Origin: Micropruina glycogenica
GTDB lineage: Bacteria; Actinomycetota; Actinomycetes; Propionibacteriales; Propionibacteriaceae
Direction of reading: 5' to 3'
Assembly: GCF_900289045.1 (NCBI RefSeq)
Contig: NZ_LT985188.1
Coordinates: 186,001-250,000 of the forward strand
Length of the DNA stretch: 64,000 nucleotides
Part shown: in pieces, positions 1 through 64,000 of the stretch
Numbering within the stretch: position 1 is the first letter of the stretch
How the letters are laid out: the number at the start of each line of letters is the position of its first letter
Notes under the pieces: generated by a model
Databases searched by the model: none
Told to the model about the DNA's origin: nothing
Seen by the model: the letters and a program-made list of their open reading frames with translations, nothing else
Made by a program: the position numbers and the translations under genes

Positions 1-790
1 TCGACAGTGTCTGTGCCTCGAGCGGAATCTCCAGGTCGTCGGCGGTGATCACCACCGCGTAGCCGTCGAACGGGTAGGGGCCGAACAGCCCGGTGAACAC
101 CTCGAGCATGTCGGCCTGACGCTCGAACGCGGTGCCCACGCCCACCGGCACCGTGCGCGGGTGCAGCACCTCCACCTCGCCGGCCGCCGTGCTCACGTAG
201 CGTCCGATGTGCAGCACCGCCAGGTAGGGCGCCATCGGCTGTGCCTGCACGTAGCGCCAGGTCGTGCGGCCCGAGCGTCGCTCGCGCCCGGCCAGCACAC
301 CGTTGGCCACCACCCGATAGCCGTCGGCCACCGTGATCGCGAACCGGTAGCTGGCCTTGTCATCGGGCCGGTCGTTGCACGGAAACCACGACGGCGCCCC
401 GCACGGCTGCGCGGCCACCAGCACGCCGTCGGTGAGTTCTTCCCAGCCGACCGGCCCGAACACGCTCGGCATCGGACGCGGCTTGCCCGCATAGTCGATC
501 TCGACGCTCAGCCGCGACCCCGCCTTGACCGGCGAGGCCAACGCGATGCGCAGCTTGCGGTCGCGATGGGTGAACCGCGCCGGCCGTCCACCCACCTTCA
601 CCTTCGTCACGGTCAACCCGTACAGGTCGAGCGCCACCTGATCGAGCGGCTCGGCGGCCTCGATCTCGAGCACCGCCCGCGCACTGAGGTGGTTGGTGGC
701 GATGCGGTAGTCGAGGTCGAGGTCGTACGCCCGCACGCCGAATCGACGATTGCCGTGCCCGGGAACATAGGCGTCGGCTGCGGGCATCAT
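1..790 (-). CDS. M1 family metallopeptidase, N-terminal part (runs off the left edge)
   Basis: Reading leftward from 790 gives an open frame of about 263 codons beginning MMPAADAYVPGHGNRRFGV and still open at base 1. It has the beta-rich N-terminal domain of M1 (aminopeptidase N-like) zinc peptidases, including the stretch W-F-P-C-N-D-R-P-D-D-K-A and, near the edge, FGPYPFDGYAVV followed by LEIPLEAQTLS, which precedes the HEXXH site in this family. The catalytic HEXXH/E motif lies outside the window, so activity cannot be judged. The ATG at 790 overlaps the TGA of the upstream NRPS gene by four bases, so the two are translationally coupled. Pairing with an NRPS suggests, by inference only, a role in trimming or releasing its product. 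Family call is firm; substrate unknown. Confidence 0.85.
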   Translation of the reverse strand, partial: MMPAADAYVPGHGNRRFGVRAYDLDLDYRIATNHLSARAVLEIEAAEPLDQVALDLYGLTVTKVKVGGRPARFTHRDRKLRIALASPVKAGSRLSVEIDYAGKPRPMPSVFGPVGWEELTDGVLVAAQPCGAPSWFPCNDRPDDKASYRFAITVADGYRVVANGVLAGRERRSGRTTWRYVQAQPMAPYLAVLHIGRYVSTAAGEVEVLHPRTVPVGVGTAFERQADMLEVFTGLFGPYPFDGYAVVITADDLEIPLEAQTLS

Positions 791-3700
791 TCCTCCGTGG
801 TCGGCTCGGACGCCGGCCACGGGGCGATCGGATTGCCGATCCAACGGGTCTTGTCAGGTACGGATTCACCGCGCATGACCAGCGATACCGGGCCGATCGT
901 AGCGTGTCGTCCGATGGTGGCCGCGGGCAGAATCACACTGTTGGGGCCCAGTGTCGCGCCCGCCCGCAGGGTGACGGTGTCCATGCTGAGCACCCGGTCG
1001 TGAAACAGGTGGGTCTGCACCACACAGCCGGCGTTCACGGTCACGCCGGCGCGCAGGTCGATCAGGTCGGCCTCGGGCAACCAGTAGGTCTCGCACCACA
1101 CGCCCTCGCCCACCTTGGCGCCCATGGTGCGAAACCACGCGTTCAGCGCGGGCGTACCCATGGTGGGGTGCGCGAACCACGGCGCGGCCAGCAGTTCGAC
1201 GAACATGTCGGCCAGCTCGTTGCGCCACACCAGCGAGCTCCACAGCGGGTGGTCCGACGGCTTCAGCCTGCCCAGCAGCACCCATTTGGCGATGGACGCC
1301 GACGCTGCCGCCAGCACTCCGCCCACCGCGAGCACCACCCCGGACGCCAATGCGGCAAGCCACCAACCGACGCCGGCCAACGCCACCACTGCCGCGACGC
1401 ACACCAAAGTGAGCGTCACCAGGGTCAGCGGGGCGAGCAGCCGGCACAGCTCGACGCCGGCCCGGGCCAGCTTCAGCGCCGTGGTGGGGGCGTAGGTGCG
1501 TGAGGTGTCGGCGTTGCCTGCGGTGCGGCGCAGCTTGGTGGGCGGCGAGCCGATCCAGGACGTCCCTCGCTTGGCCCGCGCCCTGGCCGGGGCCGCCGAC
1601 AACACCGCGACCAGCCCACCCTTGGGCACCTTGCGGCCCGGGGCGGCCATGCCCGAGTTGCCGACGAAGGCGTGCTTGCCGATGCGCACCTCTTCGATGC
1701 GCAGCCAGCCGCCGCCCAGCTCGTAGCCACCGATCAGGGTGTCGTCGGCCAGAAACGCCCCGTCGGCGACGGTGACCAGCTTGGGAATCATCAGCGTGGT
1801 GCTCGCTTCGACCTCGTGGCCGATGGTGGCGCCCAGGCTGCGCAGCCAGGCCGGGGTGGCGAAGCTCGAATACAACGGAAACAACCAGGTGCGGGCCTCG
1901 TCGAGCACTCGGATCGTCGACCAGGCCTGCCACGAGATGCGTGACTGCACCGGGTGATGCCCGGCCACCAGGCCGATGCCGAGCAACCGCACCAGCACCC
2001 AGATCAGCAGGGCCAGCGTGACGTAGCCCACCAGGGTGGCGGGCAGCAGCCAGGGCAGCACTGCCACCAGGGCCGAGCCCACCGAGGCCGCCCCGCGCAG
2101 CGCCGGCCACACCACGGCCAGCCCGGCGAGCGTGGCCAGCAACGGCAGGGCGGCGATCAGCACGCCCATGCCCGCATAGCCGGCCAACCACGCCGGGTTG
2201 TTGTTCGGACGATGCGGCCACGGCCCCCGTGCCTGATCGCGCACCTTCACCGCGGGCGAGCCCGACCAGTACTCGCCGGCCCCGACCCGTCCGAACACTG
2301 CCGAACCGGGGGCCACCTCGGCACCGGCGCCCACGTCGGCACCGGCGACCAGAGTGCTGCGCGCACCCACCCGGGCACCCCTGCCCACCGTGATGGCCCC
2401 GACGATCAGTTGGTCGCCGTCCAACCAGTGCCCGGTCAGGTCGACCTCTGGTTCGACCGAACAGCCCTCGCCCAGATGCAGCAGGCCGGTGACGGGCGGG
2501 GCGCTGTGCAGGTCGACGTGCGGTTCGACGGTGACGCCCAGCAGCCGGGCGTACCAGCGCAGCAGGACGGCGGCGGCGATCGACTCGGCCCCCATCTCGT
2601 CGGCGAACCGTTCGGCCAGCCAGAGCCGCAGGTGCACCCGCCCGCCGCGTGGGTAGCTGCCGGGCGCGAGACCGCCCAGAATCACCCGCACGCCAATGGC
2701 GGTGAGCAGCAGCCGTCCCGGGGTGAAGATCAGCAGCAGGGCACCGAGCAGCACCCACCACCACGACAGGGTCGGCAGCCAGGTCAGCCCGGCGGCGTTG
2801 CCGAGGTTGGCGCCGGCCGCGGCCCAGATCGTCCAGCGCAGCCCGGCGATGGTGCGCAACGGCAGCAGCGCCAGCAGTTGGCCGCGTTGGGTCTTGACCG
2901 GCACCGGCCGCACGTTGGCGTTGAGTTGCGACAGGGGCGCGGCCATCTCGTCGAGGTGGTGGGCCAAATCGGCCAGCCGCGGGTGGTCGTAGATGTCGGC
3001 GACCGTCACCTCCGGGTGGGTGCGGCGCAGCAACGACACCATCTGCGCCGCGGTCAGCGAGCCGCCGCCGAGATCGAAGAAGTCGGCATCGAGCGTTGTC
3101 ACCCGCGTGCCGAGCGCCGATTCCCAGTGGTCGCGCACCATCGCCTGGGTGCCGCTGAGTTGCAGGTCGGACGACCCTCCGCCCGCGTCGGGCAGCGGCC
3201 AGGGCAGGGCGTCGCGGTCGATCTTGCCTGAGGTGCGGGTGGGCAGTTCGGGCACCACCGCCAGCCGGGGCACCAGGGGAGCGGGCAGTCGTTCGCGCAG
3301 CAGGGCCAGCGATTCGTGGGCGTCGAAGCCGGGTTCGACGGCGACGTAGCCCACCAGCAACTGGCTGCCCGAGGTGGTGCGCCGCACCGCCGCGGCCGCA
3401 CCGCTGACCCCCGGCAGGTCGAGCAGGGCGTTGTCGATCTCACCCAGTTCGATGCGCCGTCCGCCGACCTTCACCTGGTCGTCGGCGCGGCCCACGAACA
3501 GCAGCCCGGCCTCGTCGTTCACCACCAGATCGCCCGACCGGTAGGCCCGCTCCCACCCTAGAGACGGCAGCGGAGCGTACTTCTCGGCGTCCTTGACGGG
3601 GTCGAGGTAGCGGGCCAGGCCGACCCCACCGATGATCAGCTCGCCGGTGCCGTCGGGCGGCACCGGGTGGCCGGCCGGGTCGACGACCGCAAGGTCCCAG

Positions 3701-4641
3701 CCGTCCAGTGGCAGGCCGATGCGAATCGGCGGTTCGCCGGTCAGCTTGGCGCCGCAGGCGACCACGGTGGCCTCGGTGGGGCCGTAGGTGTTCCAGACCT
3801 CGCGCTGCGGGGTGACCAGCCGGGCGCCCAGTTCGGGCGGGCAGGCCTCGCCGCCCAGAATCAGCAGCCGCACCCTGGCCAGGGCTTCCATCGGCCACAG
3901 CGACACCAGGGTCGGCACGGTGCTCACCACGGTGATGCGGTTGGCCTGCAGCCAGGGCCCTAGGTCCATGCCCGAGCGCACCAGCGAGCGTGGCGCCGGC
4001 ACCAGGCAGGCCCCGTAGCGCCACGCCAGCCACATCTCTTCGCACGAGGCGTCGAAGGCCACCGACAGCCCGGCCATGACCCGGTCGCCCACCCCGAGCG
4101 GGGCGTCAGTGAGAAAGATGCGGGCCTCGGCGTCGACGAACGCGGCGGCGTTGCGGTGGGTGACCGCCACCCCCTTGGGCTTGCCGGTCGAGCCCGAGGT
4201 GAAGATCACCCAGGCGTCGTCGTCGGGTGTCGGGTCGACCCGTTCTGCGGGTGGCCTGACCGGGCCCCGGCGGGTGATCTCGAGATCGTTGCCGATCACC
4301 GCGCGCACGTCGGCCTCGGTGAACACGGTGCGGGCGCGCTCGTCGGGATCGTCGGCGTCGACCGGCACGTAGGCTGCGCCGGCCAGCAGAATGCCCATGA
4401 TCGCCACGTACAACTCGGTGGTGCCCGAAGCGATGCGCACGCCGACCTTGTCGCCGGGGCCGATGCCCAGCTCGGCCAGGTCGTCGGCGACGTCGTCGGC
4501 GGCGTCCGCGAACTCGTCGTAGGTCAGCACGATCACGCCGTTGTCGAGTGCCTCGTCGTCGCCGCATTCGGCGACGGTTTCGCGAAAGACGTCCACCAGG
4601 GTGCGCGGTGGTGGGGCGAACGGGCCGCGCAACAGGGTCAC
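787..4641 (-). CDS. Pls/PosA-like single-module NRPS with membrane and acyltransferase-like C-terminal region
   Basis: A protein of about 1,284 residues. Residues ~10-490 form an adenylation domain: FTSGSTGKPKGV (A3), NTYGPTEATVV (A5), YRSGDLV (A7), GGRRIELGEI (A8) and the lysine motif TSGKIDRDALP (A10). A carrier domain follows with FFDLGGGSL, whose serine takes phosphopantetheine. The remaining ~700 residues contain several hydrophobic segments interleaved with hexapeptide-repeat (left-handed beta-helix) stretches, the architecture of the Pls/PosA family that makes amino-acid homopolymers such as epsilon-poly-lysine. No condensation or thioesterase domain is visible. I prefer the GTG at 4641 because AGGAG lies 7 nt upstream; the ATG at 4656 (five codons earlier) has no ribosome site. 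Overlaps the M1 peptidase by 4 nt. Product not predictable without reading the A-domain specificity code. Confidence 0.85.
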   Translation of the reverse strand: MTLLRGPFAPPPRTLVDVFRETVAECGDDEALDNGVIVLTYDEFADAADDVADDLAELGIGPGDKVGVRIASGTTELYVAIMGILLAGAAYVPVDADDPDERARTVFTEADVRAVIGNDLEITRRGPVRPPAERVDPTPDDDAWVIFTSGSTGKPKGVAVTHRNAAAFVDAEARIFLTDAPLGVGDRVMAGLSVAFDASCEEMWLAWRYGACLVPAPRSLVRSGMDLGPWLQANRITVVSTVPTLVSLWPMEALARVRLLILGGEACPPELGARLVTPQREVWNTYGPTEATVVACGAKLTGEPPIRIGLPLDGWDLAVVDPAGHPVPPDGTGELIIGGVGLARYLDPVKDAEKYAPLPSLGWERAYRSGDLVVNDEAGLLFVGRADDQVKVGGRRIELGEIDNALLDLPGVSGAAAAVRRTTSGSQLLVGYVAVEPGFDAHESLALLRERLPAPLVPRLAVVPELPTRTSGKIDRDALPWPLPDAGGGSSDLQLSGTQAMVRDHWESALGTRVTTLDADFFDLGGGSLTAAQMVSLLRRTHPEVTVADIYDHPRLADLAHHLDEMAAPLSQLNANVRPVPVKTQRGQLLALLPLRTIAGLRWTIWAAAGANLGNAAGLTWLPTLSWWWVLLGALLLIFTPGRLLLTAIGVRVILGGLAPGSYPRGGRVHLRLWLAERFADEMGAESIAAAVLLRWYARLLGVTVEPHVDLHSAPPVTGLLHLGEGCSVEPEVDLTGHWLDGDQLIVGAITVGRGARVGARSTLVAGADVGAGAEVAPGSAVFGRVGAGEYWSGSPAVKVRDQARGPWPHRPNNNPAWLAGYAGMGVLIAALPLLATLAGLAVVWPALRGAASVGSALVAVLPWLLPATLVGYVTLALLIWVLVRLLGIGLVAGHHPVQSRISWQAWSTIRVLDEARTWLFPLYSSFATPAWLRSLGATIGHEVEASTTLMIPKLVTVADGAFLADDTLIGGYELGGGWLRIEEVRIGKHAFVGNSGMAAPGRKVPKGGLVAVLSAAPARARAKRGTSWIGSPPTKLRRTAGNADTSRTYAPTTALKLARAGVELCRLLAPLTLVTLTLVCVAAVVALAGVGWWLAALASGVVLAVGGVLAAASASIAKWVLLGRLKPSDHPLWSSLVWRNELADMFVELLAAPWFAHPTMGTPALNAWFRTMGAKVGEGVWCETYWLPEADLIDLRAGVTVNAGCVVQTHLFHDRVLSMDTVTLRAGATLGPNSVILPAATIGRHATIGPVSLVMRGESVPDKTRWIGNPIAPWPASEPTTEE

Positions 4642-4860
4642 GAAACTGCTCCTCATGCCGTCGTGCGGCGGCTCGACTCGGGTGGTGCCTGCATTATCGC
4701 GCCGTCAGGCGAACAGCAGGTGAACGGTTCGCGTCGTCGCGAAGGGCCGGGGTAGGGGTATCGGGTTCACCGTGATCGGCGTATCGTTGGCGGTCGGTAT
4801 CACGGCTCGGCCAGGCGAACTCCTGACCTGCAACCGGCGACTCGAAGGGAGGTGCGCGAC

Positions 4861-4920
4861 ATGTCCATCACTGTCGTGGGCGCGCTCGCGTCCGAACCCA
4901 TCGAGGCTCGCTGCCACTGA
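4861..4920 (+). CDS. Possible leader peptide (19 aa) upstream of the RIO-like kinase
   Basis: A short frame, MSITVVGALASEPIEARCH then TGA, starts with ATG 7 nt after GGGAGGTG, a strong ribosome site in an otherwise non-coding leader. It ends 52 nt before the kinase start. Its position before a hairpin that covers the kinase ribosome site suggests a translated regulatory leader. It is too short for any family match and could be chance; the ribosome site and spacing are the only support. Confidence 0.35.
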   Translation: MSITVVGALASEPIEARCH

Positions 4921-4949
4921 ACCCTCGGCCCATCGGCCACCCAGCGGGC

Positions 4950-4965
4950 CTCCTCTCACCAGGAG
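4950..4965 (+). promoter_or_regulatory. Hairpin covering the ribosome-binding site of the RIO-like kinase
   Basis: CTCCT (4950-4954) can pair with AGGAG (4961-4965) across a 6-nt loop. The right arm is the Shine-Dalgarno sequence of the TTG start at 4973, so folding would block initiation. Short stem; function inferred. Confidence 0.35.
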
Positions 4966-4972
4966 AAACCGC

Positions 4973-5824
4973 TTGTCATCACAAGAACACGCAGCCGTCG
5001 ACTGGGCTGCGTTGCAATACATCGCGCTGTCTGAAGACCTGGGCAGCGACCAACGCTGGTCGACGTGGCGAAGCGTCGACCGATCGTCCCGCGGCCCGAA
5101 ACCAAGGCCCGGGTGGCTCGTCACGTCCGAGGCGGCGCTCGACACCGAACTCGGGCTGCTGAAGACCGGCAAAGAGGCCGACGTGTTTCTGATCGAGCGC
5201 GCCGTGCCGGGGGCCGAGTCGTGCCTGCTGGCCGCCAAGCGTTACCGGGCGGCCGAGCATCGGCTGTTTCACCGGGCGTCCAGCTACACCGAAGGCCGGC
5301 GGGGCCGCGACAGCCGCGAGAACCGGGCCGTGCGGCTCAAGTCGGGCTTCGGTCGGCAGATCGAGGCGACGCGCTGGTCGCAGGCCGAGTTCGCGACGCT
5401 CAAACAGTTGTGGACGGCAGGGGTGCGGGTGCCGTACCCGGTGCAGGTCGACGGCGGCGAGATTCTGATGGAGTTCATCGGCGACGGGCGGGCGGCCGCA
5501 CCCCGGCTGGCCCAAACCGACCCCGACCCGGACCAGTTGCGCTGGCTGTGGGCGCAGGTGGTCGAGGCGATGATCACCTTCGGCTCGCTGCAACTGGTGC
5601 ACGGCGACCTCAGCCCGTTCAACGTGCTGGTGCGCGGCATGGACGGCCTCGAGCCCGAACTGGTGATCATCGACGTGCCGCAGGTGCTCGATCTGGTCAG
5701 CAACCCCAACGGAGTCGACTTTCTGCATCGCGACTGCCGCAACCTGGCCGACTGGTTCGTGCGCAAGGGCCTGCCGGTCGACGCCGACGTGCTGCTGGCC
5801 GAGGTGCTGGGTGCCGCCTGGTGA
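4973..5824 (+). CDS. RIO-type serine/protein kinase
   Basis: A 283-residue atypical protein kinase. The glycine-poor ATP lobe contains LLKTGKEADVFLIER and the lysine in LAAKRYR; the catalytic loop is HGDLSPFNVLV and the metal-binding motif is IDVPQ, both characteristic of RIO kinases. Substrate unknown; archaeal and eukaryotic RIO kinases act in ribosome maturation, but bacterial members are uncharacterised. The frame stays open upstream to 4772, but TTG at 4973 has AGGAG 7 nt before it and gives a normal N-terminus (MSSQEHAAVDW), whereas the upstream part is low in similarity to any kinase. Preceded by a possible leader peptide and hairpin; followed by a repeat array before purC. Confidence 0.82.
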   Translation: MSSQEHAAVDWAALQYIALSEDLGSDQRWSTWRSVDRSSRGPKPRPGWLVTSEAALDTELGLLKTGKEADVFLIERAVPGAESCLLAAKRYRAAEHRLFHRASSYTEGRRGRDSRENRAVRLKSGFGRQIEATRWSQAEFATLKQLWTAGVRVPYPVQVDGGEILMEFIGDGRAAAPRLAQTDPDPDQLRWLWAQVVEAMITFGSLQLVHGDLSPFNVLVRGMDGLEPELVIIDVPQVLDLVSNPNGVDFLHRDCRNLADWFVRKGLPVDADVLLAEVLGAAW

Positions 5825-5834
5825 GGGTGTCGTT

Positions 5835-5853
5835 GGTCGAGCCTGTCGAGACC
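5835..5853. repeat. Dispersed palindromic repeat (GGTCGAGC family), copy 1
   Basis: GGTCGAGCCTGTCGAGACC lies just after the kinase stop. Near-identical copies occur at 12231-12305, 17512-17530 and 24593-24633, always outside genes. The near-palindrome can form a short hairpin. Confidence 0.6.
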
Positions 5854-5867
5854 CGGTGAGCCGGTGA

Positions 5868-6076
5868 GGACGGTTCTCCACCCGGGTAGGGGACGGTTCT
5901 CCACCCGGGTAGGGGACGGTTCTCCACCCGGTGAGGGGACGGTTCTCCAACCGGTGAGGGGACGCCCGGGTAGGGGACGGTTCTCCACCCGGGTAGGGGA
6001 CGGTTCTCCAACCGGTGAGGGACGGTTCTCCAAGCGATCGAAGAACCGTCCCCTGTGTGGTCGGAGAACCGTCCCC
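5868..6076. repeat. 23-bp tandem repeat array with inverted end copies upstream of purC
   Basis: GGACGGTTCTCCA begins at 5868, 5891, 5914, 5937, 5975, 5998 and 6020, giving an exact 23-bp period with one partial unit at 5960 that has lost about 8 bp. Unit spacers alternate between CCCGGGTAGG and ACCGGTGAGG. Two inverted copies (GAACCGTCCCCTG) follow at about 6053-6076, so the array can fold on itself. The same core recurs at 8129-8192. It ends 34 bp before the purC -10 box. Confidence 0.75.
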
Positions 6077-6109
6077 TGAACTGACAGGAACCGCCCCCGG
6101 CCGCTTCTC

Positions 6110-6115
6110 TAGACT
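6110..6115 (+). promoter_or_regulatory. -10 box of purC (leaderless)
   Basis: TAGACT ends 6 nt before the GTG start of purC, the spacing expected when transcription starts at the start codon. No convincing -35 hexamer at 17 nt. Confidence 0.5.
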
Positions 6116-6121
6116 GACGCC

Positions 6122-6985
6122 GTGACGGACATCGCGCTCGACCTGCCGCTGCTGCACGCCGGAAAGGTTCGCCGCCTCTACGCGCTGCCCGACGGCAACA
6201 TTCTGATGGTCGCCACGGACGCCATTTCGGCCTACGACCACGTGTTGGCCACCCCGATTCCCGACAAGGGCGCGATTCTCAACCAACTGTCGCTGTGGTG
6301 GTTCGACCAGCTTTCGGACGTGCCCAACCACATCGTCAGCACCGATGTGCCCGCGGCCGTCCGGGGTCGGGCCGTGGTGGCCGAGCCCCTCGACATGGTG
6401 CCCGTCGAATGCGTCGCCCGCGGCTACCTGACCGGCTCGGGTTGGGCCGAATACCAGCGATCGGGCACCGTGTGTGACATTCCGCTGCCCGAGGGTCTCG
6501 TCGACGGATCGCGCCTTCCCGAGCCGATCTTCACCCCCGCCATCAAAGCCCCCATAGGCGAGCACGACGAGAACGTCGACTACGCCACGATCGTCGCGCT
6601 GCACGGCCCTGAACTTGCCGAGCGCCTGCGCGATCTCACCCTGAGCATCTACGCTACCGCTGAGGCGATCGCCCGCGGCAAGGGCATCATCCTCGCCGAC
6701 ACCAAGTTCGAGTTCGGCCTCCGCCCCGACGGCACCCTGGTGCTCGCCGACGAGGTGCTGACCCCCGACTCGTCCCGGTTCTGGGACGCCGCCACCTGGC
6801 AGCCGGGCGTGGCCCTGCCGTCCTTCGACAAGCAGTTCGTCCGCGACTGGCTGACCAAGGAGTCCGGCTGGGACAAGGCGTCCGACTCCCCGCCGCCACC
6901 CCTGCCGGACGAGGTGGTGGCCGCCACCCGGGCCAAGTACGTCGAGGCGTACGAGAAGCTCACCGGACGCCCCTTCGCCGCCTGA
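6122..6985 (+). CDS. purC: Phosphoribosylaminoimidazole-succinocarboxamide synthase (SAICAR synthetase)
   Basis: A 287-residue ATP-dependent ligase joining aspartate to CAIR, a late step of de novo IMP synthesis in the cytoplasm. N-terminal LHAGKVRRLYALPDGNILMVATDAISAYD is the conserved ATP-site start; VECVARGYLTGSGW and IILADTKFEFG (metal and substrate binding) follow in the expected order, and length matches the family. GTG start at 6122 with no ribosome site but a TAGACT box 6 nt upstream, so probably a leaderless message. Followed by a long perfect inverted repeat and then purS. Confidence 0.96.
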   Translation: MTDIALDLPLLHAGKVRRLYALPDGNILMVATDAISAYDHVLATPIPDKGAILNQLSLWWFDQLSDVPNHIVSTDVPAAVRGRAVVAEPLDMVPVECVARGYLTGSGWAEYQRSGTVCDIPLPEGLVDGSRLPEPIFTPAIKAPIGEHDENVDYATIVALHGPELAERLRDLTLSIYATAEAIARGKGIILADTKFEFGLRPDGTLVLADEVLTPDSSRFWDAATWQPGVALPSFDKQFVRDWLTKESGWDKASDSPPPPLPDEVVAATRAKYVEAYEKLTGRPFAA

Positions 6986-7064
6986 CTGTGTCGTCATTTC
7001 GCGCCCTTGAATCAGGGCGTGCGATCAACCGTCACGGCCGTCCAGTCGAATGCCTCGGGCCGAT

Positions 7065-7141
7065 GACGAAAGGTGAGCGCCAGTGCTGTCACCCTCGCCT
7101 CTGCACGCCTTGGCCGCAGCCACTGGCGCTCACCTTTCGTC
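7065..7141. repeat. Perfect 21-bp inverted repeat between purC and purS
   Basis: The arm 7065-7085 (GACGAAAGGTGAG...) is the exact reverse complement of 7121-7141, with a 35-nt spacer. It is not followed by a T-run on either strand. It may act as a terminator or attenuator between purC and purSQ, or be a small repeat element. Confidence 0.65.
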
Positions 7142-7186
7142 GTGTTCCGCTTCTGAGCCGAGGCCGACCCGTGCGTCGGGCGCCGA

Positions 7187-7192
7187 TAGGAT
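7187..7192 (+). promoter_or_regulatory. -10 box of purS (leaderless)
   Basis: TAGGAT lies 7 nt before the purS ATG at 7200, implying a leaderless transcript; the AGGA within it could instead serve as a weak ribosome site. Confidence 0.4.
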
Positions 7193-7199
7193 GCCGGTC

Positions 7200-7442
7200 A
7201 TGGCGCGCGTGATCGTGGATGTGATGCCCAAGCCCGAGATTCTCGACCCGCAGGGCAAGGCGGTGACCGGGGCGCTCAAGCGTCTGGGTTTCGACGGCCT
7301 GACCGTTCGGCAGGGCAAGCGGTTCGAGGTCGACGTTGAGGGCGACCTCACCGACGAGCGGCTCGATCAGGTGCGTGAGGCGGCCGAGAAACTGCTCGCC
7401 AACACGGTGATCGAGGCGTTCGACGTGCGGGTCGAACAGTGA
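7200..7442 (+). CDS. purS: Phosphoribosylformylglycinamidine synthase, PurS subunit
   Basis: An 80-residue protein, [20 protein letters not shown], matching PurS in length and in the LDPQGKAV and LGFDG motifs. PurS bridges PurL and PurQ and helps channel ammonia in the split FGAM synthase of Gram-positive bacteria. The frame stays open upstream, but PurS proteins start at this point; ATG 7191 is a nearby alternative. The TGA overlaps the purQ GTG by 4 nt. Confidence 0.93.
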
Positions 7443-8119
7443 GCCGCATCGGCGTCGTCACCTTTCCCGGCTCGCTCGACGACCACGACGCCCAGCGCGC
7501 GGTGAAGCTTGCCGGCCACGAAGCGGTCGCGCTGTGGCACGCGCACGAGTCGCTGCAGGGCGTCGACGCCGTGATTCTGCCCGGCGGCTTCTCATACGGC
7601 GACTACCTGCGCTGCGGCGCGATCGCCCGGTTCAGCCCGATCATGACCGAGGTCATTCAGGCAGCCGAACAGGGCTTGCCGGTGCTGGGCATCTGCAACG
7701 GCTTTCAGGTGCTGTGCGAATCGCACCTGCTGCCGGGCGCATTGATTCGCAACGACGTGCGCACGTTCGTCTGCCGTGATCAGAAGCTGCGCGTCGAGTC
7801 GATCGACACGGTCTGGACCGGCGCGTTCGAACCCGGCCAAGAGATCACCATCGTGCTCAAGAACGGCGAGGGCGGCTTCGTCGCCGACCCCGACACGCTG
7901 GCCCGACTCGAAGGCGAGAACCAGGTCGTGTTCCGCTACCTCGACGACAACCCCAACGGCTCGCTCAACGACATCGCGGGGGTCACCAACGCCCGCGGAA
8001 ACGTGGTCGGCCTCATGCCGCACCCCGAGCACAACATGGAGGAACTGACGTCCCCGAGCCTCGACGGTCGGACGTTCTTCGCCTCGCTCGAGCGGTTTCT
8101 GGCGGCCGTCCCGAGCTGA
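7439..8119 (+). CDS. purQ: Phosphoribosylformylglycinamidine synthase, glutamine amidotransferase subunit
   Basis: A 226-residue class I glutaminase that supplies ammonia to PurL. The nucleophile elbow is GICNGFQ with Cys at residue 86, and the catalytic His/Glu pair lies in MPHPEH near the C-terminus. [14 protein letters not shown] is the conserved oxyanion-side loop. GTG start overlaps the purS stop (GTGA), so the two are coupled; no separate ribosome site is needed. Length normal. Confidence 0.96.
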
Positions 8120-8128
8120 GCCGTAATA

Positions 8129-8192
8129 GGGGACGGTTCTCATTCCGGCTCAGAGTATGACCCTACGGACCGCACGACTCGGAACCGTCCCC
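8129..8192. repeat. GGGGACGGTT inverted pair after purQ
   Basis: GGGGACGGTT (8129-8138) and AACCGTCCCC (8183-8192) form an inverted pair separated by 44 nt. It is the same core as the array upstream of purC, so this is a dispersed REP-like element. Confidence 0.55.
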
Positions 8193-8193
8193 A

Positions 8194-8215
8194 CGTCCGG
8201 CCCAGGCGCCGGACG
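8194..8215. terminator. GC-rich hairpin between convergent purQ and sugar kinase
   Basis: CGTCCGGC (8194-8201) pairs with GCCGGACG (8208-8215) over a 6-nt loop, 6 nt past the stop of the minus-strand kinase. No T-run, as often in actinobacteria. Confidence 0.45.
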
Positions 8216-8221
8216 GCCCCG

Positions 8222-9142
8222 TCACACCGACGCCCGGACGACCCTCGCGGCCAGCGGGCTGTCGGTCACCGTGGGCAGCAGCTTCGCCCCTGCGAGCGCG
8301 TCACCCTGCGGTTCGTGAATGGCGAACGACGGCCAGTCCATGGTCAGGTACTGAACGAACTTCTCGAGCACCCGGGTCGACCTGAACGTCTGACCCAGCG
8401 CACACACCAGCGGTGGACGGTCGCGGCCCAGACCCACCCGGCGCGCCGCCGCACCGACCGCCTCGGCCAGGTGCGCCGCGGCCCGATCAAGAATGTCGCG
8501 CGCCACCGGATCGCTGCCTGCCACCTGGTCAACCTTCGCCGCGTACGACGCCACCCGGGCCACCCGGTCGGGGTCGCCCTGCAGTTCGAGGTAGGCGAGT
8601 TCGAGGTCGGGAAAGTCGGCCGCCACCACGTCGGTCAGCACCGTGGCCGTGCGGCGTCCGTCGTAGCCCCGCATGGCTGCTTCGAGGGCGTTCTGGCCGA
8701 TCCAATACGCCGACCCCGCGTCGCCCATGATCCAGCCCCAGCCGTCCACCCGGGCGACCTCGCGCAGGCCGACGGCCAGCGTGACCACCCCTGTGCCCGA
8801 CGCGATCATCACCCCCGGCGCCTCACCGAGCGCACCCAAATAGCAAATGACCGAGTCGTGAGCCAACGCGACCTCGCGCACCGAGGTGTCACGCAGGCCG
8901 TCCAGCACCGCCTGTGCGTTCGGACGATCCAGCCCGCTCGACCCGCACGCCACCGTCACCGGACTGGCACCCGTGGTCGCCATGACACTGCGGACGGCGT
9001 CGACCAGTTGAGGTTCGATCGCCCGACTGGTGTCGACGCCCTTGCGGCTGCCGACCTGTTCACCATCGGCGTCGATCAGGCTCCACGTGATGCTGCTCTG
9101 GCCACAATCGAGGGCCAGCACACCGGCTGCCGAATCTGGCAT
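8222..9142 (-). CDS. BadF/BadG-type N-acetylglucosamine-kinase-like ATPase
   Basis: A 306-residue ASKHA-fold protein. Motifs: LALDCGQSS (phosphate 1, residues ~9-17), ASGTGVV (phosphate 2) and GWGWIMGDAGSAYWIG, the signature of the BadF/BadG/BcrA/BcrD family, whose sugar-kinase members phosphorylate N-acetylglucosamine. Activity and substrate are inferred. A TAGACT -10 box at 9167-9172 and GAAGGCGGTGG before the ATG support the start. It sits alone on the minus strand between purQ and purL, so it is probably not part of the purine pathway. Confidence 0.8.
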   Translation of the reverse strand: MPDSAAGVLALDCGQSSITWSLIDADGEQVGSRKGVDTSRAIEPQLVDAVRSVMATTGASPVTVACGSSGLDRPNAQAVLDGLRDTSVREVALAHDSVICYLGALGEAPGVMIASGTGVVTLAVGLREVARVDGWGWIMGDAGSAYWIGQNALEAAMRGYDGRRTATVLTDVVAADFPDLELAYLELQGDPDRVARVASYAAKVDQVAGSDPVARDILDRAAAHLAEAVGAAARRVGLGRDRPPLVCALGQTFRSTRVLEKFVQYLTMDWPSFAIHEPQGDALAGAKLLPTVTDSPLAARVVRASV

Positions 9143-9327
9143 GGGGGACCACCGCCTTCGAGAAAAAGTCTAGTGCCGGGCCGCCCACGACGTGTTGGTT
9201 CGCGGCCACTGACCAACCTATCGGCACACCGCCGAGCTGCTGACGCACCGCCCCAATCACATCGTCGACCGCACGCGCCGGCCCTCTCCGCCGCCGGGAC
9301 GAGCGCTGCCCCCATGCGCCGAGGCGG

Positions 9328-9333
9328 TACCTT
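9328..9333 (+). promoter_or_regulatory. -10 box of purL (leaderless)
   Basis: TACCTT ends 6 nt before the GTG start of purL, the leaderless spacing also seen at purC and purF. Confidence 0.45.
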
Positions 9334-9339
9334 GTCAGC

Positions 9340-11598
9340 GTGGTCGACACCGTTGCACATGCCGCCGAAACCCCCGACGTCGAGCAGCCCTGGGGCGCCC
9401 TGGGCCTGCGCGAGAACGAGTACCAGAAGATCCGCGAGATCCTCGGCCGCCGGCCCACCTCGTGTGAGCTGGCAATGTATTCGGTGATGTGGTCGGAGCA
9501 CTGCTCCTACAAGTCGTCCAAGGTGCACCTGAAGAAGTTCGGCGAACTCGGCCGCGACACCCCGCGCGGCAAGCTGCTGGCCGGCATCGGCGAGCAGGCC
9601 GGCGTGGTCGACATCGGCGGCGACTGGGCGGTCACGTTCAAGATCGAGTCGCACAACCACCCCTCGTACGTCGAGCCCTACCAGGGGGCGGCCACCGGCG
9701 TGGGGGGCATCGTGCGCGACATTCTGGCGATGGGCGCGCGCCCGATCGGCGTGATGGATCCGCTGCGCTTCGGCCCGCTGACCGCGCCCGACACCGCCCG
9801 GGTGCTGCCCGGAATCGTGGCCGGCGTGGGTGGCTACGGCAACTGCCTGGGCCTGCCCAACATCGGCGGCGAGGTGGTGTTCGACCCCACCTACTACGGA
9901 AACCCCCTGGTCAACGCCCTGTGCGTCGGGGTGCTCAAGCACGACGACCTGCACCTGGCCTTCGCCCGCGGCACCGGCAACAAGGTGATCCTGTACGGCG
10001 CGGCCACCGGCGGTGACGGCATCGGCGGGGCGTCCATTCTGGCGTCTGAGACGTTCGACGCCGATGGCCCGGCGAAGCGACCCAGCGTTCAGGTCGGCGA
10101 CCCGTTCATGGAGAAGCTGCTCATCGAATGCACGCTGGAACTGTTCGCCGAGAACCTCATCTCGGGCATTCAAGACCTGGGTGCGGCCGGCCTGAGCTGC
10201 GCGACGTCCGAGCTGGCCAGCGCCGGCGACGGCGGCATGCACGTCAACCTCAACACGGTGCCGCTGCGCGACCACACGCTGGCCCCCGAAGAGATTCTGA
10301 TGAGCGAGTCGCAGGAGCGCATGATGTGCGTGGTCGAGCCGCACAACGTCGACCGCTTTCTCGAGATCTGCGCCAAGTGGGACGTGCTGGCCACCGTCGT
10401 CGGCGAGGTCACCGACGGCGACCGGTTGATCATCGAATGGAACGGCGAGGTGGTCGTCGACGTCGACCCGGCCACGGTCGCCCACGAGGGCCCGGTCTAC
10501 CAGCGGCCCTACGCCCGTCCGGACTGGATCGACGGCCTCAACGCCGACACCGCGAACAACCTGCCGCGAGCTACCTCCGACGACGAGCTCGCCGCCCAGG
10601 TGCTCGCACTGGCCGGCTCGCCCAACCTGTGCGACAAGTCGTGGATCACCGACCAGTACGACCGCTACGTGCGCGGCAACTCGGTGCTCGCCCAGCCCGA
10701 AGACGGCGGCATGCTGCGCATCGACGAAGAGACCGGGCTCGGCATCGCCCTCGCCACCGACTGCAACGGACGCTTCGCCTACCTCAACCCCTACCTGGGC
10801 GCCCAGTTGGCGCTGTGCGAGGCGTACCGCAACGTGGCCGTCACCGGCGCCGAACCGGTCGCGATCACCGACTGCCTCAACTTCGGCAGCCCCGAAGACC
10901 CGAGCGTGATGTGGCAGTTCTCCGAGGCCGTGATCGCCTTGGTGGACGGCTGCCGCGCCCTGGGCACCCCGGTCACCGGCGGCAACGTCAGCTTCTACAA
11001 CCAGACCGACGGCACCAACATCATTCCCACCCCGGTGGTGGGCGTGCTGGGCGTGATCGACGACGTCGCCGACCGCATTGGCATGGGTTTCACGCACTCG
11101 GGTGACGCGGTCTTCCTGCTGGGTGAGACCCGCGAAGACCTGTCGGGCACCACCTGGGCCGATGTCGTGCACAACGGTCACCTCGGCGGCATGCCGCCGC
11201 TGCCCGACTTCGATCACGAGAAGCGGCTGGCGTCGGTACTGGTGAGCGCCGCGAAAGCGCACCTGCTCAGCTCGGCGCACGACCTGGCCGACGGCGGGCT
11301 GTCGCAGGCGCTGGTCGAATCGTGCCTGCGCCGCGGCCTGGGGGTGGCGCTGCGGTTGCCCGAGGGCGACCCGACGGTTGCGCTGTTCGCCGAGACGCCC
11401 GGACGGGTGCTGGTCTCGCTGCCCGCCTCGACGGCCGCGCCGTTCCTGGCCCTTTGTGAGCAGCACGGCATCACCGCCGAGCGGTTGGGCGAGGTGACCG
11501 AACTGCCCGAACTCGAGGTGGTCGGTCGGTTCACCCTCGACCTCGACGAGCTGCGCACCCGCTGGACGGCCCCGCTGCGCGAGGCAATGGCGCACTGA
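9340..11598 (+). CDS. purL: Phosphoribosylformylglycinamidine synthase, large subunit
   Basis: A 752-residue synthetase subunit that converts FGAR to FGAM using ATP and ammonia from Pur[44 protein letters not shown] and the second half's [12 protein letters not shown] are the conserved ATP/Mg and substrate motifs of the small-type PurL found with PurS/PurQ. Length is normal. GTG start with a TACCTT box 6 nt before it. It is separated from purSQ by the divergent sugar kinase, so it has its own promoter. Confidence 0.97.
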
Positions 11599-11623
11599 CT
11601 CTGTTCGTCGTGAGGGGGGCCCC

Positions 11624-12226
11624 GTGCGCCGCGATCATGCCGGTCGAGCGCTGCTGAACCGGCAGCGCGACCGGTGCTGCGCGGTGCTGGCGTCCGTGCC
11701 GCCGGACGCCCCGACCCTCTGTGCAGGCTGGACGGCCTTCGACCTGGCCGCCCATCTGGACGCCCTGTGCCGTGATGCGCTGAGCTGGCCAGGCATCGCC
11801 CTGCCGTGGTTCGAGCCGGTCACCGCACGCCGGGCGGCACGGCTGCAGGCGTGGCTCGGGTACACGGGGCTGATCGACCGGCTGCGCACGGGCTCGCCGG
11901 TGATTCCGCCGTTCGGGCTCGACCCCTGGCAGGGCTGGGGTCACCACCTCGGCGAGTGGTTCGTGCACACCGAGGACGTCCGCCGCGCCAATCACTTGCC
12001 CGCCGCCGAGCCGGACGCCGCCCTGAGCGAGGCGCTCTGGCTGCGGGTGCAGGTGGCGGCAAGGATTTTGCATCGGCGTGACCGTGACGGGCTGGTGCTG
12101 CGGCACTCAGACGGACGTTCGGCGGTGGTCGTAGACGGCCCTGCTCCCGTGGTGGTCACGGGCGAGCCGGCCGAGCTGATGGTCTGGGTCTATCGCGCCG
12201 GGTCGGCCGACGTGGTCATCGCCTGA
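11624..12226 (+). CDS. Maleylpyruvate-isomerase-fold (mycothiol-dependent type) protein
   Basis: A 200-residue protein of the DinB/mycothiol-maleylpyruvate isomerase superfamily, close to the TIGR03085 type. TLCAGWTAFDLAAHLDAL gives the first metal-ligand histidine and HHLGEWFVHTEDVRRA the others; GEPAELMVWVYRA is the C-terminal signature. Members use mycothiol or bind a metal; the reaction here is unknown. GTG start 25 nt after purL with GAGGGGGG upstream, so likely cotranscribed with purL. Mycothiol is an actinobacterial thiol, which fits the host assignment. Confidence 0.75.
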   Translation: MRRDHAGRALLNRQRDRCCAVLASVPPDAPTLCAGWTAFDLAAHLDALCRDALSWPGIALPWFEPVTARRAARLQAWLGYTGLIDRLRTGSPVIPPFGLDPWQGWGHHLGEWFVHTEDVRRANHLPAAEPDAALSEALWLRVQVAARILHRRDRDGLVLRHSDGRSAVVVDGPAPVVVTGEPAELMVWVYRAGSADVVIA

Positions 12227-12230
12227 CGCC

Positions 12231-12335
12231 GGTCGAGCCATTCGAGAACCCGTACCGCCGGTCGAGCTTGTCGAGACCTCACACCGCCGGTCGAGCGTTC
12301 GAGACTCCCGACACCCGACACCTTCAGGGGGTGTC
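12231..12335. repeat. Three GGTCGAGC repeats followed by a hairpin
   Basis: Copies of the GGTCGAGC(N)TCGAGA repeat start at 12231, 12260 and 12289, a 29-bp period. GACACC (12317-12322) and GGTGTC (12330-12335) then form a small hairpin that may end the purL message. Confidence 0.55.
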
Positions 12336-12430
12336 ATCGGGGTAGACCCTGCTGTCTGCTGGGCACCCGTGCGCAAGAATGGAGCGAGACCGGCCACCCC
12401 GGCCATGCCCCTGAAGACAGTGAGAAGGCA

Positions 12431-14530
12431 ATGACGCAGAACCCGTGGGAACGTCCCGTCGAGAGTGAGCAGCCCAGCTTCGAGCAGCCGGACGAGTCGC
12501 AGGTGTCGCAAACCCAACCCCTGGACGACGCGCCGCCGGTCAGCGACCCCGACTCGCAGCAGTCCGGCCCGGAAGCAGTCACCGCCCAAGAGACGACCGA
12601 GCCCCCTGCAGCCGAGGCTGACGATGTGCCGCCGAGCGAGAGCGCAGACACCGTCGAGCCCGACTCCGTGAACGACCCCCAAGCCGTGGCCGGTGAGCCT
12701 GAGGCGCAGTCCGGGTCGTCGTTCGGCAACGAGCCCCAAGCGGACGCCGCTCCCGAGTCGCAGTTCGAGGCACCCGCCGATGCCGTTGACGAGCCGCAGG
12801 TCGAGACCGATGCCCCCGACACGCACGACTCAGAAGCTGTCGCCGACAGCGTGGTGGACGAGCAGGCCGAGATCGTGGCAGAACCCGAGCAGCCCGCTCA
12901 AGCCGACGACGACGCCGACGTTCACGATGCCGTGCTGGTTGACGACGAGTCTTCGGAGCCGGTCGACAAAGCCGACGAGTCGAACCCTGCCGAGGCGGCG
13001 CCGGTTGAGGATGCCGGTTCGCGCGATTATCACGTCAGCCCCGACGACGATTACGACCGCTACGAAAAGGCGGAGGCGACCGCCGAGGGCATGGCCGAAC
13101 GCCCAGATCGCCAGGAAGAGGCCTCCGCCGAACCTGTCGAACCTCAGGCCGGTGAGCCCGACGGCGAGACCGCTCCCGCTCACGACGAAGCCGCGCCCGC
13201 TGCCGCGCCCGCCGCCTTCGACCTCGGGCAGGACGCGCCGCCGGCACCGGTCGGCACCGACTTCGGTGCTGCCGCCGCCGATCGTCCGGCCGCACAGCGG
13301 CCGCCGGCCGCCCCGCTGGGTTCGCCGCTCGACCTGCCGCCCACCGCACCGGCCGCCGCCCCCGGCGCCTTCGACCTGCCCGTCGATCAGCCCGGGCCCT
13401 ACGGCCAACCCGGCGCGTATGGGCAGCCCGCGGTCTACGGGGCGGGTGGCTACGGCCAAGACAGCTCGTACGGACAGCAGAGCCCCTACGGTCAGCCCAC
13501 CACTGCGTACGGACGACCCGGCGCCTACGGTCAGCCCACGCAACCGCCCGGCTACGGCCAAGCCGCCCAGGGTGGCTACGGCCAGCCCGCCGGCAGCGCT
13601 CCGTCGGCACCGTCCGCTCCGTACGGTTCCGCAGCCCCCTATGGCGCCCCGGCTTCTTCGGGCCAGAACTCGCCGAGCCCGTACGGCCAGCAGACCCCCT
13701 ACGGTCAGCCGTCCGGTGCCCCGTCGAGCCCCTACGGTGAGCCTCAGAGCCCCTACGGCCAGACCGGCTACGGGCAGCAGACCCCTTACGGTGAGCCGTC
13801 CGGTGCTCCCTCGAGCCCCTACGGCGACGCTCCGCAGAGCCCCTACGGCCAGACCGGCTACGGGCAGCAGACCCCCTACGGCAGCGCCCCGTCGGCGCCG
13901 TCGGCCCCCAGCTACGGACAGCCCGGGTCGAGTGCCCCGTCGGCGTCGTCCGGGTCGTACGGCCCCACCGGCCCGCAGTCGGCCTACGGGCAGCCCGACC
14001 CCGGGCAGGCTCAGCCGCCCTACGCCGATCCGACGAGCGCGTACGGCCAGAACCCGTACGGTCAGACGCCCTACGGTCAGCAAACCCCCTACGGACAGCA
14101 GAGCCCCTACGGACAGCAGAGCCCCTACGGCCAGAACCCCTACGGACAGCCCAGCTCGGGCATGCAGCCCTATTCGAGCATCAGCCCGACCGAAGAGAAG
14201 ACCTGGGCGATGGCCGCGCACTGGTCGGGCCCGGTGGCCGCGATCGTCACCGCGGGCGTGCTGGGCTGGCTCGGCCCGCTGATCGTGATGATGACCCAGG
14301 GCAACAAGAGCCCCCGGGTGCGGGCGGCGGCCGTCGAGGCGCTCAACTTTCAGATCACCGTCGCCATCGGTTTCATCATCAGCTACATCTTGATGGGCGC
14401 CGTCATCGGGGTGGTGCTGCTGCCACTGGTGGGTCTGGCCAGCCTGATCTTCTCGATCATGGGCGCCATGGCCGAGAACCAGAACCGCCCCTACACCTAC
14501 CCGTTCTCGATCAAGATCGTGAAGAAGTAG
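12431..14530 (+). CDS. Low-complexity (YGQ-repeat) protein with C-terminal DUF4870 membrane domain
   Basis: A 699-residue protein in three parts. Residues 1-~300 are acidic and rich in Glu, Asp, Pro, Gln and Ala. Residues ~310-585 are a repetitive tract of [13 protein letters not shown] and SAPSAP units with about 40 Tyr-Gly pairs. Residues ~590-699 form a DUF4870 domain ([22 protein letters not shown], a conserved FQ, and two or three hydrophobic helices). The tract is unlikely to fold and resembles tyrosine-rich low-complexity domains that self-associate; that behaviour is inference. The repeats are encoded by near-identical DNA, so length may vary between strains. AGAAGGCA lies before the ATG. 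Function unknown. Confidence 0.85.
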
Positions 14531-14547
14531 CGCATTGGGCTCGCGCG

Positions 14548-14584
14548 CCCCGGATCGTCCGCTGGTGGTTCGGACGGTCCGGGG
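14548..14584 (+). terminator. Strong hairpin after the DUF4870 gene
   Basis: CCCCGGATCGTCCG (14548-14561) pairs with CGGACGGTCCGGGG (14571-14584) with one G-T pair and a 9-nt loop, 17 nt past the stop and 16 nt before the purF -10 box. Confidence 0.6.
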
Positions 14585-14600
14585 CGGCGTGGCGTCGGGG

Positions 14601-14606
14601 TAGAGT
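14601..14606 (+). promoter_or_regulatory. -10 box of purF (leaderless)
   Basis: TAGAGT ends exactly 6 nt before the purF GTG, with no ribosome site between. Confidence 0.5.
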
Positions 14607-14612
14607 GAGCGC

Positions 14613-16100
14613 GTGCTTCGTCCGGACGGTCGCCTATCTCACGATCTCGACCCTCAAGACAAAGGCCCGCAAGACGCCTGTGGCGTGTTCGGCGTGTGGG
14701 CGCCCGGCGAAGAAGTCGCAAAACTCAACTACTTCGGCCTGTTCGCCCTGCAGCACCGCGGGCAGGAGTCGGCGGGCATCTCGGTCAGCAACGGCGAACG
14801 CATCATGGTGTTCAAAGACATGGGGCTGGTCAGCCAGGTCTTCGACGAACCCACCCTGAACTCGCTCAACGGGCACCTGGCGATCGGCCAGTGCCGGTAT
14901 TCGACCACCGGCGCCAGCGTCTGGAGCAACGCGCAACCCACGTTTCGGGCCACCACCTCGGGCGGTCTCGCGTTGGCGCACAACGGCAACCTGACCAACA
15001 CCGACGAGCTGGAACGCTGGCTCAAAGAGCGCGACGCCAGCCAGGAGGTGCCGCACAAAGATCGCATGGACTCCACCAGCGACACCGCGCTGGTCACCGC
15101 CATCATGGCCACCTACTCACACCTGGGCGTCGAGGGTGCCGCGCTCGAGGTGCTGCCCCGGCTGCGCGGTGCGTTCTGCTTCGTGTTCATGGACGAGCAC
15201 TCGCTCTACGCCGCGCGCGATCCGCAGGGCATTCGTCCGTTGGTGCTTGGACGGCTGGCCAACGGCTGGGTGGTGGCCTCAGAGACCGCGGGCCTCGACA
15301 TTGTGGGCGCCACCTTCATTCGCGAGATCGAACCCGGCGAGTTGATCACCATCGACGAGGGCGGGCTGCGGTCGCAGCGGTTCGCCGCGGCCGACCCGAA
15401 GGGCTGCCTGTTCGAGTACGTCTATCTGGCTCGTCCCGACACCCAGATCAGCAACCGCCGGGTGCACTCGGTGCGGGTCGAGATCGGCCGCACCCTTGCC
15501 TTGGAAGCTCCAGCCGACGCCGACCTGGTGATTCCGACCCCCGAGTCGGGCATTCCCGCGGCCATCGGGTACGCGGACGCGTCCGGCATTCCGTACGGGC
15601 TGGGGCTGACCCGTAACGCCTACGTGGGACGCACGTTCATTCAGCCGTCGAACACGATTCGCCAGCTGGGCATCAGGCTCAAACTGAACCCGATTCGCGA
15701 CGTGATCGAGGGTAAGAAGCTGGTCGTGGTCGACGACTCCATCGTGCGCGGCAACACCCAGCGGGCGCTGGTCAAGATGCTGCGCGAGGCCGGTGCCGCC
15801 GAGGTGCACGTGCGCATCAGTTCCCCACCGGTGCAGTGGCCGTGCTTCTACGGCATCGACTTCGCCACCCGTGCCGAACTGATCGCGCCCGGATTGTCGA
15901 CCGACGAGATCTGCCGCTCGATCGGCGCCGACTCGCTCGGCTACATCAGCCTGGAGGGCCTGGTGGCCTCGACCGGGCTGCCCAAACGCAGCCTGTGCAT
16001 GGCCTGCTTCGACGGGGTGTACCCGGTCGAGGTGCCGGCCGGACGGGCCGAGAAGATGCGCCTCGAACAGGCCGCCGTCGAGCAGGGAGCCAACGCATGA
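14613..16100 (+). CDS. purF: Amidophosphoribosyltransferase
   Basis: A 495-residue enzyme for the first committed purine step: PRPP plus glutamine gives phosphoribosylamine. A ~22-residue propeptide precedes the Ntn nucleophile in DACGVFGVWAPGEE (Cys 23), which must be exposed by cleavage. LQHRGQESAGI follows, and the PRPP loop is VVVDDSIVRGNT. Cysteines in LFEYVYL-flanking and C-terminal regions (SLCMACFDGVYP) fit the Fe-S type of the enzyme. GTG start with a leaderless-type promoter. Its stop overlaps purM by 4 nt. Confidence 0.97.
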   Translation: MLRPDGRLSHDLDPQDKGPQDACGVFGVWAPGEEVAKLNYFGLFALQHRGQESAGISVSNGERIMVFKDMGLVSQVFDEPTLNSLNGHLAIGQCRYSTTGASVWSNAQPTFRATTSGGLALAHNGNLTNTDELERWLKERDASQEVPHKDRMDSTSDTALVTAIMATYSHLGVEGAALEVLPRLRGAFCFVFMDEHSLYAARDPQGIRPLVLGRLANGWVVASETAGLDIVGATFIREIEPGELITIDEGGLRSQRFAAADPKGCLFEYVYLARPDTQISNRRVHSVRVEIGRTLALEAPADADLVIPTPESGIPAAIGYADASGIPYGLGLTRNAYVGRTFIQPSNTIRQLGIRLKLNPIRDVIEGKKLVVVDDSIVRGNTQRALVKMLREAGAAEVHVRISSPPVQWPCFYGIDFATRAELIAPGLSTDEICRSIGADSLGYISLEGLVASTGLPKRSLCMACFDGVYPVEVPAGRAEKMRLEQAAVEQGANA

Positions 16101-17155
16101 CCAGCGCCTACGCCGCCGCCGGAGTCGACATCGAGGCCGGTGACCGGGCCGTCGATTTGATGAAGGCGCACGTGGCGGCCACCCGCCGTCCGGAGGTCTT
16201 GGGCGGCCTGGGCGGCTTCGCGGGCTTCTTCGACGCCTCGGCACTGGCCCGCTACGAGCACCCGGTGCTGGCCACATCCACCGACGGGGTGGGCACCAAG
16301 GTCGCGATCGCTCAGGCGCTGGACGTGCACGACACCATCGGCTGGGACCTCATCGGCATGCTGGTCGACGACCTGGTGGTCACCGGCGCCGAGCCGCTGT
16401 TCGTCACCGACTACATCGCCTGCGGACGCGTGGTACCCGAACGCATCGCGGCCATCGTCAAAGGCATTGCTGAGGCGTGTGCGGCCGCCGGCGCGGCGCT
16501 GCTGGGTGGCGAGACCGCCGAGCACCCGGGCCTGCTGCACCCCGACGAGTACGACGTGGCCGGCGCCACCACCGGCGTGGTCGAGAAGAGCCGCATTCTG
16601 GGCCCGCAGCGCGTTCGGGGCGGCGACGTGGTGCTGGGGTTGGCGTCGTCCGGGTTGCATTCGAATGGGTACTCGCTGGTGCGCAAGGTGCTGCTCACCG
16701 ATGCCGGCTGGGCGTTGGAGCGGCACGTGGACGACTTCGGCAAGACGTTGGGCGAAGAGTTGCTGACGCCGACCCGGGTGTACGCCAAAGACATCCTCGC
16801 CCTGATCGAGGCCTGTGAAGTGCACGCGATCAGCCACATCACCGGCGGCGGACTGGTCAACAATCTGGTGCGGGTGCTGCCCGAGGGCATCGCCGTGACG
16901 CTCGATCGGGCCAGTTGGACCCCGGCGCCGATCTTTCGCACCGTGCAGGCCGTCGGCGGCATCTCGCAGCCCGACATCGAGGCCACGCTCAACATGGGCG
17001 TCGGCATGGCGGTGGTGCTGCCGGCCGAATCGGTGGACGCCGCGACGGCCGTGCTGACTGCTCGGGGCATCGACTCGTGGGTGCTCGGCGAGGCGCGAGA
17101 GGCGTCCGGCGAGGGTGCCTCGGTGGTGCTGCGCGGCACGCATACCGCTGGGTGA
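16097..17155 (+). CDS. purM: Phosphoribosylformylglycinamidine cyclo-ligase (AIR synthetase)
   Basis: A 352-residue ATP-dependent cyclase that closes the imidazole ring (FGAM to AIR). STDGVGTKVAIA, GWDLIGMLVDDLVVTGAEPLFVTDYIA, LLGGETAEHPG and SSGLHSNGYSLVR are family motifs in the correct order. The frame is open far upstream, but ATG at 16097 overlaps the purF stop as ATGA and begins with the conserved YAAAGVDIEAGD. Cotranscribed with purF. Confidence 0.97.
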   Translation: MTSAYAAAGVDIEAGDRAVDLMKAHVAATRRPEVLGGLGGFAGFFDASALARYEHPVLATSTDGVGTKVAIAQALDVHDTIGWDLIGMLVDDLVVTGAEPLFVTDYIACGRVVPERIAAIVKGIAEACAAAGAALLGGETAEHPGLLHPDEYDVAGATTGVVEKSRILGPQRVRGGDVVLGLASSGLHSNGYSLVRKVLLTDAGWALERHVDDFGKTLGEELLTPTRVYAKDILALIEACEVHAISHITGGGLVNNLVRVLPEGIAVTLDRASWTPAPIFRTVQAVGGISQPDIEATLNMGVGMAVVLPAESVDAATAVLTARGIDSWVLGEAREASGEGASVVLRGTHTAG

Positions 17156-17163
17156 GGCGTGCT

Positions 17164-17191
17164 TTGCTGGGTTGACCTCTTTGGGTACCCT
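17164..17191 (+). promoter_or_regulatory. Possible promoter of the DUF3073 gene
   Basis: TTGCTG (17164-17169), 16 nt, then TACCCT (17186-17191), leaving a 60-70 nt leader before the ATG at 17260. GGGGGCTGACC just before the ATG is the ribosome site. Confidence 0.35.
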
Positions 17192-17259
17192 GTGCACACG
17201 ACACATTTCTGACCATTGATGCGGCAACGCCGCTGTGACCTGCGAGGGGGCTGACCCAT

Positions 17260-17490
17260 ATGGGGCGCGGCCGTGCCAAGGCGAAGCAAACACGAGTTGC
17301 TCGCGATCTGAAATACCGGTCCTTCGACACAGACTTCACGTCGCTCGAACGTGAACTTCGTGGTGACTCATACGTTGAGCCCGACGAGCTAGTCGAAGAG
17401 GCCGACGAAGAAGACGACGAGGACGATCCCTACGCAGAGTTGGCGAACCGTTACGCCGACGACGAAAGCGACATCCGCCGCTTCGGATGA
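17260..17490 (+). CDS. DUF3073 domain-containing protein
   Basis: A 76-residue hydrophilic protein. MGRGRAKAKQTRVARDLKY is the invariant N-terminus of the actinobacterial DUF3073 family, followed by a very acidic middle (EEADEEDDEDDPY) and a DDES-DIRRFG end. Typically encoded beside purM in actinobacteria, as here. Basic head and acidic tail suggest a nucleic-acid or protein partner, but no function is known. Confidence 0.92.
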   Translation: MGRGRAKAKQTRVARDLKYRSFDTDFTSLERELRGDSYVEPDELVEEADEEDDEDDPYAELANRYADDESDIRRFG

Positions 17491-17511
17491 TGGGTCAAGA
17501 CCGCTCGCGCT

Positions 17512-17530
17512 GGTCGAGCTCGTCGAGACC
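17512..17530. repeat. GGTCGAGC-family palindromic repeat
   Basis: GGTCGAGCTCGTCGAGACC, 21 bp after the DUF3073 stop; same family as at 5835, 12231 and 24593. Confidence 0.55.
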
Positions 17531-17573
17531 CGCTGCGACTAGGGGTTTCGCAGCAGCCAACCCAAGGTCTGTC

Positions 17574-17593
17574 ATCCCGGCGTACGCCGGGAT
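17574..17593. terminator. Perfect hairpin between convergent DUF3073 and kinase genes
   Basis: ATCCCGGCGTACGCCGGGAT is a perfect 20-bp palindrome lying 13 nt past the stop of the minus-strand kinase. It resembles the common GTCATCCCGGC...GCCGGGATC repeat of many bacteria and can terminate both genes. Confidence 0.55.
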
Positions 17594-17606
17594 CTCTGTC
17601 CGCCGG

Positions 17607-18344
17607 TCACGCGTAACGGCGGGCCACCTCGATCGCCCGCGCCCCGTAGCCGCCGCCGAACAGGTCCGCGTGTACCAGTAGCGGGTGCAGCTGGTGCAGG
17701 CCGATCAGCTCGCGCCAGCCGCCCGGCAGCCAGGTGGACGCCTCGTCGTACGCTGCGTGAATGCGGGCCAGGTGCGGCGTGCCGAACAGGGCCAGCATCG
17801 CCAGGTCGGTGAGCCGGTGGCCGCCGTGCGCTGCCGGATCGATCAGCACCACTCCGCTCGGCGACCACAGCACGTTGCCCGACCACAGGTCACCGTGCAG
17901 CCGTGCCGGGGGAGCGTCGTCGTCGAACTCGCCCGCCGCCAGCCGGTCGACCACCCGGGTCAATGCCGGGTCGTGCAGACCTGCCCGGAGGGCGTGGTGC
18001 AGCAGGCGGTCCTCGGCGTACCAGACGCCCCAACCAGCGGCGGGTGTGGCGCGCAGCGGCAGGGGAGCGTCACCGATCCAGCCGAGGCCGGGGCCGCCGT
18101 CGGGGCCGACGCCGAACCACGAAGCGCCGGCGTCGTGGGTGCGGACGAGCTGTCGTCCGAACTGCTCGGCGGCCTGCGCCTTGGCCGGGCCCGTCTCGAC
18201 CCGGTCGATCACCAACCGGGTGCGACTCACGTCGTGCACGCCCACCACGGGCACCCCACCGGGCACGGCCAGCCACCGCAGACCGGCCGCCTCGGCGGCG
18301 AAGAAGCCCTCGGGCGCGTCGGCTCGGGTCTTGGTGTAGGCCAC
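17607..18344 (-). CDS. Fructosamine kinase family protein
   Basis: A 245-residue kinase of the fructosamine-3-kinase / ketosamine kinase family, which phosphorylates sugars attached to amines so that glycation can be undone. Catalytic loop RLHGDLWSGNVLW and metal motif LIDPAAHGGHRLTDLAML are diagnostic; APEGFFAAEAAGLRWL is the conserved N-terminal helix. GTG at 18344 gives the family-typical N-terminus (VAYTKTRADAPEGFF); ATG at 18410 adds 22 residues with no visible homology or ribosome site. Stands alone between convergent and divergent neighbours. Confidence 0.83.
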   Translation of the reverse strand: MAYTKTRADAPEGFFAAEAAGLRWLAVPGGVPVVGVHDVSRTRLVIDRVETGPAKAQAAEQFGRQLVRTHDAGASWFGVGPDGGPGLGWIGDAPLPLRATPAAGWGVWYAEDRLLHHALRAGLHDPALTRVVDRLAAGEFDDDAPPARLHGDLWSGNVLWSPSGVVLIDPAAHGGHRLTDLAMLALFGTPHLARIHAAYDEASTWLPGGWRELIGLHQLHPLLVHADLFGGGYGARAIEVARRYA

Positions 18345-18491
18345 GAGCCCGAGCCTAAGGCGTGCACGAGCCGCGGCTCCGACCCGATCATGAGCGGCCC
18401 ATTCTGACATCGCCTGGTTGACCGTGACAGGGCTCGGCGCGTCGCGGGGTTACGCCCGCACTGGAGCCGGGATTTCAGAATCGTCGAGGGG

Positions 18492-18505
18492 TGAGAGGTC
18501 TCTCA
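18492..18505. promoter_or_regulatory. Candidate response-regulator operator 1
   Basis: TGAGAG-GT-CTCTCA, a perfect 6-bp inverted repeat 77 bp before the start of the small exported protein. The same pattern occurs at 20194-20207 and 22775-22788. Confidence 0.5.
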
Positions 18506-18581
18506 TGGTGCTCTCCGCAGGGGCTCACGACGGCTTGGTTTGGTTGAGATCAAGCAAGCAATCCGATCGAGAGGAACAATC

Positions 18582-18941
18582 ATGAAGCTTCACACCAGCA
18601 CCGCCGCCTGGGTAGTCACCGGCGCTCTCGGCCTGACCGCACTGTCGGGCGCCGCGCACGCCTTCGCCCAGCACCCTGAGTTGTCCGGGTTGGCCGCCGT
18701 GGCCGTCGCCGGTGCGCCCAGCCTGACCGGCTCGGACCAGTCCGCTCCCCAGGCCAACACCGCACTGACCGCGAACACCGCTCCGACGGCCAACACGGCG
18801 CCGACCGCGAACACCCCGGTGTCTGCCGTGACCCCGCCCACGGCGAACACCCCGAACTCGCCCAATACCCCGAACTCGCCGAACACCCCGAACACCCCCA
18901 ACTCGCCCAACTCGGCACCGTCCGCCCCCAGCGCGGGCTGA
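18582..18941 (+). CDS. Small exported Asn/Thr/Pro-rich repeat protein
   Basis: A 119-residue protein. Residues 1-~29 (MKLHTSTAAWVVTGALGLTA...AHAFA) form a signal peptide. The mature part has TANTAP units and then NSPNTP units, with no Cys and few charged residues, so it is probably unstructured at or outside the cell surface. GAGGAAC precedes the ATG. A TGAGAG-N2-CTCTCA operator lies upstream, so it is probably controlled by the two-component system at 20.6-22.7 kb. No family recognised. Confidence 0.72.
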   Translation: MKLHTSTAAWVVTGALGLTALSGAAHAFAQHPELSGLAAVAVAGAPSLTGSDQSAPQANTALTANTAPTANTAPTANTPVSAVTPPTANTPNSPNTPNSPNTPNTPNSPNSAPSAPSAG

Positions 18942-18957
18942 TCTCAACACCCACCGG

Positions 18958-18978
18958 ATGCCCGCCCTGTGCGGGCAT
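18958..18978 (+). terminator. Hairpin after the exported repeat protein
   Basis: ATGCCCGC (18958-18965) pairs with GCGGGCAT (18971-18978) over 5 nt, 16 nt past the stop. Confidence 0.5.
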
Positions 18979-19020
18979 CCGGCATGCTTGGGGGTATCCA
19001 GGCCGATCGAAGGAGCATGC

Positions 19021-20193
19021 ATGACCCTCGACCGGGCGCTCGCCCTCATCACCTCTGCCGAGGTGGGCGACGTGCTTCAACTGGCCCTGACGGGTGACCC
19101 GTCCGCGCGGTTGCCGGGGTTTCGCTTCGAGCTCGACAAGGTGCATCACCGCCCGGGCGCCGACGTCAGCGCCGTCTACCGAATCTGGTACGACCTGCCG
19201 TCCGCTCAGGCGCGCACCGAGGAGTGGCTGGGCCTGACGTCCGCAGCTGTCACCGAAGGCGTCGCGACGCTGGTGCACAACGACTTGGTGCTGCGGGCCT
19301 GGCGGCACCCCGCCGATCCACGTTTGCCGGGGCTGGTGTCGGCCTGCAACGCCGAGGTGGTCGGCGGCTGGCTGGGGGCGCCGGTCGAGTTGGAGACGTT
19401 GGCGTACCGTCCACTGCGCCGCGCGGTGCTGGCGGCTCGGGGCAGCCGTCCAGGCTTCGTCAAGGTGCTGAGGCCCGACAAGGCACCGGGCCTGGCAGAG
19501 CGGCAGCGATTGCTGCACGCAGCCGGCGTCGCTCCAGGCGTGATCGGCGAGCCCGAGCCCGGGGTGGTGATCAGCGAGGTCGCCGAGGGTCGCTCGCTGG
19601 CCCAGGCTCTGGTGGCCTGGCCGGACGACCCCACCCAGCTGCCCTCGCCGCAGTCGCTGGTGGCGCTGCTCGACGCCCTGCCGGCCGAGGCCGTCCGGCT
19701 GCATCGGCGCGGCTCGTGGAGCGACCGCATCGACTTTCACGCCGACGGTGCGATTGCCGCGCTGCCCGAGCTGCGCGACGAGATCGTGGCCGTGCGAGAG
19801 GAACTCAAACGGTTGCTGATCGCGGCCCCGGTGGGCCCGGTGGTGCCCACGCACGGCGACTTCTACGAGGCCAACATCTTCACCGTCGACGGTCGGGCGA
19901 CTTCTGTGATCGACGTCGATTCCGTCGGGCCCGGACGGCGCGACGACGACCTGGCCTGCCTGCTGGGCCACGTGGCGGTGTTGCCGCATCTGTCGCCGCA
20001 GCACTACAGCCGAGTCGCCGAGGTGGTCGAGCAGTGGCGGGCCGACTTCGAACTGAGGGTGCATCCGGCATCTTTGCGGGCGCGCACAGCGGCGGTGATT
20101 CTCAGCCTGGTGGCCGGAGCCGACACCGCCACAGCGCTGGCGCGCCTCGATCTGGCCCGGGCGTGGCTGGTGCGCGCCCAGCAGGCGCTTTGA
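19021..20193 (+). CDS. Aminoglycoside-phosphotransferase-fold kinase
   Basis: A 390-residue APH/choline-kinase-fold protein. The C-terminal lobe has PTHGDFYEANIF (catalytic loop) and VIDVDSVGPGRRDDDLACLLGH (metal Asp). The N-terminal lobe is divergent. Such proteins phosphorylate small molecules; substrate unknown, and antibiotic resistance should not be assumed. AAGGAG lies 6 nt before ATG 19021. The stop region overlaps the second TGAGAG operator. Confidence 0.78.
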   Translation: MTLDRALALITSAEVGDVLQLALTGDPSARLPGFRFELDKVHHRPGADVSAVYRIWYDLPSAQARTEEWLGLTSAAVTEGVATLVHNDLVLRAWRHPADPRLPGLVSACNAEVVGGWLGAPVELETLAYRPLRRAVLAARGSRPGFVKVLRPDKAPGLAERQRLLHAAGVAPGVIGEPEPGVVISEVAEGRSLAQALVAWPDDPTQLPSPQSLVALLDALPAEAVRLHRRGSWSDRIDFHADGAIAALPELRDEIVAVREELKRLLIAAPVGPVVPTHGDFYEANIFTVDGRATSVIDVDSVGPGRRDDDLACLLGHVAVLPHLSPQHYSRVAEVVEQWRADFELRVHPASLRARTAAVILSLVAGADTATALARLDLARAWLVRAQQAL

Positions 20194-20209
20194 TGAGAGT
20201 TCTCTCATC
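20192..20209. promoter_or_regulatory. Candidate response-regulator operator 2
   Basis: GATGAGAGTTCTCTCATC, an 18-bp palindrome centred on TT, overlapping the end of the phosphotransferase gene and 44 bp before the lipoprotein start. Confidence 0.5.
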
Positions 20210-20252
20210 GAGTTCTCCGAGCCACCTCACGGACGCCCGGTTGACTCGCAGC

Positions 20253-20552
20253 ATGGACGCCCCGCATCGTGCGCCGCGCTGGATCGTCACCGGTGTGCTC
20301 GGTCTTGCCGTGCTGGGCACCGCCGGCTGCGCGTCGAGCCCCCCGTCCGTGAGCGAGCAGCTCGGCCCCGCCGTGGTGGTCGCCGGGCCCGCGGAGTCGA
20401 CCCTGTCGCGACCGCCGGCCACGAAGGCGTCTCTGCAGGCCAGCGGGGGTACCGCCACCGACTCTGATTCGGGCGGCGCCAAGAAGGTCACCGCGCCCTC
20501 GCCGCAGACCGTGAACAGCCCGACCACGCCGCCGTCCGCAGCCACGCCGTGA
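20253..20552 (+). CDS. Small putative lipoprotein
   Basis: A 99-residue protein: MDAPHRAPRWIVTGVLGLAVLGTAGC ends in a lipobox (GTAGC), so it is probably lipid-anchored outside the membrane. The rest is Ser/Thr/Pro/Ala-rich and likely disordered. Its signal segment (WIVTGVLGLAVL) resembles that of the exported protein at 18582 (WVVTGALGLTAL), suggesting paralogues. An ATG at 20193 in frame is an alternative. Preceded by operator 2 and convergent with the response regulator. Confidence 0.65.
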   Translation: MDAPHRAPRWIVTGVLGLAVLGTAGCASSPPSVSEQLGPAVVVAGPAESTLSRPPATKASLQASGGTATDSDSGGAKKVTAPSPQTVNSPTTPPSAATP

Positions 20553-20585
20553 TGTGATCGGCCAGCGATATCAACGCGACCGGCT

Positions 20586-21242
20586 TCAGACCAGCCGATA
20601 GCCCATGCCGCGCACGGTTTCGAACCGTTCGGCGCCGAGCTTGCGGCGCAGATAACGTACATAGACGTCGACGACGTTCGAACCCGGGTCGAAGTCGTAG
20701 CCCCACCGCTCGACAACAACTGCTCGCGGCTCAGCACCTGGCCGGGGTTGGTCAGAAAGGCTTCGGCCGAGGTGACCTCGCGGGCCGACAGGTCGACCTC
20801 ACGATCGCCCACCCGCGCCGCGTGCGCAGGTCGAGGCTGAGGCCACCGTGGCTCAGCGTGCTGGCCGCCGCGCCCGCATTCGAGTCGCTGCGCAGCCGCA
20901 GCCGAACCCGGGCCAGCAGCTCCTCGAAGCTGAACGGTTTCGCCATGTAGTCTCGGCACCGCACTCGAGGCCGGCGACGGTGTCGGTGACGGACGATCGC
21001 GCGGTCAGCATGATCACCGGCGTGGTGACGCCCTGACCCCGCAGCCGGTGGAGCACCTCGAAGCCGTCGATGTCGGGCAGGCCGACGTCGAGGATCACCA
21101 GGTCGAAGTCGTCCGTCACCGCGAGCTGGGCACCGATCGCGCCACTGCTCTCGATGTGGCTGCTGTACCCGGCCGCCTTCAGCCCTTTGGCGACGAAGGC
21201 GGCGATGCGCGGCTCGTCCTCGATGATCAGAATCTGGCTCAC
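20586..21242 (-). pseudogene. OmpR-family response regulator with three frameshifts
   Basis: Starts with GTG 21242, overlapping the kinase stop. Frame 1 encodes a full receiver start: ILIIEDEPRIAAF, phospho-acceptor LVILDVGLPDIDGFEV, then VIMLTAR. Near 20952 one base is missing, and the protein continues in another frame as YMAKPFSFEELLARVRLRLR. Near 20818 and 20707 further single-base losses occur, with [23 protein letters not shown] and finally the wing [11 protein letters not shown]...GMGYRLV in successive frames. Every segment is otherwise well conserved. Either three recent mutations or assembly error; if the sequence is right, the regulator has lost its DNA-binding domain. Confidence 0.8.
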
Positions 21243-22729
21243 GCGATGGCCTCCTGGCTCGGTCGGTTCGGTGCGGCCGCCTGCAGCGGCAGCACGAGGG
21301 TGATGGTGCTGCCCAGATCCGGAGTCGATTCGATGTCGACCCGGCCGCCGTGGGCGGTCACGATCTTGTCGACGATGGCCAGGCCGAGCCCGGCGCCGTC
21401 GGCGCGCAGGGCAGCGGTCGAGCCGCGTCCGAACCGGGCCAGCACCCGTTCACGCTCGTCGGGGGCGATGCCGACGCCCTGGTCGCGCACCCACAGCCGC
21501 AGCTCACCGAGGCGTACCGCGCTGCCGAGCGCGATCGGCGTGTCGTCGGGCGAGTACTTCACGGCGTTGGACGCCAGCTGCAGCCACGCCTGTGCGATGC
21601 GCTGGGCGTCGAGCGCTGCCTCGACGTCGGCCAGCTGATCGAGGGTCCAGCGCCGCTGGGCGAGCGCGCGCGCCTTCTCGAGGGTCTCGTCGGTGAGCCG
21701 GCCGACGTCGGTGGGGGACGGTTGCACGAAGTCGGTCCGCTCGGCCTTGGCCAGGGTGAGCAGGTCGTCGACCAGTCGAACCATGCGGTCGATCTCGTCG
21801 AGGGCCAGGGTGCGGGTGGCGCGCACGTCGTGCGGGAGGTCGGCGTCCATCAACTCGAGGTGCCCCCGCACGATCGTGACGGGGGTGCGCAGCTCGTGAC
21901 CCACGTCATCGAGCAGCTGGCGCTGGCTGCCGATGGCCGATTTGAGCCGGTCGAGCATGGCGTTGACGGTGCCGGCCAGTGCGGACAGGTCGTCGTTGCC
22001 CTGCACCGGAATGCGCCGGCTCAGATCGTGCTCGGTGATGTCTTCGGCGGTGGTGCGCAGCAGCCTGATCTGGCGCAGCAGCCTTCCGACCAGAAGCCAG
22101 ATCAAGAAGCCGACCACGACCAGCGAACCTGTCGCGACCAGGGCATATGTGACGTAGGTGCCCTGCAGCAGCAGTTCTTCGGCACGCATGTCGAAGACGT
22201 GCACCAGCGCCCCGGTCTCGGTCGGAGAACGCACCGGAATCACCGCGAAGAAGTAGTCGTGCTGAGCGGTCTGCAGCCGGCTGCGGGTCACCTGGTCGAG
22301 CGCGCTCAGGGGTAGCACGGCGGCGACGAACTCGGGGTCGAGCTCGGGCCGCAACGGCACGCCTTCGGGGGCGGTCCAGGCCACCTTGCCGTTGATCACG
22401 CCCAGCGCGCTCTCGTTGGTGGCCAGCACATGACGCTGCATCGCCGTGCGCAGCAGCTCGTCGAGGCTCGATTCAAGGAACGGACGCCCGGTGGAGTCGA
22501 CACCTTGAGCCGACAGCACGCGGAACTCTTCGACGGAGCGGTCGAGGTAACCCTGTACACGCTGCTCGGTGAGTGCGCGTTCGAGCGAGTACGCGGTGAG
22601 CCCGGCGATGGTCAGGGCGAGTGCGGTGAGGCCGATCACGGCGAGGATCACCCGGCTGCGCACGGTGGCCAGCCGGACCCGCCACAGTGATGGTCCGGGC
22701 GGAGCTGGTTCTCGCTTCGCTCGGGCCAT
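21239..22729 (-). CDS. Sensor histidine kinase
   Basis: A 496-residue membrane kinase. One hydrophobic segment at ~25-47 and another at ~195-217 flank an extracytoplasmic sensor; a HAMP region follows (RLLRTTAEDITEHDLSRRI). The H-box is LLDDVGHELRTPVTIVRGHLEL; the N-box QLASNAVKYSP, G1 DQGVGIAPDERERV and GLGLAIV complete the ATPase. Its stop overlaps the regulator by 4 nt. Operator 3 lies 46 bp upstream of the ATG, suggesting autoregulation. Signal unknown. Confidence 0.92.
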   Translation of the reverse strand: MARAKREPAPPGPSLWRVRLATVRSRVILAVIGLTALALTIAGLTAYSLERALTEQRVQGYLDRSVEEFRVLSAQGVDSTGRPFLESSLDELLRTAMQRHVLATNESALGVINGKVAWTAPEGVPLRPELDPEFVAAVLPLSALDQVTRSRLQTAQHDYFFAVIPVRSPTETGALVHVFDMRAEELLLQGTYVTYALVATGSLVVVGFLIWLLVGRLLRQIRLLRTTAEDITEHDLSRRIPVQGNDDLSALAGTVNAMLDRLKSAIGSQRQLLDDVGHELRTPVTIVRGHLELMDADLPHDVRATRTLALDEIDRMVRLVDDLLTLAKAERTDFVQPSPTDVGRLTDETLEKARALAQRRWTLDQLADVEAALDAQRIAQAWLQLASNAVKYSPDDTPIALGSAVRLGELRLWVRDQGVGIAPDERERVLARFGRGSTAALRADGAGLGLAIVDKIVTAHGGRVDIESTPDLGSTITLVLPLQAAAPNRPSQEAIA

Positions 22730-22774
22730 GGTTCATTGTGCCAAAGCGGCCATTGCCCGCCGCTGAGTCAGGAG

Positions 22775-22788
22775 TGAGAGACCTCTCA
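22775..22788. promoter_or_regulatory. Candidate response-regulator operator 3
   Basis: TGAGAG-AC-CTCTCA upstream of the kinase-regulator operon; same pattern as operators 1 and 2. Confidence 0.5.
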
Positions 22789-22831
22789 TGAAAGCACAGA
22801 CGCCCCGGATCTCTCCGAGGCGTCATGGGTG

Positions 22832-22905
22832 TGGCCAGGACCGGGGTCGAACCGGTGACCTTTCACTTTTCAGGCGAACGCTACTACCAGCTGAGCTACC
22901 TGGCC
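22832..22905 (-). tRNA. tRNA-Phe(GAA)
   Basis: The minus strand reads GGCCAGGTAGCTCAGCTGGT... with anticodon loop CTGAAAA (GAA), T-loop GGTTCGACC and a matching acceptor stem GGCCAGG/CCTGGCC. CCA is not encoded. Confidence 0.95.
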
Positions 22906-22928
22906 CGATGAGCGATACCGCCGCTCAG

Positions 22929-23002
22929 CGACCCCGACGGGACTCGAACCCGCGACCTCCGCCGTGACAGGGCGGCGCGCTAACCAACTGCGCTACGGGG
23001 CC
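22929..23002 (-). tRNA. tRNA-Asp(GTC)
   Basis: GGCCCCGTAGCGCAGTTGGT..., anticodon arm CCGCCCTGTCACGGCGG with GTC, T-loop GGTTCGAGT, discriminator G as expected for Asp. Lies 23 bp upstream of tRNA-Phe in the same orientation. Confidence 0.95.
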
Positions 23003-23272
23003 TTGACAGGCCTCACCGGTCGTTTCCGACCGGCCCCGAAACTATAACAGCCCCTTGCAGAGGGGTGGAAATCGCCCGTCCGTCTGCCCGAGCGGGCCCG
23101 ATCAGGCTCGCTGCTGGTGCAGCTGACGATGGTGACCGGGGCGGTTCGGCAGAGTGTGGACGGGCTGTTTCACCGCCGGGCGGCGGCCTGCGAGCTGCCC
23201 CGGCAGCCACGCACGCGAGACCCGACCGTCGCCGGCTGCAGCGCCTCCGGCGGGTCGCCCCCACAGGTCGAC

Positions 23273-23701
23273 TTAGGCAGCCGGCGCTCGAGCGCGCCGC
23301 TTGCGCGGCAGCCGTCTGCGCACCTTCGCCCACAGCGCGTCAGCCTGGTCACCGGTGACCAACACGCTGCCGAACCGGAGCAACGGCAACTTCAGGTGCT
23401 CGCGAATGTCGGCCAGCGGCACCGGCTCGATCGAGGTCAGGTGTGCAGCCCGCCGATGTGCCTCGCTCTGGCCGGGCACTTCTTCGGGCTGGTCGCCGGT
23501 CACCTCGCCGGTGCCCGTCACCGCACGTAGGGCCGGACCGTCGGGGTGCGACTCGCGCGGCGAGTAGAGCACCAGGCGATCGCCCACATTCATCCGGGCC
23601 AGCACGGCCCGTTTGCCGCTGGAGGTGCGCACGAAGCCATCGGCCACCGCCGCACGCACATCGTCGGCGGCGAGCACGATCACCCACGTTCGATCTGTCA
23701 T
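23273..23701 (-). CDS. EVE-domain protein
   Basis: A 142-residue protein. TWVIVLAADDVRAAVADGF, then LARMNVGDRLVLYSPRES, fit the EVE (PUA-like) fold, whose members bind modified bases in DNA or RNA. It sits between tRNA-Asp and tRNA-Glu, so a tRNA or rRNA modification link is possible but unproven. The C-terminus is basic (RRRLPRKRRAR). The 230 bp between tRNA-Asp and its stop shows no convincing gene. Confidence 0.65.
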   Translation of the reverse strand: MTDRTWVIVLAADDVRAAVADGFVRTSSGKRAVLARMNVGDRLVLYSPRESHPDGPALRAVTGTGEVTGDQPEEVPGQSEAHRRAAHLTSIEPVPLADIREHLKLPLLRFGSVLVTGDQADALWAKVRRRLPRKRRARAPAA

Positions 23702-23765
23702 GCCCGAAGTGTGCGACCGGCATGCGGAAAGTGTTCAGAATCGCTGGACGCGGTTGAAACCCTGG

Positions 23766-23838
23766 CATCCCCAACGGGATTCGAACCCGCGCTGCCGCCT
23801 TGAAAGGGCGGTGTCCTAGGCCGCTAGACGATGGGGAC
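23766..23838 (-). tRNA. tRNA-Glu(TTC)
   Basis: GTCCCCATCGTCTAGCGGCC..., anticodon arm CCGCCCTTTCAAGGCGG with TTC, T-loop GGTTCGAAT, acceptor GTCCCCA/TGGGGAT. Confidence 0.95.
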
Positions 23839-24020
23839 CTGACCGCCCAACCATACCGGGCGGAGGTTGGCGCACCCAAACGCGAGCACTCGCGGGCGGT
23901 CGGTACACCGCTCGTCCCCGGGAGCAGTGAAATACTGGACGCTGTCGCAGGGCGAGGTCTCGCATCAACCAGCGTGCAAAGATCCTGAAATGATGAATTG
24001 GGTGAGCGACTACCGCACCC

Positions 24021-24540
24021 GTGCCTGCCGGCATTCCGTTGCCCGCCGGAATCGAGCAGTTGCCCGACCTCGGGCCTGACGTGGTGGGCACCCGTCCGCG
24101 CCAGGTCTGGGCGATCATGGTCTGGTTCTCGGTCGTGCTGATGCTCGGGTTGACGGTGCTGTTCGTCTTCGTGGCGCTCGGGCCGCGCGCTTCGGGTGCC
24201 GGGCCGTGGATCGGCGTGCTGATCTGCGTGGCCGTCACCGCTGCCCTGGCCTGGTTCGCGACCACCATCGGCAAGCCCATTCTGATCATCCGACTCAGAG
24301 GCCGTCCGAACCCTGGCGCTGATCGGCAAGGAGGCGATCCCGTTGCGCTCCATCACCGGCCTCAGCAGGGGAGTGGGCGGTCGTTCGTTGCTGCTCGACG
24401 TCGCCGGCGCCGTCCAGGCCGACGCCAAGCCGGGCAAGAAGAAGTCGATTATCATCAGCAACATTCACACCTACCGGGTCGCGCCCGGCGACCTGATGAA
24501 CTACATCGCCGCCCGCGCTCGCGCGTCGCACCAAGGGTAG
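24021..24540 (+). pseudogene. Two-TM membrane protein with a one-base frameshift
   Basis: GTG at 24021 opens a frame with two hydrophobic helices (VWAIMVWFSVVLMLGLTVLF and WIGVLICVAVTAALAWF). At about 24291 an extra C shifts the frame; removing it restores KPILIIDSEAVRTLALIGKEAIPLRSITG, continuing to a stop at 24540. The cytoplasmic part looks like a PH/bPH2-type domain by pattern (strand-rich, IPLRSITG), a weak guess. Intact length would be about 172 residues. Decay or sequencing error cannot be told apart. Confidence 0.6.
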
Positions 24541-24592
24541 GGAAGGACTGCCTGCCGTTGGTGGAGCCTGTTCTAGGCCTCGTGCGGTCTCG

Positions 24593-24633
24593 GGTCTCGA
24601 CGAGCTCGACCAGCGGTCTCGACGAGCTCGGCC
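24593..24633. repeat. Two GGTCTCGACGAGCTCG repeats
   Basis: Two 19-bp copies (24593-24611, 24615-24633), reverse-complement orientation of the GGTCGAGC family, between convergent genes. Confidence 0.55.
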
Positions 24634-24672
24634 AAGCGTGTTGTCGACGCGCTCGCCCCACGAAACCGTGAA

Positions 24673-24701
24673 CCCGCCCGACTCATGCGAGTTCGGGCGG
24701 G
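24673..24701. terminator. Hairpin between convergent genes
   Basis: CCCGCCCGA (24673-24681) pairs with TCGGGCGGG (24693-24701) over an 11-nt loop, 28 bp before the stop of the minus-strand SH3b gene. Confidence 0.55.
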
Positions 24702-24729
24702 CTCTTCCTCGGGGGGATTGAGGAAGTCT

Positions 24730-26130
24730 TCACGGCGAGTACACCGACACGTGCACGTGGTCCATGTGGTTGGCGGTGTCGCCGCCGCGGTCTGACATCG
24801 CGCGCCAGCCGGTGGTGGGGTTGGTGTTGCGCTCGACGTTCCACTGCCGCTGCCGCCAGATCAGGTAGTGCACGTGCAGCCGCTTGTAGTTGTCTTGCAG
24901 GTAGCGGGCGATGGCGCTGCCCAGCGCCTTGCCGGCCGCGGTCTTGTACGAGGGAATCATGATGTCGATGGCCCGTCCGCCGGGGTGATCGGACGAGTAC
25001 GAACTCGACATGCGCCAGCCGTACATGGTCTTGATCTGGGGGAACTTGACCCTGATCTCACGCACGATCGCCTTCGCGTAGGCGTTGGTGCGATCGAGGC
25101 TGGTGCTGCCCAGGCTGCCGGTGTCGGTGACCGGCGCGGACGCCGTGCTCGGCTTGGTCTTCGACAGGTACGCCGAGTAGGCCCAGGCCACGCCGCCGTT
25201 GAAGATCACCTGCGTGCGCGTGCTGGTGGTCTTGCCGGTGGCCAGCAGCACGGTGCCCTGCGTGACGCTGCCGAGCACGGTGCCGGTCGATGCCGAGGTG
25301 GCGCGCACGTTCACTTCGTCTACCGCCACGTACCGCTTGCCGGCCGACTTCGGAAACGTTGGCACGCCCGCGCCGGGCACGGTTTTCAGGTAACCGCTGA
25401 GCACCCACACGGTGGTGCCGTCGTGCACGATCTGGCTGTAGCTGACCGAATGGGTGCCGGTCAGTGAGACGGTCGAGCCGGAGGGCAGCGTGCCTGCCGA
25501 GGTCGCGTCGATGTCGGGGGTCTGGCGCATCGCCAGTGCCGCGGTGGTGGTGGCCTTGTAGGCAACCGTGGGCGAGGTGATGGACGGTGGGTCGGCCAGG
25601 TACTTGGTCGAGAGCCAGTTGGTGGCGCCGTCGATGGTCACCTGTGCGAAAGAGCCGCTGACCAGGCCCGTGGTCGCAACGGTGGTGCCCTTGGCGACCA
25701 CCTTCACGATCGAGGCGTCGAGGCTGGGGGCCGAGCGCAGGTTCAGGTCTGACGTGGTCACCTTGGTGGCTGCGGCGCCGGTTGTCGTGGGGCTGGGGGT
25801 CGGCGTCGTGGGGCTGGGGGTCGGCGTCGTGGTGGTCGGAGTGGCCTTCAGGTAGGTGCCCGACACGTAGCCGGTGGCGCCCTTGAACGTCACCTGAACC
25901 CAGCCGCTGGCGATGGGCGCCCCGGTGATCGACGCCCCTTGGGCGAGTGTGCCGAGTACCGGGTACGTCGTGGCCGGGCCCGACCTGACGTTGACCGCGC
26001 CGATGGCGACGTAGGGTGTCGCGGCGTCCGCGTGGCCGGCGAACACCACGCCGCCGAGCCCGAAGCTGAGGGCGACGCTGGTTGCGACCGCGACAACCGC
26101 GCGGGTGGCGGCGTTCGTGCGCTGGTGCAT
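24730..26130 (-). CDS. Exported SH3b-repeat protein with M15-like (ARB_07466-type) C-terminal domain
   Basis: A 466-residue protein. Residues 1-~37 are a signal peptide ending AGHADA. Four bacterial SH3 domains follow at about 40-95, 120-180, 190-250 and 265-325, each with an N-V-R/N-L-R-S start and a final W or Y strand; the first two are joined by a Thr-Pro-Ser linker with a PTPSPTT repeat. The C-terminal ~110 residues contain YGWRMSSSYSSDHPGGRAIDIM and NHMDHVHVSVY, giving the His-Asp-His set of M15-like peptidase folds. Probably a cell-wall-binding hydrolase or cargo; activity inferred. Confidence 0.82.
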   Translation of the reverse strand: MHQRTNAATRAVVAVATSVALSFGLGGVVFAGHADAATPYVAIGAVNVRSGPATTYPVLGTLAQGASITGAPIASGWVQVTFKGATGYVSGTYLKATPTTTTPTPSPTTPTPSPTTTGAAATKVTTSDLNLRSAPSLDASIVKVVAKGTTVATTGLVSGSFAQVTIDGATNWLSTKYLADPPSITSPTVAYKATTTAALAMRQTPDIDATSAGTLPSGSTVSLTGTHSVSYSQIVHDGTTVWVLSGYLKTVPGAGVPTFPKSAGKRYVAVDEVNVRATSASTGTVLGSVTQGTVLLATGKTTSTRTQVIFNGGVAWAYSAYLSKTKPSTASAPVTDTGSLGSTSLDRTNAYAKAIVREIRVKFPQIKTMYGWRMSSSYSSDHPGGRAIDIMIPSYKTAAGKALGSAIARYLQDNYKRLHVHYLIWRQRQWNVERNTNPTTGWRAMSDRGGDTANHMDHVHVSVYSP

Positions 26131-26326
26131 GCCTGTCGTCCACCCCTTCGTCGTCGACGGTCGGCTGCTGGTCGCGTCGTCCCAACTGTCACAGCAGCCT
26201 CAGATTGCGCAGGACTCTACGCACGGGTGGACGGCGCCAACAACAGGTTTGGCGGCAGGGCAAGTCGACACGCCGTGAAAGCGCGAGAAACTACAGTTAT
26301 GTCATTAATTCCTCGGAGGCTCTGTC

Positions 26327-26332
26327 TAGAGT
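26327..26332 (+). promoter_or_regulatory. -10 box of the mini-zincin gene (leaderless)
   Basis: TAGAGT ends 6 nt before the ATG at 26339. Confidence 0.45.
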
Positions 26333-26338
26333 GGCTTC

Positions 26339-26692
26339 ATGGCGGTGGCGATGGGTGACGAACTGTTCGAACAGCTGGTCGATCGCGCCGTTGCTCAGAT
26401 TCCCTCTGACCTGGCTGAACTGGTGCAGAACTGCGTGGTGGTGATCGAGTCGCGAGCCCCCGAACCCGACGGTGACCTGCTCGGCTTCTACGACGGTGTT
26501 CCCTTGTCAGAGCGTGATTCGTGGTACTCGGGCGTGCTGCCCGATCGCATCGTGATCTACCGCGACGCGATTCTCGACCTGTGTGACAGCGAGGCGCAGG
26601 TGGTCGACGAGGTGCGCATCACGGTGTGGCACGAGGTGGCGCACTACTTCGGCATCGACGACGATCGGCTCGACGAGTTGGGCTACGCCTGA
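26339..26692 (+). CDS. Minimal zincin-type metallopeptidase family protein
   Basis: A 117-residue protein of the DUF1025/minimal-zincin family. The zinc site is VWHEVAHYFGIDDDRLDELGY: HEXXH with a following Asp/Glu-rich segment. DLLGFYDGVPLSERD and PDRIVIYRDAILD are family motifs. Length is normal. Biological substrate unknown. Starts directly downstream of a TAGAGT box, so probably leaderless. Confidence 0.85.
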   Translation: MAVAMGDELFEQLVDRAVAQIPSDLAELVQNCVVVIESRAPEPDGDLLGFYDGVPLSERDSWYSGVLPDRIVIYRDAILDLCDSEAQVVDEVRITVWHEVAHYFGIDDDRLDELGYA

Positions 26693-26781
26693 GAGGTCAT
26701 GGGCGCCCCGCACCGCGCCAGGAAGGGCGTCGTGTCGGTTCCTGAAGAGACCTTGAGCGTTACTTGAGATATTCCGGGTCC

Positions 26782-26942
26782 GCCACTTTCTGGTGGTTAT
26801 GCGCGTGCTGACTAGCCAACCATCAGGGGTGCGCCACTTTATGGTTGGAATAGATACCCCCGGTGGGTATTTATTTCAACCACAAAGTGGCGAACCGGCG
26901 TTGAGCCTCGAGCAGCGGCCCGCATAACCACCAGAAAGTGGC
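26782..26942. repeat. Three-level nested palindrome (CGCCACTTT element)
   Basis: Outer arms 26782-26803 and 26921-26942 are perfect 22-bp reverse complements. Inside, CGCCACTTTATGGTTGG (26832-) matches the complement of 26875-26892 with one mismatch in the first 17 bases. At the centre ATACCC (26854-26859) faces GGGTAT (26865-26870). All four arms share GCCACTTT-N-TGGT. It fills the space between the mini-zincin and the convergent chaperonin-like gene. Confidence 0.75.
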
Positions 26943-26961
26943 GCCACCTCAGCCACCGGGA

Positions 26962-27636
26962 TCAGTTCGCGATGATCCAACTGGTCTTGCGGTCGCTGAC
27001 CCAGGTGCCGGTGCTGCCCAGGGCCTCGTCGGGTGCCCAGCCGGCCTGCAGGTCGGTGTGTGACAGGGGCTTGGCGAAGGTGAGGGCGGCGATCCGGGCT
27101 GACTGCTCGGCATTCGCCACCACGGGCACGCATTGCACCTTGCCCTGCACTGTGTTGGCGGCCAGGGTGTCGAGCACGTCGTTTCCGAAAGCGGGCGCGA
27201 CCAGCACCAGCGGACGGTCTGCCTTGTGCCCCTTCTCGAGCAGGGGCAGCAGCTCGCGCACGGTGTCGACGCGGTCGGTCAGCACGACCACGAACGCATC
27301 ACCGGCCACGGCCCAACCGGTCGGCGAATCCGTGGCGAAGCTCTTGGAAGCCAGTCCCGCCGGCACGCCGGCAGCCGCCGCCAGGGCCGCTTTCAGGTCG
27401 GTGCGGGTGGCGTCGTCCAGGTCGGTGCTGGGCAGCTTGTCGGGACGGCTGCGCGCCTTCAGTTCGCTCAGGTACTCGGGGGCCGGGTTGGTGGGGTGAA
27501 AGCGGGGAATGTCGCGCTGCGGTGGTGCCTGCATGGCGGCGTCACGCTCGCGGGTCTTGCGTTTGTCGTCGAAGTAGCCGTAGATGACGACGCCGGCTCC
27601 CACCACGACGATGACGACGATTCCCCACCAGTCCAT
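26962..27636 (-). CDS. Membrane-anchored protein with a GroEL apical-domain-like region
   Basis: A 224-residue protein. Residues 4-20 (WGIVVIVVVGAGVVIYG) are a transmembrane anchor, followed by a charged linker. Residues ~115-224 follow the order of the chaperonin apical domain: VDTVRELLPLLEK, RPLVLVAPAFGNDVLDTLAANTVQGKVQCV, IAALTFAKPLS and ALGSTGTWVSDRKTSWIIAN align with GroEL [41 protein letters not shown] and LGQAKRVVINKDTTTII. Equatorial and intermediate (ATPase) domains are absent, so it cannot be a folding chamber. A substrate-binding role at the membrane is inference. The alignment is by eye; conserved order makes it persuasive. Confidence 0.62.
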   Translation of the reverse strand: MDWWGIVVIVVVGAGVVIYGYFDDKRKTRERDAAMQAPPQRDIPRFHPTNPAPEYLSELKARSRPDKLPSTDLDDATRTDLKAALAAAAGVPAGLASKSFATDSPTGWAVAGDAFVVVLTDRVDTVRELLPLLEKGHKADRPLVLVAPAFGNDVLDTLAANTVQGKVQCVPVVANAEQSARIAALTFAKPLSHTDLQAGWAPDEALGSTGTWVSDRKTSWIIAN

Positions 27637-27705
27637 GCCCCCAGTGTGCCCGCAACCGACCTGTGCCCGGGTCGTCGCTGCTCGGGCCGACTTCGCCACT
27701 AGCCT

Positions 27706-28252
27706 GTGCGGTTGCCTACCCTGCAACGCCCGCACTGCGCGGGCGCCCTCTGGCTCGAATCCCTCGACTGCGCCGACTGCGGCAGCGCCGTCATGTTGGA
27801 CCCGGACGGGTTTCGGCCGCTGCCGCTGGACGCGACCAGCCACCGTCCGTGCGATCAGCGCGAGTGGCAGTGCAACTGGGCCGTTCGGGCCGAGTCGACC
27901 GCGACGTCCTGCTACTCGTGCCGGCTGACGCGGCGCAGTCCCGCACCCGACGACCTGGTCGCCCGGGCCAAGCTGGCCGCCACCGGACAGTCGAAGCGGC
28001 GGTTGCTGCACGACCTCGCCGCACTCGGCCTGCCGGTGGTCGCCGTACTGGGTGGGTGCGGGCGGGCTGGCCTTCGACCTGCTGTCGTCGAAGTCGCCCG
28101 GGCAGGGCTCGGTGATCATCGGGCACGCCAACGGCGTGATCACCATCAACCTCGCCGAATCGCTCGATGACTACCGCGAAAGCATGCGCATTCGGCTGGA
28201 CGAGCCCCACCGAACGATGCTCGGCCACTTCAGGCACGAGGTGGGGCACTAG
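27706..28252 (+). pseudogene. Zinc-ribbon putative metallopeptidase, frameshifted and truncated
   Basis: The N-terminal part has a zinc ribbon (PHCAGALWLESLDCADCGSAV) and CDQREWQCNWAV. The frame changes near 28050, then continues GGLAFDLLSSKSPGQG...GVITINLAES up to LGHFRHEVGH, where a stop falls directly after the HEXXH zinc motif. Family members (putative zinc-binding metallopeptidase, about 350 residues) extend some 150 residues beyond this point, so the gene is broken twice. It ends 77 bp before tRNA-Lys, the start of the mobile region; integration may have removed its end. Confidence 0.7.
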
Positions 28253-28329
28253 TTGAGATCCGTAGGCATGGTCGGGCGCCGCGGTGATGGGAAGCGCGTC
28301 GCCCCGGTAGAGTGTTCCCGGCAGTACGA

Positions 28330-28405
28330 GGGCCTATAGCTCAATTGGCAGAGCAGCGGACTTTTAATCCGCGGGTTCTGGGTTCGATTCCCAGTGGGCC
28401 CACCA
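28330..28405 (+). tRNA. tRNA-Lys(TTT), probable integration site
   Basis: GGGCCTATAGCTCAATTGGC..., anticodon loop CTTTTAA (TTT), T-loop GGTTCGATT, acceptor GGGCCTA/TGGGCCC, discriminator A and encoded CCA. The only tRNA here with genomic CCA. An integrase starts 128 bp downstream. Confidence 0.96.
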
Positions 28406-28489
28406 GCAGTTTCAGGCTAGTGACTAGGCCAAACACTACAATCGTTCAGACGCACTGGTGGGCATAAATGGGCAGAGATACACTGCCTT

Positions 28490-28508
28490 AGTGCACGTAG
28501 AGTGCACG
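28490..28508. repeat. Direct repeat AGTGCACG in the att region
   Basis: AGTGCACG occurs at 28490-28497 and 28501-28508 (11-bp step), between tRNA-Lys and the integrase; could be integrase arm sites or an operator. Confidence 0.35.
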
Positions 28509-28532
28509 AAATCGGGCTTCTGGGGGGTTACC

Positions 28533-29684
28533 GTGGCAGAGCGACGAGACTTCGGGACGATCCGAAGGCTGCCATCGGGTCGGTATCAGGCTACCTACAT
28601 CGGTCCTGACCTGGGTAGGCACAAGGCGCCGTCGACGTTCGAGAAGCGGGACCTGGCCGTGGTCTGGCTGCGCAACGAGCAGCGCATGATCGAGGACGCG
28701 GTCGCCGACGAGCTGCGCTGGGTGTCTCCTGAGGAGCGACTGGCGGCGTCGCGACGCAAGGCCGAACCGAAGGTGAGGTTCGGCGAATACGGCGCGAAGT
28801 GGATCGTCGAGAGGCGCAACTCCAAGGGAGAGCCGCTGCGCGCGCTGACCCGCAAGGACTATGAGCTGGTGCTCGCCAAGTACCTGGTGCCGACGTTCGG
28901 TGATCGACCGATCGACCAAATCACTCGCGCGGACGTGCGCACCTGGCACACCAAGGTCGGTACAGCGGCACCGCGAACTCGGGCGAAGGCGTACGGACTG
29001 TTGCGAGCCATCATGAACACGGCCGTGGACGACGAGCTGATCGCGGCGTCCCCCGTCCACATCCGAGGCGCTGGCGCGCAAGCCATCAAACGAAAGGTCG
29101 AGCCGGCGACACCGGCAGAGATCGAGCTCATGGCGGACGCGATGCCGCCCAGGTTGAGGGCCTCGGTGATCATCTCCGCATGGTGCGCGCTTCGCTACGG
29201 CGAGTTGGCTGAGCTGCGGCGCAAGGACATCGACGTCAAGCGTCAGCTGATCCGGGTGCGTCGAGCGGTCACCTTCCCACCGGGCGGCCCGGTGGTCGGG
29301 CCACCGAAGTCGGACGCCGGCGTCCGTGACGTATCGATCCCGCCACACATCTGGCCGGTGGTCGAAGAACACCTGAAGGAGTACGTCCGTCCGACTCCGG
29401 ATGCGCTGCTCTTCCCGAGTGAGGGTCGTGGCCACATCTGGCACTCAGGGATGAACAACTACTTCAGCAAGGCGCGCACCGCCGCCGGTCGCGAGGATCT
29501 CAAGTGGCACGACCTTCGCCACACAGGAGCCACCCTTGCTGCTCAGGTGGGTGCGACGACCGCCGAACTGCAGGCCAGATTGGGTCATTCCACGTCGGTC
29601 GCTGCGCAGCTCTATCAGCATGCGGCCAAGGATCGGGACCGCCACATTGCGGAGCGCTTGTCCCGCCTCGTCGACGGCACCTGA
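28533..29684 (+). CDS. Tyrosine recombinase/integrase
   Basis: A 383-residue phage-type integrase. The N-terminal arm domain (GTIRRLPSGRYQATY, a beta-sheet AP2-like fold) is followed by a SAM-like core-binding domain and the catalytic domain: Arg in WCALRYGELAELRRKDI, H-x-x-R in WHDLRHTGATLA, the His/Trp-type LGHSTSVAAQLYQHA with the Tyr nucleophile. GTG 28533 follows GGGGGG and avoids 25 unlikely residues before it. Adjacent to tRNA-Lys, so it probably integrated the element at the tRNA 3' end. Confidence 0.93.
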   Translation: MAERRDFGTIRRLPSGRYQATYIGPDLGRHKAPSTFEKRDLAVVWLRNEQRMIEDAVADELRWVSPEERLAASRRKAEPKVRFGEYGAKWIVERRNSKGEPLRALTRKDYELVLAKYLVPTFGDRPIDQITRADVRTWHTKVGTAAPRTRAKAYGLLRAIMNTAVDDELIAASPVHIRGAGAQAIKRKVEPATPAEIELMADAMPPRLRASVIISAWCALRYGELAELRRKDIDVKRQLIRVRRAVTFPPGGPVVGPPKSDAGVRDVSIPPHIWPVVEEHLKEYVRPTPDALLFPSEGRGHIWHSGMNNYFSKARTAAGREDLKWHDLRHTGATLAAQVGATTAELQARLGHSTSVAAQLYQHAAKDRDRHIAERLSRLVDGT

Positions 29685-29798
29685 GGGGTTAACGCCACGG
29701 ATGGTGCCGCCGCCTTGCGTGGGTGAAGAAACGAAGCGACCGGATCTAGCCGATGGGCGCATCATAAGAACCTCACGCTGATTTGGCAGCGGCCCGGC

Positions 29799-30362
29799 TC
29801 AGCTCGGAATGAGGTCTCGAATCCGCTGTGACCATGTGCGGTGCCGCACATGTCCCTGTTCCGTGTCAGAGAGGATGTCGTCCCAGGTCGGCATGATGGG
29901 CTCAGCCCCGAACTCGATCGCCCAGCGGACGGCAGTCTCGAACATCATCCGCGGGGTAGGAAGGTGCTCGGGCCGTCCCTCGGCATTCGCCATGGGCTTC
30001 AGGTGTAGGTGGGGTTCGCGGAAGTTCGACCTTCCCTCCGGATGCCAGTGCATGGCCCAGAGTTCTCGGTTACCTAGGGTCATGGAGTAGTCGTAGCCGA
30101 GCGTCGTCACCCGGAACGGGCCGAGCGGTCCAGGGTCTTTGATCAGCTTCCAGGCCATGTACCCGTAGAGCATGCCATCGCGCCTCTCCAGGCCCCGGAG
30201 GCTCACCCCCATCGCGTCGTTCAGGCTCCACGAGTACGGCTTGTCCAGCTCGTAGTGGTGCATGGCTGAAACGCTCAGTGGGGTCTCGGTAAGACACCTG
30301 AGGGCGCGCCTGATCGGCTGCAGGAAGGCACTCACCGCCGGGGTGGGCTTCCGCCCCGCCAT
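29799..30362 (-). CDS. Uncharacterised protein (187 aa), pair with 30381
   Basis: Not recognised. The protein contains MHHYELDKPYSWSLND, YDYSMTLGNRELWAMHWHPEG and REPHLHLKP, so several conserved-looking His residues (H-W-H, H-L-H). No signal peptide or membrane helix. GGAGGG lies before the ATG, and the gene follows a small gene by 18 nt in one operon. The small-then-larger layout inside an element rich in toxin-antitoxin modules makes a TA pair possible, but there is no motif to prove it. Confidence 0.6.
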   Translation of the reverse strand: MAGRKPTPAVSAFLQPIRRALRCLTETPLSVSAMHHYELDKPYSWSLNDAMGVSLRGLERRDGMLYGYMAWKLIKDPGPLGPFRVTTLGYDYSMTLGNRELWAMHWHPEGRSNFREPHLHLKPMANAEGRPEHLPTPRMMFETAVRWAIEFGAEPIMPTWDDILSDTEQGHVRHRTWSQRIRDLIPS

Positions 30363-30380
30363 TCACCCTCCTCTTGTATC

Positions 30381-30569
30381 TCAGTTCAGCAGCTGCGCTG
30401 CGTGCGATAGCCGCGAAACCGCGGGGTTGTCCACGCCTTCGTACTCGCCACGTTGAAGCCGAGCCAGGAACTCGACACCAGAAAGGTTGAGGAACTTCTT
30501 TGCCTGCTCATCAATCGCGCGAGCGACCTTGCTCCGGTCGACGCACTTGAGTTGCACGATTTTGTCCAC
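30381..30569 (-). CDS. Small uncharacterised protein (62 aa), possible antitoxin partner
   Basis: VDKIVQLKCVDRSKVARAIDEQAKKFLNLSGVEFLARLQRGEYEGVDNPAVSRLSHAAQLL. The segment LSGVEFLARLQRGEY is typical of small proteins next to unknown toxins. GTG at 30569 is chosen because GGAGGG lies 6 nt upstream; the frame is open to 30602. Both genes of the pair are preceded by GAGATAC and AAGAGGAGGG, an apparent duplication of leader sequence. Confidence 0.6.
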   Translation of the reverse strand: MDKIVQLKCVDRSKVARAIDEQAKKFLNLSGVEFLARLQRGEYEGVDNPAVSRLSHAAQLLN

Positions 30570-30684
30570 CGCTCGCCCTCCTCTTGCAGCACGGTATCTC
30601 AATCATCTAGGCCGCCACTGACAACCGGCCAAATCCATCCCGGCCAAGCGCGACGTTGAGACCTGCGCGGCATCTAGACGCAAG

Positions 30685-31338
30685 TCAGGACGCCGGTTCG
30701 GTCTGGGTCGTGGCTTCGCGCGTTAGCGTGGAATCGGAGGTGCCCGCACCAAGTCGACTCTCCAGGTGGCTCTGGGGCTCGGCCGTCTGCCGCTCAATCT
30801 CGTCTTCGTCGTGGCGCTCAACATCGGCCAGCACCTGAAGGTAGCCGTGGATTTCATTGGACAGGGCGCCAACAGGCTCACCGCGGATGTACTGGCCGAT
30901 CGCCTCCCGCGCGGCGCGACACACGATGCGAGTCATCAGCTGAGCTGGCTCGTCCAGGTATCCCATCCCGCAGATGCGCTCACCACTCGACGCTACGAGC
31001 CTTGGTATCGGCTCAACATGCTCGCGGACTGGGCTCGGCATGTAGATGAGCGCGGTGTCGATCTCGCGCACAAGCCGCCGCAGCTCAGCGCGGTCGCTCT
31101 GTGCCACGATGTCAGACGGACTCCGGGGGATGAAACGGTTGAGCAGCTGATCGATCTCGCGAATAAGGTGGAGAATCTGTTCAGCCGCCGTGTCTGCGCG
31201 GGCGCGAACCTCCGCTGCTCGCGCCTCGGCGGTGCGTGCCTTCCACTCCGCCTCCTGCTGCTTGCGCGTGAGGCGACTGGTAACCCATGCGGTGACCGCG
31301 CTGACGAGCAGCGTCGCGAGTATCGACCACGGGTCCAT
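30685..31338 (-). CDS. Single-pass membrane protein with coiled coil
   Basis: A 217-residue protein. MDPWSILATLLVSAVTAWVTSRL is an N-terminal membrane anchor; residues ~24-65 (RKQQEAEWKARTAEARAAEVRARAD) form a strongly charged helix, probably a coiled coil, and the rest is helical and ends in a low-complexity tail. ATG 31338 places the anchor at the N-terminus; an upstream ATG at 31452 adds 38 residues without support. No family recognised. Confidence 0.6.
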   Translation of the reverse strand: MDPWSILATLLVSAVTAWVTSRLTRKQQEAEWKARTAEARAAEVRARADTAAEQILHLIREIDQLLNRFIPRSPSDIVAQSDRAELRRLVREIDTALIYMPSPVREHVEPIPRLVASSGERICGMGYLDEPAQLMTRIVCRAAREAIGQYIRGEPVGALSNEIHGYLQVLADVERHDEDEIERQTAEPQSHLESRLGAGTSDSTLTREATTQTEPAS

Positions 31339-31480
31339 GACGCCTAGTGTGGCGCTCCTGCAGCCCCAGCGCACGCGTTCCAAAGGGGCGGTCGGATGGG
31401 GGCGAATAGCCCAAGGCCAATGAAGTGCGCACCGCACAGATCTGCTACTCATCGTCCCGAGAGGAAGTGATCAGCTGTGT

Positions 31481-31900
31481 CTAGGAGCGGCCGGTGTTTG
31501 AGTCGAGCTCCCGATGAAGCAGGGTAAGCCGGTCGGGTGGGATTGGTTTGCTCACGTAGTGGCATCTGCTGCCATTGTCGATGGGAGATTCGGCTTCAAC
31601 GTCGTCCACCAACCGCACGTCGACGGAACCGCCTGTTGTTCATCCGGACGAACCGATCAACCTCGAACTGGTCTTGGCGCAAGAAGGCGCCGGCCACCTC
31701 CGGACTGAGGCTCCCTGTGATGCCAGGGCTGGTCGCCACATGCGCTCCCAGTCCAGGCCTGCAGGCCTGATGGACTCGCGATTGCGGCTGGGGGTGACGT
31801 GAAACGCTTGCACGTCAGGACGGTACTCAACGCCTACCGACCTGAGCCAACTATCCCCCAGAGCCACGGCCGGTTGGCCAGACGGCTTGGAGTGGTTCAC
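31481..31900 (-). pseudogene. Frameshifted gene with FHVTPSRNRESI motif
   Basis: Three frames together make one protein-like reading: RSVGVEYRPDVQAFHVTPSRNRESIRPAGLDWERM up to about 31742; then TSPGITGSLSPEVAGAFLRQDQFEVDRFVRMNN; and from about 31650 GGSVDVRLVDDVEAESPIDNG...HRELDSNTGRS to a stop at 31481. The start motif F-H-V-T-x-x-x-N-R-x-S-I-x-x-x-G-L-D-W is a recurring bacterial pattern that recalls ADP-ribosyltransferase-like folds, a weak comparison. Two single-base shifts break it. Confidence 0.5.
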
Positions 31901-31925
31901 CTCGGCGCTGTGGCGTGCACCATCC

Positions 31926-31959
31926 TTGACTGTCCGTTAAACGGATAATATTATCCGTT
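31926..31959 (+). promoter_or_regulatory. Promoter with overlapping palindromic operators of the MNT/HEPN module
   Basis: TTGACT (31926-31931), 17 nt, TATTAT (31949-31954), then 7 nt to the ATG at 31962: a leaderless promoter. TCCGTT-A-AACGGA (31933-31945) and the perfect 20-bp palindrome AACGGATAATATTATCCGTT (31940-31959) cover the spacer and -10. The winged-helix part of the MNT protein is the likely binder. Confidence 0.6.
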
Positions 31960-31961
31960 AT

Positions 31962-32546
31962 ATGAGAACTCAGGCGCCACTACTTGCACCGGTCTTCCGG
32001 TCGGACGGGCAGGCGCGCCTCCTGTCCCTGCTGCTACTCGGAGACGAGGAACTCAGCGTCACAGATCTGGCCGACCGGGGTCAGATGCCGTACCCGACCG
32101 TTCATCGGGAGATCACCCGGCTTCTTGATGCTGGCATCCTCGCCGAGCGCCAAGTGGGGCGCACTCGACTGATCCGGGCGAATCCGGAGAGCCCCTTGAC
32201 CGAGCCGCTTCGACAGATCCTTCTGGTGGCCACGGGACCAGTCGCCCTGCTGGCAGAGGAACTCGGCAACGTGCCAGGTGTTGAGTCTGCCTTCTTGTAC
32301 GGGTCATTCGCAGCCCGCATGAGGGGCGTTGAAGGGCGAGCACCCTCTGACATCGACGTCATGGTGGTCGGGACCCCGGACGCTGCCGCCGTGTACGACG
32401 CCTGTCGACGGGTCGAGCATCTGGTGGGAAGGCCGGTGAACCCGACGATCAGCACGCGAGAAGAGCTGAGCCACGAGTCAGGCTTTCTCGAACACGTCCG
32501 CGCCAATCCCATCGTCCACGTGTTGGGTGAGCCGCCATGGCAGTGA
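31962..32546 (+). CDS. Winged-helix plus minimal nucleotidyltransferase (MNT antitoxin)
   Basis: A 194-residue fusion. Residues ~10-75 form a winged helix (LSVTDLADRGQMPYPTVHREITRLLDAGIL). Residues ~100-190 form a nucleotidyltransferase: LYGSFAARMRGVEG (GS motif) and PSDIDVMVVG (D-x-D). In HEPN/MNT modules the MNT protein neutralises the HEPN toxin, in studied cases by adding AMP to it. The HTH suggests it also represses its own promoter. Overlaps the next gene by 10 nt. Confidence 0.8.
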   Translation: MRTQAPLLAPVFRSDGQARLLSLLLLGDEELSVTDLADRGQMPYPTVHREITRLLDAGILAERQVGRTRLIRANPESPLTEPLRQILLVATGPVALLAEELGNVPGVESAFLYGSFAARMRGVEGRAPSDIDVMVVGTPDAAAVYDACRRVEHLVGRPVNPTISTREELSHESGFLEHVRANPIVHVLGEPPWQ

Positions 32547-32998
32547 CCGGCCTGACGACCGTTCAGCAACGGGCCGTCGATGCCCTTGTGGCCAACGGAC
32601 GGCTCGCACGAGTACCAGTTGACCTGACCAAAGCCACGATCTTCATGCGCCAAGCCCAGGACGTCATCACGGACCTGCCTCACCTCACCAAGGCGCAGAA
32701 CCGATACAACCTGGCCTACGACGCTTGCCACGACGTCGGCGAAGCCGTACTTGCCGCGCACGGGTACCGCACACTGAGCGGACCCGGCCAACACGAAACC
32801 ATCGGCCTGTTCCTTTGCGCCGTCATCGACAAGCCACCCGGCGACCAGGACGCACGACGCTTCGACCAGTTGCGGCGATCCCGCAACCGTCAGCGGTACG
32901 ACGCCCGTCCAGTGAGCGAAGCCGAGGCGACCCTTGCAGCCCGGACTGCGGTGGCGCTTCTGGGTGCTGCCTTGGCGAGAGGATTGCCAAGTCCCTGA
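32537..32998 (+). CDS. HEPN-domain toxin of the MNT/HEPN module
   Basis: A 153-residue helical protein. IFMRQAQDVI and NLAYDACHDVGEAVLAAHGYRT fit the HEPN fold; the active-site-like motif is R-S-R-N-R-Q-R-Y, an R-x(4-6)-H motif with Tyr where His is usual. RNase activity is known in the family but not certain here because of that change. Location next to the MNT gene supports the call. Confidence 0.72.
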   Translation: MAVTGLTTVQQRAVDALVANGRLARVPVDLTKATIFMRQAQDVITDLPHLTKAQNRYNLAYDACHDVGEAVLAAHGYRTLSGPGQHETIGLFLCAVIDKPPGDQDARRFDQLRRSRNRQRYDARPVSEAEATLAARTAVALLGAALARGLPSP

Positions 32999-33015
32999 CC
33001 TGCTCCATGACCGCG

Positions 33016-33810
33016 TCATGGCAGCGGGAGCTCCTCCCCCTGTGCGTCGACGAGCAGGGTGAGCTCGCTTGGAGGCGTGCCGTCCAACGCCAAGCCTTCG
33101 ACACGGACCGTTCCGTGAGCGGCCTCGATGGTCGACGAGTACCGGACGTGGTGGTGCCCGTGGAACCAACGGGACGCGTGCACGCCGTCAAGAATCCGCC
33201 GCGTGCGTTCCTGGTGTGCATCCGCACGGACGACCGCTTCGAGGGGCCACCAGTTGCGGCGGAGCGGGGGAGGAGCGTCCTGCTGCAGGCGCTCGCGCAG
33301 GAACGGAGTTCCCATCGGTGCGTCGTGCGCTACCACCACGTCTGCGCGACCGGCGTCGATGAGCGCGGCGGCTTGCCGTTCGGTCACCTCCTCTTCTGGG
33401 AACCAGTCGACCCCTTCTGTGCGTAAGTGCTTGTCGACTGACGGAGCGCCGCCGACGGCCAGCCACCGAGTGGAACCCCACGTCCAGCGGTACCCGACCG
33501 GCAGTTCGAAGATGCGCGCGCCGATGGCTCGGCGGCCTTCGTGGCCGATCGGCAGTCTTGCGAGCTCTGGCCAGTCCTCGTGGTTGCCGGGCACGAACCA
33601 CAGTTCAAGGCCGGCTGACGCTAGCGCGTCATCGACGAGGGTGAGGAACTCGACACCGGCGCCGTGCTCGGCGCGCGGCCAGTAGCCGAAGTCGCCGACT
33701 TGAAGGATCAGGTCGGCGTTGACGGCTTGGGCGTGGTCGATCACTTCCAGAGCGGCCTGGCTGTTCATGTGCAGGTCGCCCACCAGCAGAATGCGTTGCG
33801 GATCAGTCAC
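33016..33810 (-). CDS. Calcineurin-like metallophosphoesterase
   Basis: A 264-residue two-metal phosphoesterase: GDLHMNS, VGDFGYWP, GNHEDW, VAHDAP and GHHHVRYS are the five ligand motifs in order. Such enzymes hydrolyse phosphodiesters of nucleotides, RNA or proteins; substrate unknown. GTG start at 33810 with CAGGAGAAACC upstream. Convergent with the HEPN gene. Confidence 0.85.
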   Translation of the reverse strand: MTDPQRILLVGDLHMNSQAALEVIDHAQAVNADLILQVGDFGYWPRAEHGAGVEFLTLVDDALASAGLELWFVPGNHEDWPELARLPIGHEGRRAIGARIFELPVGYRWTWGSTRWLAVGGAPSVDKHLRTEGVDWFPEEEVTERQAAALIDAGRADVVVAHDAPMGTPFLRERLQQDAPPPLRRNWWPLEAVVRADAHQERTRRILDGVHASRWFHGHHHVRYSSTIEAAHGTVRVEGLALDGTPPSELTLLVDAQGEELPLP

Positions 33811-33889
33811 GGGTTTCTCCTGAGACCGTGAGGAGCGTGTGAATGACGCTACTCAGCACCACTGACGTTGATGATGGTAGGGCTCCGTC

Positions 33890-35320
33890 CGGGGTGTGAC
33901 TCTGCCTCTGACTGGTCCGCTCTGCGGGTGCCTTACCCTGATCTGTCCACTCCGGGACGGGGCGTTCGAAGGTGCACCGACCGAGCAGTCATGACTTCAT
34001 AGGAGCCTGGTCTAGAGGCCCCGTCAACGTCTTGTCTGCCTGCCCGGCCGGCGTTGCCGATCCGTCTCGAAGTGGAAGGGCGTCATCCATCATGACAAGC
34101 CAGCGTCTCGTTGTCGCCGGGGCAGACACACACTCCCAGACCCATCACGTGGCCGTGCTCGATGCCGGGACCGGAGCGTTGCTGGGCGACCGGCAGTTCC
34201 CAGCGACCCTGGCCGGGTATCGCGCGATCCTCGCGTTCATCAGCGATTTCGGGGCGGTGGTCCGGTTCGGTATCGAGGGCACGAACTCCTACGGTGCCGG
34301 CCTGACCCGTCACGCGGTCGCCGCCGGGGTCGAGGTTCGTGAGGTGATCCGTCCGAACCGTGCCGAGCGTCGCCTCCACGGCAAGTCCGACCCGCTCGAT
34401 GCGATCACTGCTGCACGCGTCGTTATGGCCGGCGAAGCGTTGCCGACCCCCAAGAGCAGTGACGGCCCCATCGAGTCGATCCGGGTCCTTCACCTGGCCC
34501 GCGACTCGGCGGTCAAGGCACGCGCGAACGTACTCCGGCAAATCGCGATGATCCTGGTCTCCGCACCCGTCGAGCAGCGGGAGAGGCCGCACCAGCTCGG
34601 CGAGAAGGCCCTGCTCAACACGCTCCGGCGTTCTCGCCCCAACCACCCCAGTCACGGTGTCGAGCATGCGACCGCGGTCTCGTTGCGGTCCCTCGCCCGC
34701 CGGCATCACCACCTCAGCGAGGAGATCGACGACCTCACCGACCACCTCCGCGACCTCGTGGCACACGCCGCGCCGGCGTTGCTCGCCGCCAAAGGCGTCG
34801 GAGTCGTCACCGCTGCGCAACTCCTGATCACCACCGGTGACAACCCAGCCCGGATCACCAGCAAGGCCGCCTTTGCCGCGCTCACCGGCGTCGCCCCGAT
34901 CCCGGCCTCCAGCGGCAAGACCACCCGACATCGTCTCAATCGGGGCGGCGACCGTCGCGCCAACAACGCGATCCACACCATCGCCCTGGTCCGCATGAGC
35001 ATGGACCCCCGAACGAAGACCTACATCACCAAGAAGCGAGGCGAGGGCAAGACGAAGCTCGAAGCAATCCGATGCCTGAAACGCCACCTCGCCAACGAAC
35101 TATTCACCCTGATCACCAACCCACCCGAAGTGCCCGACATCAGCGACCTCCGACCCGCACGCCAAGCCCGCGGACTGTCCCTCCAGACCGTCGCCGACCA
35201 CTTCGGCGTCTGGCCCATGCACATCTCCACCATCGAACGAGGCAAACGCCACGACGACGATCTCGCCAACCGCTACCGCCAATGGCTCAACGCCGCTTGA
35301 CACCCCATAGGAGCATCACG
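33890..35320 (+). mobile_element. IS110-family insertion sequence (ends approximate)
   Basis: One transposase gene with about 200 nt of non-coding DNA before it and little after. CATAGGAGC occurs at 33998-34006 and again at 35306-35314, close to the end of the gene. IS110 elements have no inverted repeats, so borders are not defined by eye. In the family, the left non-coding part encodes a guide (bridge) RNA; the 33,890-34,090 stretch is the place to expect it. Confidence 0.6.
34092..35300 (+). CDS. IS110-family transposase with C-terminal HTH
   Basis: A 402-residue DEDD transposase. Residues 1-~160 hold the RuvC-like part (VVAGADTHSQTHHVAVLD, GIEGTNSYGAGL, SDPLDAITAAR). Residues ~225-330 hold the Tnp20 domain with the Ser motif TGVAPIPASSGKTTRHRLNRGGDRRAN. 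The last ~60 residues are an XRE-like helix-turn-helix (ARQARGLSLQTVADHFGVWPMHISTIERGKRHDD), not usual for the family. ATG 34092 fits family N-termini; the frame is open further upstream. Looks intact. Confidence 0.92.
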   Translation: MTSQRLVVAGADTHSQTHHVAVLDAGTGALLGDRQFPATLAGYRAILAFISDFGAVVRFGIEGTNSYGAGLTRHAVAAGVEVREVIRPNRAERRLHGKSDPLDAITAARVVMAGEALPTPKSSDGPIESIRVLHLARDSAVKARANVLRQIAMILVSAPVEQRERPHQLGEKALLNTLRRSRPNHPSHGVEHATAVSLRSLARRHHHLSEEIDDLTDHLRDLVAHAAPALLAAKGVGVVTAAQLLITTGDNPARITSKAAFAALTGVAPIPASSGKTTRHRLNRGGDRRANNAIHTIALVRMSMDPRTKTYITKKRGEGKTKLEAIRCLKRHLANELFTLITNPPEVPDISDLRPARQARGLSLQTVADHFGVWPMHISTIERGKRHDDDLANRYRQWLNAA

Positions 35321-35340
35321 GCTCGGTCACTGGTCATGGC

Positions 35341-35550
35341 TCAGAAGTCGTCCGCGCTCTGGATCTTGCGGAACAGCTTGGCCAGGTCGGCGGCGCCGAT
35401 GCGGATGATCTGACGGCCGCAGCGAACGGCCGAGAGCTGCCCCTGGTTGATTCTCCTCCGTAGGAAGGTCTCCGACACGTCGTACAGTGCGGCGGCCTTG
35501 GCGATCGACAGGTACTCGGGCTGGGGGTTGGGTACACGGCGGGTGGGCAT
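35341..35550 (-). CDS. Excisionase-like (MerR/HTH_17) DNA-binding protein
   Basis: A 69-residue protein with a single helix-turn-helix: YLSIAKAAALYDVSETFLRRRINQGQLSAVRCGRQIIRIGAADLAKLF. AAGGAG lies 9 nt before the ATG. In integrative elements such proteins are recombination directionality factors or regulators. Located just downstream of an IS110 copy and of the relaxase. Confidence 0.78.
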   Translation of the reverse strand: MPTRRVPNPQPEYLSIAKAAALYDVSETFLRRRINQGQLSAVRCGRQIIRIGAADLAKLFRKIQSADDF

Positions 35551-35573
35551 GGCTTTGCTCCTTCTGTTGGGGT

Positions 35574-38500
35574 TCAGATGCGTGGGCCGTGCGACGGCGG
35601 GCGGGACATGGGAGGCGCGATGTCCTCGGGTCGACGATGCAGATTGATCGGCTCGACGGTCTCCCAGATCGGCGGTGCAGTGCGCTGCCGTTCGATGCGG
35701 GACGCGAGGGCGGCGGCGGGGTGGTCGTCGGGGAGCAGGCCGTCCGCGACGGCGTCTCGCACCCAACGCCGGACTGGATCGCCGTCAGCAGCCCAGGCGG
35801 CCACCTGGCGTCCTACCACCGCAGTGTGAGGATCGCGCTGCAGGTCGGGGACGGTGTCGCGCAGCCAGTTGGTCCACTGCCGAACCTCCGGGTGCTCGTC
35901 CACCAGCGCTTGGTCGAGACGGTACTGCCAACGTGCAGCGGCAGCGGCCGGCTGCGCGGCACCGGTCGGACGAAGGTCGCCATCCGAAACACCCATGGCG
36001 CATCTCCACACCGTGATCTCGGCGGCCAGCGCGGGCGAGGGTGGCAGGGGCATGTCCGCCAGCCAGGCCGGCCGCCGCTCGGCGCAGCCATTGCGCACCT
36101 CGTCCGCTAACTCCCGGACGAGCTGCTGCCTTGCCTCCACGTACACACCCCAGACCGGGTCGGCGCGCAGGCTTTCGGGAACTCCGTCAAGCCACGGCAG
36201 CGGACCACCTCGAGCGATTGGCTGCAGTCGCCACGACAACACCGCCGCGGGATCCTGAGCGTCGTCCAAACCGCCCGAATCTATCCCCCGTCGCAGCGCC
36301 TGGATCGAGTCGCCTCCTGACGCCTCGATCGTCAACAGGTGCGTGCGCAGGGCCGGCCAGGCGGGTGCCTCGGTCAGCCACAGCACCATCGAGTCGGCTG
36401 ACCGTTCGATCTCGGCCTTTCGCTCGGCGCTGACGACCTGCTCGGCGGCTACGCCGACGGCATCGACGTAGCGATCCACCGCGGGCTTCAGGAGCACGGC
36501 CGGATTGGCCTGCTCACGCAGCGACCCGACCGCGGACACCGCCGCATCGTCCCGGCTCAGGACAGCCTCCAGAAGCTCGGTCGGCGTTGGTGGCCGGACC
36601 ACCTCAGGCCGGAGCAGCGAATGCGGATCACCGTCCCCGACCGCGGTGACGTACACGTGATTGGCGTGCCGGCCACGGGTCATCATCGTGTACAGCTGCT
36701 GGCGGCTCTCCTGCCCGCTGAGCACGCCGTGCATCGAATCGACGGTCAGTCCCTGCGCACCATGGATCGTGCTGGCGTAGCCGAGCACCACATCGTCGCG
36801 GACGTACCCTGCCGGCAGTTTCACCTGCCACCCGGACGCATTCGCCACCGTCAGGCTCTGATCGCGGTTCACCGCCAGGACTGTCCAACGGTCCCCGTTG
36901 CGCACCCAGCCGTGCCGCGAGTACGTCAGCCGCCGCTCGTTGCGTCGGGTGACGATCGTGTCGCCCGCGGACACCCGATTGCCGTCGGCCAGCGACACCT
37001 CAGGCCCCGGCAAGCGCTCACCCAACCGCTGCGCCCGTGCCCGAGCGTTCAACTGGGCGACCAGGTCGTGGGTCGGCGCCAGCATCAGCGAATCGAGGCC
37101 GCGGGCACGGTCCGTCATCCAGCCATCGAACGCCTGGTCGAGGGTGGTGGTGGCATCCCCGACATGGATCCGCTGCCGGTCGAGATAGAACCCCAGCGCG
37201 GTCGGACGTCCCTGCCGCAACGCCAGCGACGCCGTCGCCTCCGCCGGATCGGAGAACCGGACCACCTCGTCCAGCCGGACGGCCCCGTGCTCGGCTGCGA
37301 TCTCACGCAACACGCCGCCCGCCTCCACCGCTGAGAGCTGGTGATCGTCGCCGACCAGTCGGACGCTGCCGCCCCGTTTCACCACGAACGACACCACCTG
37401 TTCCAGGGTCAGGGTGTCGGCCATGCCCGCCTCGTCGATCACCACCAGAGTGCGCGGGCCGATGGCCGCCGCCCAGCCCGGCAGCCGCTCGTCGTCCAGG
37501 CCTTGGGTGAGCTTGTGCATGGTGTCCGCGTGGCCGCCCAGCTGCTGGCCGAGCGCGTCAGCGGCCGCCGCGGACGGTGCCAACCCGATGACGTCGCCGC
37601 CGGCCTCCCGCCAGGCCGACGCCAGCGCGTTCATGGCGGTGGTCTTGCCCGCGCCCGCCGGTGCGATCGCCACCTGTAACCGCGACCCTGAGGACGCCAT
37701 CGCCCGCACCAGCTCGACCTGTCCGTCGTTCAGCCGCACGCCGTTCGCGTGTGCCTCCAGCAGCGCCAGGTCGATGGACCGCTGACCCACGACCATGCCG
37801 TCACGACGCCCGGCGGTGGCGAGCAGCAGGCGCTCGGCGGCGAGGATCGGCGCCGAGGAGTACCTGGCCGAGCCCGCCACGACGTACATCGAGTTGCCGT
37901 CCGCACGCCGCAGAGGCATCGGTTCGGGCACGTCACCGGGCATGTCCCGGGCGGTGTCCAGGGGGATGGAATGCCTGGTCAGCGCCAGGTCGACCAGGCA
38001 CTGCGCCGCTGCTTCGGACACAATCCGACCAGAGCGCCGCACCTGCCGCTCCACCTCGGCACGCACATGCCACACCTGCCACGTCGCCCGGTTGCGCTCC
38101 ACCACGCGGACCACCCGAGCCGCCGTCGCGTCCAGCCACGCCTCGTCCACCGGACGCCGCTCCGCCCGGCCAGGATTCAATGCGGCAGCCACCATCCGGG
38201 CCACACCACCACGTCCGAGCACGGCTTCGGCCTGCGCCGCCCACGCCCTTCGCTGCTCGGCCAGCGAGCGTGGCTCATGTTTCGCCTCCCGCGTCTCCAG
38301 GGTGGCCCGTTGACCCAGCGCGTGCTGCTCGCCGGGCGTCGGGGTGCGCCCCTGTTCGCGCTGGAAGTCGCCGACCAGCTCGCCCTGAGCCGTCCTGATC
38401 TCGAGATCGCGCTGCGACCAGCGCCGCAGCAGAGCCGGGTCGACGCCGGCGATCTCGCGCACCGGTCGGACGTCCCTGCCGTCCTGACGGTCGACGAACC

Positions 38501-39455
38501 GCACCCCCAAGTCCCGGGTCAGGTGCTGCTCGAGCGCAGTGTTGTAGCGCTCCGACGCGGCCACGTTGGCCAAGTAGAGCAGCCGCCCGTCGATGGCGAG
38601 CCAGTCGCCGTCGTCGACCGCCTGCACCTTGTTGGCCACCGCCACGTGCGTGTGCAGGTCGGGATCGCCGGCCCGCGAATCGCGGTGCGTGAAGGCGGCA
38701 GCGACTAGCCCGTGCGTCCTCACCTGCCGGACGCCGTTGCGTCCCCGACGGGTGTACAGCGCCTCTTGCTCGATGTAGCGCAGGGCGTCCGCCACGGCCA
38801 GGTCGTGGCAGTGCTGGATGCGGGCGGCCGTTGCCGGATCGGCCAGTGCCCACAGCGCCGACACCGACTTCACAGGCGAGAACGTCAGGTCATAGCCGGC
38901 TACGCCTTGACGGCTCGGACGCGAGTCCCGAGCAATGAACCCGGTCAGCTCCCGCGGGTTGAGCGGTGCCCGTCCGAACCTCTCCTGGAACCGGTCCCGG
39001 CCCACCGCCGTCCGAATCGAGGCACGAACGACCTGCGTGACCGGAGCGCCGTCGGGATGGCCGTTGGCCCGATTCCACGCCGCGATGCGTCCCGACACCT
39101 CGTCGGCGAACGCCTCACCGCCGCCGTAGATGCCCCAGCGCTGGCCCAGCCGCATGGCGTTCTTGACGTCACTCGCCGTGGCGTGGTTGTCCAGCGCGTC
39201 GAGTCGCTCCCGCGCCAGCGGATGATCGCCGACGCCGAACAGGGACAGCATCTGATCCGCGGTGACCTGATCGCCGGCCTCCAAGCCGTCGATGCCGACC
39301 AGGCCCGAGCCCAGCCAGCGTCCGGGCGACTCGCCCTTCTGCTCGTAGTAGTCGGCCAGGCTGGTGTGGCCCTTGGCGGTGGAGTCCTGCGCAGCGACCT
39401 GCCGGGTCAGGTAGTCATACCCCGACCCGGCGGTCAGCTTGTGCAGGCTCATCAT
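35574..39455 (-). CDS. MobF-family relaxase/helicase (TraA-like)
   Basis: A 1,293-residue conjugation enzyme. N-terminal TrwC/relaxase domain: MSLHKLTAGSGYDYLTRQV with the nicking Tyr, and the metal-binding DPDLHTHVAVANKVQ. C-terminal RecD-like SF1 helicase: Walker A AIAPAGAGKTTAMNA, Walker B LVVIDEAGMAD, VGDDHQLSAVEAGG and YASTIHGAQGLTVD. It nicks oriT and unwinds the strand for transfer. Start at ATG 39455 matches family N-termini; the frame is open to 39668. No type IV secretion genes are near, so the element is probably mobilizable rather than self-transmissible. Confidence 0.9.
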   Translation of the reverse strand: MMSLHKLTAGSGYDYLTRQVAAQDSTAKGHTSLADYYEQKGESPGRWLGSGLVGIDGLEAGDQVTADQMLSLFGVGDHPLARERLDALDNHATASDVKNAMRLGQRWGIYGGGEAFADEVSGRIAAWNRANGHPDGAPVTQVVRASIRTAVGRDRFQERFGRAPLNPRELTGFIARDSRPSRQGVAGYDLTFSPVKSVSALWALADPATAARIQHCHDLAVADALRYIEQEALYTRRGRNGVRQVRTHGLVAAAFTHRDSRAGDPDLHTHVAVANKVQAVDDGDWLAIDGRLLYLANVAASERYNTALEQHLTRDLGVRFVDRQDGRDVRPVREIAGVDPALLRRWSQRDLEIRTAQGELVGDFQREQGRTPTPGEQHALGQRATLETREAKHEPRSLAEQRRAWAAQAEAVLGRGGVARMVAAALNPGRAERRPVDEAWLDATAARVVRVVERNRATWQVWHVRAEVERQVRRSGRIVSEAAAQCLVDLALTRHSIPLDTARDMPGDVPEPMPLRRADGNSMYVVAGSARYSSAPILAAERLLLATAGRRDGMVVGQRSIDLALLEAHANGVRLNDGQVELVRAMASSGSRLQVAIAPAGAGKTTAMNALASAWREAGGDVIGLAPSAAAADALGQQLGGHADTMHKLTQGLDDERLPGWAAAIGPRTLVVIDEAGMADTLTLEQVVSFVVKRGGSVRLVGDDHQLSAVEAGGVLREIAAEHGAVRLDEVVRFSDPAEATASLALRQGRPTALGFYLDRQRIHVGDATTTLDQAFDGWMTDRARGLDSLMLAPTHDLVAQLNARARAQRLGERLPGPEVSLADGNRVSAGDTIVTRRNERRLTYSRHGWVRNGDRWTVLAVNRDQSLTVANASGWQVKLPAGYVRDDVVLGYASTIHGAQGLTVDSMHGVLSGQESRQQLYTMMTRGRHANHVYVTAVGDGDPHSLLRPEVVRPPTPTELLEAVLSRDDAAVSAVGSLREQANPAVLLKPAVDRYVDAVGVAAEQVVSAERKAEIERSADSMVLWLTEAPAWPALRTHLLTIEASGGDSIQALRRGIDSGGLDDAQDPAAVLSWRLQPIARGGPLPWLDGVPESLRADPVWGVYVEARQQLVRELADEVRNGCAERRPAWLADMPLPPSPALAAEITVWRCAMGVSDGDLRPTGAAQPAAAAARWQYRLDQALVDEHPEVRQWTNWLRDTVPDLQRDPHTAVVGRQVAAWAADGDPVRRWVRDAVADGLLPDDHPAAALASRIERQRTAPPIWETVEPINLHRRPEDIAPPMSRPPSHGPRI

Positions 39456-39481
39456 GGCCGGCACCGCCGCAGAAGAATCCT

Positions 39482-39706
39482 CACACCCCTTGTACCTGCA
39501 AAAACGGGGTCGATCGGGACAGATCGCCCGCAATGGGTGTGGACGCGGCACAGTGTCGGCGAGGGCCAGGCGGCGAGCCGCAGGAGCACTGCATCGTGCG
39601 GCACGTCCAGGCCGACGCTCGATGTAGGCACCACTAGCGCCAGTCGGCGCACGCTCACATTGGCGCACCGGTGCAGAGGCGATCTGCGCAATCTCTTCAC
39701 ACCCCT
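39482..39706. other. Gene-free stretch upstream of the relaxase, possible oriT
   Basis: CACACCCCT occurs at 39482-39490 and 39698-39706, with GGGTGTG in reverse at 39535-39541. oriT of MobF elements often lies next to the relaxase. Weak evidence. From 39707 to 40140 I see no supportable gene. Confidence 0.25.
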
Positions 39707-40140
39707 CTTACAGCCCCCGAAATCCGCCCATCTCGGACACCGACGGCAACTTCTTAGGAAATCCAGTGGTCGCGGACGTCGACGAGGCGCGTGTTGCTGC
39801 CGTGAAGCAACGGCGGCGGTCCGGGGAGCGCATGGACGTCATACCCCCTAAAGCGCTGACTTCCGACTTCTCGGACACACAGATTTCGGCTTGTTCAGGC
39901 GGGAGGAGGTTGGCCGGAGTGCAGTGGGCGACGTGGGAGGGGCGGCGGGACCATCTCGTGGAATGCCTGCCGCCGGTGTCGCCAGTTGGGGTCGACTCCG
40001 AAGCGACTCGAGGTCGCACACGGCACGCCTGTACGCCGAGGCCGGTGATCTCGCGCTTGGCTTCGACCACCGCGATCTGGTCGGTCCGAATTGCGTCGGA
40101 GCGGACTGCTCCGCCGACGCTGAGATGCGCCTCGCCAGAC

Positions 40141-40160
40141 GTGTGTAAACTTGTGTGTAA
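40141..40160 (+). promoter_or_regulatory. Promoter/operator repeats of vapBC 1
   Basis: GTGTGTAA is repeated at 40141-40148 and 40153-40160; TAAACT between them is a candidate -10. AAGGAG follows before the ATG. Confidence 0.4.
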
Positions 40161-40170
40161 GGAGGCGCAC

Positions 40171-40395
40171 ATGGCTACCAATCTTGCGATTGACCCCGAA
40201 CTGCTCGACCGCGCCCTGTCGGTGAGTGGGGTGCGAACGAAGAAGGAGGCGGTGACGATCGCGCTACGGGAGTTCATCGCACGACGCGAACAGGCGCGCA
40301 TCGTCGAGTCCTTCGGCACCCTCGACTGGGACGACGATTACGACTACAAGGCCGACCGGCGAAGCCGCGACCTGGACGGTGAGCCCGTCGAGTGA
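40171..40395 (+). CDS. VapB-type antitoxin
   Basis: A 74-residue protein: a ribbon-helix-helix (ATNLAIDPELLDRALSVSGVRTKKEAVTIALREFIARRE) and an acidic C-terminal toxin-binding tail (TLDWDDDYDYKADRRSR). AAGGAG precedes the ATG. Overlaps the toxin by 4 nt. Probably represses its own promoter through the GTGTGTAA repeats. Confidence 0.88.
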   Translation: MATNLAIDPELLDRALSVSGVRTKKEAVTIALREFIARREQARIVESFGTLDWDDDYDYKADRRSRDLDGEPVE

Positions 40396-40802
40396 GTCGG
40401 TTCCTGGTAGACACCAGTGTTTGGTCGCTGGCCTACCGTCGGGACACGCCGCCCGACGTATCGCAGGTCGCCGCATTGAGGTCGGCGCTCGTGGGAGGCG
40501 AGTACGTCGCGATCACCGGCATGGTGCTGTTGGAGCTGCTCCGCGGCTTTCTGCCGCCTCGAGCGCAGGATCGCATCATGAACGATCTCGCTGCACTCGA
40601 GCTGATCGAGCCGACTCGCGACGACTATGTCGAGGCTGCTCGGCTGGCGAACACCTGCCGGCAGGCAGGCGTCCAGCTCGGTTCGGTGGACGCCCTGCTC
40701 GCGCAGCTCGCGATCTCCCGGCATCTGGAAATGCTGACGACCGATCGCGACTTCGAGAACGCGGCGAGGGTGGTTCCCCTGCAGGTCTGGCGGTTGGCGT
40801 AG
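40392..40802 (+). CDS. VapC-type PIN-domain ribonuclease toxin
   Basis: A 136-residue PIN protein with the four acidic positions: FLVDTSVWSL, MVLLELLRG, GSVDALLAQLA and TTDRDFENAA. VapC toxins cut tRNA or rRNA. GTG start overlapping the vapB stop. Confidence 0.9.
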   Translation: MSRFLVDTSVWSLAYRRDTPPDVSQVAALRSALVGGEYVAITGMVLLELLRGFLPPRAQDRIMNDLAALELIEPTRDDYVEAARLANTCRQAGVQLGSVDALLAQLAISRHLEMLTTDRDFENAARVVPLQVWRLA

Positions 40803-40880
40803 TCCGCCCGGGAGTCTCGTCGGCAGCCGCGAGAGGCTCCGCCGCGTCGTCATCTATTCCCCCTACCACCGCTGGTGCGG

Positions 40881-42155
40881 TCAGCGCCAACTCCTGGCCA
40901 GCGATTCGGCATGGGACGTGATCTGCTCGGCCAATCGCTCCGCGCGCCGCCGGGTTGACGCGGGCAAGGTGCTCATACCCTCGTCCAGCGCCCCGGGGAG
41001 CGCGTCACGCAGGGTGCCGAACCTGGCCACTGCAGTGTCGCCGCCCACGCCCAGCCGGCGGCCGACCTTCGCCCAATCGGTCGGTGAGATTTCGCGCATG
41101 ATGCGATTGTCCCCGATGCGCATCGACGACTCGAGTGGTCGATCCGAGGGGTAGGCCACCGCGGAGGCGAGGTCGTACAGCGGCGCCAGTTGGGCTCGGC
41201 TTCCCTGCAGCAGCAGGGAGTAGTTCTTGGCATGAGCGTCGGTGCCGCCGATCAGCACGTTGTAGACGAGCGCGTCCAGGAACCGGTTGGCGCTGGCAAC
41301 GCGATCGGTCAGATTCAGTCGGGTGAGCAGGTCCGCGATTTCGCCGACACCCGGTCCGCCGTCGGCCTGGTACTTGCGGCTGGGATCGACCGACAACGCC
41401 TGGCACAGGTCCTCCTGATGAAGCCGGCGGATCCGGCCCTGCGGGTCAGCCGTTCGGTCGTAGCGGGTCGACACGATGGCGCGGACGTCCCCAACCTCGA
41501 GTAGTTCGGAGGTCGCAGCGGGCAGCCCCATGATGCGCGCAACACGCTGGCACAGCACCTCATTGAGATGATGATCGTCGAAGCCTTCGAGAGCCGGTTT
41601 GACGATGTGCGTGGTGGGAGTTGAGCCCTGAGGAACGCCCCACGAGCCGTCCGGCGCACGGAACAGCGCCACCTTTGACTGGGCGCCGGCCAGACTCCAC
41701 CGTCCGGCGTAACGGCCCGGGTTCCAGTCAGAGCGATGTTCCGCCAGATCGTGCACGAGAGCGACAAGATCTTCATCGGTCAGCCACTCGACCTGACGGA
41801 CGTCGGGGCCGGCGTCGCTGCTGCTCTCACCCTCCGGCACGATCTGCACGGCGCCGGCAGCGTCCCTGCCCACGTGCCTCAGCAGGGCAAACGGGTTGTT
41901 CGGCGAGACGCCGTAGGTCGTGCCCCAGCGGTCACGAACCGCCTGATTGTCCGGAAGCAGTCCTTCGATGAACGCGCGGACGACGCGACTGGCGTAGGAG
42001 CCCGAACGCAGCGGCATGGCGAGTGACAGCGGGGTCGGGTCCGCGAGGGTTAGGTACGAGTCGTCGTAGCTGAAGCCGAGCTGACCCTGCCTGGACTGAG
42101 TGAGCGCGCCGATGAGCGTCCCATCCAGATAGACGGCCAACGCCTCGCTGGTCAC
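40881..42155 (-). CDS. hipA: HipA-type serine/threonine kinase toxin
   Basis: A 424-residue kinase toxin. The N-terminal subdomain (LAVYLDGTLIGALTQ, PLSLAMPL, FIEGLLPDN) and the GRWSLAGAQSKVAL ATP-loop are HipA features; catalytic Asp in NVLIGGTDAHAKNYSLLL and metal Asp in LYDLASAVAYP. E. coli HipA phosphorylates GltX and causes persistence; the target here is unknown. ATG overlaps the hipB stop by 4 nt. Confidence 0.92.
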   Translation of the reverse strand: MTSEALAVYLDGTLIGALTQSRQGQLGFSYDDSYLTLADPTPLSLAMPLRSGSYASRVVRAFIEGLLPDNQAVRDRWGTTYGVSPNNPFALLRHVGRDAAGAVQIVPEGESSSDAGPDVRQVEWLTDEDLVALVHDLAEHRSDWNPGRYAGRWSLAGAQSKVALFRAPDGSWGVPQGSTPTTHIVKPALEGFDDHHLNEVLCQRVARIMGLPAATSELLEVGDVRAIVSTRYDRTADPQGRIRRLHQEDLCQALSVDPSRKYQADGGPGVGEIADLLTRLNLTDRVASANRFLDALVYNVLIGGTDAHAKNYSLLLQGSRAQLAPLYDLASAVAYPSDRPLESSMRIGDNRIMREISPTDWAKVGRRLGVGGDTAVARFGTLRDALPGALDEGMSTLPASTRRRAERLAEQITSHAESLARSWR

Positions 42156-42406
42156 TGGCCCTCCAGGACCGACGCGAACGGGTCGGATTCGGCATTGGGC
42201 GGCGGGGTTGCCTCGATGGTGACGGTGAGCCCCAAGGCGGTGAACGTATCGAGAACCTTGGCCAGTTCGAGGCGCGGATGCCCCTGTTCGAGGCGAACGA
42301 GCCAGTCGCGACCGACTCCTGAGCGCTCAGCGAGCTGGGCCTGCGTCCAGCCCAGCCCTAGCCGGGCCTCGCGGACGGCGAGCCCCACCTCTTGGGATGT
42401 TCGCAT
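42152..42406 (-). CDS. hipB: HipB-type antitoxin/repressor
   Basis: An 84-residue XRE-type helix-turn-helix protein: VREARLGLGWTQAQLAERSGVGRDWLVRLEQGHPRLELAKVLDTFTALG. ATG 42406 has AAGGAG 6 nt upstream; the frame is open further up through the operator, which is not coding. It should bind the three repeats just upstream and neutralise HipA. Confidence 0.9.
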   Translation of the reverse strand: MRTSQEVGLAVREARLGLGWTQAQLAERSGVGRDWLVRLEQGHPRLELAKVLDTFTALGLTVTIEATPPPNAESDPFASVLEGQ

Positions 42407-42420
42407 GCCGGCTCCTTGTA

Positions 42421-42486
42421 GTCGTACGGCGACACTTGACAATGTAGTCGTACGGCGACAAAGGGGCAAGTGGTCGTACGGCGACA
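42421..42486 (-). promoter_or_regulatory. hipBA promoter with three phased operators
   Basis: GTCGTACGGCGACA occurs at 42421-42434, 42447-42460 and 42473-42486, exactly 26 bp apart. On the minus strand TTGCCC (42464-42469), 17 nt, TACATT (42441-42446) form the promoter; the middle operator fills the spacer between them. Confidence 0.75.
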
Positions 42487-42540
42487 CTCTCGCCGATGAT
42501 GGAATGTGCCGCACGGGTGCCAATCGGGATCCGTTGGATT

Positions 42541-42557
42541 CCTACTTCTAGTAGGAT
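42541..42557 (+). promoter_or_regulatory. Leaderless promoter/operator of vapBC-like pair 2
   Basis: CCTAC-TTCTA-GTAGG (42541-42555) is an inverted repeat overlapping TAGGAT (42552-42557), which ends 6 nt before the GTG at 42564. Confidence 0.45.
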
Positions 42558-42563
42558 TGGTGC

Positions 42564-42794
42564 GTGACTGGAGTCCAGGGAGTTGAGAAGCACTCGGTGT
42601 CGATGCCGGCCGCCACATCGGAGTCGGTGCGTGCGCGCGTCGGTGCCCGCGGGTTTTCCGGATATGTGGCGGCCGCGGTGGCTCGACAACTCGAGCGGGA
42701 TGCGCTGGACGACGCCCTGGCCCGGATGGAGGCCGAGCATGGCCCGGTCGACGAAGCCGAGGTCGCTGCGATCTTCGCCCGGCTGGCTGAATGA
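42564..42794 (+). CDS. Antitoxin of the second vapBC-like pair
   Basis: A 76-residue protein, MTGVQGVEKHSVSMPAATSES..., with an RHH-like N-terminus (VSMPAATSESVRARVGARGFSGYVAAAVARQLERD) and an acidic tail. Leaderless-type GTG start. Overlaps the toxin by 4 nt. Confidence 0.8.
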   Translation: MTGVQGVEKHSVSMPAATSESVRARVGARGFSGYVAAAVARQLERDALDDALARMEAEHGPVDEAEVAAIFARLAE

Positions 42795-43204
42795 TCGTCC
42801 GGCCGCATTCGTTGCTGCTCGACGCTGAGGCACTGTCCGCCCTGGCCCGGGACGATCGCAGCATGCAGGCGTGGGCCACGTTCGCGAAGCGCAGCGACTC
42901 CGTCATCTACGCCTCGTGTCTGACGCTGGCCGAGGTCACCGACGGCTCTGCTCGGGATGCCGGCGTTCGTCGGGCTGTGAAGGCGGTCAGGCTCGTTGAC
43001 GTCGGCCCGGAGATCGGCTTTCGCGCCGGGCAGCTGAGGGCAGCCGCTTCGGCGTCTCGGCGCAAGCAGCGAGACCTGACGGTCGATGCGGTGGTGGCAG
43101 CTACCGCACTCAGCCTGCCAACGCCCGTGGTGGTGCTGACCTCGGACGCCGAGGATCTCGGGCTTCTGCTTGCCGGCTACGACGTTCGGATCGAAGGCAT
43201 CTGA
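42791..43204 (+). CDS. PIN-domain toxin of the second vapBC-like pair
   Basis: A 137-residue PIN protein: SLLLDAEALSALARDD, LTLAEVTDG, LTVDAVVAATAL and LTSDAEDL give the acidic quartet. Probable RNase. No hypothetical gene between it and the antitoxin. The 125 bp after it are non-coding. Confidence 0.85.
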   Translation: MIVRPHSLLLDAEALSALARDDRSMQAWATFAKRSDSVIYASCLTLAEVTDGSARDAGVRRAVKAVRLVDVGPEIGFRAGQLRAAASASRRKQRDLTVDAVVAATALSLPTPVVVLTSDAEDLGLLLAGYDVRIEGI

Positions 43205-43329
43205 GAGTGTTTGGTGATCGACACCGTTCGGTGCGCATGACCCGAAGGGTGTGAATGCCGTGGCGGCCAGATGTTAGCCAGAACCTCGTCCAGATGTGAG
43301 ATTTACATCATCGAGTACCTCGTGGTCGG

Positions 43330-44598
43330 CTACGGCAACCCGGCCTTGTCGAACTCCAGCTGCAGGCGGGGACGTCGGCGATGGGTCTCGCGAAGGTCGG
43401 CGATCAGCTCGTCCACCTCGGCCGCCTGCGGGCTGCCGGACGCGAGTGTTCGCATCCGGGCGAGCCGGCGGGCCGCTGATCGGTAAGAGCCCGCCCCGGC
43501 GTTCTCGAGATCGGCGAGCACCAGTTGGGTGTAGATCGGCAGGACGGCCAGCGGCTCGACCTTCTCGTAGCGCTTGGCCAGCTCCTGCCACAGCATCGAG
43601 TCGTCGAGGGTGAGGGAGTGGGCGAGGTTCCACGCCAGGGTGAGGTCGTCCAGCCCGTACAAGGCGAACGACACCGCCTCCCTGGGTCGGCGCTCCAGGG
43701 TAGCTGTGACCTCCTCGGCGTAGGTCGGCCAGGACGAGCCGCCCCGCTTGTTCAGCGCGGACGCGTTCGACGACGTCGGCCAGCGCCGGAACACCTCCAG
43801 CCGTGCAGGTAGCTCCTCGTCCGGACGGTGCTCGGCCAGCAACGCACACCAGTACACGGACGCTTTGGCGGCCTGGTGGCCGAGGTCGAAGTAGGTGGCC
43901 TGCCTGGCCCAATCGATGGCGAGGTCGAACTCGCCGATCTCGGCCAGTGCCTTGGCGGTGTCCTGCAGCCAGGCTGCCACCTTCCGGTCCCGGGAGTGGG
44001 TGGCGATGATGGCGTCCACGTCGCGATCCCAGACGGCCAGCCGACGGGCGTTCCACTCCAGGACGAAGCGGGTATGGTCCTGTTCGAGAACCTGGTGCCA
44101 CGCGTCCCGGTCGGTGCTCCACAGGTTGTGCCGATGCTCGTCGGACAGCTTGGGGCTGAGCCCCGCGGCAATCTCGTCCAGCTTCATCCGGTAGGTGGTC
44201 ATGCCGCGTTCGCCGAGCGCCGGGGCGTAGGCGACCGGGTCGATCGTGAAGAAGTCGCACTCGTTGTCGAACTGGAAGCGGATCATCCAGTCGACCAGCT
44301 TGCGGTCCGGCGGCGGCGCGGTGCGAACCAGCTGGGCGTGCAGCTCGAGCAGCTGCCGGATCGCGTCGCCGATGATTCCACTGGAATCGTCGGCTCGCAT
44401 GATCACCTTGCAGGCGCTCGCGATCGCTTTCTGAGTGACCGTGAGCACCTCGGCCGGCGGCTGGTTCTCGGCCGCGTCCTGGAGCAGGGTCACGGCCTCG
44501 TGCAACTGGGAACCGTAGTCGTTGGCGGCCCGCCAACGGTGCAGGTCGGTGCGGGTCCGCACCAGGGGAAGGATCTGGTCAGCGAGGGTCACGGTCAC
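43330..44598 (-). CDS. Uncharacterised helical-repeat protein (422 aa)
   Basis: No sure family. The protein is largely helical: VDWMIRFQFDNECDFFTIDPVAYAP in the middle, then TPR-like helical pairs (KALAEIGEFDLAIDWARQATYFDLG, AAKASVYWCALLAEHRPDEEL) and a C-terminal helical stretch RSAARRLARMRTLA. It resembles proteins found with SWIM zinc-finger genes, but no SWIM motif is nearby. Cytoplasmic; role unknown. Confidence 0.7.
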   Translation of the reverse strand: MTVTLADQILPLVRTRTDLHRWRAANDYGSQLHEAVTLLQDAAENQPPAEVLTVTQKAIASACKVIMRADDSSGIIGDAIRQLLELHAQLVRTAPPPDRKLVDWMIRFQFDNECDFFTIDPVAYAPALGERGMTTYRMKLDEIAAGLSPKLSDEHRHNLWSTDRDAWHQVLEQDHTRFVLEWNARRLAVWDRDVDAIIATHSRDRKVAAWLQDTAKALAEIGEFDLAIDWARQATYFDLGHQAAKASVYWCALLAEHRPDEELPARLEVFRRWPTSSNASALNKRGGSSWPTYAEEVTATLERRPREAVSFALYGLDDLTLAWNLAHSLTLDDSMLWQELAKRYEKVEPLAVLPIYTQLVLADLENAGAGSYRSAARRLARMRTLASGSPQAAEVDELIADLRETHRRRPRLQLEFDKAGLP

Positions 44599-44663
44599 AT
44601 CATGCCGGGCGACTGTTGAGCGACGGGGCGGGGGACCATCGGTGAAGTGGACAATGACCTACG

Positions 44664-44849
44664 TTATACGAGAGCTTCGCGGTCACCCTCGGCCGGGTCT
44701 GCGTCTTCATGGACGTGCGGGCAGTCGACCAGACAGCAGGCGCAGACGCGAGCGCCGTCGGAGCGGACGAGGTCCGCGTCGTTGGTGCACGTGCAGCCGG
44801 GCTGCTGGCACTCGCACCGGACGCCGCGCTCGGTCAGTTCGAGGATCAC
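44664..44849 (-). CDS. Small Cys-rich protein, probable metal binder
   Basis: 61 residues: MILELTERGVRCECQQPGCTCTNDADLVRSDGARVCACCLVDCPHVHEDADP. Eight cysteines and two histidines in a 35-residue core (C-E-C, C-T-C, C-A-C-C, C-P-H-V-H), enough for two zinc sites. Unknown function. ATG at 44849 is the only start. Confidence 0.55.
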   Translation of the reverse strand: MILELTERGVRCECQQPGCTCTNDADLVRSDGARVCACCLVDCPHVHEDADPAEGDREALV

Positions 44850-45186
44850 CCTTCGAGGCTACGACGGACGTCGTCCTTCATCCACTCGTCGTGACCATCG
44901 AAGACCAAGCTGCGACGCTGATTCGACTCCTCACGGATGCCGAGTTGGGCGGCGTCCACCGGACTCCGCAAGCCCCTCAGATTCCAGACCCTCGAAGTGC
45001 CACAGACCTCATGCATCTGTGGTTCGCAGCCAGTCTGTCGCCGGTCAAATCTTGACCCCTGGCCGCCGGTTCACACCTACCGCCTCTCCCAAGGGGAGGC
45101 CGAGTAGTCAGACGTCAACTCGGTTCATCAGACGAGGCGCGGCGAACCCTGTGGGTCACGGGAAACAAGAGCTCGCACGCAGGGCA
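44850..45186. other. Gene-free stretch
   Basis: Only short frames without ribosome sites or recognisable motifs; I see no feature here. Confidence 0.4.
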
Positions 45187-45876
45187 CTACGAGACGGTCC
45201 GCGCCTCGCGGGCACGCATCCAGCCGTCTGTCGTTTCGCCGTTGATGGTGACCTCAGTGGCCTCGAGGATCATCTCGACTTTCGTGCCGTCTTCCCAGTC
45301 GAGTGTTTCAGACTCGTCGATGAAGACGAGGAGGTCAGAACCCTTCTTGGTTTCCAGGTACACGTAGTAGTCGCCCGAAGCGCCGGTGCCCCAGGGCGAT
45401 CCTGTCAGCACCCCGGTGACTCGGAACAAGTCGCCGGTCTTGATCCCGCCCATCTTGCTGGAGTTGAGCCTGTTCACCAGCTTGTCGACGGTGGTTTCGG
45501 TGACCTTGTCGGAGGCGGTGACGGAGGGCGAAGCAACAGCGGTGGAAGCGGAAGCGCTCGGGGTGGTTGTGGGCTGCGACGAGGGTGAACCGTCTCGGTC
45601 GTCGCCTTCGCAGTCGCGGTCCACGGTCAAGCGCGGCTTCTCAGTCACCGGTGCACCTGCCGCCGGCAATTGCTCGCACACCTGCCAGTTGTGCTCCTGC
45701 AGGATTCCGAAAACCCCACCGCCGAGCACCTCGGCTTCACCGCTGATGTTGGCTCGCTTGAGGTCGCTCTTGGCCACGTCGAGTTGTTTGCCGACGACGT
45801 TAGGCATCGTGGGTGGTGTGCTGCTGCAGCCGGCGAACGCCAATAGCATCACGAAGGCCATTGCCGAATAACGCAT
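45187..45876 (-). CDS. PASTA-domain lipoprotein
   Basis: A 229-residue exported protein: MRYSAMAFVMLLAFAGCSS has a lipobox (AFAGC). Residues ~24-90 are a PASTA-like domain (MPNVVGKQLDVAKSDLKRANI) that in other proteins binds peptidoglycan or beta-lactams. A Ser/Thr/Pro linker follows, then a domain with VDKLVNRLNSSKMGGIKTGDLFRVTG. No operon partner. Confidence 0.8.
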   Translation of the reverse strand: MRYSAMAFVMLLAFAGCSSTPPTMPNVVGKQLDVAKSDLKRANISGEAEVLGGGVFGILQEHNWQVCEQLPAAGAPVTEKPRLTVDRDCEGDDRDGSPSSQPTTTPSASASTAVASPSVTASDKVTETTVDKLVNRLNSSKMGGIKTGDLFRVTGVLTGSPWGTGASGDYYVYLETKKGSDLLVFIDESETLDWEDGTKVEMILEATEVTINGETTDGWMRAREARTVS

Positions 45877-45927
45877 CCGCGTTCACTCCTTTGCAGACGT
45901 CTCCTCAAGTTCACTATCGCAGAGAAA

Positions 45928-45945
45928 ACTACTACGATCAGTAGT
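45928..45945. repeat. ACTACT/AGTAGT inverted repeat upstream of the lipoprotein
   Basis: ACTACT (45928-45933) and AGTAGT (45940-45945) with a 6-nt spacer, 52 bp before the lipoprotein start. Could be an operator. The rest of the space to 46186 shows no gene. Confidence 0.35.
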
Positions 45946-46186
45946 AATAGGTCGATCGCCAAGAGTCGCCTACGCGGGTGACACTCCCGTGGGGAGTGCC
46001 GGCGAGCAGGGCTAACCGAACAGGCCCGCGGACGATCCGGCTCGCTTCCAACCAGAGACTCGGGTCGAGGGCATCATGCGTCGGCTCCTCCGCCCGCATC
46101 CTGACGTTGTCGGCGATGGCGAGCGATCGGGTGCGCCGTCGCCAGCCGACGATCGCTAGCATGCGGTGAAAGTGAGAAGGGACGAC

Positions 46187-48886
46187 ATGAGCAGCACGCT
46201 GAAGGCCGGTGGCGGCTCGAGCGCGTCCGCGTGGGCCGTCCACTCGGTGTGCGCCCGGTACCGGGGCACCGACCCGCTGGTCACCGGCCAGTCCCGGCGC
46301 CGGCTCGCGGCTCAACTCCATTTCCCCGACGTGTCCGCCGGCATCCCGGACGCCCGCTGGACGCGCGCCATGATCTTCGAGCGGTTGTGCCACGACGCCG
46401 CCTTCGCCGGCGAGGTGACGGCGCGCGCGGCCGGCTGGAGCGGGTTCGCCCGGCCGACGTCGGTCGCCCGGATCGACTGCGGCGTGTCCACCGACCGCAC
46501 CCTTACCGAACTGGCGAAAGCCGCCGAACGCGCCGCCGACGGCACGGCCACCCTGCTCTACAAGCTGGCCGCCCCCTACCCGGGCTTCGCGCCCGGTGAC
46601 GCCACCAACGTGCTGCCCGACCTCGCGGTGGTGGCGAACGGACCGGACGGACCGTCGCTCATCGTGGGGGACGTCAAGGACTACGAGCGCGTCCGCTCCC
46701 GCATCGACGACGGCCGGCTGCTCAAGGGGTTCCTGCAGGTCGCGATGGGCGCGTTCGCGTTCCGCCGCTGGGACGCCCTACCCGCCGCCCTCACGGTCAG
46801 TTCGCACGGCTTTCTCGCCGTCCCGCGCAGCGCGTTCTTGCAACCGACCGTGGAGGTGGAGGACCTCACCGACCACCTCGCCGAGGTCGAGGCACAGTGG
46901 CGCAGCCGCCTGACCGGTCAGTCGGACACCACCGTCGACGAGCGCGTCGCCGACTACGTGACCGGCCTGCCGCACCGCTTCGACCCGTCCAGTTGCCCGT
47001 CGTGTTCGCTGTTCAACTTCTGCCGGCACGAGCTGCGCGAGTCCGACGACCCGGACGCACTGCTCGAGGAGCTCGGCGTGCCGGAGAACGAGTGGCCGCA
47101 GGTCCGCCCCGTGGTGGACGGTCACGAGCCGCTGCCCGGCGCCAACGCGTCCACGGTGGCGCGGGTGCGTGCAACGGTAACCGGCGTGGTGGCGAGCACC
47201 GGCCAGCGGCGGCTGGACCCGGTCGGCCGCCCCGGAGCGGTCAACGTCGTCGCGGTGAAGAGCGATGCGGCCGCCCTCGGTTTCCACGGTGTCGGGGTGA
47301 GCCGCGAGACCGACGACGGGCCGACCCCGTGGCGGTTCGAGGTGTTCGTCGACCCACAGTCGGACGAAACGCGCCGCAGGGTGATGGCGATCGTGGGCAA
47401 GCAGATCGAACTGGCGATGGGGGCCAACCTGCGCCGCAACCCGACCAGCCCCGACCCGGTGCACGTGGTCGTTCCGGACGGCGCGACGGCCGACCTGCTC
47501 GCCAGCATCGCCGATCAGCTCGCCGGCGTCGAGATCAGCCGGCTGCGCTGGAAGCGAGACCAAGAGATGCGCCGCCCGATCCTCACCTTTGACGGGGAGC
47601 CCGCGGTGATGCCCAGGGCGCTGGAGGGCGCCCGGCGCACGGCGGTGTCGTTCCTGCTGGAGCACGACCGGGCGCGCATGCTGACGCTTCGCGACCCGGT
47701 GGTCGACCTGACCGGCGTGCTGGCGCGCCACTTCGTGCCGGGCGGCTCGTGGGTGGACGCGCGCCGCCTCGACTACCAGGTGGCGTGGGTGACGGCAACG
47801 GAGCCGGTCGACTACCGCGAGGTCTCCGACCGCATCGAGGCCAGCGATCACACCCCGGGGGCCCGGCTCGGCAACGACACGTCGAACGCCGTCCATCACG
47901 CGTTGCGCGAGGTGCGCCGCACCGGTGACGTGACCGACTACGAGAACCTGGTCACCGACGAGCTCCGCTACAAGGCCGCGACGGTGGACGCCGCGATCCA
48001 GGAGCTCGGCAACCTGCCCGACTCGAAGCTGCAGCCCGCGTACCGCAGCCTGGAGGGGGACGCGCAGAAGGTGTGGCGGCGGCGCAAACGGCTCCGCGCC
48101 TCCGACCTGGTCCGGTTTGGCCGCACCTACGCCTACTGGCGCAACTTGCTGGTCGACGTCATCCAGGCCGACGACAAGTGCGCCACTCAACTCGCCGTGC
48201 TGTCCAGCCCGGTGCGCGCCGCCGAGAAGGCGAACGACCCGGGCGACCGGGACGTGACGTGGGCGACGGTGGTCAGCGCCCGCCCGCTCACCCTGGACGT
48301 CGCGTCGCGCCGGTTCACCGACGGGGAGCGCGTCGTCCTGTTGGCGTGCGGCACCGACCCGTGGGTGGAGACCGACGGCGTCACCGTCACGCTGCAGGCG
48401 GGCGCGATCAAGCTGCGCGCGTTCCCGCTCGGTCCCCTCGAAGCGCAAAGGGGAGCGGACGATCGACCCACGCCCGGCCGCTTCCGCTGGGCGCCCGCCG
48501 TGGTTCCGCCCGTCCGGCCCGGGGACCGGCTGATCGTCGCCCGGCTCGACTGGTTCAACGCGCTGCGCCGCAAGGAGGAGTTCAACGTCGAACGGCCCAA
48601 GCAGGACGACCAGGCGGCGCCGAAGACGACGTGCGACGAGGGGTCGTACGCCGGCGACGCGGACGTGCACCGGTGGTGCTGCAAGCCGCACGAGTTGGTG
48701 GAGGCGGACTTCGCCGACGACCTGGCGCTGCGCCGTGCGCGCAACGAGCTGAACCCACAAGTGTGGCCGCCGGTGCTCGACGACGACGGGTTCGAAGTGC
48801 CGCCGGCGGGTAAGCCCACCGCGCGCACCGTCGACGTGCCCGACTCGGCCCCGCCCGAGGGGGTGACCGTTGACGAACTGGAGTGA
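46187..48886 (+). CDS. Cas4/AddB-like Fe-S PD-(D/E)XK nuclease protein
   Basis: An 899-residue protein, first in the defence operon. The N-terminal third has an early Cys (WAVHSVCARYRG), the nuclease core NVLPDLAVVANGPDGPSLIVGDVKDYE (D and D-x-K) and then CPSCSLFNFC, giving a split four-Cys cluster as in Cas4 and AddB. The rest (~350-899) has no family I recognise. AGAAGGGA lies before ATG 46187; the ORF is open 7 codons more. Probably processes DNA ends or acts with the helicase behind it. Stop overlaps the next gene by 17 nt. Nuclease call is from motifs only. Confidence 0.68.
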   Translation: MSSTLKAGGGSSASAWAVHSVCARYRGTDPLVTGQSRRRLAAQLHFPDVSAGIPDARWTRAMIFERLCHDAAFAGEVTARAAGWSGFARPTSVARIDCGVSTDRTLTELAKAAERAADGTATLLYKLAAPYPGFAPGDATNVLPDLAVVANGPDGPSLIVGDVKDYERVRSRIDDGRLLKGFLQVAMGAFAFRRWDALPAALTVSSHGFLAVPRSAFLQPTVEVEDLTDHLAEVEAQWRSRLTGQSDTTVDERVADYVTGLPHRFDPSSCPSCSLFNFCRHELRESDDPDALLEELGVPENEWPQVRPVVDGHEPLPGANASTVARVRATVTGVVASTGQRRLDPVGRPGAVNVVAVKSDAAALGFHGVGVSRETDDGPTPWRFEVFVDPQSDETRRRVMAIVGKQIELAMGANLRRNPTSPDPVHVVVPDGATADLLASIADQLAGVEISRLRWKRDQEMRRPILTFDGEPAVMPRALEGARRTAVSFLLEHDRARMLTLRDPVVDLTGVLARHFVPGGSWVDARRLDYQVAWVTATEPVDYREVSDRIEASDHTPGARLGNDTSNAVHHALREVRRTGDVTDYENLVTDELRYKAATVDAAIQELGNLPDSKLQPAYRSLEGDAQKVWRRRKRLRASDLVRFGRTYAYWRNLLVDVIQADDKCATQLAVLSSPVRAAEKANDPGDRDVTWATVVSARPLTLDVASRRFTDGERVVLLACGTDPWVETDGVTVTLQAGAIKLRAFPLGPLEAQRGADDRPTPGRFRWAPAVVPPVRPGDRLIVARLDWFNALRRKEEFNVERPKQDDQAAPKTTCDEGSYAGDADVHRWCCKPHELVEADFADDLALRRARNELNPQVWPPVLDDDGFEVPPAGKPTARTVDVPDSAPPEGVTVDELE

Positions 48887-50384
48887 CGTCACGTTCACGC
48901 CGCTCGTCCCCGCCCCTGACGCGAGGCACCACGAGGCGGCGGCGGCCGGCAACACCGCCGTGACCGCCGCCGCCCAGCGGGAGTTGCTGGCCGCGCTCAC
49001 CACCCCGCCGGACTCCGACGGGCGCGTCACCCACCTGCTGCTGAAGGCGGCCGCCGGCGCCGGCAAGTCGCACGCGCTGAAGCGGCTGATCGCCGCCGCC
49101 GCCGGCGCTCCCGGTACCCGGCGGGTCGGCGTCACCGCGTTCACGAACAACCAGATCAGGCCCCTCGCGCAGGACCTGGCCGGACAACTCGGCCGCGACC
49201 GGGTGTGCCTGCACCTGTCGAAGAAGGCGGCCGACGTCTTGCCCCCGGGCGTCACCACCGACATGACGGTCAGCACCACCGCCGCCGCCATCCCGCCCAC
49301 CGCCGACGTGGTGGTCGCCACCGCGCACAAACTGAAGGCGCCCGGCGAGCGCGGGCGCCTGGCGGGTCAACTCGGCGTCCCCGACGGCGACGCGCTGTTC
49401 GACGCGCTGTTCGTGGACGAGGCGTGGCAACTGCCGCACCACCTGTTCGACGCGATCAGCGGCGTCGCCCCGCTGATCGTCGGCGTCGGCGACGTGGGCC
49501 AGTTGCCGCCGCTGGAGATCGGCGCGAACCCGTGGCGCGGCGACGCGCGGCACAACCCGTACCGGGCGTGGCCGAACGCGTTCACCGGCCGGCCGGGCAC
49601 GTGGGAGAGGGAACTGCCCGCCGTGTGGCGACCGGCCGGCGAGGCGCTCGGTCTGTGGCGCGCGTTCTACCCGACCTGGGCGGAGTTGAACTCGGTGGCC
49701 GCCCCCGGCGAACGCACCGTCACCCTGCACGGCAACGTCGAGTCGGCCCCGCTGTGGCGCCACGTGGGCTCCGGCGCCCCCACCCTGGTGGAGGTGACCG
49801 GACTGCCCGACTCGGAGGCGCCCGACATCGACCTGCCGCTCACCGACCTGCTCGAGCGCTGGCTGGACGACCTGTTCACCGCCGGGTTCACCGTCGAGGC
49901 GCGGCGGTACGCCGACGACGGCACCCCCCTGGGCGAGACGGTGACAGACCGGCCCGGCGTGCGCGACGACGGCGACCCGCTGGTGGTGATCCTGGCAACC
50001 CGCAACCAGGCCGTCGACGACGCCACCGCCCTGGTCGAACGGCTGCGCCTCAAGCACGGCCTGCGCGAGCGCGATCTGGTCGCCTCCACCGTCGACTCGT
50101 GGCAGGGCCAGACCAACGCGATCACCGTCGCGCTCCACCCGCTCAGCGGGGCGACCGCGCTGGACGAGTTCAACTCCGCGTTCGGACGGCTGGCGGTCGC
50201 GTGCACCCGCGCCACCCACGGCCTGCTGGTGCTGGCCCGCGCCGGCCTGGACGACCTGCTCGCCGCCGCCCCCGCCCGCCCCGGCACCCCGTTCGGCGAG
50301 CCGGGCGTGCGCCAGTTGCCGCGCCAGACGCACCAGCGCATCGTGTCCGCGTTCACCCGAGCCACCGTCGACGTCACCTCGTAA
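48870..50384 (+). CDS. SF1 DNA/RNA helicase-like ATPase
   Basis: A 504-residue P-loop protein: Walker A LLKAAAGAGKSHALKRLI, Walker B ALFVDEAWQLPHHLFDAI, GVGDVGQLPPLEIG (motif III), ASTVDSWQGQTNAITVALHP (motif V) and AVACTRATHGLLVLAR (motif VI). This is the Upf1/RecD-like SF1 arrangement. TTG at 48870 is the start, inside the end of the previous gene; GAGGGGGTGACC is upstream. With the preceding Fe-S protein it forms a nuclease-helicase pair. Confidence 0.82.
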   Translation: MTNWSDVTFTPLVPAPDARHHEAAAAGNTAVTAAAQRELLAALTTPPDSDGRVTHLLLKAAAGAGKSHALKRLIAAAAGAPGTRRVGVTAFTNNQIRPLAQDLAGQLGRDRVCLHLSKKAADVLPPGVTTDMTVSTTAAAIPPTADVVVATAHKLKAPGERGRLAGQLGVPDGDALFDALFVDEAWQLPHHLFDAISGVAPLIVGVGDVGQLPPLEIGANPWRGDARHNPYRAWPNAFTGRPGTWERELPAVWRPAGEALGLWRAFYPTWAELNSVAAPGERTVTLHGNVESAPLWRHVGSGAPTLVEVTGLPDSEAPDIDLPLTDLLERWLDDLFTAGFTVEARRYADDGTPLGETVTDRPGVRDDGDPLVVILATRNQAVDDATALVERLRLKHGLRERDLVASTVDSWQGQTNAITVALHPLSGATALDEFNSAFGRLAVACTRATHGLLVLARAGLDDLLAAAPARPGTPFGEPGVRQLPRQTHQRIVSAFTRATVDVTS

Positions 50385-50398
50385 CCCCAGGAGCGCCC

Positions 50399-52534
50399 GT
50401 GTCCCGTCTGTCCGACCTGATCCGCGAAGCGAAGCGGCTCGACGCCGGCCTCGGCAACGAACTCGAGAAGGAGGTGCGGCACCTGCAGGAGCGGCGCGCG
50501 TTCGGGCTCAACTTCGAGCGGCACCAACCGGAGGCGGTGGACCTGTACGGGCGCCCGGTGCGGGTCGGCGACAAGGTGCGCATGCTGCCGCCCCGCGGAG
50601 AAACCGCCGCGCCGGACAAGCGCCTGTGGGTCGTCACCGGCGGCGCCACCGTCGACGGGCAGAGGCGCGCCGACCTGCGCGACCCGAAGACCGGCGACAC
50701 CGCCACCCACCCGGTGGACGACCTCGTGGTGGTAGCCGAGAACACCGACGTGATCTACCCGGGCCTGGTCAGCACCGGCAAGGTGGAACGGGGCGGAGAC
50801 AAGCCGTTCCACACGGTCATCAACGCCGAGAACTTGCACGCGCTGGAGGCGCTGCTGTACACCCACCGAGGCAAAGTCGACGCCATCTACATCGACCCGC
50901 CGTACAACACCGGCGCGAAGGACTGGAAGTACAACAACGACTACGTCGAGGGCGACGATCTGTACCGGCACAGTAAGTGGCTCGCGTTCATGGAGCGGCG
51001 GCTGAAGTTGGCGAAGGAACTGCTCAATCCCGAGGATTCAGTGCTCATCGTCACCATTGACGAGAAGGAGTACTTGCGGCTTGGGTTGCTCCTTGAGCAG
51101 ACCTTTCCGGGCGACTCTGTTGAGATGGTTACAACGGTCATAAGTGCGAAGGGAGTGGCCCGATTCGGCCAGTTCTCCCGGGTAGAGGAGTACATCTTCT
51201 GCGTTCGCCTAGGCCAACAGGAAGTAGGGCTCTCTGAAACAAACATGCTGGACGAATCACGGTCCGCGTCGGCCCAGATTGGGAAACCGGTCGATTGGCT
51301 CGGCCTTCGGCGGAGGGAGCCATCGGCTCGACGCGGAGCTCGGCCTAAGCAGTTTTACCCAGTTTTTGTCGACTCGGCATCTGGCTTTATCCACTCCGTT
51401 GGAGACTTTATCACCGACGCGGTAGATCGGCACTCGATCGAGGCTCCGCCGGGCACCTTCGCAGTCTGGCCGCTTCTCCCCAACGGCACGGAAGGACTCT
51501 GGGGAGTTACGCCCGACACCGCTCGGTCCTACCTCTCGGACGGATACCTTCGCTCTCGCAACTACAAGCCTGAAAAACGAACGGTTGCGGTTCAGTACCT
51601 CCCGAGCGGAACTGTGGCCGCAATTCGGGCGGGTGACATCAATGTCGAGGGCCGCGATGAGAGCGGTGGCGTCATTGCAACCTATAGAACCGCCAAAGGT
51701 GTCATTCCCAAGCGTGTCTGGAATATGACATCCCACAATGCAGAGACGCAGGGCACAAATCTGCTCTCAGTATTGCTTCCAGGCCGCAGATTTCCCTTCC
51801 CAAAGTCCATCTACGGAGTGGAAGATACTCTGCGATTCTTCACAAAGGACAAACCGGGCGCAACCGTCATTGATTTTTTTTCGGGCTCTGGTACAACCGC
51901 ACAAGCCATAATGCGCCTCAATAGGCAGGATGGCGGCCGTCGAACGTCCATAGCAATAACGAACAACGAGGTGGCCGCCGACGAGCAGCGCGCTCTGCGT
52001 CAGCGGGGCCTGCGTCCGGGCGACCCCGAGTGGGAGTCGCTCGGCATCTGCGACTACATCACGAAGCCGCGCATCGAGGCTGCCATCACCGGCCGCACAC
52101 CCTCCGGCGACCCCATCAAAGGCGACTACAAGTTCACCGACGAGTTCCCGATGGCCGACGGATTCGAAGAGAACGCCGAGTTCTTCACGTTGACCTACGA
52201 GGCGCCGCTGACGGTGTCAGCCGGTCACGCGTTCGCGCGGATCGCGCCGCTGCTCTGGTTGCGGGCCGGGTCGCGCGGTCGCCGGATCGAGTCGCTGGAG
52301 GACGGCTGGGACGTGGCCGAGGCCTACGGCGTGATCGAGCGGCTGGACGGGCTGGACCGGTTCGTCGACGCGCTCCGTGCGCAGCCCGAAGCGAAGGTGG
52401 CGTTCATCGTCACCGACGACGAGCGCCGGTTCCAGAGCGCGTGCGCTGCGCTGCCCGAGCGCGTCGAACCCGTCCGGCTCTACGAGAGCTACCTGCGCAA
52501 CTTCCAGATCGACGCGGTCAGGAGTTCGCGGTGA
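50399..52534 (+). CDS. Type III-like site-specific DNA methyltransferase
   Basis: A 711-residue DNA (probably adenine-N6) methyltransferase. Motif IV is YIDPPYNTGAKDW (DPPY); the SAM motif VIDFFSGSGTTAQAIM lies toward the C-terminus, as in beta-class Mod subunits. Residues ~220-500 would be the target-recognition region. That segment (DNA 51,040-51,960) is clearly lower in GC than its flanks. GTG 50399 has CAGGAG upstream. Coupled to the next gene (GTGA overlap). Target unknown. Confidence 0.9.
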   Translation: MSRLSDLIREAKRLDAGLGNELEKEVRHLQERRAFGLNFERHQPEAVDLYGRPVRVGDKVRMLPPRGETAAPDKRLWVVTGGATVDGQRRADLRDPKTGDTATHPVDDLVVVAENTDVIYPGLVSTGKVERGGDKPFHTVINAENLHALEALLYTHRGKVDAIYIDPPYNTGAKDWKYNNDYVEGDDLYRHSKWLAFMERRLKLAKELLNPEDSVLIVTIDEKEYLRLGLLLEQTFPGDSVEMVTTVISAKGVARFGQFSRVEEYIFCVRLGQQEVGLSETNMLDESRSASAQIGKPVDWLGLRRREPSARRGARPKQFYPVFVDSASGFIHSVGDFITDAVDRHSIEAPPGTFAVWPLLPNGTEGLWGVTPDTARSYLSDGYLRSRNYKPEKRTVAVQYLPSGTVAAIRAGDINVEGRDESGGVIATYRTAKGVIPKRVWNMTSHNAETQGTNLLSVLLPGRRFPFPKSIYGVEDTLRFFTKDKPGATVIDFFSGSGTTAQAIMRLNRQDGGRRTSIAITNNEVAADEQRALRQRGLRPGDPEWESLGICDYITKPRIEAAITGRTPSGDPIKGDYKFTDEFPMADGFEENAEFFTLTYEAPLTVSAGHAFARIAPLLWLRAGSRGRRIESLEDGWDVAEAYGVIERLDGLDRFVDALRAQPEAKVAFIVTDDERRFQSACAALPERVEPVRLYESYLRNFQIDAVRSSR

Positions 52535-55191
52535 AGTTCACGCTGAAGGACTACCAGGCCGAGGCCGTCGACCTGCTGCTGGAGCGGCTGGAGCGCGCCC
52601 AGTCCGACTACCGCGAGACCGGGTTGCGGTCGTCGGTCAGCCTGTGCGCGACCACCGGCGCCGGGAAGACCGTCATGGCCGCCGCGGTGATCGAGGCGCT
52701 GTTCAACGGGTCCGACGAGTTCGAACCCGACGAGGGGGCCGTCGTCGTCTGGTTCTCCGACGACCCGTCCCTGAACGAGCAGACCCGCAACCGGCTGCTG
52801 GAGGCGTCCGACAAGCTGTCGTTCACCGACCTGGTCACCATCGAGCCGCCGTTCTCGCAGCCGCGACTGGAGCCGGGCAAGGTCTACTTCCTGAACACCC
52901 AGAAGCTGTCGGTCACGTCCAAACTGACGCGCGGCACGCGTGACGTGGCGGACGAGAACCGGTTCGAGCAGTTCCAGGCCCCCGACGATCAGGCGTGGAC
53001 GATCTGGGACACGCTCAACGACACGATCCTGGACGACGAGTTGACCCTCTACCTGTTTCTGGACGAGGCGCACCGCGGGTTCGGCGGCAAGGGCACGTCG
53101 AGGGACAAGTCCACCATCGTGAAGCGGCTGGTGCACGGGTCGAACGTGGTCACCCCCGCCCCGATCGTGGTCGGCATCTCCGCCACCATCGGCAGGTTCG
53201 CGACCGCGATGAGCGAGGCGGAGTTTCAGCAGGACCGGCGGGCACTCGAGCCGGTCAACGTGGACGGCGCCCGGGTGCAGGAGTCCGGCCTGCTGAAGGA
53301 CACCGTCGTGCTCGACTTCACCACCGAGGCGGGCGTGTTCGACCGCGCCCTGGTGCGCCGCGCCGCCGAGAAGCTGCAAGCGTCCACGGAGGCGTGGGCG
53401 GAGTACGCCGCCAGCCAGAAGGACCCCAACGCGGCCGTGTCGCCGCTGCTGGTGCTGCAGATCCCGAACAAGCCCGACCACGACCTTGTGGGTGGTGCGC
53501 TGGACGTGATCGGCGAGGTGATCCCGTCGGTAACGCAGCAGGCGGTGCGGCACGTGCTCGGCGACCACACGGCGCAGGAGTTCGGCAGTTGGACCGTCAA
53601 CTGGATCGAGCCGCAGTCCGTGGAGGACCGCACCGACGTGCGCGTGCTGGTGGCGAAGGAGGCGATCAGCACCGGCTGGGACTGCCCGCGCGCCGAGGTG
53701 ATGGTGTCGTTCCGCACCGCGAGGGAGCACACCCACATCACCCAGATCCTGGGCCGGATGGTGCGGAACCCGCTCGCTCGAAGGGTGCCGGGCGACGACC
53801 GGCTCAACTCGGTGAACTGCCTGCTGCCGTACTTCGACCGCACCACCGCCGGCAAAGTGGTGAAGTTCCTGACCGGCCAGATCGCCGACATTCCGGGCAC
53901 CGGCAAGAAGGTGCTGCTGGACGGGCGCGAGATGGTGGTCAACCCGACCCTGGCCGACGACGGGGAGTTGTGGGACGCGTGGCGCGCGATGCCGACGCAA
54001 CTGCTGCCGCAGCGCGGCGTGCGTCCCGTGAGCAGGCTGCTGCAGTTCGCGACCGAACTGGCCAACGACGGGCTGCGTCCGACCGCGTGCACCGACGTCG
54101 AGGAGGCGGTGCTGCGCGAACTGGACGCGTGCGCGATCCGGTACGCCCGCAAGGTGGACTCCGCGCGCGAGGAGGTGCTCACCATCCACGGCCAATCGAT
54201 CGCCGGCACCACCGGCGAGCAGACGCTCGCGTACACCGAGTTCACCATGCACGCCGACGATCAGGCGGTCGCGGTCGCGTTCAAGGACGCCAAGGCGGCG
54301 TTCAGCGACGTCGCCCGGGCGTACGTCAAGCACCACGTCGGCGACGCCGAGGACGACTTCGCCAACCCGGTGCGCGACGCGATGGTGGAGTGCGCCGCTC
54401 TGGCGACCGTCCCGGAGATTCGCGAGACCGTGGACGCGCTGGCGAACGGCCTGTTCGACCGGTGGGACTACGAGCATCGGCAGGGCATCGAGCGGCTGGG
54501 CGATCTGCGGCGCGACGCCTACCGCGAGATCAAGGCGCAGGCGCCCGACCCGCAGGTGACGTCGCTGATCCGGCCGCGGGTGCGGCTGGAGGACTTCCAG
54601 GAGCTCGACGCGAACGACCAGGTGACGATGGCGCCGCTGGTCGCGAAGCACCTGATGTCGGACGACGCGGGCCACTTTCCGCTGTCGCGGCTGAACGAGT
54701 GGGAGCGGACGGTGGTGCTCGCCGAACTGGCGAAACCGACCACCGTCGCCTGGTACCGCAACCCGCCCCGCTCCGCCGGCGACTCGCTGTGCGTCGCGTA
54801 CCGCAACGAGTTCGGCAACTGGCGCGGCATGTACCCCGACTTCGTGTTCTTCGAGCGCGTCGACGGGCGGGTCGTGCCGTCCATCATCGACCCGCACCGG
54901 CACGACCTGGACGACGCGTTGCTGAAGGTCCGCGCCCTCGCCGGGTTCGCCGAACAGTTCGGGGACCGGTTCGGGCGCATCGAGTCGCTGGCGGAGGTGA
55001 ACGGCAAGATGCGACGGCTCGACCTGAAGAGCGCGCGCGTGCGCAAGGACGTTCGCTACTGGAACCGCGACGTGAGCGACCTGTACCTCGACGCCGGCGA
55101 ATTGATCACCGGGGTGGCGGCTGTACAGCCGGGGCGGCCGCCGGGTCAGTCCGGACGTCCGAACCAGTCCACGCCTCTGTTCGGGGACTGA
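52531..55191 (+). CDS. DEAD/DEAH helicase with C-terminal Res-like domain
   Basis: An 886-residue SF2 helicase: Walker A SLCATTGAGKTVMAAAV, DEAH box LFLDEAHRGFGGKG, ISTGWDCPRAEVMVSFR and THITQILGRMVRNP (motifs V and VI). The C-terminus has YPDFVFFERVDGRVVPSIIDPHRHDLDDALLKVRAL, the place of the nuclease in type III Res proteins, but the D-x-K/E-x-K lysine is not obvious (IIDPH). It probably drives the restriction side of the methyltransferase. GTG 52531 overlaps it. Confidence 0.85.
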   Translation: MKFTLKDYQAEAVDLLLERLERAQSDYRETGLRSSVSLCATTGAGKTVMAAAVIEALFNGSDEFEPDEGAVVVWFSDDPSLNEQTRNRLLEASDKLSFTDLVTIEPPFSQPRLEPGKVYFLNTQKLSVTSKLTRGTRDVADENRFEQFQAPDDQAWTIWDTLNDTILDDELTLYLFLDEAHRGFGGKGTSRDKSTIVKRLVHGSNVVTPAPIVVGISATIGRFATAMSEAEFQQDRRALEPVNVDGARVQESGLLKDTVVLDFTTEAGVFDRALVRRAAEKLQASTEAWAEYAASQKDPNAAVSPLLVLQIPNKPDHDLVGGALDVIGEVIPSVTQQAVRHVLGDHTAQEFGSWTVNWIEPQSVEDRTDVRVLVAKEAISTGWDCPRAEVMVSFRTAREHTHITQILGRMVRNPLARRVPGDDRLNSVNCLLPYFDRTTAGKVVKFLTGQIADIPGTGKKVLLDGREMVVNPTLADDGELWDAWRAMPTQLLPQRGVRPVSRLLQFATELANDGLRPTACTDVEEAVLRELDACAIRYARKVDSAREEVLTIHGQSIAGTTGEQTLAYTEFTMHADDQAVAVAFKDAKAAFSDVARAYVKHHVGDAEDDFANPVRDAMVECAALATVPEIRETVDALANGLFDRWDYEHRQGIERLGDLRRDAYREIKAQAPDPQVTSLIRPRVRLEDFQELDANDQVTMAPLVAKHLMSDDAGHFPLSRLNEWERTVVLAELAKPTTVAWYRNPPRSAGDSLCVAYRNEFGNWRGMYPDFVFFERVDGRVVPSIIDPHRHDLDDALLKVRALAGFAEQFGDRFGRIESLAEVNGKMRRLDLKSARVRKDVRYWNRDVSDLYLDAGELITGVAAVQPGRPPGQSGRPNQSTPLFGD

Positions 55192-55234
55192 CTCGGGCCG
55201 GGGGATCCGGTTCGGCGTTCGTGAGCGCGCACCG

Positions 55235-55250
55235 GCGTCGATCTCGACGC
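55235..55250. terminator. Bidirectional hairpin between convergent defence operons
   Basis: GCGTCGA-TC-TCGACGC (55235-55250) is a perfect 16-bp palindrome, extended by GTGAGCG/CGCTCAC further out, directly after the stops of both operons. Confidence 0.55.
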
Positions 55251-58200
55251 TCACGGCTCTTCGTTCACGTCTGGCCCGGGCCAGTCCGGCGCGCTCAGGT
55301 CCAGACGGAGGGCGTCCAGTGTGTCCGGAGCGGACTGGGTGTACCGCCGCTTCAGCAGCTCGAGCATGTCCTCCTGGAGCGGTTGCCCGAACGTGAGGCG
55401 GTAGAGGGCGACGTCGCGTTTGATGTTGGCGAGCCGGGACTCGTCGACGCTCAGGCCGAACGGCGACACGTGTCGCTCGATCTTCGCGGGCCCCGGGTAC
55501 ACCCAGTGCGGCGCGAAGTCGCCGAGGTTCGCCTCCTCGTCCTGGGCCAGGCGGTACGCGGCGCGCCACGGGTTCGGGTCGTCGGAGGCGAGGATCGCCT
55601 CCGCGTGCCGGTGGGCGATGTTCTTGCGCACCGCGTGCCCGTCGTACCGGTCGACGCGGCCCTCCCGCTGCTCGAAGTCGATCGGGCTCGCGGGCGTGTT
55701 CCAGTGCAGCAGGGAGTGACTCCACCAGTGAAAGTCGATGCCCTCCTGACCGACGCTGGTCGTGGCGAGCACCAGCGGCCAGAACGGGCTGTTGAACGCT
55801 TGACGGACCACGGGCAACCGGTTGCTCTCCTGCTCCTGCCGGCGACCGCCGTAACGCAGCGCGAACCGCGCCGGGAGAGTGAGGCGCTCCCTCGGGTTGT
55901 CGGGGTTGAACAGTTCGTAGCGGGCGGGGCGCAACGCGACGGCGGTCGCAGCTGCTCGGGCGATCTCCATGAGCTTGGCGTCGTCCAGCTCGGCCGAACC
56001 CAGGTTGACGGCCAGGTGGTGCAGATACTCGTCCATGACGGCCTGCAGGTTGCCCCACGCGCAGTAGGCCAGCACGGCTCGCCAGTACACGGCGTCCGGG
56101 TTCAGCTGGTCGAGCAACAGAGTCGTCTCCGGCCGGGAGAACAGCGTCCGGAACGACGAGGCGAGTTGGGCCGCGGCGAGCCACAGTCCACCGGGCGTCA
56201 CCTTGGGGTGGTCGTGGCTGATGCGGCGTAGGGACCGGTACGCGACGTTGGCGGGCGAGTGCGCAGCCACGTCGGCCAGCACCTGCAGCACCTCGTCGGT
56301 GATGGCGCGATCCTGCGCCGAGCCACGCGTCCGGAATGCCTCGCGCACGTGGTTGGTGAGCAGCTCCGGTTCACGGTCCCGGGCTTGTGACGGGGCGTTC
56401 CCGTCCGTGGGCTCCTCCTCGTCCTCGACGCCCGCGAGCGCGGGGACCATGTCGGCGATGCCGAGCCCCGGCGGGAACGAGTCCGGCCGGCGGAACAGCT
56501 CGAACCAGTGCGACGCGAGGCCGACGGTGTCCTCGTCCGCGACCGGTTCCACCTCCGGTCGGAGCCGGTCGACGATCGCTTGGCGCAGGGACGACGCGTC
56601 CACGGGCGCGCCCGTCTCCCGGCGGTGGTCCCTCGGGTCGGCCAGTTCCGCCGACCCGGGGGCGGGCCAGAACAGCGCGAGAGTCGCCATGCTGGCGGGT
56701 CGGTCGCGCTCTCGGTCCATGCGGAAGGCGAGTCGTCCGCGCCGGCCCTTCCGCTCGGTGTCGCGCTCGTCGGGCGTCTTGTCGCGGAACGAGTCACCGG
56801 CCGACAGCCGGTCGGACTCGTAGCTGAGCAGGGTGGCGACGGCGCTCGGGGTCGCCATCCACGACGAGAAGACGAGGCGCTTCGTCACGCGGGACGCGAA
56901 CTGCTCGGCGTACGGGCCGCCCGGGGCCAGGTAGGGCAGCGAGGGCGGAACCCACAGCAGCTTCCACCACCCGGCGTCGACCGTCTCGTCCGCGAGCCGC
57001 CGCAGCCGCGCGTTCGCCAGATCCACCGCCTCGTAGGCCTTGATGGCGTCCGTGTCCAGTCGCTGTGTCCTCTTCAGCAGGCGTCGCACTCCGGTCGCCC
57101 GTGAGGGGTCCTTGAGCGCCTCCCTGACCTTCTCGGCGATCTTGTACCCGTCCATGAAGTTCGCGAAGTACGGCGCGGACTTCCAGTACTCCACGGAGAA
57201 CGGCGCGCCCACCTTACGGGCGACGTCGCGCATCGCGACGAACCCGAGCAGGTCCTGCGCGGGGATGGAGTCGAGCCTGCTGAACGACTCGGTCGCCATC
57301 GTCGCGCCCACGACGCGTGGACGCTCGGTGCGCGTCATGAGGCGCAAAAGCAGACGCCTGAGTTCCTGCGTGACCTGGTCGGCCGGTTCGCCGGCGACGA
57401 CCGCTTTCCGGTAGTCGGCCAGCGCGGTCGCGATGTCGCCGCGGGGGTCACCGGCGCTCCCGTCGGCGAGGAACTCGACCATCGTCATGAAGTCCTTGTG
57501 GTGATCCTCGCCGAACTGCGCCTCTTCGGCGTAGGTGAACGGCTTGTACGGGGTGGCCGACAGCAGCAGGGTCCTCGCGGCGTCGTACTCGTACAGGCTG
57601 TGGGCGAGTTCGCCGGCCTCGGTCTGCTTGTTGAGCAACTGACGGAACCGCTGGAACTCGTCCAGAATCACGAGGTCGGGGGTGAGCAGGTGGACGCTCT
57701 CGCGCGCCAGCGTGGATCGAAGGTCGCCGACGAGGCCCAAGACCCGATGCCAGCTTCCGGGTCCGAGCTCACCCCGCTGCTGAAGGTCCAGGAGTTCGGC
57801 GAACCGGTCCAGCAGGCTCGCGGGTGCGCCGTCCGGCCTTCGTTCGGCCGCCGTCAAGAAGGCGTCGACGACGTTCTGATCGATGTCGTCCCGCAACTCG
57901 TCCCGCAGCCGCGACACGTACTGGCGTAACCGCTCCCACGAGGACACGCTCCCTTTCAGGAGTTGGTGAGCGGCCTGCGCGCGGTCGCCGAACAGTTCCA
58001 GCCGTCGCTCCAGCAGCAAGTAGAGCATCGCCCGCTCCTCCGCCTTGCCCGACCTCCACCCCTTCTCGAACGACGTACCGGGAGTGAAGGAGACGAGGTT
58101 GACCGGTTTGAGGAACCGGGCGCCGCCCTCGGGCGCGAAGTGGCGCGAGTGCTTGGCGAGCAGCGTGAGTCTGCTGGCGATGCCGTGGTGCGGGTCACCG

Positions 58201-58487
58201 GTGACGTTCAGCTTGCGCAGGTTCTGCCGGGCCAGGTCCGTGTTGGAGCAGACGTACACGATGTCGATGCGGTCGACCGAGTCGTCGTGCTGCAACTCCT
58301 CGATCGTGCGCGCGATCACGCCGCGGGCGACGATCGTCTTGCCCAACCCGGTTTCGTCGGCGACCAGGAAACGGTTCGAGTCCCGCTGGCGGTAAAAGCG
58401 GTCGATGATGTGCTCGACCGTGTTCCGCTGAAACCGAGTGAGGCCGGCCAGCACCGGCGCCGCCGAGAACACGAGGTCAGTGGTCAT
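55251..58487 (-). CDS. SNF2/DEAD-like helicase of the leftward operon
   Basis: A 1,078-residue SF2 ATPase: Walker A FLVADETGLGKTIVARGVI, Walker B LVILDEFQRFRQL, LLLSATPYKP (motif III) and, in the second lobe, SVGQEGIDFHWWSHSLLHWNTPASPIDFEQREGRVDRYDGHAVRKNIA. The order matches helicases of restriction and defence systems. Last of a three-gene operon; the ATG overlaps the PLD stop by 4 nt. No nuclease domain seen in it, so cutting would come from the PLD protein. Confidence 0.86.
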   Translation of the reverse strand: MTTDLVFSAAPVLAGLTRFQRNTVEHIIDRFYRQRDSNRFLVADETGLGKTIVARGVIARTIEELQHDDSVDRIDIVYVCSNTDLARQNLRKLNVTGDPHHGIASRLTLLAKHSRHFAPEGGARFLKPVNLVSFTPGTSFEKGWRSGKAEERAMLYLLLERRLELFGDRAQAAHQLLKGSVSSWERLRQYVSRLRDELRDDIDQNVVDAFLTAAERRPDGAPASLLDRFAELLDLQQRGELGPGSWHRVLGLVGDLRSTLARESVHLLTPDLVILDEFQRFRQLLNKQTEAGELAHSLYEYDAARTLLLSATPYKPFTYAEEAQFGEDHHKDFMTMVEFLADGSAGDPRGDIATALADYRKAVVAGEPADQVTQELRRLLLRLMTRTERPRVVGATMATESFSRLDSIPAQDLLGFVAMRDVARKVGAPFSVEYWKSAPYFANFMDGYKIAEKVREALKDPSRATGVRRLLKRTQRLDTDAIKAYEAVDLANARLRRLADETVDAGWWKLLWVPPSLPYLAPGGPYAEQFASRVTKRLVFSSWMATPSAVATLLSYESDRLSAGDSFRDKTPDERDTERKGRRGRLAFRMDRERDRPASMATLALFWPAPGSAELADPRDHRRETGAPVDASSLRQAIVDRLRPEVEPVADEDTVGLASHWFELFRRPDSFPPGLGIADMVPALAGVEDEEEPTDGNAPSQARDREPELLTNHVREAFRTRGSAQDRAITDEVLQVLADVAAHSPANVAYRSLRRISHDHPKVTPGGLWLAAAQLASSFRTLFSRPETTLLLDQLNPDAVYWRAVLAYCAWGNLQAVMDEYLHHLAVNLGSAELDDAKLMEIARAAATAVALRPARYELFNPDNPRERLTLPARFALRYGGRRQEQESNRLPVVRQAFNSPFWPLVLATTSVGQEGIDFHWWSHSLLHWNTPASPIDFEQREGRVDRYDGHAVRKNIAHRHAEAILASDDPNPWRAAYRLAQDEEANLGDFAPHWVYPGPAKIERHVSPFGLSVDESRLANIKRDVALYRLTFGQPLQEDMLELLKRRYTQSAPDTLDALRLDLSAPDWPGPDVNEEP

Positions 58488-60322
58488 CGCTTCCCCCGGG
58501 GGAGCTTGTCGAGCGCCTTCTTCACCGATACCCAGAACTCATCGAAACCGTCGGGAAGCACGGACCGCCCCGACTCGGTCTGTTGCAGGCGCGAGACGAG
58601 CTGGTCGAGGTCGGCCAGCGCCTCGCGACGATCCGCCAGCGCGCCGAGCACCAACTCGAGGACGCCGGTCCACCCGCCGCCACCGAACCCCCACCTTCCC
58701 GCCCCGTCACCGGCGTTCTGCTCGTTCGACACCCACAGTCCGTCCCAGTTGCCCAGGCCGAGCAGCAGCGTGAGGAAACGCAGGAACTTTTCTGGGGTGT
58801 CGACCTGACGGGCGAGGATCTCGTCGAGCCGTGACGGCGGGTCGTTCACCAGGACGGCGTGGACGACGGTCCCGAGCTCGTTCCCGTCGGGATCCGTGGC
58901 GTTCAGGATGAGGAACGGCGTGACGTTCGGCGTGGCGACGCCGCCGAACGTGAGATCGGCCGGCTCGACGCGCGCGAGGGCGTGCGCGGTGCCCGGGACG
59001 GTGAGCAGGCCCGCCGTGACCGAGAAACCGTCCCGAACGGGCACCGGCGCGAGGCTGGCGAGGGCCAGCCGATGGGCGTCACCGTCAGGACTGACCGTGA
59101 GGGTGAAGCGGACCTCCGCCAGTGCGCGAAGCTGATTCTGCAGCGCCCGCAGTGCGTCGTCGGACGGGTCGACCTCGGCGCCCCCCGTTGCGGCATAAGT
59201 CTCCAGCAGGTCGCGGAACGGGCTGTCGTCGCCCAGGAACGCGTCGATGCCGAGCTCTCGTGCACGACCCGCCAGCTCGACGGCGAACTCGACGTTGCCG
59301 GCGTATGCCGACGACGTCGCGTTGGGCGAGCCGACGAACAGGTGCGCCCGTCCGTAGCTCCGCTCCACGATCGTGATCTTCGCGTGGAGGTCGGTGACCG
59401 AACCGTTCTCCTGCGGATCGACCACCACGTGGGGCTCCGGGCCAGCGATAGATGCCACATGGTCGGCTTCCTGCGGCTCGTGCAGAGAAGCGGCCTGATT
59501 CAGCACGAGCACACGGCCCACGCGCTGCAAGGTCGCGGATGACAGTCGATCCAGCTCGGCGGGTCGTGACACCAGCGTGACGTCCTTGCTGCGACCCGTG
59601 AGGTGCGCGATGCCCTGGTCGTTGCAGAACGGCGACACCACGAGGTGCCTGCGTCCGGAGAAGTTCACCGGGTCGCTCGCGTCAGGCACGCCGAACGCGT
59701 GGAAGGCGAGCTCCTGGACACCCTGCGGTGCGGTCCACGCGACGTGCGAGGCCCGCTCCGCGAGGTCGCGCAATCGCTCGAGTCGAGAAGGGTGGAGCGG
59801 TTCGACCGCCAGTTCGGGCAGGTGCGAAATGAGGGCTTTCAGCGGAGCGTTGGCGGGAACGGCGTCGTAAGAGTGCGTCCCGTTCAGCGTCACGACCGCG
59901 TCCCACGCCTGGCTGCCGGCGAGGTTTCGAGTCGAGCACAACAGCCGGTACTGGTCCGGCAGCCCTTCCGCCGCGTAACACAGGAACCACACCTTCGGGT
60001 GGAACAGGAAGCCCGCCCGGGGACGCCGGACGGGGTGCACCATCGGCTCCAGGAACGCCATCAGGTCGGACGCCTGCCGAGGCACGGAGATCTGCCCGGC
60101 CTGGCAGAAGACGTCGACGCGATCGGTGCAGGAGCGGACCGCCTCGAGTGCGGCGACCGGGTCGGGCGAGTCGCGCAGCTCGAACGACGCGAACGCCAGG
60201 GGCGGGACGAGCGCGGTGGTCAGGTCGAGGGTGAACGTGGTCGCCACCGCGGACAGCAGCCGATAGTCGCGCGGGGGGCGCAGCTGGTCGAGCAGGACGA
60301 CCCGGGCGTCCGGCTCAAGCAT
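58484..60322 (-). CDS. Phospholipase-D-like protein with two HKD motifs
   Basis: A 612-residue protein. The first motif is FLFHPKVWFLCYAAEG followed by STRNLAGSQAWD; the second is DLHAKITIVERS followed by GSPNATSSAY. Both have H-x-K and a downstream Asn/Gly-Ser, so a full two-HKD active site is possible. PLD-like proteins in defence systems cut DNA or RNA without metal. Overlaps the upstream gene by 8 nt and the downstream gene by 4 nt. Confidence 0.83.
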   Translation of the reverse strand: MLEPDARVVLLDQLRPPRDYRLLSAVATTFTLDLTTALVPPLAFASFELRDSPDPVAALEAVRSCTDRVDVFCQAGQISVPRQASDLMAFLEPMVHPVRRPRAGFLFHPKVWFLCYAAEGLPDQYRLLCSTRNLAGSQAWDAVVTLNGTHSYDAVPANAPLKALISHLPELAVEPLHPSRLERLRDLAERASHVAWTAPQGVQELAFHAFGVPDASDPVNFSGRRHLVVSPFCNDQGIAHLTGRSKDVTLVSRPAELDRLSSATLQRVGRVLVLNQAASLHEPQEADHVASIAGPEPHVVVDPQENGSVTDLHAKITIVERSYGRAHLFVGSPNATSSAYAGNVEFAVELAGRARELGIDAFLGDDSPFRDLLETYAATGGAEVDPSDDALRALQNQLRALAEVRFTLTVSPDGDAHRLALASLAPVPVRDGFSVTAGLLTVPGTAHALARVEPADLTFGGVATPNVTPFLILNATDPDGNELGTVVHAVLVNDPPSRLDEILARQVDTPEKFLRFLTLLLGLGNWDGLWVSNEQNAGDGAGRWGFGGGGWTGVLELVLGALADRREALADLDQLVSRLQQTESGRSVLPDGFDEFWVSVKKALDKLPRGKR

Positions 60323-61544
60323 CGCGGTCAGCCGTCGGCTCGGGCGAACTGAGGCCCTGATGGATGTCGGCCAGGATGGCGCGGACGGTCGGCCAGCGGT
60401 AGTTGAGGGCCCCGCTTCCGGAGTCGCCGCTCCAGGAGGCGAGCAGCCGGTCGTTGATCAGGCGCGACTGCGACTTCTTGAGGCGGCGTTCCCGGCTTTC
60501 GACGATCTGCCTGGCGCGAGGGTCGTCGAGCGCCGCCTGGGCGGAGCCGTCGAGGACCGCTGAGATCCAGTCGTTCACGAACGTCCGGGTGCTCCACGAG
60601 ATCCGCGCGTTCAGTCCGGTGACGTGCGCCCAGAATCGGTCCAGGTTCCACTCCCGAAGCCTTCGACGATCACTGTCCGCCTCTTCGAGCCAATCGCGAT
60701 ACCGCTGTTCGTGGCGGGTCGCCGCATCGACGACCCGGTTGTGGCCGGCTGCTTCGTACCGCCGCGCGACCATCACGTTGTAGAGCAGGGAGGCGCCGTG
60801 CATGGTGAAGGAGAACAGCTCGGCGTGGCGCAGCACGTCCTGGGTCTGGTCAGGAGCGGTGCGGCACAGCGGGTCATGCCACGGAAGGTCGATGGCTGGG
60901 GCGGGTGCTCGATCTGCCGTAACCAAGTGGGAGAGCAGGGTGTCGGGCACGCTCGCGAGGATCCGTTCCCGCAGCCATTGAGCCTCTCTCGGAGCGAGGT
61001 CGAGCCCGCCGGGGAGGGCGTGGGGGAAACCGATCGGGGCGTCGGGGAGCGTGGGGTGCCAACTGCCCCGAGCTCGTTCGGCGAGTTCGTCGGAGCCGCT
61101 CTCACGTCCCGAACGGGAGAGTGTCAGCTGTTCGGGGTCGGTGTCGTTGCGAAGGATTCCGTACTGCTGGAGACCGGCCCAGTAGATGGTGGACGGAAGA
61201 TTCTTCACCGCTCGCCCCTGAACGCGGCCGATCACGCCGAGGTGGTCGGTCTTCTGCAACACCGTGACCAGGTCCCGATCGGTGGCGCGCCGCAGCGCTC
61301 GCTGCTTGGCGGGATCGCGCTCTTTGGTGGCCGCGTAGCGGTAGGTCCACGGCACGATCAGGAAGTAGCGCGCACGGGTGAGCAGGACCGTGGTGCCCGG
61401 GAACAGCGTGTCGCTCAGCACCTGGCGGACCTGGCCGATCCCGAGTTCGTCGCGACTCTCGGGCTGGGTGAACAGTGCGATCAGTTCGCGGACGCGGCGC
61501 TGCTCGTCGGCCGAGGTGTCGAGCCACGCAATGCTCGAGACCAT
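60315..61544 (-). CDS. DUF6361 family protein
   Basis: A 409-residue protein. MVSSIAWLDTSADEQRRVRELIALF...RDELGIGQVRQVLSDTLFPGTTVLLTRARYFLIVPWTYR is the DUF6361 signature. ATG 61544 has GGGAGGG upstream and fits family N-termini; the frame is open to 61595. Function unknown, but it heads an operon with a PLD protein and helicase. The C-terminus (ESRERRLKKSQSRLINDRLLASW) looks helical and basic. Confidence 0.82.
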   Translation of the reverse strand: MVSSIAWLDTSADEQRRVRELIALFTQPESRDELGIGQVRQVLSDTLFPGTTVLLTRARYFLIVPWTYRYAATKERDPAKQRALRRATDRDLVTVLQKTDHLGVIGRVQGRAVKNLPSTIYWAGLQQYGILRNDTDPEQLTLSRSGRESGSDELAERARGSWHPTLPDAPIGFPHALPGGLDLAPREAQWLRERILASVPDTLLSHLVTADRAPAPAIDLPWHDPLCRTAPDQTQDVLRHAELFSFTMHGASLLYNVMVARRYEAAGHNRVVDAATRHEQRYRDWLEEADSDRRRLREWNLDRFWAHVTGLNARISWSTRTFVNDWISAVLDGSAQAALDDPRARQIVESRERRLKKSQSRLINDRLLASWSGDSGSGALNYRWPTVRAILADIHQGLSSPEPTADRDA

Positions 61545-61625
61545 GAACCCTCCCGCGCGTTCAGCGTCGATGGCCCCGGGATTTCCGTGCCCCATCGCGT
61601 CCCATCTTGCAGGCGCGCAGCGCTG

Positions 61626-62198
61626 TCAGCCAGTCACCCCTGCGGACGGCGCGCGGAAAACGGCGTCCGCGTTCTCATCGTGCGAGTCGTCCCGGCGGCG
61701 CAGTTCGGCGGCCAGCGCTGCGGGGAACGGCTTGCCCGGACGGGTGCGGTGGGTGTGGCGCTGCCAGCGGGAGGGGTGCCGGGGCTGACCGCCCACCTGC
61801 CAGACCGGCAGGCCGACGTCCGTCAAGAGCGCCTCCAGCCAGGCCACCTGGTCGCGGAACCGCTGACGCGCCGGCCCCGACGGCGCCTGCACGCCGTACC
61901 CGAGCAGCACGCCGTCCACGGCTGGCAACCGGTGGGCCAGCGTCGTGCGCGCCGCCGACCAGCCGTGTTCGGTGTCGCCCGCGGTGACGATGCCGGCCAG
62001 GTCCCGCGTCGGCAGCGCGAACAGGTTGGCAACCTGAACCGATTCGAACCCGAGCAGCCCACGAGCCAACTCGACCCGGGCGCGCGTCCTGGCCCCCGAG
62101 GTGAGCGGCGGGTTGAGGCCCACGAACAACAGAGTGGTCGGGCGCCACGGACCTTCACCGGACGGCGCGCGCGACGAAGCGGCTTCCGGGAGGGTCAC
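61626..62198 (-). CDS. DUF1643-like protein
   Basis: A 190-residue protein: TTLLFVGLNPPLTSGARTRARVELARGLLGFESVQVANLFALPTRDL is the DUF1643 start, and PRHPSRWQRHTH is the C-terminal motif. GTG 62198 is preceded by TAGCTT with a 7-nt gap, a leaderless pattern; ATG 62225 is an in-frame alternative without a ribosome site. Role unknown. Confidence 0.65.
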   Translation of the reverse strand: MTLPEAASSRAPSGEGPWRPTTLLFVGLNPPLTSGARTRARVELARGLLGFESVQVANLFALPTRDLAGIVTAGDTEHGWSAARTTLAHRLPAVDGVLLGYGVQAPSGPARQRFRDQVAWLEALLTDVGLPVWQVGGQPRHPSRWQRHTHRTRPGKPFPAALAAELRRRDDSHDENADAVFRAPSAGVTG

Positions 62199-62211
62199 AG
62201 CCGTCAAGCTA

Positions 62212-62830
62212 GCGCAGGCGACCATCGATGATCAGCGCGTGCGGGCCGCGTTGCAGATGTGCCGCACGTCACACCGGCGGCACTTGAACGCGGCCGGTTT
62301 CGGGTCGAAGCGGCGCTTGCGCAATCCCTCACGCGTCGTCAGTTCGCCGGACTCGGCGGACTCCACCGCTGCGTCGGTCACGTCCACGTCGAGGCGCCGG
62401 ACGGCGCCGAGGTCGTGGATGACGAGGCGGCAACTTCCTGGCCCTCACGACGCCCGGCGTCGACATCGATCTGCAGCTGCCACGATTCGACCTGATCGAC
62501 CGTAGCGGTCTTGTGGCCGATGATGGCGAGCCTGCCAACCCGTCCGTCGTGCTCGTCGTAGATCACGTCGGCGCTCCGGACACGAGCCCGTCCAGGTATA
62601 CCTCGAAAGGTCGCTCGGTTGCTCCACGTGCGCAGCAGGTCCGCGGGATGGCCTTCGACGTCGGCTGCACCGGAGTCCGCGCCCGGTCGCGTATCTCCTC
62701 GTGCGCCACGCCAAGGTCGTGACCGCACGGCTGCGGGTTCAGGGGTGGGCCCTGCCGGTGTCCGCGCACATGTTCTACGAGGAGGGTGCCTGGCACTGGT
62801 CGATGACGAAGGAAACGTCGCGGGCTGCAA
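62212..62830 (-). pseudogene. RecB/AddB-type PD-(D/E)XK nuclease remnant
   Basis: Three frames give parts of one domain: EEIRDRARTPVQPTSKAIP and ATERPFEVYLDGLVSG; then ADVIYDEHDGRVGRLAIIGHKTATVDQVESWQLQI, where the usual catalytic D-x-K is G-H-K; then VIHDLGAVRRLDVDVTDAAVES and the cluster cysteines FKCRRCDVRHICNAA before the stop. These are typical of the C-terminus of UvrD/AddB helicase-nucleases; the helicase part is gone. At least two frameshifts. Confidence 0.6.
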
Positions 62831-62922
62831 GAAGTAGCGAGCCTGCTTCAGTTATGGCGACCGGCCGCTCCCTTGAGTCGCCTGCATTGGCCAGGGTGGG
62901 TCGCCGGGGACGGCGTGCAACG

Positions 62923-64000
62923 ATGGACCTCGTGCCGAAAGACAGCGCAGTCGCTTTCGCGGATCTAGCGGATGCAGACCTCGTGCTGGATCGCGTGTAC
63001 GTCGGTGGCAAGGCAGGCAACGCAGGGGACGACCCGATCGCACGACTTGTGCCCGTAGGAAATCAGGGCGGCTTTAGGTTCAAGGGCAGTCCACGGCGCG
63101 GAACCGTACGACTGGCTGTGCTCTACACGTCCGGGGTCGAGGTCGATTGGCCCGACCACATTGACCCGACAACCGGGGACTTCACCTACTACGGTGACAA
63201 CCGCACGCCCGGGCATGACCTACATGACACGCGGCGGGGCGGGAATCTGCTGCTTCGGGACATCTTTGCAGCCTCGCGCTCAACGCCGGAGGCACGTCGA
63301 GCCGTGCCGCCGATCCTGCTCTTCCAAAGCGCCGGTTCGGGCCGGGACGCGATCTTCCGCGGATTGCTCGCGCCCGGTTCGCCACGGCTGGCCAGCGATG
63401 AGGAACTGGTGGCCATTTGGCGCACAACCAAGGAGATGCGTTTCCAGAACTACCGCGCGCATTTCACAGTGCTCAAGACGCCGGTCGTACCTCGCGCCTG
63501 GCTCGAGCAGATCCTGGCAGGGGAGCCGCTCGGTTCGTCTTGCCCTGGGGAATGGCGCAAGTGGGTGCAGGGCCGCATCTATCAAGCACTTGAAGCGCCG
63601 CGGAACCTCTCCGTCCGCAGCAAGGCTGAGCAGCTCCCGAAGCCGGAGGATGCCTGGATGATGCGCATGGTGCACGACCACTTCAGTTCCATGCCGGTTG
63701 CGTTTGAGAACTTCGCCGCCGAAATGTGGGTGCATTCGGATCCGCACGTGGCGAGCGTCGAAGTGACGAGGCCGAGTAGGGACGGCGGGCGGGATGCCGT
63801 CGGAGAGTACCGGCTCGGACCAAGCCAGGATCCAGTTCGGCTCCAGTTTGCGCTCGAGGCCAAGTGCTACGACCCCGGCGGAGGCGGCATCTCGGTCAAG
63901 ATGGTGAGCCGGTTGATCTCGCGCATCAAACACCGCGAGTTCGGCGTGTTCGTCACCACGTCGTTCGTCGGTGCGCAGCCCTACCAAGAGGTGCGCGAGG
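62923..64000 (+). CDS. AspBHI-like modification-dependent restriction endonuclease (runs off the right edge)
   Basis: About 359 codons, open at the edge. The N-terminal part (FTYYGDNRTPGHDLHDTRRGGN) matches the SRA-like reader domain of AspBHI/MspJI-type enzymes, which recognise 5-methyl- or hydroxymethylcytosine. The C-terminal part has the Mrr-type catalytic core: GGRDAVGEYRLG and LQFALEAKCYDPGGGG (E-A-K), then MVSRLISRIKHREFGVFVTTS. The last residues are missing. ATG 62923; GTG upstream is possible. Confidence 0.83.
   Translation, partial: MDLVPKDSAVAFADLADADLVLDRVYVGGKAGNAGDDPIARLVPVGNQGGFRFKGSPRRGTVRLAVLYTSGVEVDWPDHIDPTTGDFTYYGDNRTPGHDLHDTRRGGNLLLRDIFAASRSTPEARRAVPPILLFQSAGSGRDAIFRGLLAPGSPRLASDEELVAIWRTTKEMRFQNYRAHFTVLKTPVVPRAWLEQILAGEPLGSSCPGEWRKWVQGRIYQALEAPRNLSVRSKAEQLPKPEDAWMMRMVHDHFSSMPVAFENFAAEMWVHSDPHVASVEVTRPSRDGGRDAVGEYRLGPSQDPVRLQFALEAKCYDPGGGGISVKMVSRLISRIKHREFGVFVTTSFVGAQPYQEVRE

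Follow-up and report, generated by a model that had tools for sequence, protein, structure and literature searches.

In type III restriction–modification systems, enzymes of the Mod family methylate the sites of the host, and Mod-Res is triggered by unmodified sites, on which it translocates or cuts. The consensus of the Res nuclease motif is PD...ExK. The finishing of restricted phage DNA is usually credited to RecBCD or AddAB, and folds of the Dna2/AddAB type serve repair.

The available part of the text of PMC5704561 presents a neighbourhood made of UvrD-Cas4, Mod, Res and Schlafen genes, as well as solo-Cas4 genes beside restriction–modification genes in some DPANN archaea. Dna2 and the bacterial Dna2-like protein Bad have a Cas4-type Fe-S nuclease and an SF1B helicase (accessible text of PMC7430649), and Hachiman HamAB is a two-gene nuclease–helicase defence complex (accessible text of PMC12278908). 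Hma is defined by HmaA, HmaB and HmaC (PMC8565338, in the portion available). PADLOC already has profiles for Zac; our literature search returned no paper describing Zac, and none for DUF6361.

The window is the whole stretch of 64,000 nucleotides from Micropruina glycogenica. A preliminary description had read seven of its genes as one convergent anti-phage cassette. It is likely that they instead form a composite defence island of two units. Unit A would be a restriction system with at most five genes; four are present here (g1, g2, Mod and Res), and a convergent UvrD-Cas4 formerly belonged to it. Unit B would be the self-contained Zac operon, whose insertion most probably separated Res from UvrD-Cas4. 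Both units are taken to act independently unless shown otherwise.

Gene layout, Zac and the type III pair

The ORF listing of the window contains all seven genes with open frames, from 46187 to 61544 (Table 1), in the rightward and leftward operons that had been described. g1 and g2 overlap by 17 bp, 14 bp separate g2 from Mod, and Mod overlaps Res by 4 bp; on the other strand, the overlaps are 4 bp (ZacC/ZacB) and 8 bp (ZacB/ZacA). These overlaps and the small gap fit two operons lying tail to tail across 59 bp. The hairpin at which they were said to meet is no special feature: it is no more stable than shuffled sequences (z −0.36, with 65 of 200 shuffles equally stable). A longer ORF for ZacA begins at 61595, and the PADLOC match starts from its residue 18, which is the ATG at 61544.

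Table 1. Features of the locus (positions in the window)
Feature	Position	Strand	Evidence
attL, 46-bp 3' part of tRNA-Lys	28361..28406	+	exact repeat
g1, nuclease subunit, 899 aa	46187..48886	+	residues and fold
g2, SF1 helicase subunit, Dna2/Upf1-like, 504 aa, TTG start	48870..50384	+	fold and residues
g3, type III Mod (beta-class N6/N4 DNA methyltransferase), 711 aa	50399..52534	+	PADLOC, Pfam, EcoP15I Mod
g4, type III Res-like SF2 ATPase, 886 aa	52531..55191	+	Pfam ResIII, motif alignment
Convergent junction, 59 bp	55192..55250	.	sequence
ZacC, SNF2/RapA-like SF2 helicase, 1078 aa	55251..58487	-	PADLOC
ZacB, two-HKD phospholipase-D-type nuclease, 612 aa	58484..60322	-	PADLOC, invariant residues
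ZacA, DUF6361 protein	60315..61544	-	PADLOC, Pfam
Relic of UvrD-Cas4 (UvrD + PDDEXK_1) C-terminus	62232..62706	-	tblastn, Pfam family

The domain calls made earlier are borne out: Mod and Res are recognised by Pfam and PADLOC, DUF6361 by Pfam, and the PLD protein by its invariant H-K-N sets. The statement that the cassette matches no named system has to be corrected for the leftward operon, which PADLOC names. The three proteins match ZacA (415 bits, positions 1–394 of 396), ZacB (548 bits, 1–583 of 586) and ZacC (1074 bits, 5–1016 of 1019) nearly end to end and in the same gene order; the operon itself shows no difference from Zac, and its neighbour alone is different. ZacA is also recognised as DUF6361 by Pfam at 1.1e-62, and H108, K110, N133 and H313, K315, N334, E345 of ZacB are invariant in 7/7 ZacB proteins. 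In the proposed working of unit B, ZacC would translocate on DNA, the PLD site of ZacB would cut it, and ZacA could be a sensor or an adaptor.

DISARM, BREX and Hma share methylase, helicase and PLD parts with the window. ZacC indeed has local helicase similarity to DrmD/DpdE, and ZacB a weak similarity to DrmC. The seven genes give no match to DrmB (DUF1998), their DrmA/DrmD matches covering local helicase motifs only; they have no PglZ or BrxC/PglY match in Pfam and PADLOC, and no HmaA, HmaB or HmaC match in PADLOC. The three systems were rejected as the identity of the locus because these defining genes are absent, in agreement with the earlier view that it is not a plain DISARM or BREX.

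Mod matches PADLOC MTase_III (PDLC03645) with 856 bits over positions 1–705 of 709 and Pfam N6_N4_Mtase at 2.9e-20, and is homologous to EcoP15I Mod (E 1.2e-17 for 4zcf, 2.1e-22 for 6k0w). Res, directly downstream, has the SF2 ATPase motifs and matches Pfam ResIII (8.3e-12) and, weakly, PADLOC REase_III (8.4e-8); a search of this single protein against the sequences of solved structures found nothing. The pair differs from known type III systems by the two extra upstream genes and by the C-terminus of Res, which has PD...(I/V)DPH where PD...ExK stands in the consensus. Since its nuclease site is altered, cutting by Res itself is uncertain. In the family, DPH is present in 19/19 sequences and PD in 18/19. 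The idea that the degenerate nuclease is a consequence of the pairing with g1-g2 was rejected, because relatives without g1-g2 (four of the 19) share DPH.

The g1 and g2 proteins

g1 has no match in Pfam, NCBIfam or PADLOC at E 0.001, nor in PHROGs at 0.01, and g2 matches no PADLOC family. This sets both apart from Hachiman HamA (DUF1837) and HamB, for which PADLOC and Pfam presumably both contain models. g1 was also rejected as a member of the TM0106 family (TIGR03491), given the absence of an NCBIfam match; hhalign against the TM0106 protein of this genome, used as a single sequence, gives a probability of 0.4%.

The N-terminal domain of g1 is of the Cas4/MGME1-type PD-(D/E)XK kind and has four cysteines (C22, C270, C273, C279). 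It is followed by an RNase H-like middle domain and a C-terminal cluster, C816-H828-C831-C832-H835. The catalytic residues D145, K164 and Q184 are conserved in 34/34 aligned rows and D162 in 33/34; C270, C273 and C279 are present in 34/34, and C22 in 20/20 of the rows that reach it. The AF2 model (pLDDT 88.1, pTM 0.89) aligns in VIA with Cas4 (7mi4, Z 10.5 over 206 residues) and with Dna2 (5eaw, Z 7.2 over 201 residues, within the range that VIA calls common). Residues 344–618 align with RNase T with a Z of 8.8 over 161 residues, near that level, and the middle domain was rejected as an active exonuclease because the fold is the only indication. Foldseek gives no match at E ≤ 0.001; its best ones are MGME1 and Cas4 (E 0.018–0.07, probability 0.94–0.96). 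Based on one aligner and the conserved residues, g1 is thus predicted to have a Cas4-type Fe-S nuclease fold.

The best Foldseek match of the g2 model (pLDDT 85.1, pTM 0.86) is Dna2 (5ean, E 1.2e-13), followed by Ighmbp2, Sen1 and Upf1. VIA puts coronavirus nsp13 (Z 22.5), Ighmbp2 (21.0) and UvrD (20.6) first, and Dna2 is absent among its best 50 rows. g2 would therefore have the Upf1-like SF1B fold of the Dna2 class according to Foldseek, with the different ranking of VIA. Across 30 rows, its Walker A and DEAWQ motifs show little or no variation; the g2 profile found nothing among the sequences of solved structures. For both proteins, the conserved residues and the fold agree with the earlier reading as an Fe-S PD-(D/E)XK protein and an SF1 helicase.

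From the models, g1-g2 resembles a Dna2 split into two chains, a predicted DNA-cutting machine without a name. Dna2 is one chain, whereas g1 and g2 are two separate genes in the loci examined, and g1 adds the RNase H-like domain and the C-terminal Cys/His cluster. The pair is often beside restriction genes, unlike Dna2 and Bad as presented in the accessible text of PMC7430649. No publication describing it was found in the open-licence literature, and the available text of PMC5704561 contains no g1-g2 pair.

Partners and possible role of the g1-g2 pair

A scan of the genomes of 84,980 species with two peptide patterns yielded 42 g1-g2 loci, all in Actinomycetota; distant relatives would be missed because the scan rested on these two patterns. 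g1 and g2 are paired in 41 of the 42 loci (L051 ends at a contig edge) and both are remnants in the last one. The nuclease–helicase pair is a conserved core. It is also plasmid-borne; viral contigs contained matches to the patterns, none of which could be confirmed as a relative of g1 or ZacA.

In 27/44 loci, the sizeable gene closest to g1-g2 encodes a restriction enzyme or belongs to Zac, a count which leaves out one locus of 45 (L052, where g1 is a remnant) and tolerates intervening ORFs of less than 100 aa (L037, L039). A Schlafen-type helicase is found in 4/45 loci. Pairwise identities co-vary between g1 and g2 (r 0.91), g1 and UvrD-Cas4 (r 0.88) and g1 and Res (r 0.60), and not between g1 and the whole Mod (r 0.17, p 0.12), the near-copies L005 and L008 being left out. 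The ends of Mod (1–120 and 601–711) co-vary with Res (r 0.68–0.84) and with g1 (r 0.42–0.72), and its core (121–600) has no such co-variation with either; L008 was left out here. The specificity core of Mod seems to be swapped, the remainder travelling together. In a tree of 45 rows with partner labels set by hand (L005 and L043 are from the same genome and L029 is labelled as having none), the type III partner is clustered, with 5 changes versus a shuffled mean of 12.8, and the ISP partner is not (6 changes versus 5.8).

In the mechanism that we propose, Mod would methylate the host sites, and unmodified sites would trigger Mod-Res to translocate or cut. As suggested by their fold, pairing and neighbourhood, g1 and g2 would load on the DNA ends or single strands so produced and degrade them processively, like Dna2/AddAB-type enzymes. 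The split-Dna2 module probably finishes off the DNA attacked by the partner restriction enzyme. More tentatively, g1-g2 could be a general restriction companion, which plugs into the neighbouring module (type III, type ISP, GmrSD type IV, perhaps also BREX and Zac), loads on breaks or products of stalled translocation and destroys the DNA; the pair would persist as restriction modules beside it are swapped, Zac being the latest in the UvrD-Cas4 slot. A dedicated and mobile split-Dna2 pair associated with several unrelated restriction classes would mean that certain restriction systems carry a machine of their own for processing DNA ends.

It is somewhat doubtful that g1-g2 is a stand-alone two-gene defence, a damage-sensing nuclease–helicase acting like Hachiman HamAB and merely clustering with restriction systems. 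In 17/44 loci, the nearest sizeable neighbour is indeed neither a restriction enzyme nor Zac (L048 ends at a contig edge), and some of these loci stand amid ordinary genes, such as those of RNase J or an MFS transporter; however, direct adjacency in the 27 others and the co-variation with Res and UvrD-Cas4 exceed loose clustering. A role as a host repair or anti-restriction factor, which would protect from self-cleavage or resect breaks rather than attack, is unlikely: the structure comparison of g1 and g2 does return AdnAB and AddAB among its matches, but the patchy distribution (g1 is present in 2 of 396 genomes of the phylum), the plasmids and the changing partners fit defence better.

One cassette or two units

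The proposal of a composite island is based on the remains of UvrD-Cas4 and on the separate occurrence of the two units. In 6 loci a convergent UvrD-Cas4 gene follows immediately on Res, 28–168 bp away, and an intact copy adjoins type III in 10/17 type III loci versus 1/28 others (p 5.5e-5, a Fisher value which ignores kinship and general defence richness). The relatives of the locus share UvrD-Cas4 beside Mod-Res and the Schlafen-type helicase with the neighbourhood in the available text of PMC5704561; in the window the gene is a relic. It was found by tblastn with the UvrD-Cas4 of 11 relatives (E to 1e-31), is frameshifted over three frames and still has the Cys motif at its end. It is 7.04 kb from Res, and the interval contains Zac and a DUF1643 gene. 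Because the relic lies beyond Zac, the most likely course is that Zac was inserted after Res, separating it from UvrD-Cas4. An AspBHI-like gene at 62701 adjoins the relic and may be responsible for the loss of the 5' part of UvrD-Cas4, and the break of UvrD-Cas4 may predate the arrival of Zac. A five-gene ancestor is not certain, since 5/15 type III loci (L007, L008, L016, L020, L044) have neither UvrD-Cas4 nor Zac in the stretch examined.

g1-g4 occur without Zac within 38.7 kb on 2/2 Rhodococcus plasmids, and without Zac in 11/12 scan loci carrying g1-g4, with no ZacB match genome-wide there. Conversely, Zac is found without g1-g4 in 4/4 other Zac genomes of the 396-genome sample (one flank ends at a contig edge) and on 3/3 plasmids examined (Halomarina, Cronobacter, Mesorhizobium). 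In this sample ZacB is present in 5 genomes and Mod in 7, and g1 occurs with ZacB or Mod only in the genome of the window. Zac and g1-g4 are together in 2/15 type III loci (the window and L024); outside the genome of the window, a single genome was found to combine Zac with the complete set g1-g4, and its gene order is different. In Nocardioides silvaticus (L103), Zac directly follows the g1-g2 module and Mod-Res, co-directionally and with one DUF726 gene between; in an Intrasporangium MAG it directly follows g1-g2 without Mod-Res, convergent and with broken frames; in L101 it is 13 kb from the g1-g2 module. Zac is commoner in genomes with g1-g2 (4/40 versus 4/395, Fisher p 0.003, which ignores kinship and defence richness and counts Dermacoccus G307 on both sides). 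Some link between Zac and g1-g2 is possible because of this enrichment and of the further adjacent loci.

It is quite unlikely, though, that Zac replaced UvrD-Cas4 as the second helicase–nuclease arm of g1-g4, the seven genes being a young functional unit. Zac does occupy the slot where UvrD-Cas4 often stands, its direct adjacency recurs, and the examined stretches of 3/3 Zac-adjacent loci (the window, L024, L029) contain no intact UvrD-Cas4; but these are three cases only, five of 15 type III loci contain neither Zac nor UvrD-Cas4 in the stretch examined, and Zac, which stands alone elsewhere, seems not to need other genes. A single seven-gene system, in which Mod would mark self and the Res/Dna2-like and Zac helicase–PLD engines would jointly attack unmarked DNA, is very improbable and was rejected: all seven frames are open, the same seven genes are co-directional with the DUF726 gene in N. 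silvaticus and Zac is enriched as described, but the halves are apart in most genomes and plasmids examined, an outcome that the preliminary description had itself named as refuting, gene orders differ, the ZacA of the window groups in a tree with stand-alone Zac (87/85) and not with the L024/L029 pair, and the UvrD-Cas4 relic indicates a later junction. Of the preliminary description, the defence identity and the gene parts therefore hold, and the single system does not.

In the composite island, defence would have grown by the insertion of a complete operon (Zac) at a gene boundary within an older system, with a relic left behind, and such an insertion can mimic a single cassette. All seven genes are inside a 40.5-kb tRNA-Lys integrative element, which has an integrase gene beside attL. 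The second att copy is exact (G000:C1:254875-254920), 7.3 kb past the end of the seven genes and 4.9 kb beyond the window, and a third one, at 255249-255287, is imperfect (82%).

The two operons and their proteins

All seven genes that the preliminary description placed at positions 46187–61544 are present there, with open frames. The right operon comprises a Cas4-type Fe-S nuclease gene (g1), a Dna2/Upf1-like SF1 helicase gene (g2) and the type III pair Mod and Res; neighbours overlap or stand at most 14 bp apart. The left operon encodes a DUF6361 protein, a PLD protein with two HKD motifs, and an SNF2-like helicase, with overlaps of 4–8 bp. The operons converge, with 59 bp between them, and the hairpin described at their junction is ordinary for the local composition (z −0.36).

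The cassette had been presented as unmatched to a named system, which is not the case for the left operon: its proteins match the PADLOC profiles ZacA, ZacB and ZacC nearly end to end (415, 548 and 1074 bits). Zac stands alone on plasmids of the archaeon Halomarina and of Cronobacter and Mesorhizobium, and in all four other Zac genomes of a 396-genome sample of the phylum (one flank ends with its contig). ZacB relatives occur in 38 plasmid records, with at least 80% of ZacB covered in six. On the Mesorhizobium plasmid (L011), Zac lies directly after an unfused PD-(D/E)XK and UvrD pair and a multiubiquitin/ThiF set; the pair echoes the nuclease–helicase company of Zac in the window.

No family in Pfam, NCBIfam, PADLOC or PHROGs matches the g1 protein at the thresholds applied. 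Its AlphaFold2 model, from a 33-row alignment, is good (pLDDT 88.1, pTM 0.89). Foldseek returned nothing for this model at E ≤ 0.001, so the nuclease assignment leans on a second structural aligner and on conserved residues (D145, D162, K164, Q184 and a four-cysteine set). With this aligner, residues 1–297 resemble Cas4 (Z 10.5 over 206 residues), MGME1 (Z 9.5) and Dna2 (Z 7.2 over 201 residues, within the range that the aligner rates common), and residues 344–618 resemble RNase T (Z 8.8 over 161 residues). A C-terminal C-H-C-C-H cluster (residues 816–835), separate from the Fe-S cysteines, is invariant in 34 of 34 sequences and is perhaps a second metal site.

The best Foldseek matches of g2 are Dna2, Ighmbp2, Sen1 and Upf1 (about 1e-13). 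Coronavirus nsp13 (22.5), Ighmbp2 (21.0) and UvrD (20.6) lead with the second aligner, where Dna2 is absent among the best 50 matches. Together, g1 and g2 resemble a Dna2 divided over two chains, the helicase class being firmer than the Dna2 name.

Mod is a type III methyltransferase (PDLC03645, 856 bits; EcoP15I Mod, E 1.2e-17). Res has SF2 motor motifs and a C-terminal nuclease site that reads PD...DPH, with DPH in all 19 sequences aligned and PD in 18 of them. Four of the 19 come from loci lacking g1-g2; such relatives carry the site change too, which therefore belongs to the Res family. Mod-Res without g1-g2 was seen in four genomes.

Partners of the g1-g2 pair

The g1 gene is rare (2 of 396 genomes of the phylum), and the g2 profile finds the same two genomes and one weak third. 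A pattern scan of the genomes of 84,980 species gave 42 g1 loci, all in Actinomycetota. In 41 of them g2 follows (L051 ends with its contig); in Nocardia elegans (L052) both genes are remnants, side by side. Two further loci lie on two Rhodococcus plasmids.

Partners were tallied within the stretch around each of these 44 loci and the window. Among the 45, Mod-Res follows the pair in 15, a second Res-Mod kind occurs in 2, type ISP in 6, GmrSD in 4–5 depending on the threshold, UvrD-Cas4 in 11 and Zac in 3. A restriction enzyme or Zac touches the pair, being adjacent or separated only by ORFs under 100 aa, in 27 of 44 loci (all of the 45 but L052; 15 Mod, 2 Res-Mod, 6 ISP, 3 GmrSD, 1 Zac). Farther from the pair, or in loci other than these 27, are the BREX genes BrxD and PglZ (L026), a LeoA dynamin (L034) and a TIR-nuclease (L040); plain chromosomal genes surround the pair in L018 and L042. 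The L040 nuclease, encoded one gene away from g2, combines a TIR domain and a DNA/RNA non-specific endonuclease in one fusion protein. In L036, the pair stands between a type ISP gene and a gene for a 1693-aa DndH/HerA-like protein, the latter convergent to g2.

Mapped on the tree of g1, type III partners need 5 changes, compared to a shuffled mean of 12.8, and are thus clustered; ISP partners need 6, no better than shuffled (5.8). Partners therefore switch, type III less often.

Pairwise identities co-vary strongly between g1 and g2 (r 0.91, 41 loci), g1 and UvrD-Cas4 (0.88, 11 loci) and g2 and UvrD-Cas4 (0.98, 10 loci), and more weakly between g1 and Res (0.60, 14 loci). There is no clear co-variation of g1 with whole Mod (0.17, 14 loci, p 0.12). 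When Mod is split, residues 1–120 and 601–711 co-vary with Res (0.68–0.84) and g1 (0.42–0.72), and residues 121–600 with neither. Mod of the window and 13 relatives thus look mosaic, with ends co-inherited with Res and g1 and residues 121–600 exchanged. The plain reading of these identities is that recombination swaps the Mod recognition core, while the Mod ends, Res, g1, g2 and UvrD-Cas4 would remain one set. The vicinity of UvrD-Cas4 and type III Mod-Res is already in print (PMC5704561); the portion of that article consulted holds no description of the g1-g2 pair.

Assembly of the locus

UvrD-Cas4 is convergent to Res in six relatives, across gaps of 28–168 bp. In the window, a C-terminal UvrD-Cas4 relic spans three frames (best E 1e-31), 7.04 kb from Res, and Zac and a DUF1643 gene occupy the interval. 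Most likely, therefore, Zac inserted between Res and UvrD-Cas4, whose decay may have preceded or followed this arrival.

The proposal that the seven genes form one system mostly does not stand, since the halves are apart in most genomes and plasmids read; what remains of it is that Zac adjoins or neighbours g1-g2 in some. Within the 396 genomes, g1 occurs with Zac or with Mod only in the window's own genome, and ZacB is absent genome-wide from 11 of the 12 scan genomes carrying g1, g2, Mod and Res. Four genomes count against a reading as two units: in Nocardioides silvaticus, g1, g2, Mod, Res, DUF726, ZacA, ZacB and ZacC are all co-directional; in an Intrasporangium MAG, a convergent Zac with broken frames immediately follows g2; in Janibacter, Zac lies 13 kb from g1, past a type ISP gene; in Tomitella, it is on a different contig. 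Zac is also commoner in g1 genomes (4 of the 40 searched, the L027 and L052 genomes being left out, compared to 4 of 395 others; p 0.003, one genome being in both groups), and Mod is more strongly enriched (11/40 against 3/394). The ZacA of the window falls into one group with a ZacA from a Zac that stands alone (87/85), apart from the Nocardioides/Intrasporangium pair (100/99). The simplest account of this tree is therefore that Zac met g1-g2 at least twice, a single meeting being possible.

We thus consider it likely that the locus is a composite of two units, with a division of labour. In type III families, Mod marks DNA, and Mod-Res detects unmarked sites and travels along DNA. For the PLD and SNF2 families, the roles are cutting and translocation, respectively. 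The analysis itself shows gene content, conservation, predicted folds and associations. In the proposed division of labour, g1-g2 would be an ATP-driven nuclease–helicase degrading the DNA ends or single strands left by its restriction partner, UvrD-Cas4 would be a second engine within the g1-g2-Mod-Res set, and Zac would act independently as a nuclease–translocase system.

All genes of the cassette lie inside a tRNA-Lys element, which has an integrase beside the tRNA and a TrwC relaxase; an identical copy of the 46-bp tRNA end is found 40.5 kb farther on.

Features of the window, of the same contig and of related loci
Feature	Position	Strand	Remarks
TrwC-type relaxase-helicase	35574-39464	-	in element; related gene upstream of g1-g2 in L028
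HipA-like kinase gene	40881-42155	-	in element
g1		+	right operon; 899 aa
g2		+	right operon; 504 aa
Mod	50399-52534	+	right operon; 711 aa
Res		+	right operon; 886 aa
UvrD-Cas4 relic	62232-62706		
AspBHI-like methylation-dependent restriction gene	62701-63999	+	runs past window; RE_AspBHI_N 1.8e-59, Mrr_cat; abuts UvrD-Cas4 relic
TOTE-type AEP primase-helicase fusion	L077 1768-4149 = G000:C1:250767-253148		near element's right end; AEP-TOTE 5.3e-71
g1 and g2 remnants	L052 10001-10754		
TIR-endonuclease fusion	L040 15080-16198	+	
DndH/HerA-like protein	L036 14332-19413	-	
Zac and neighbours	L011 2113-16937
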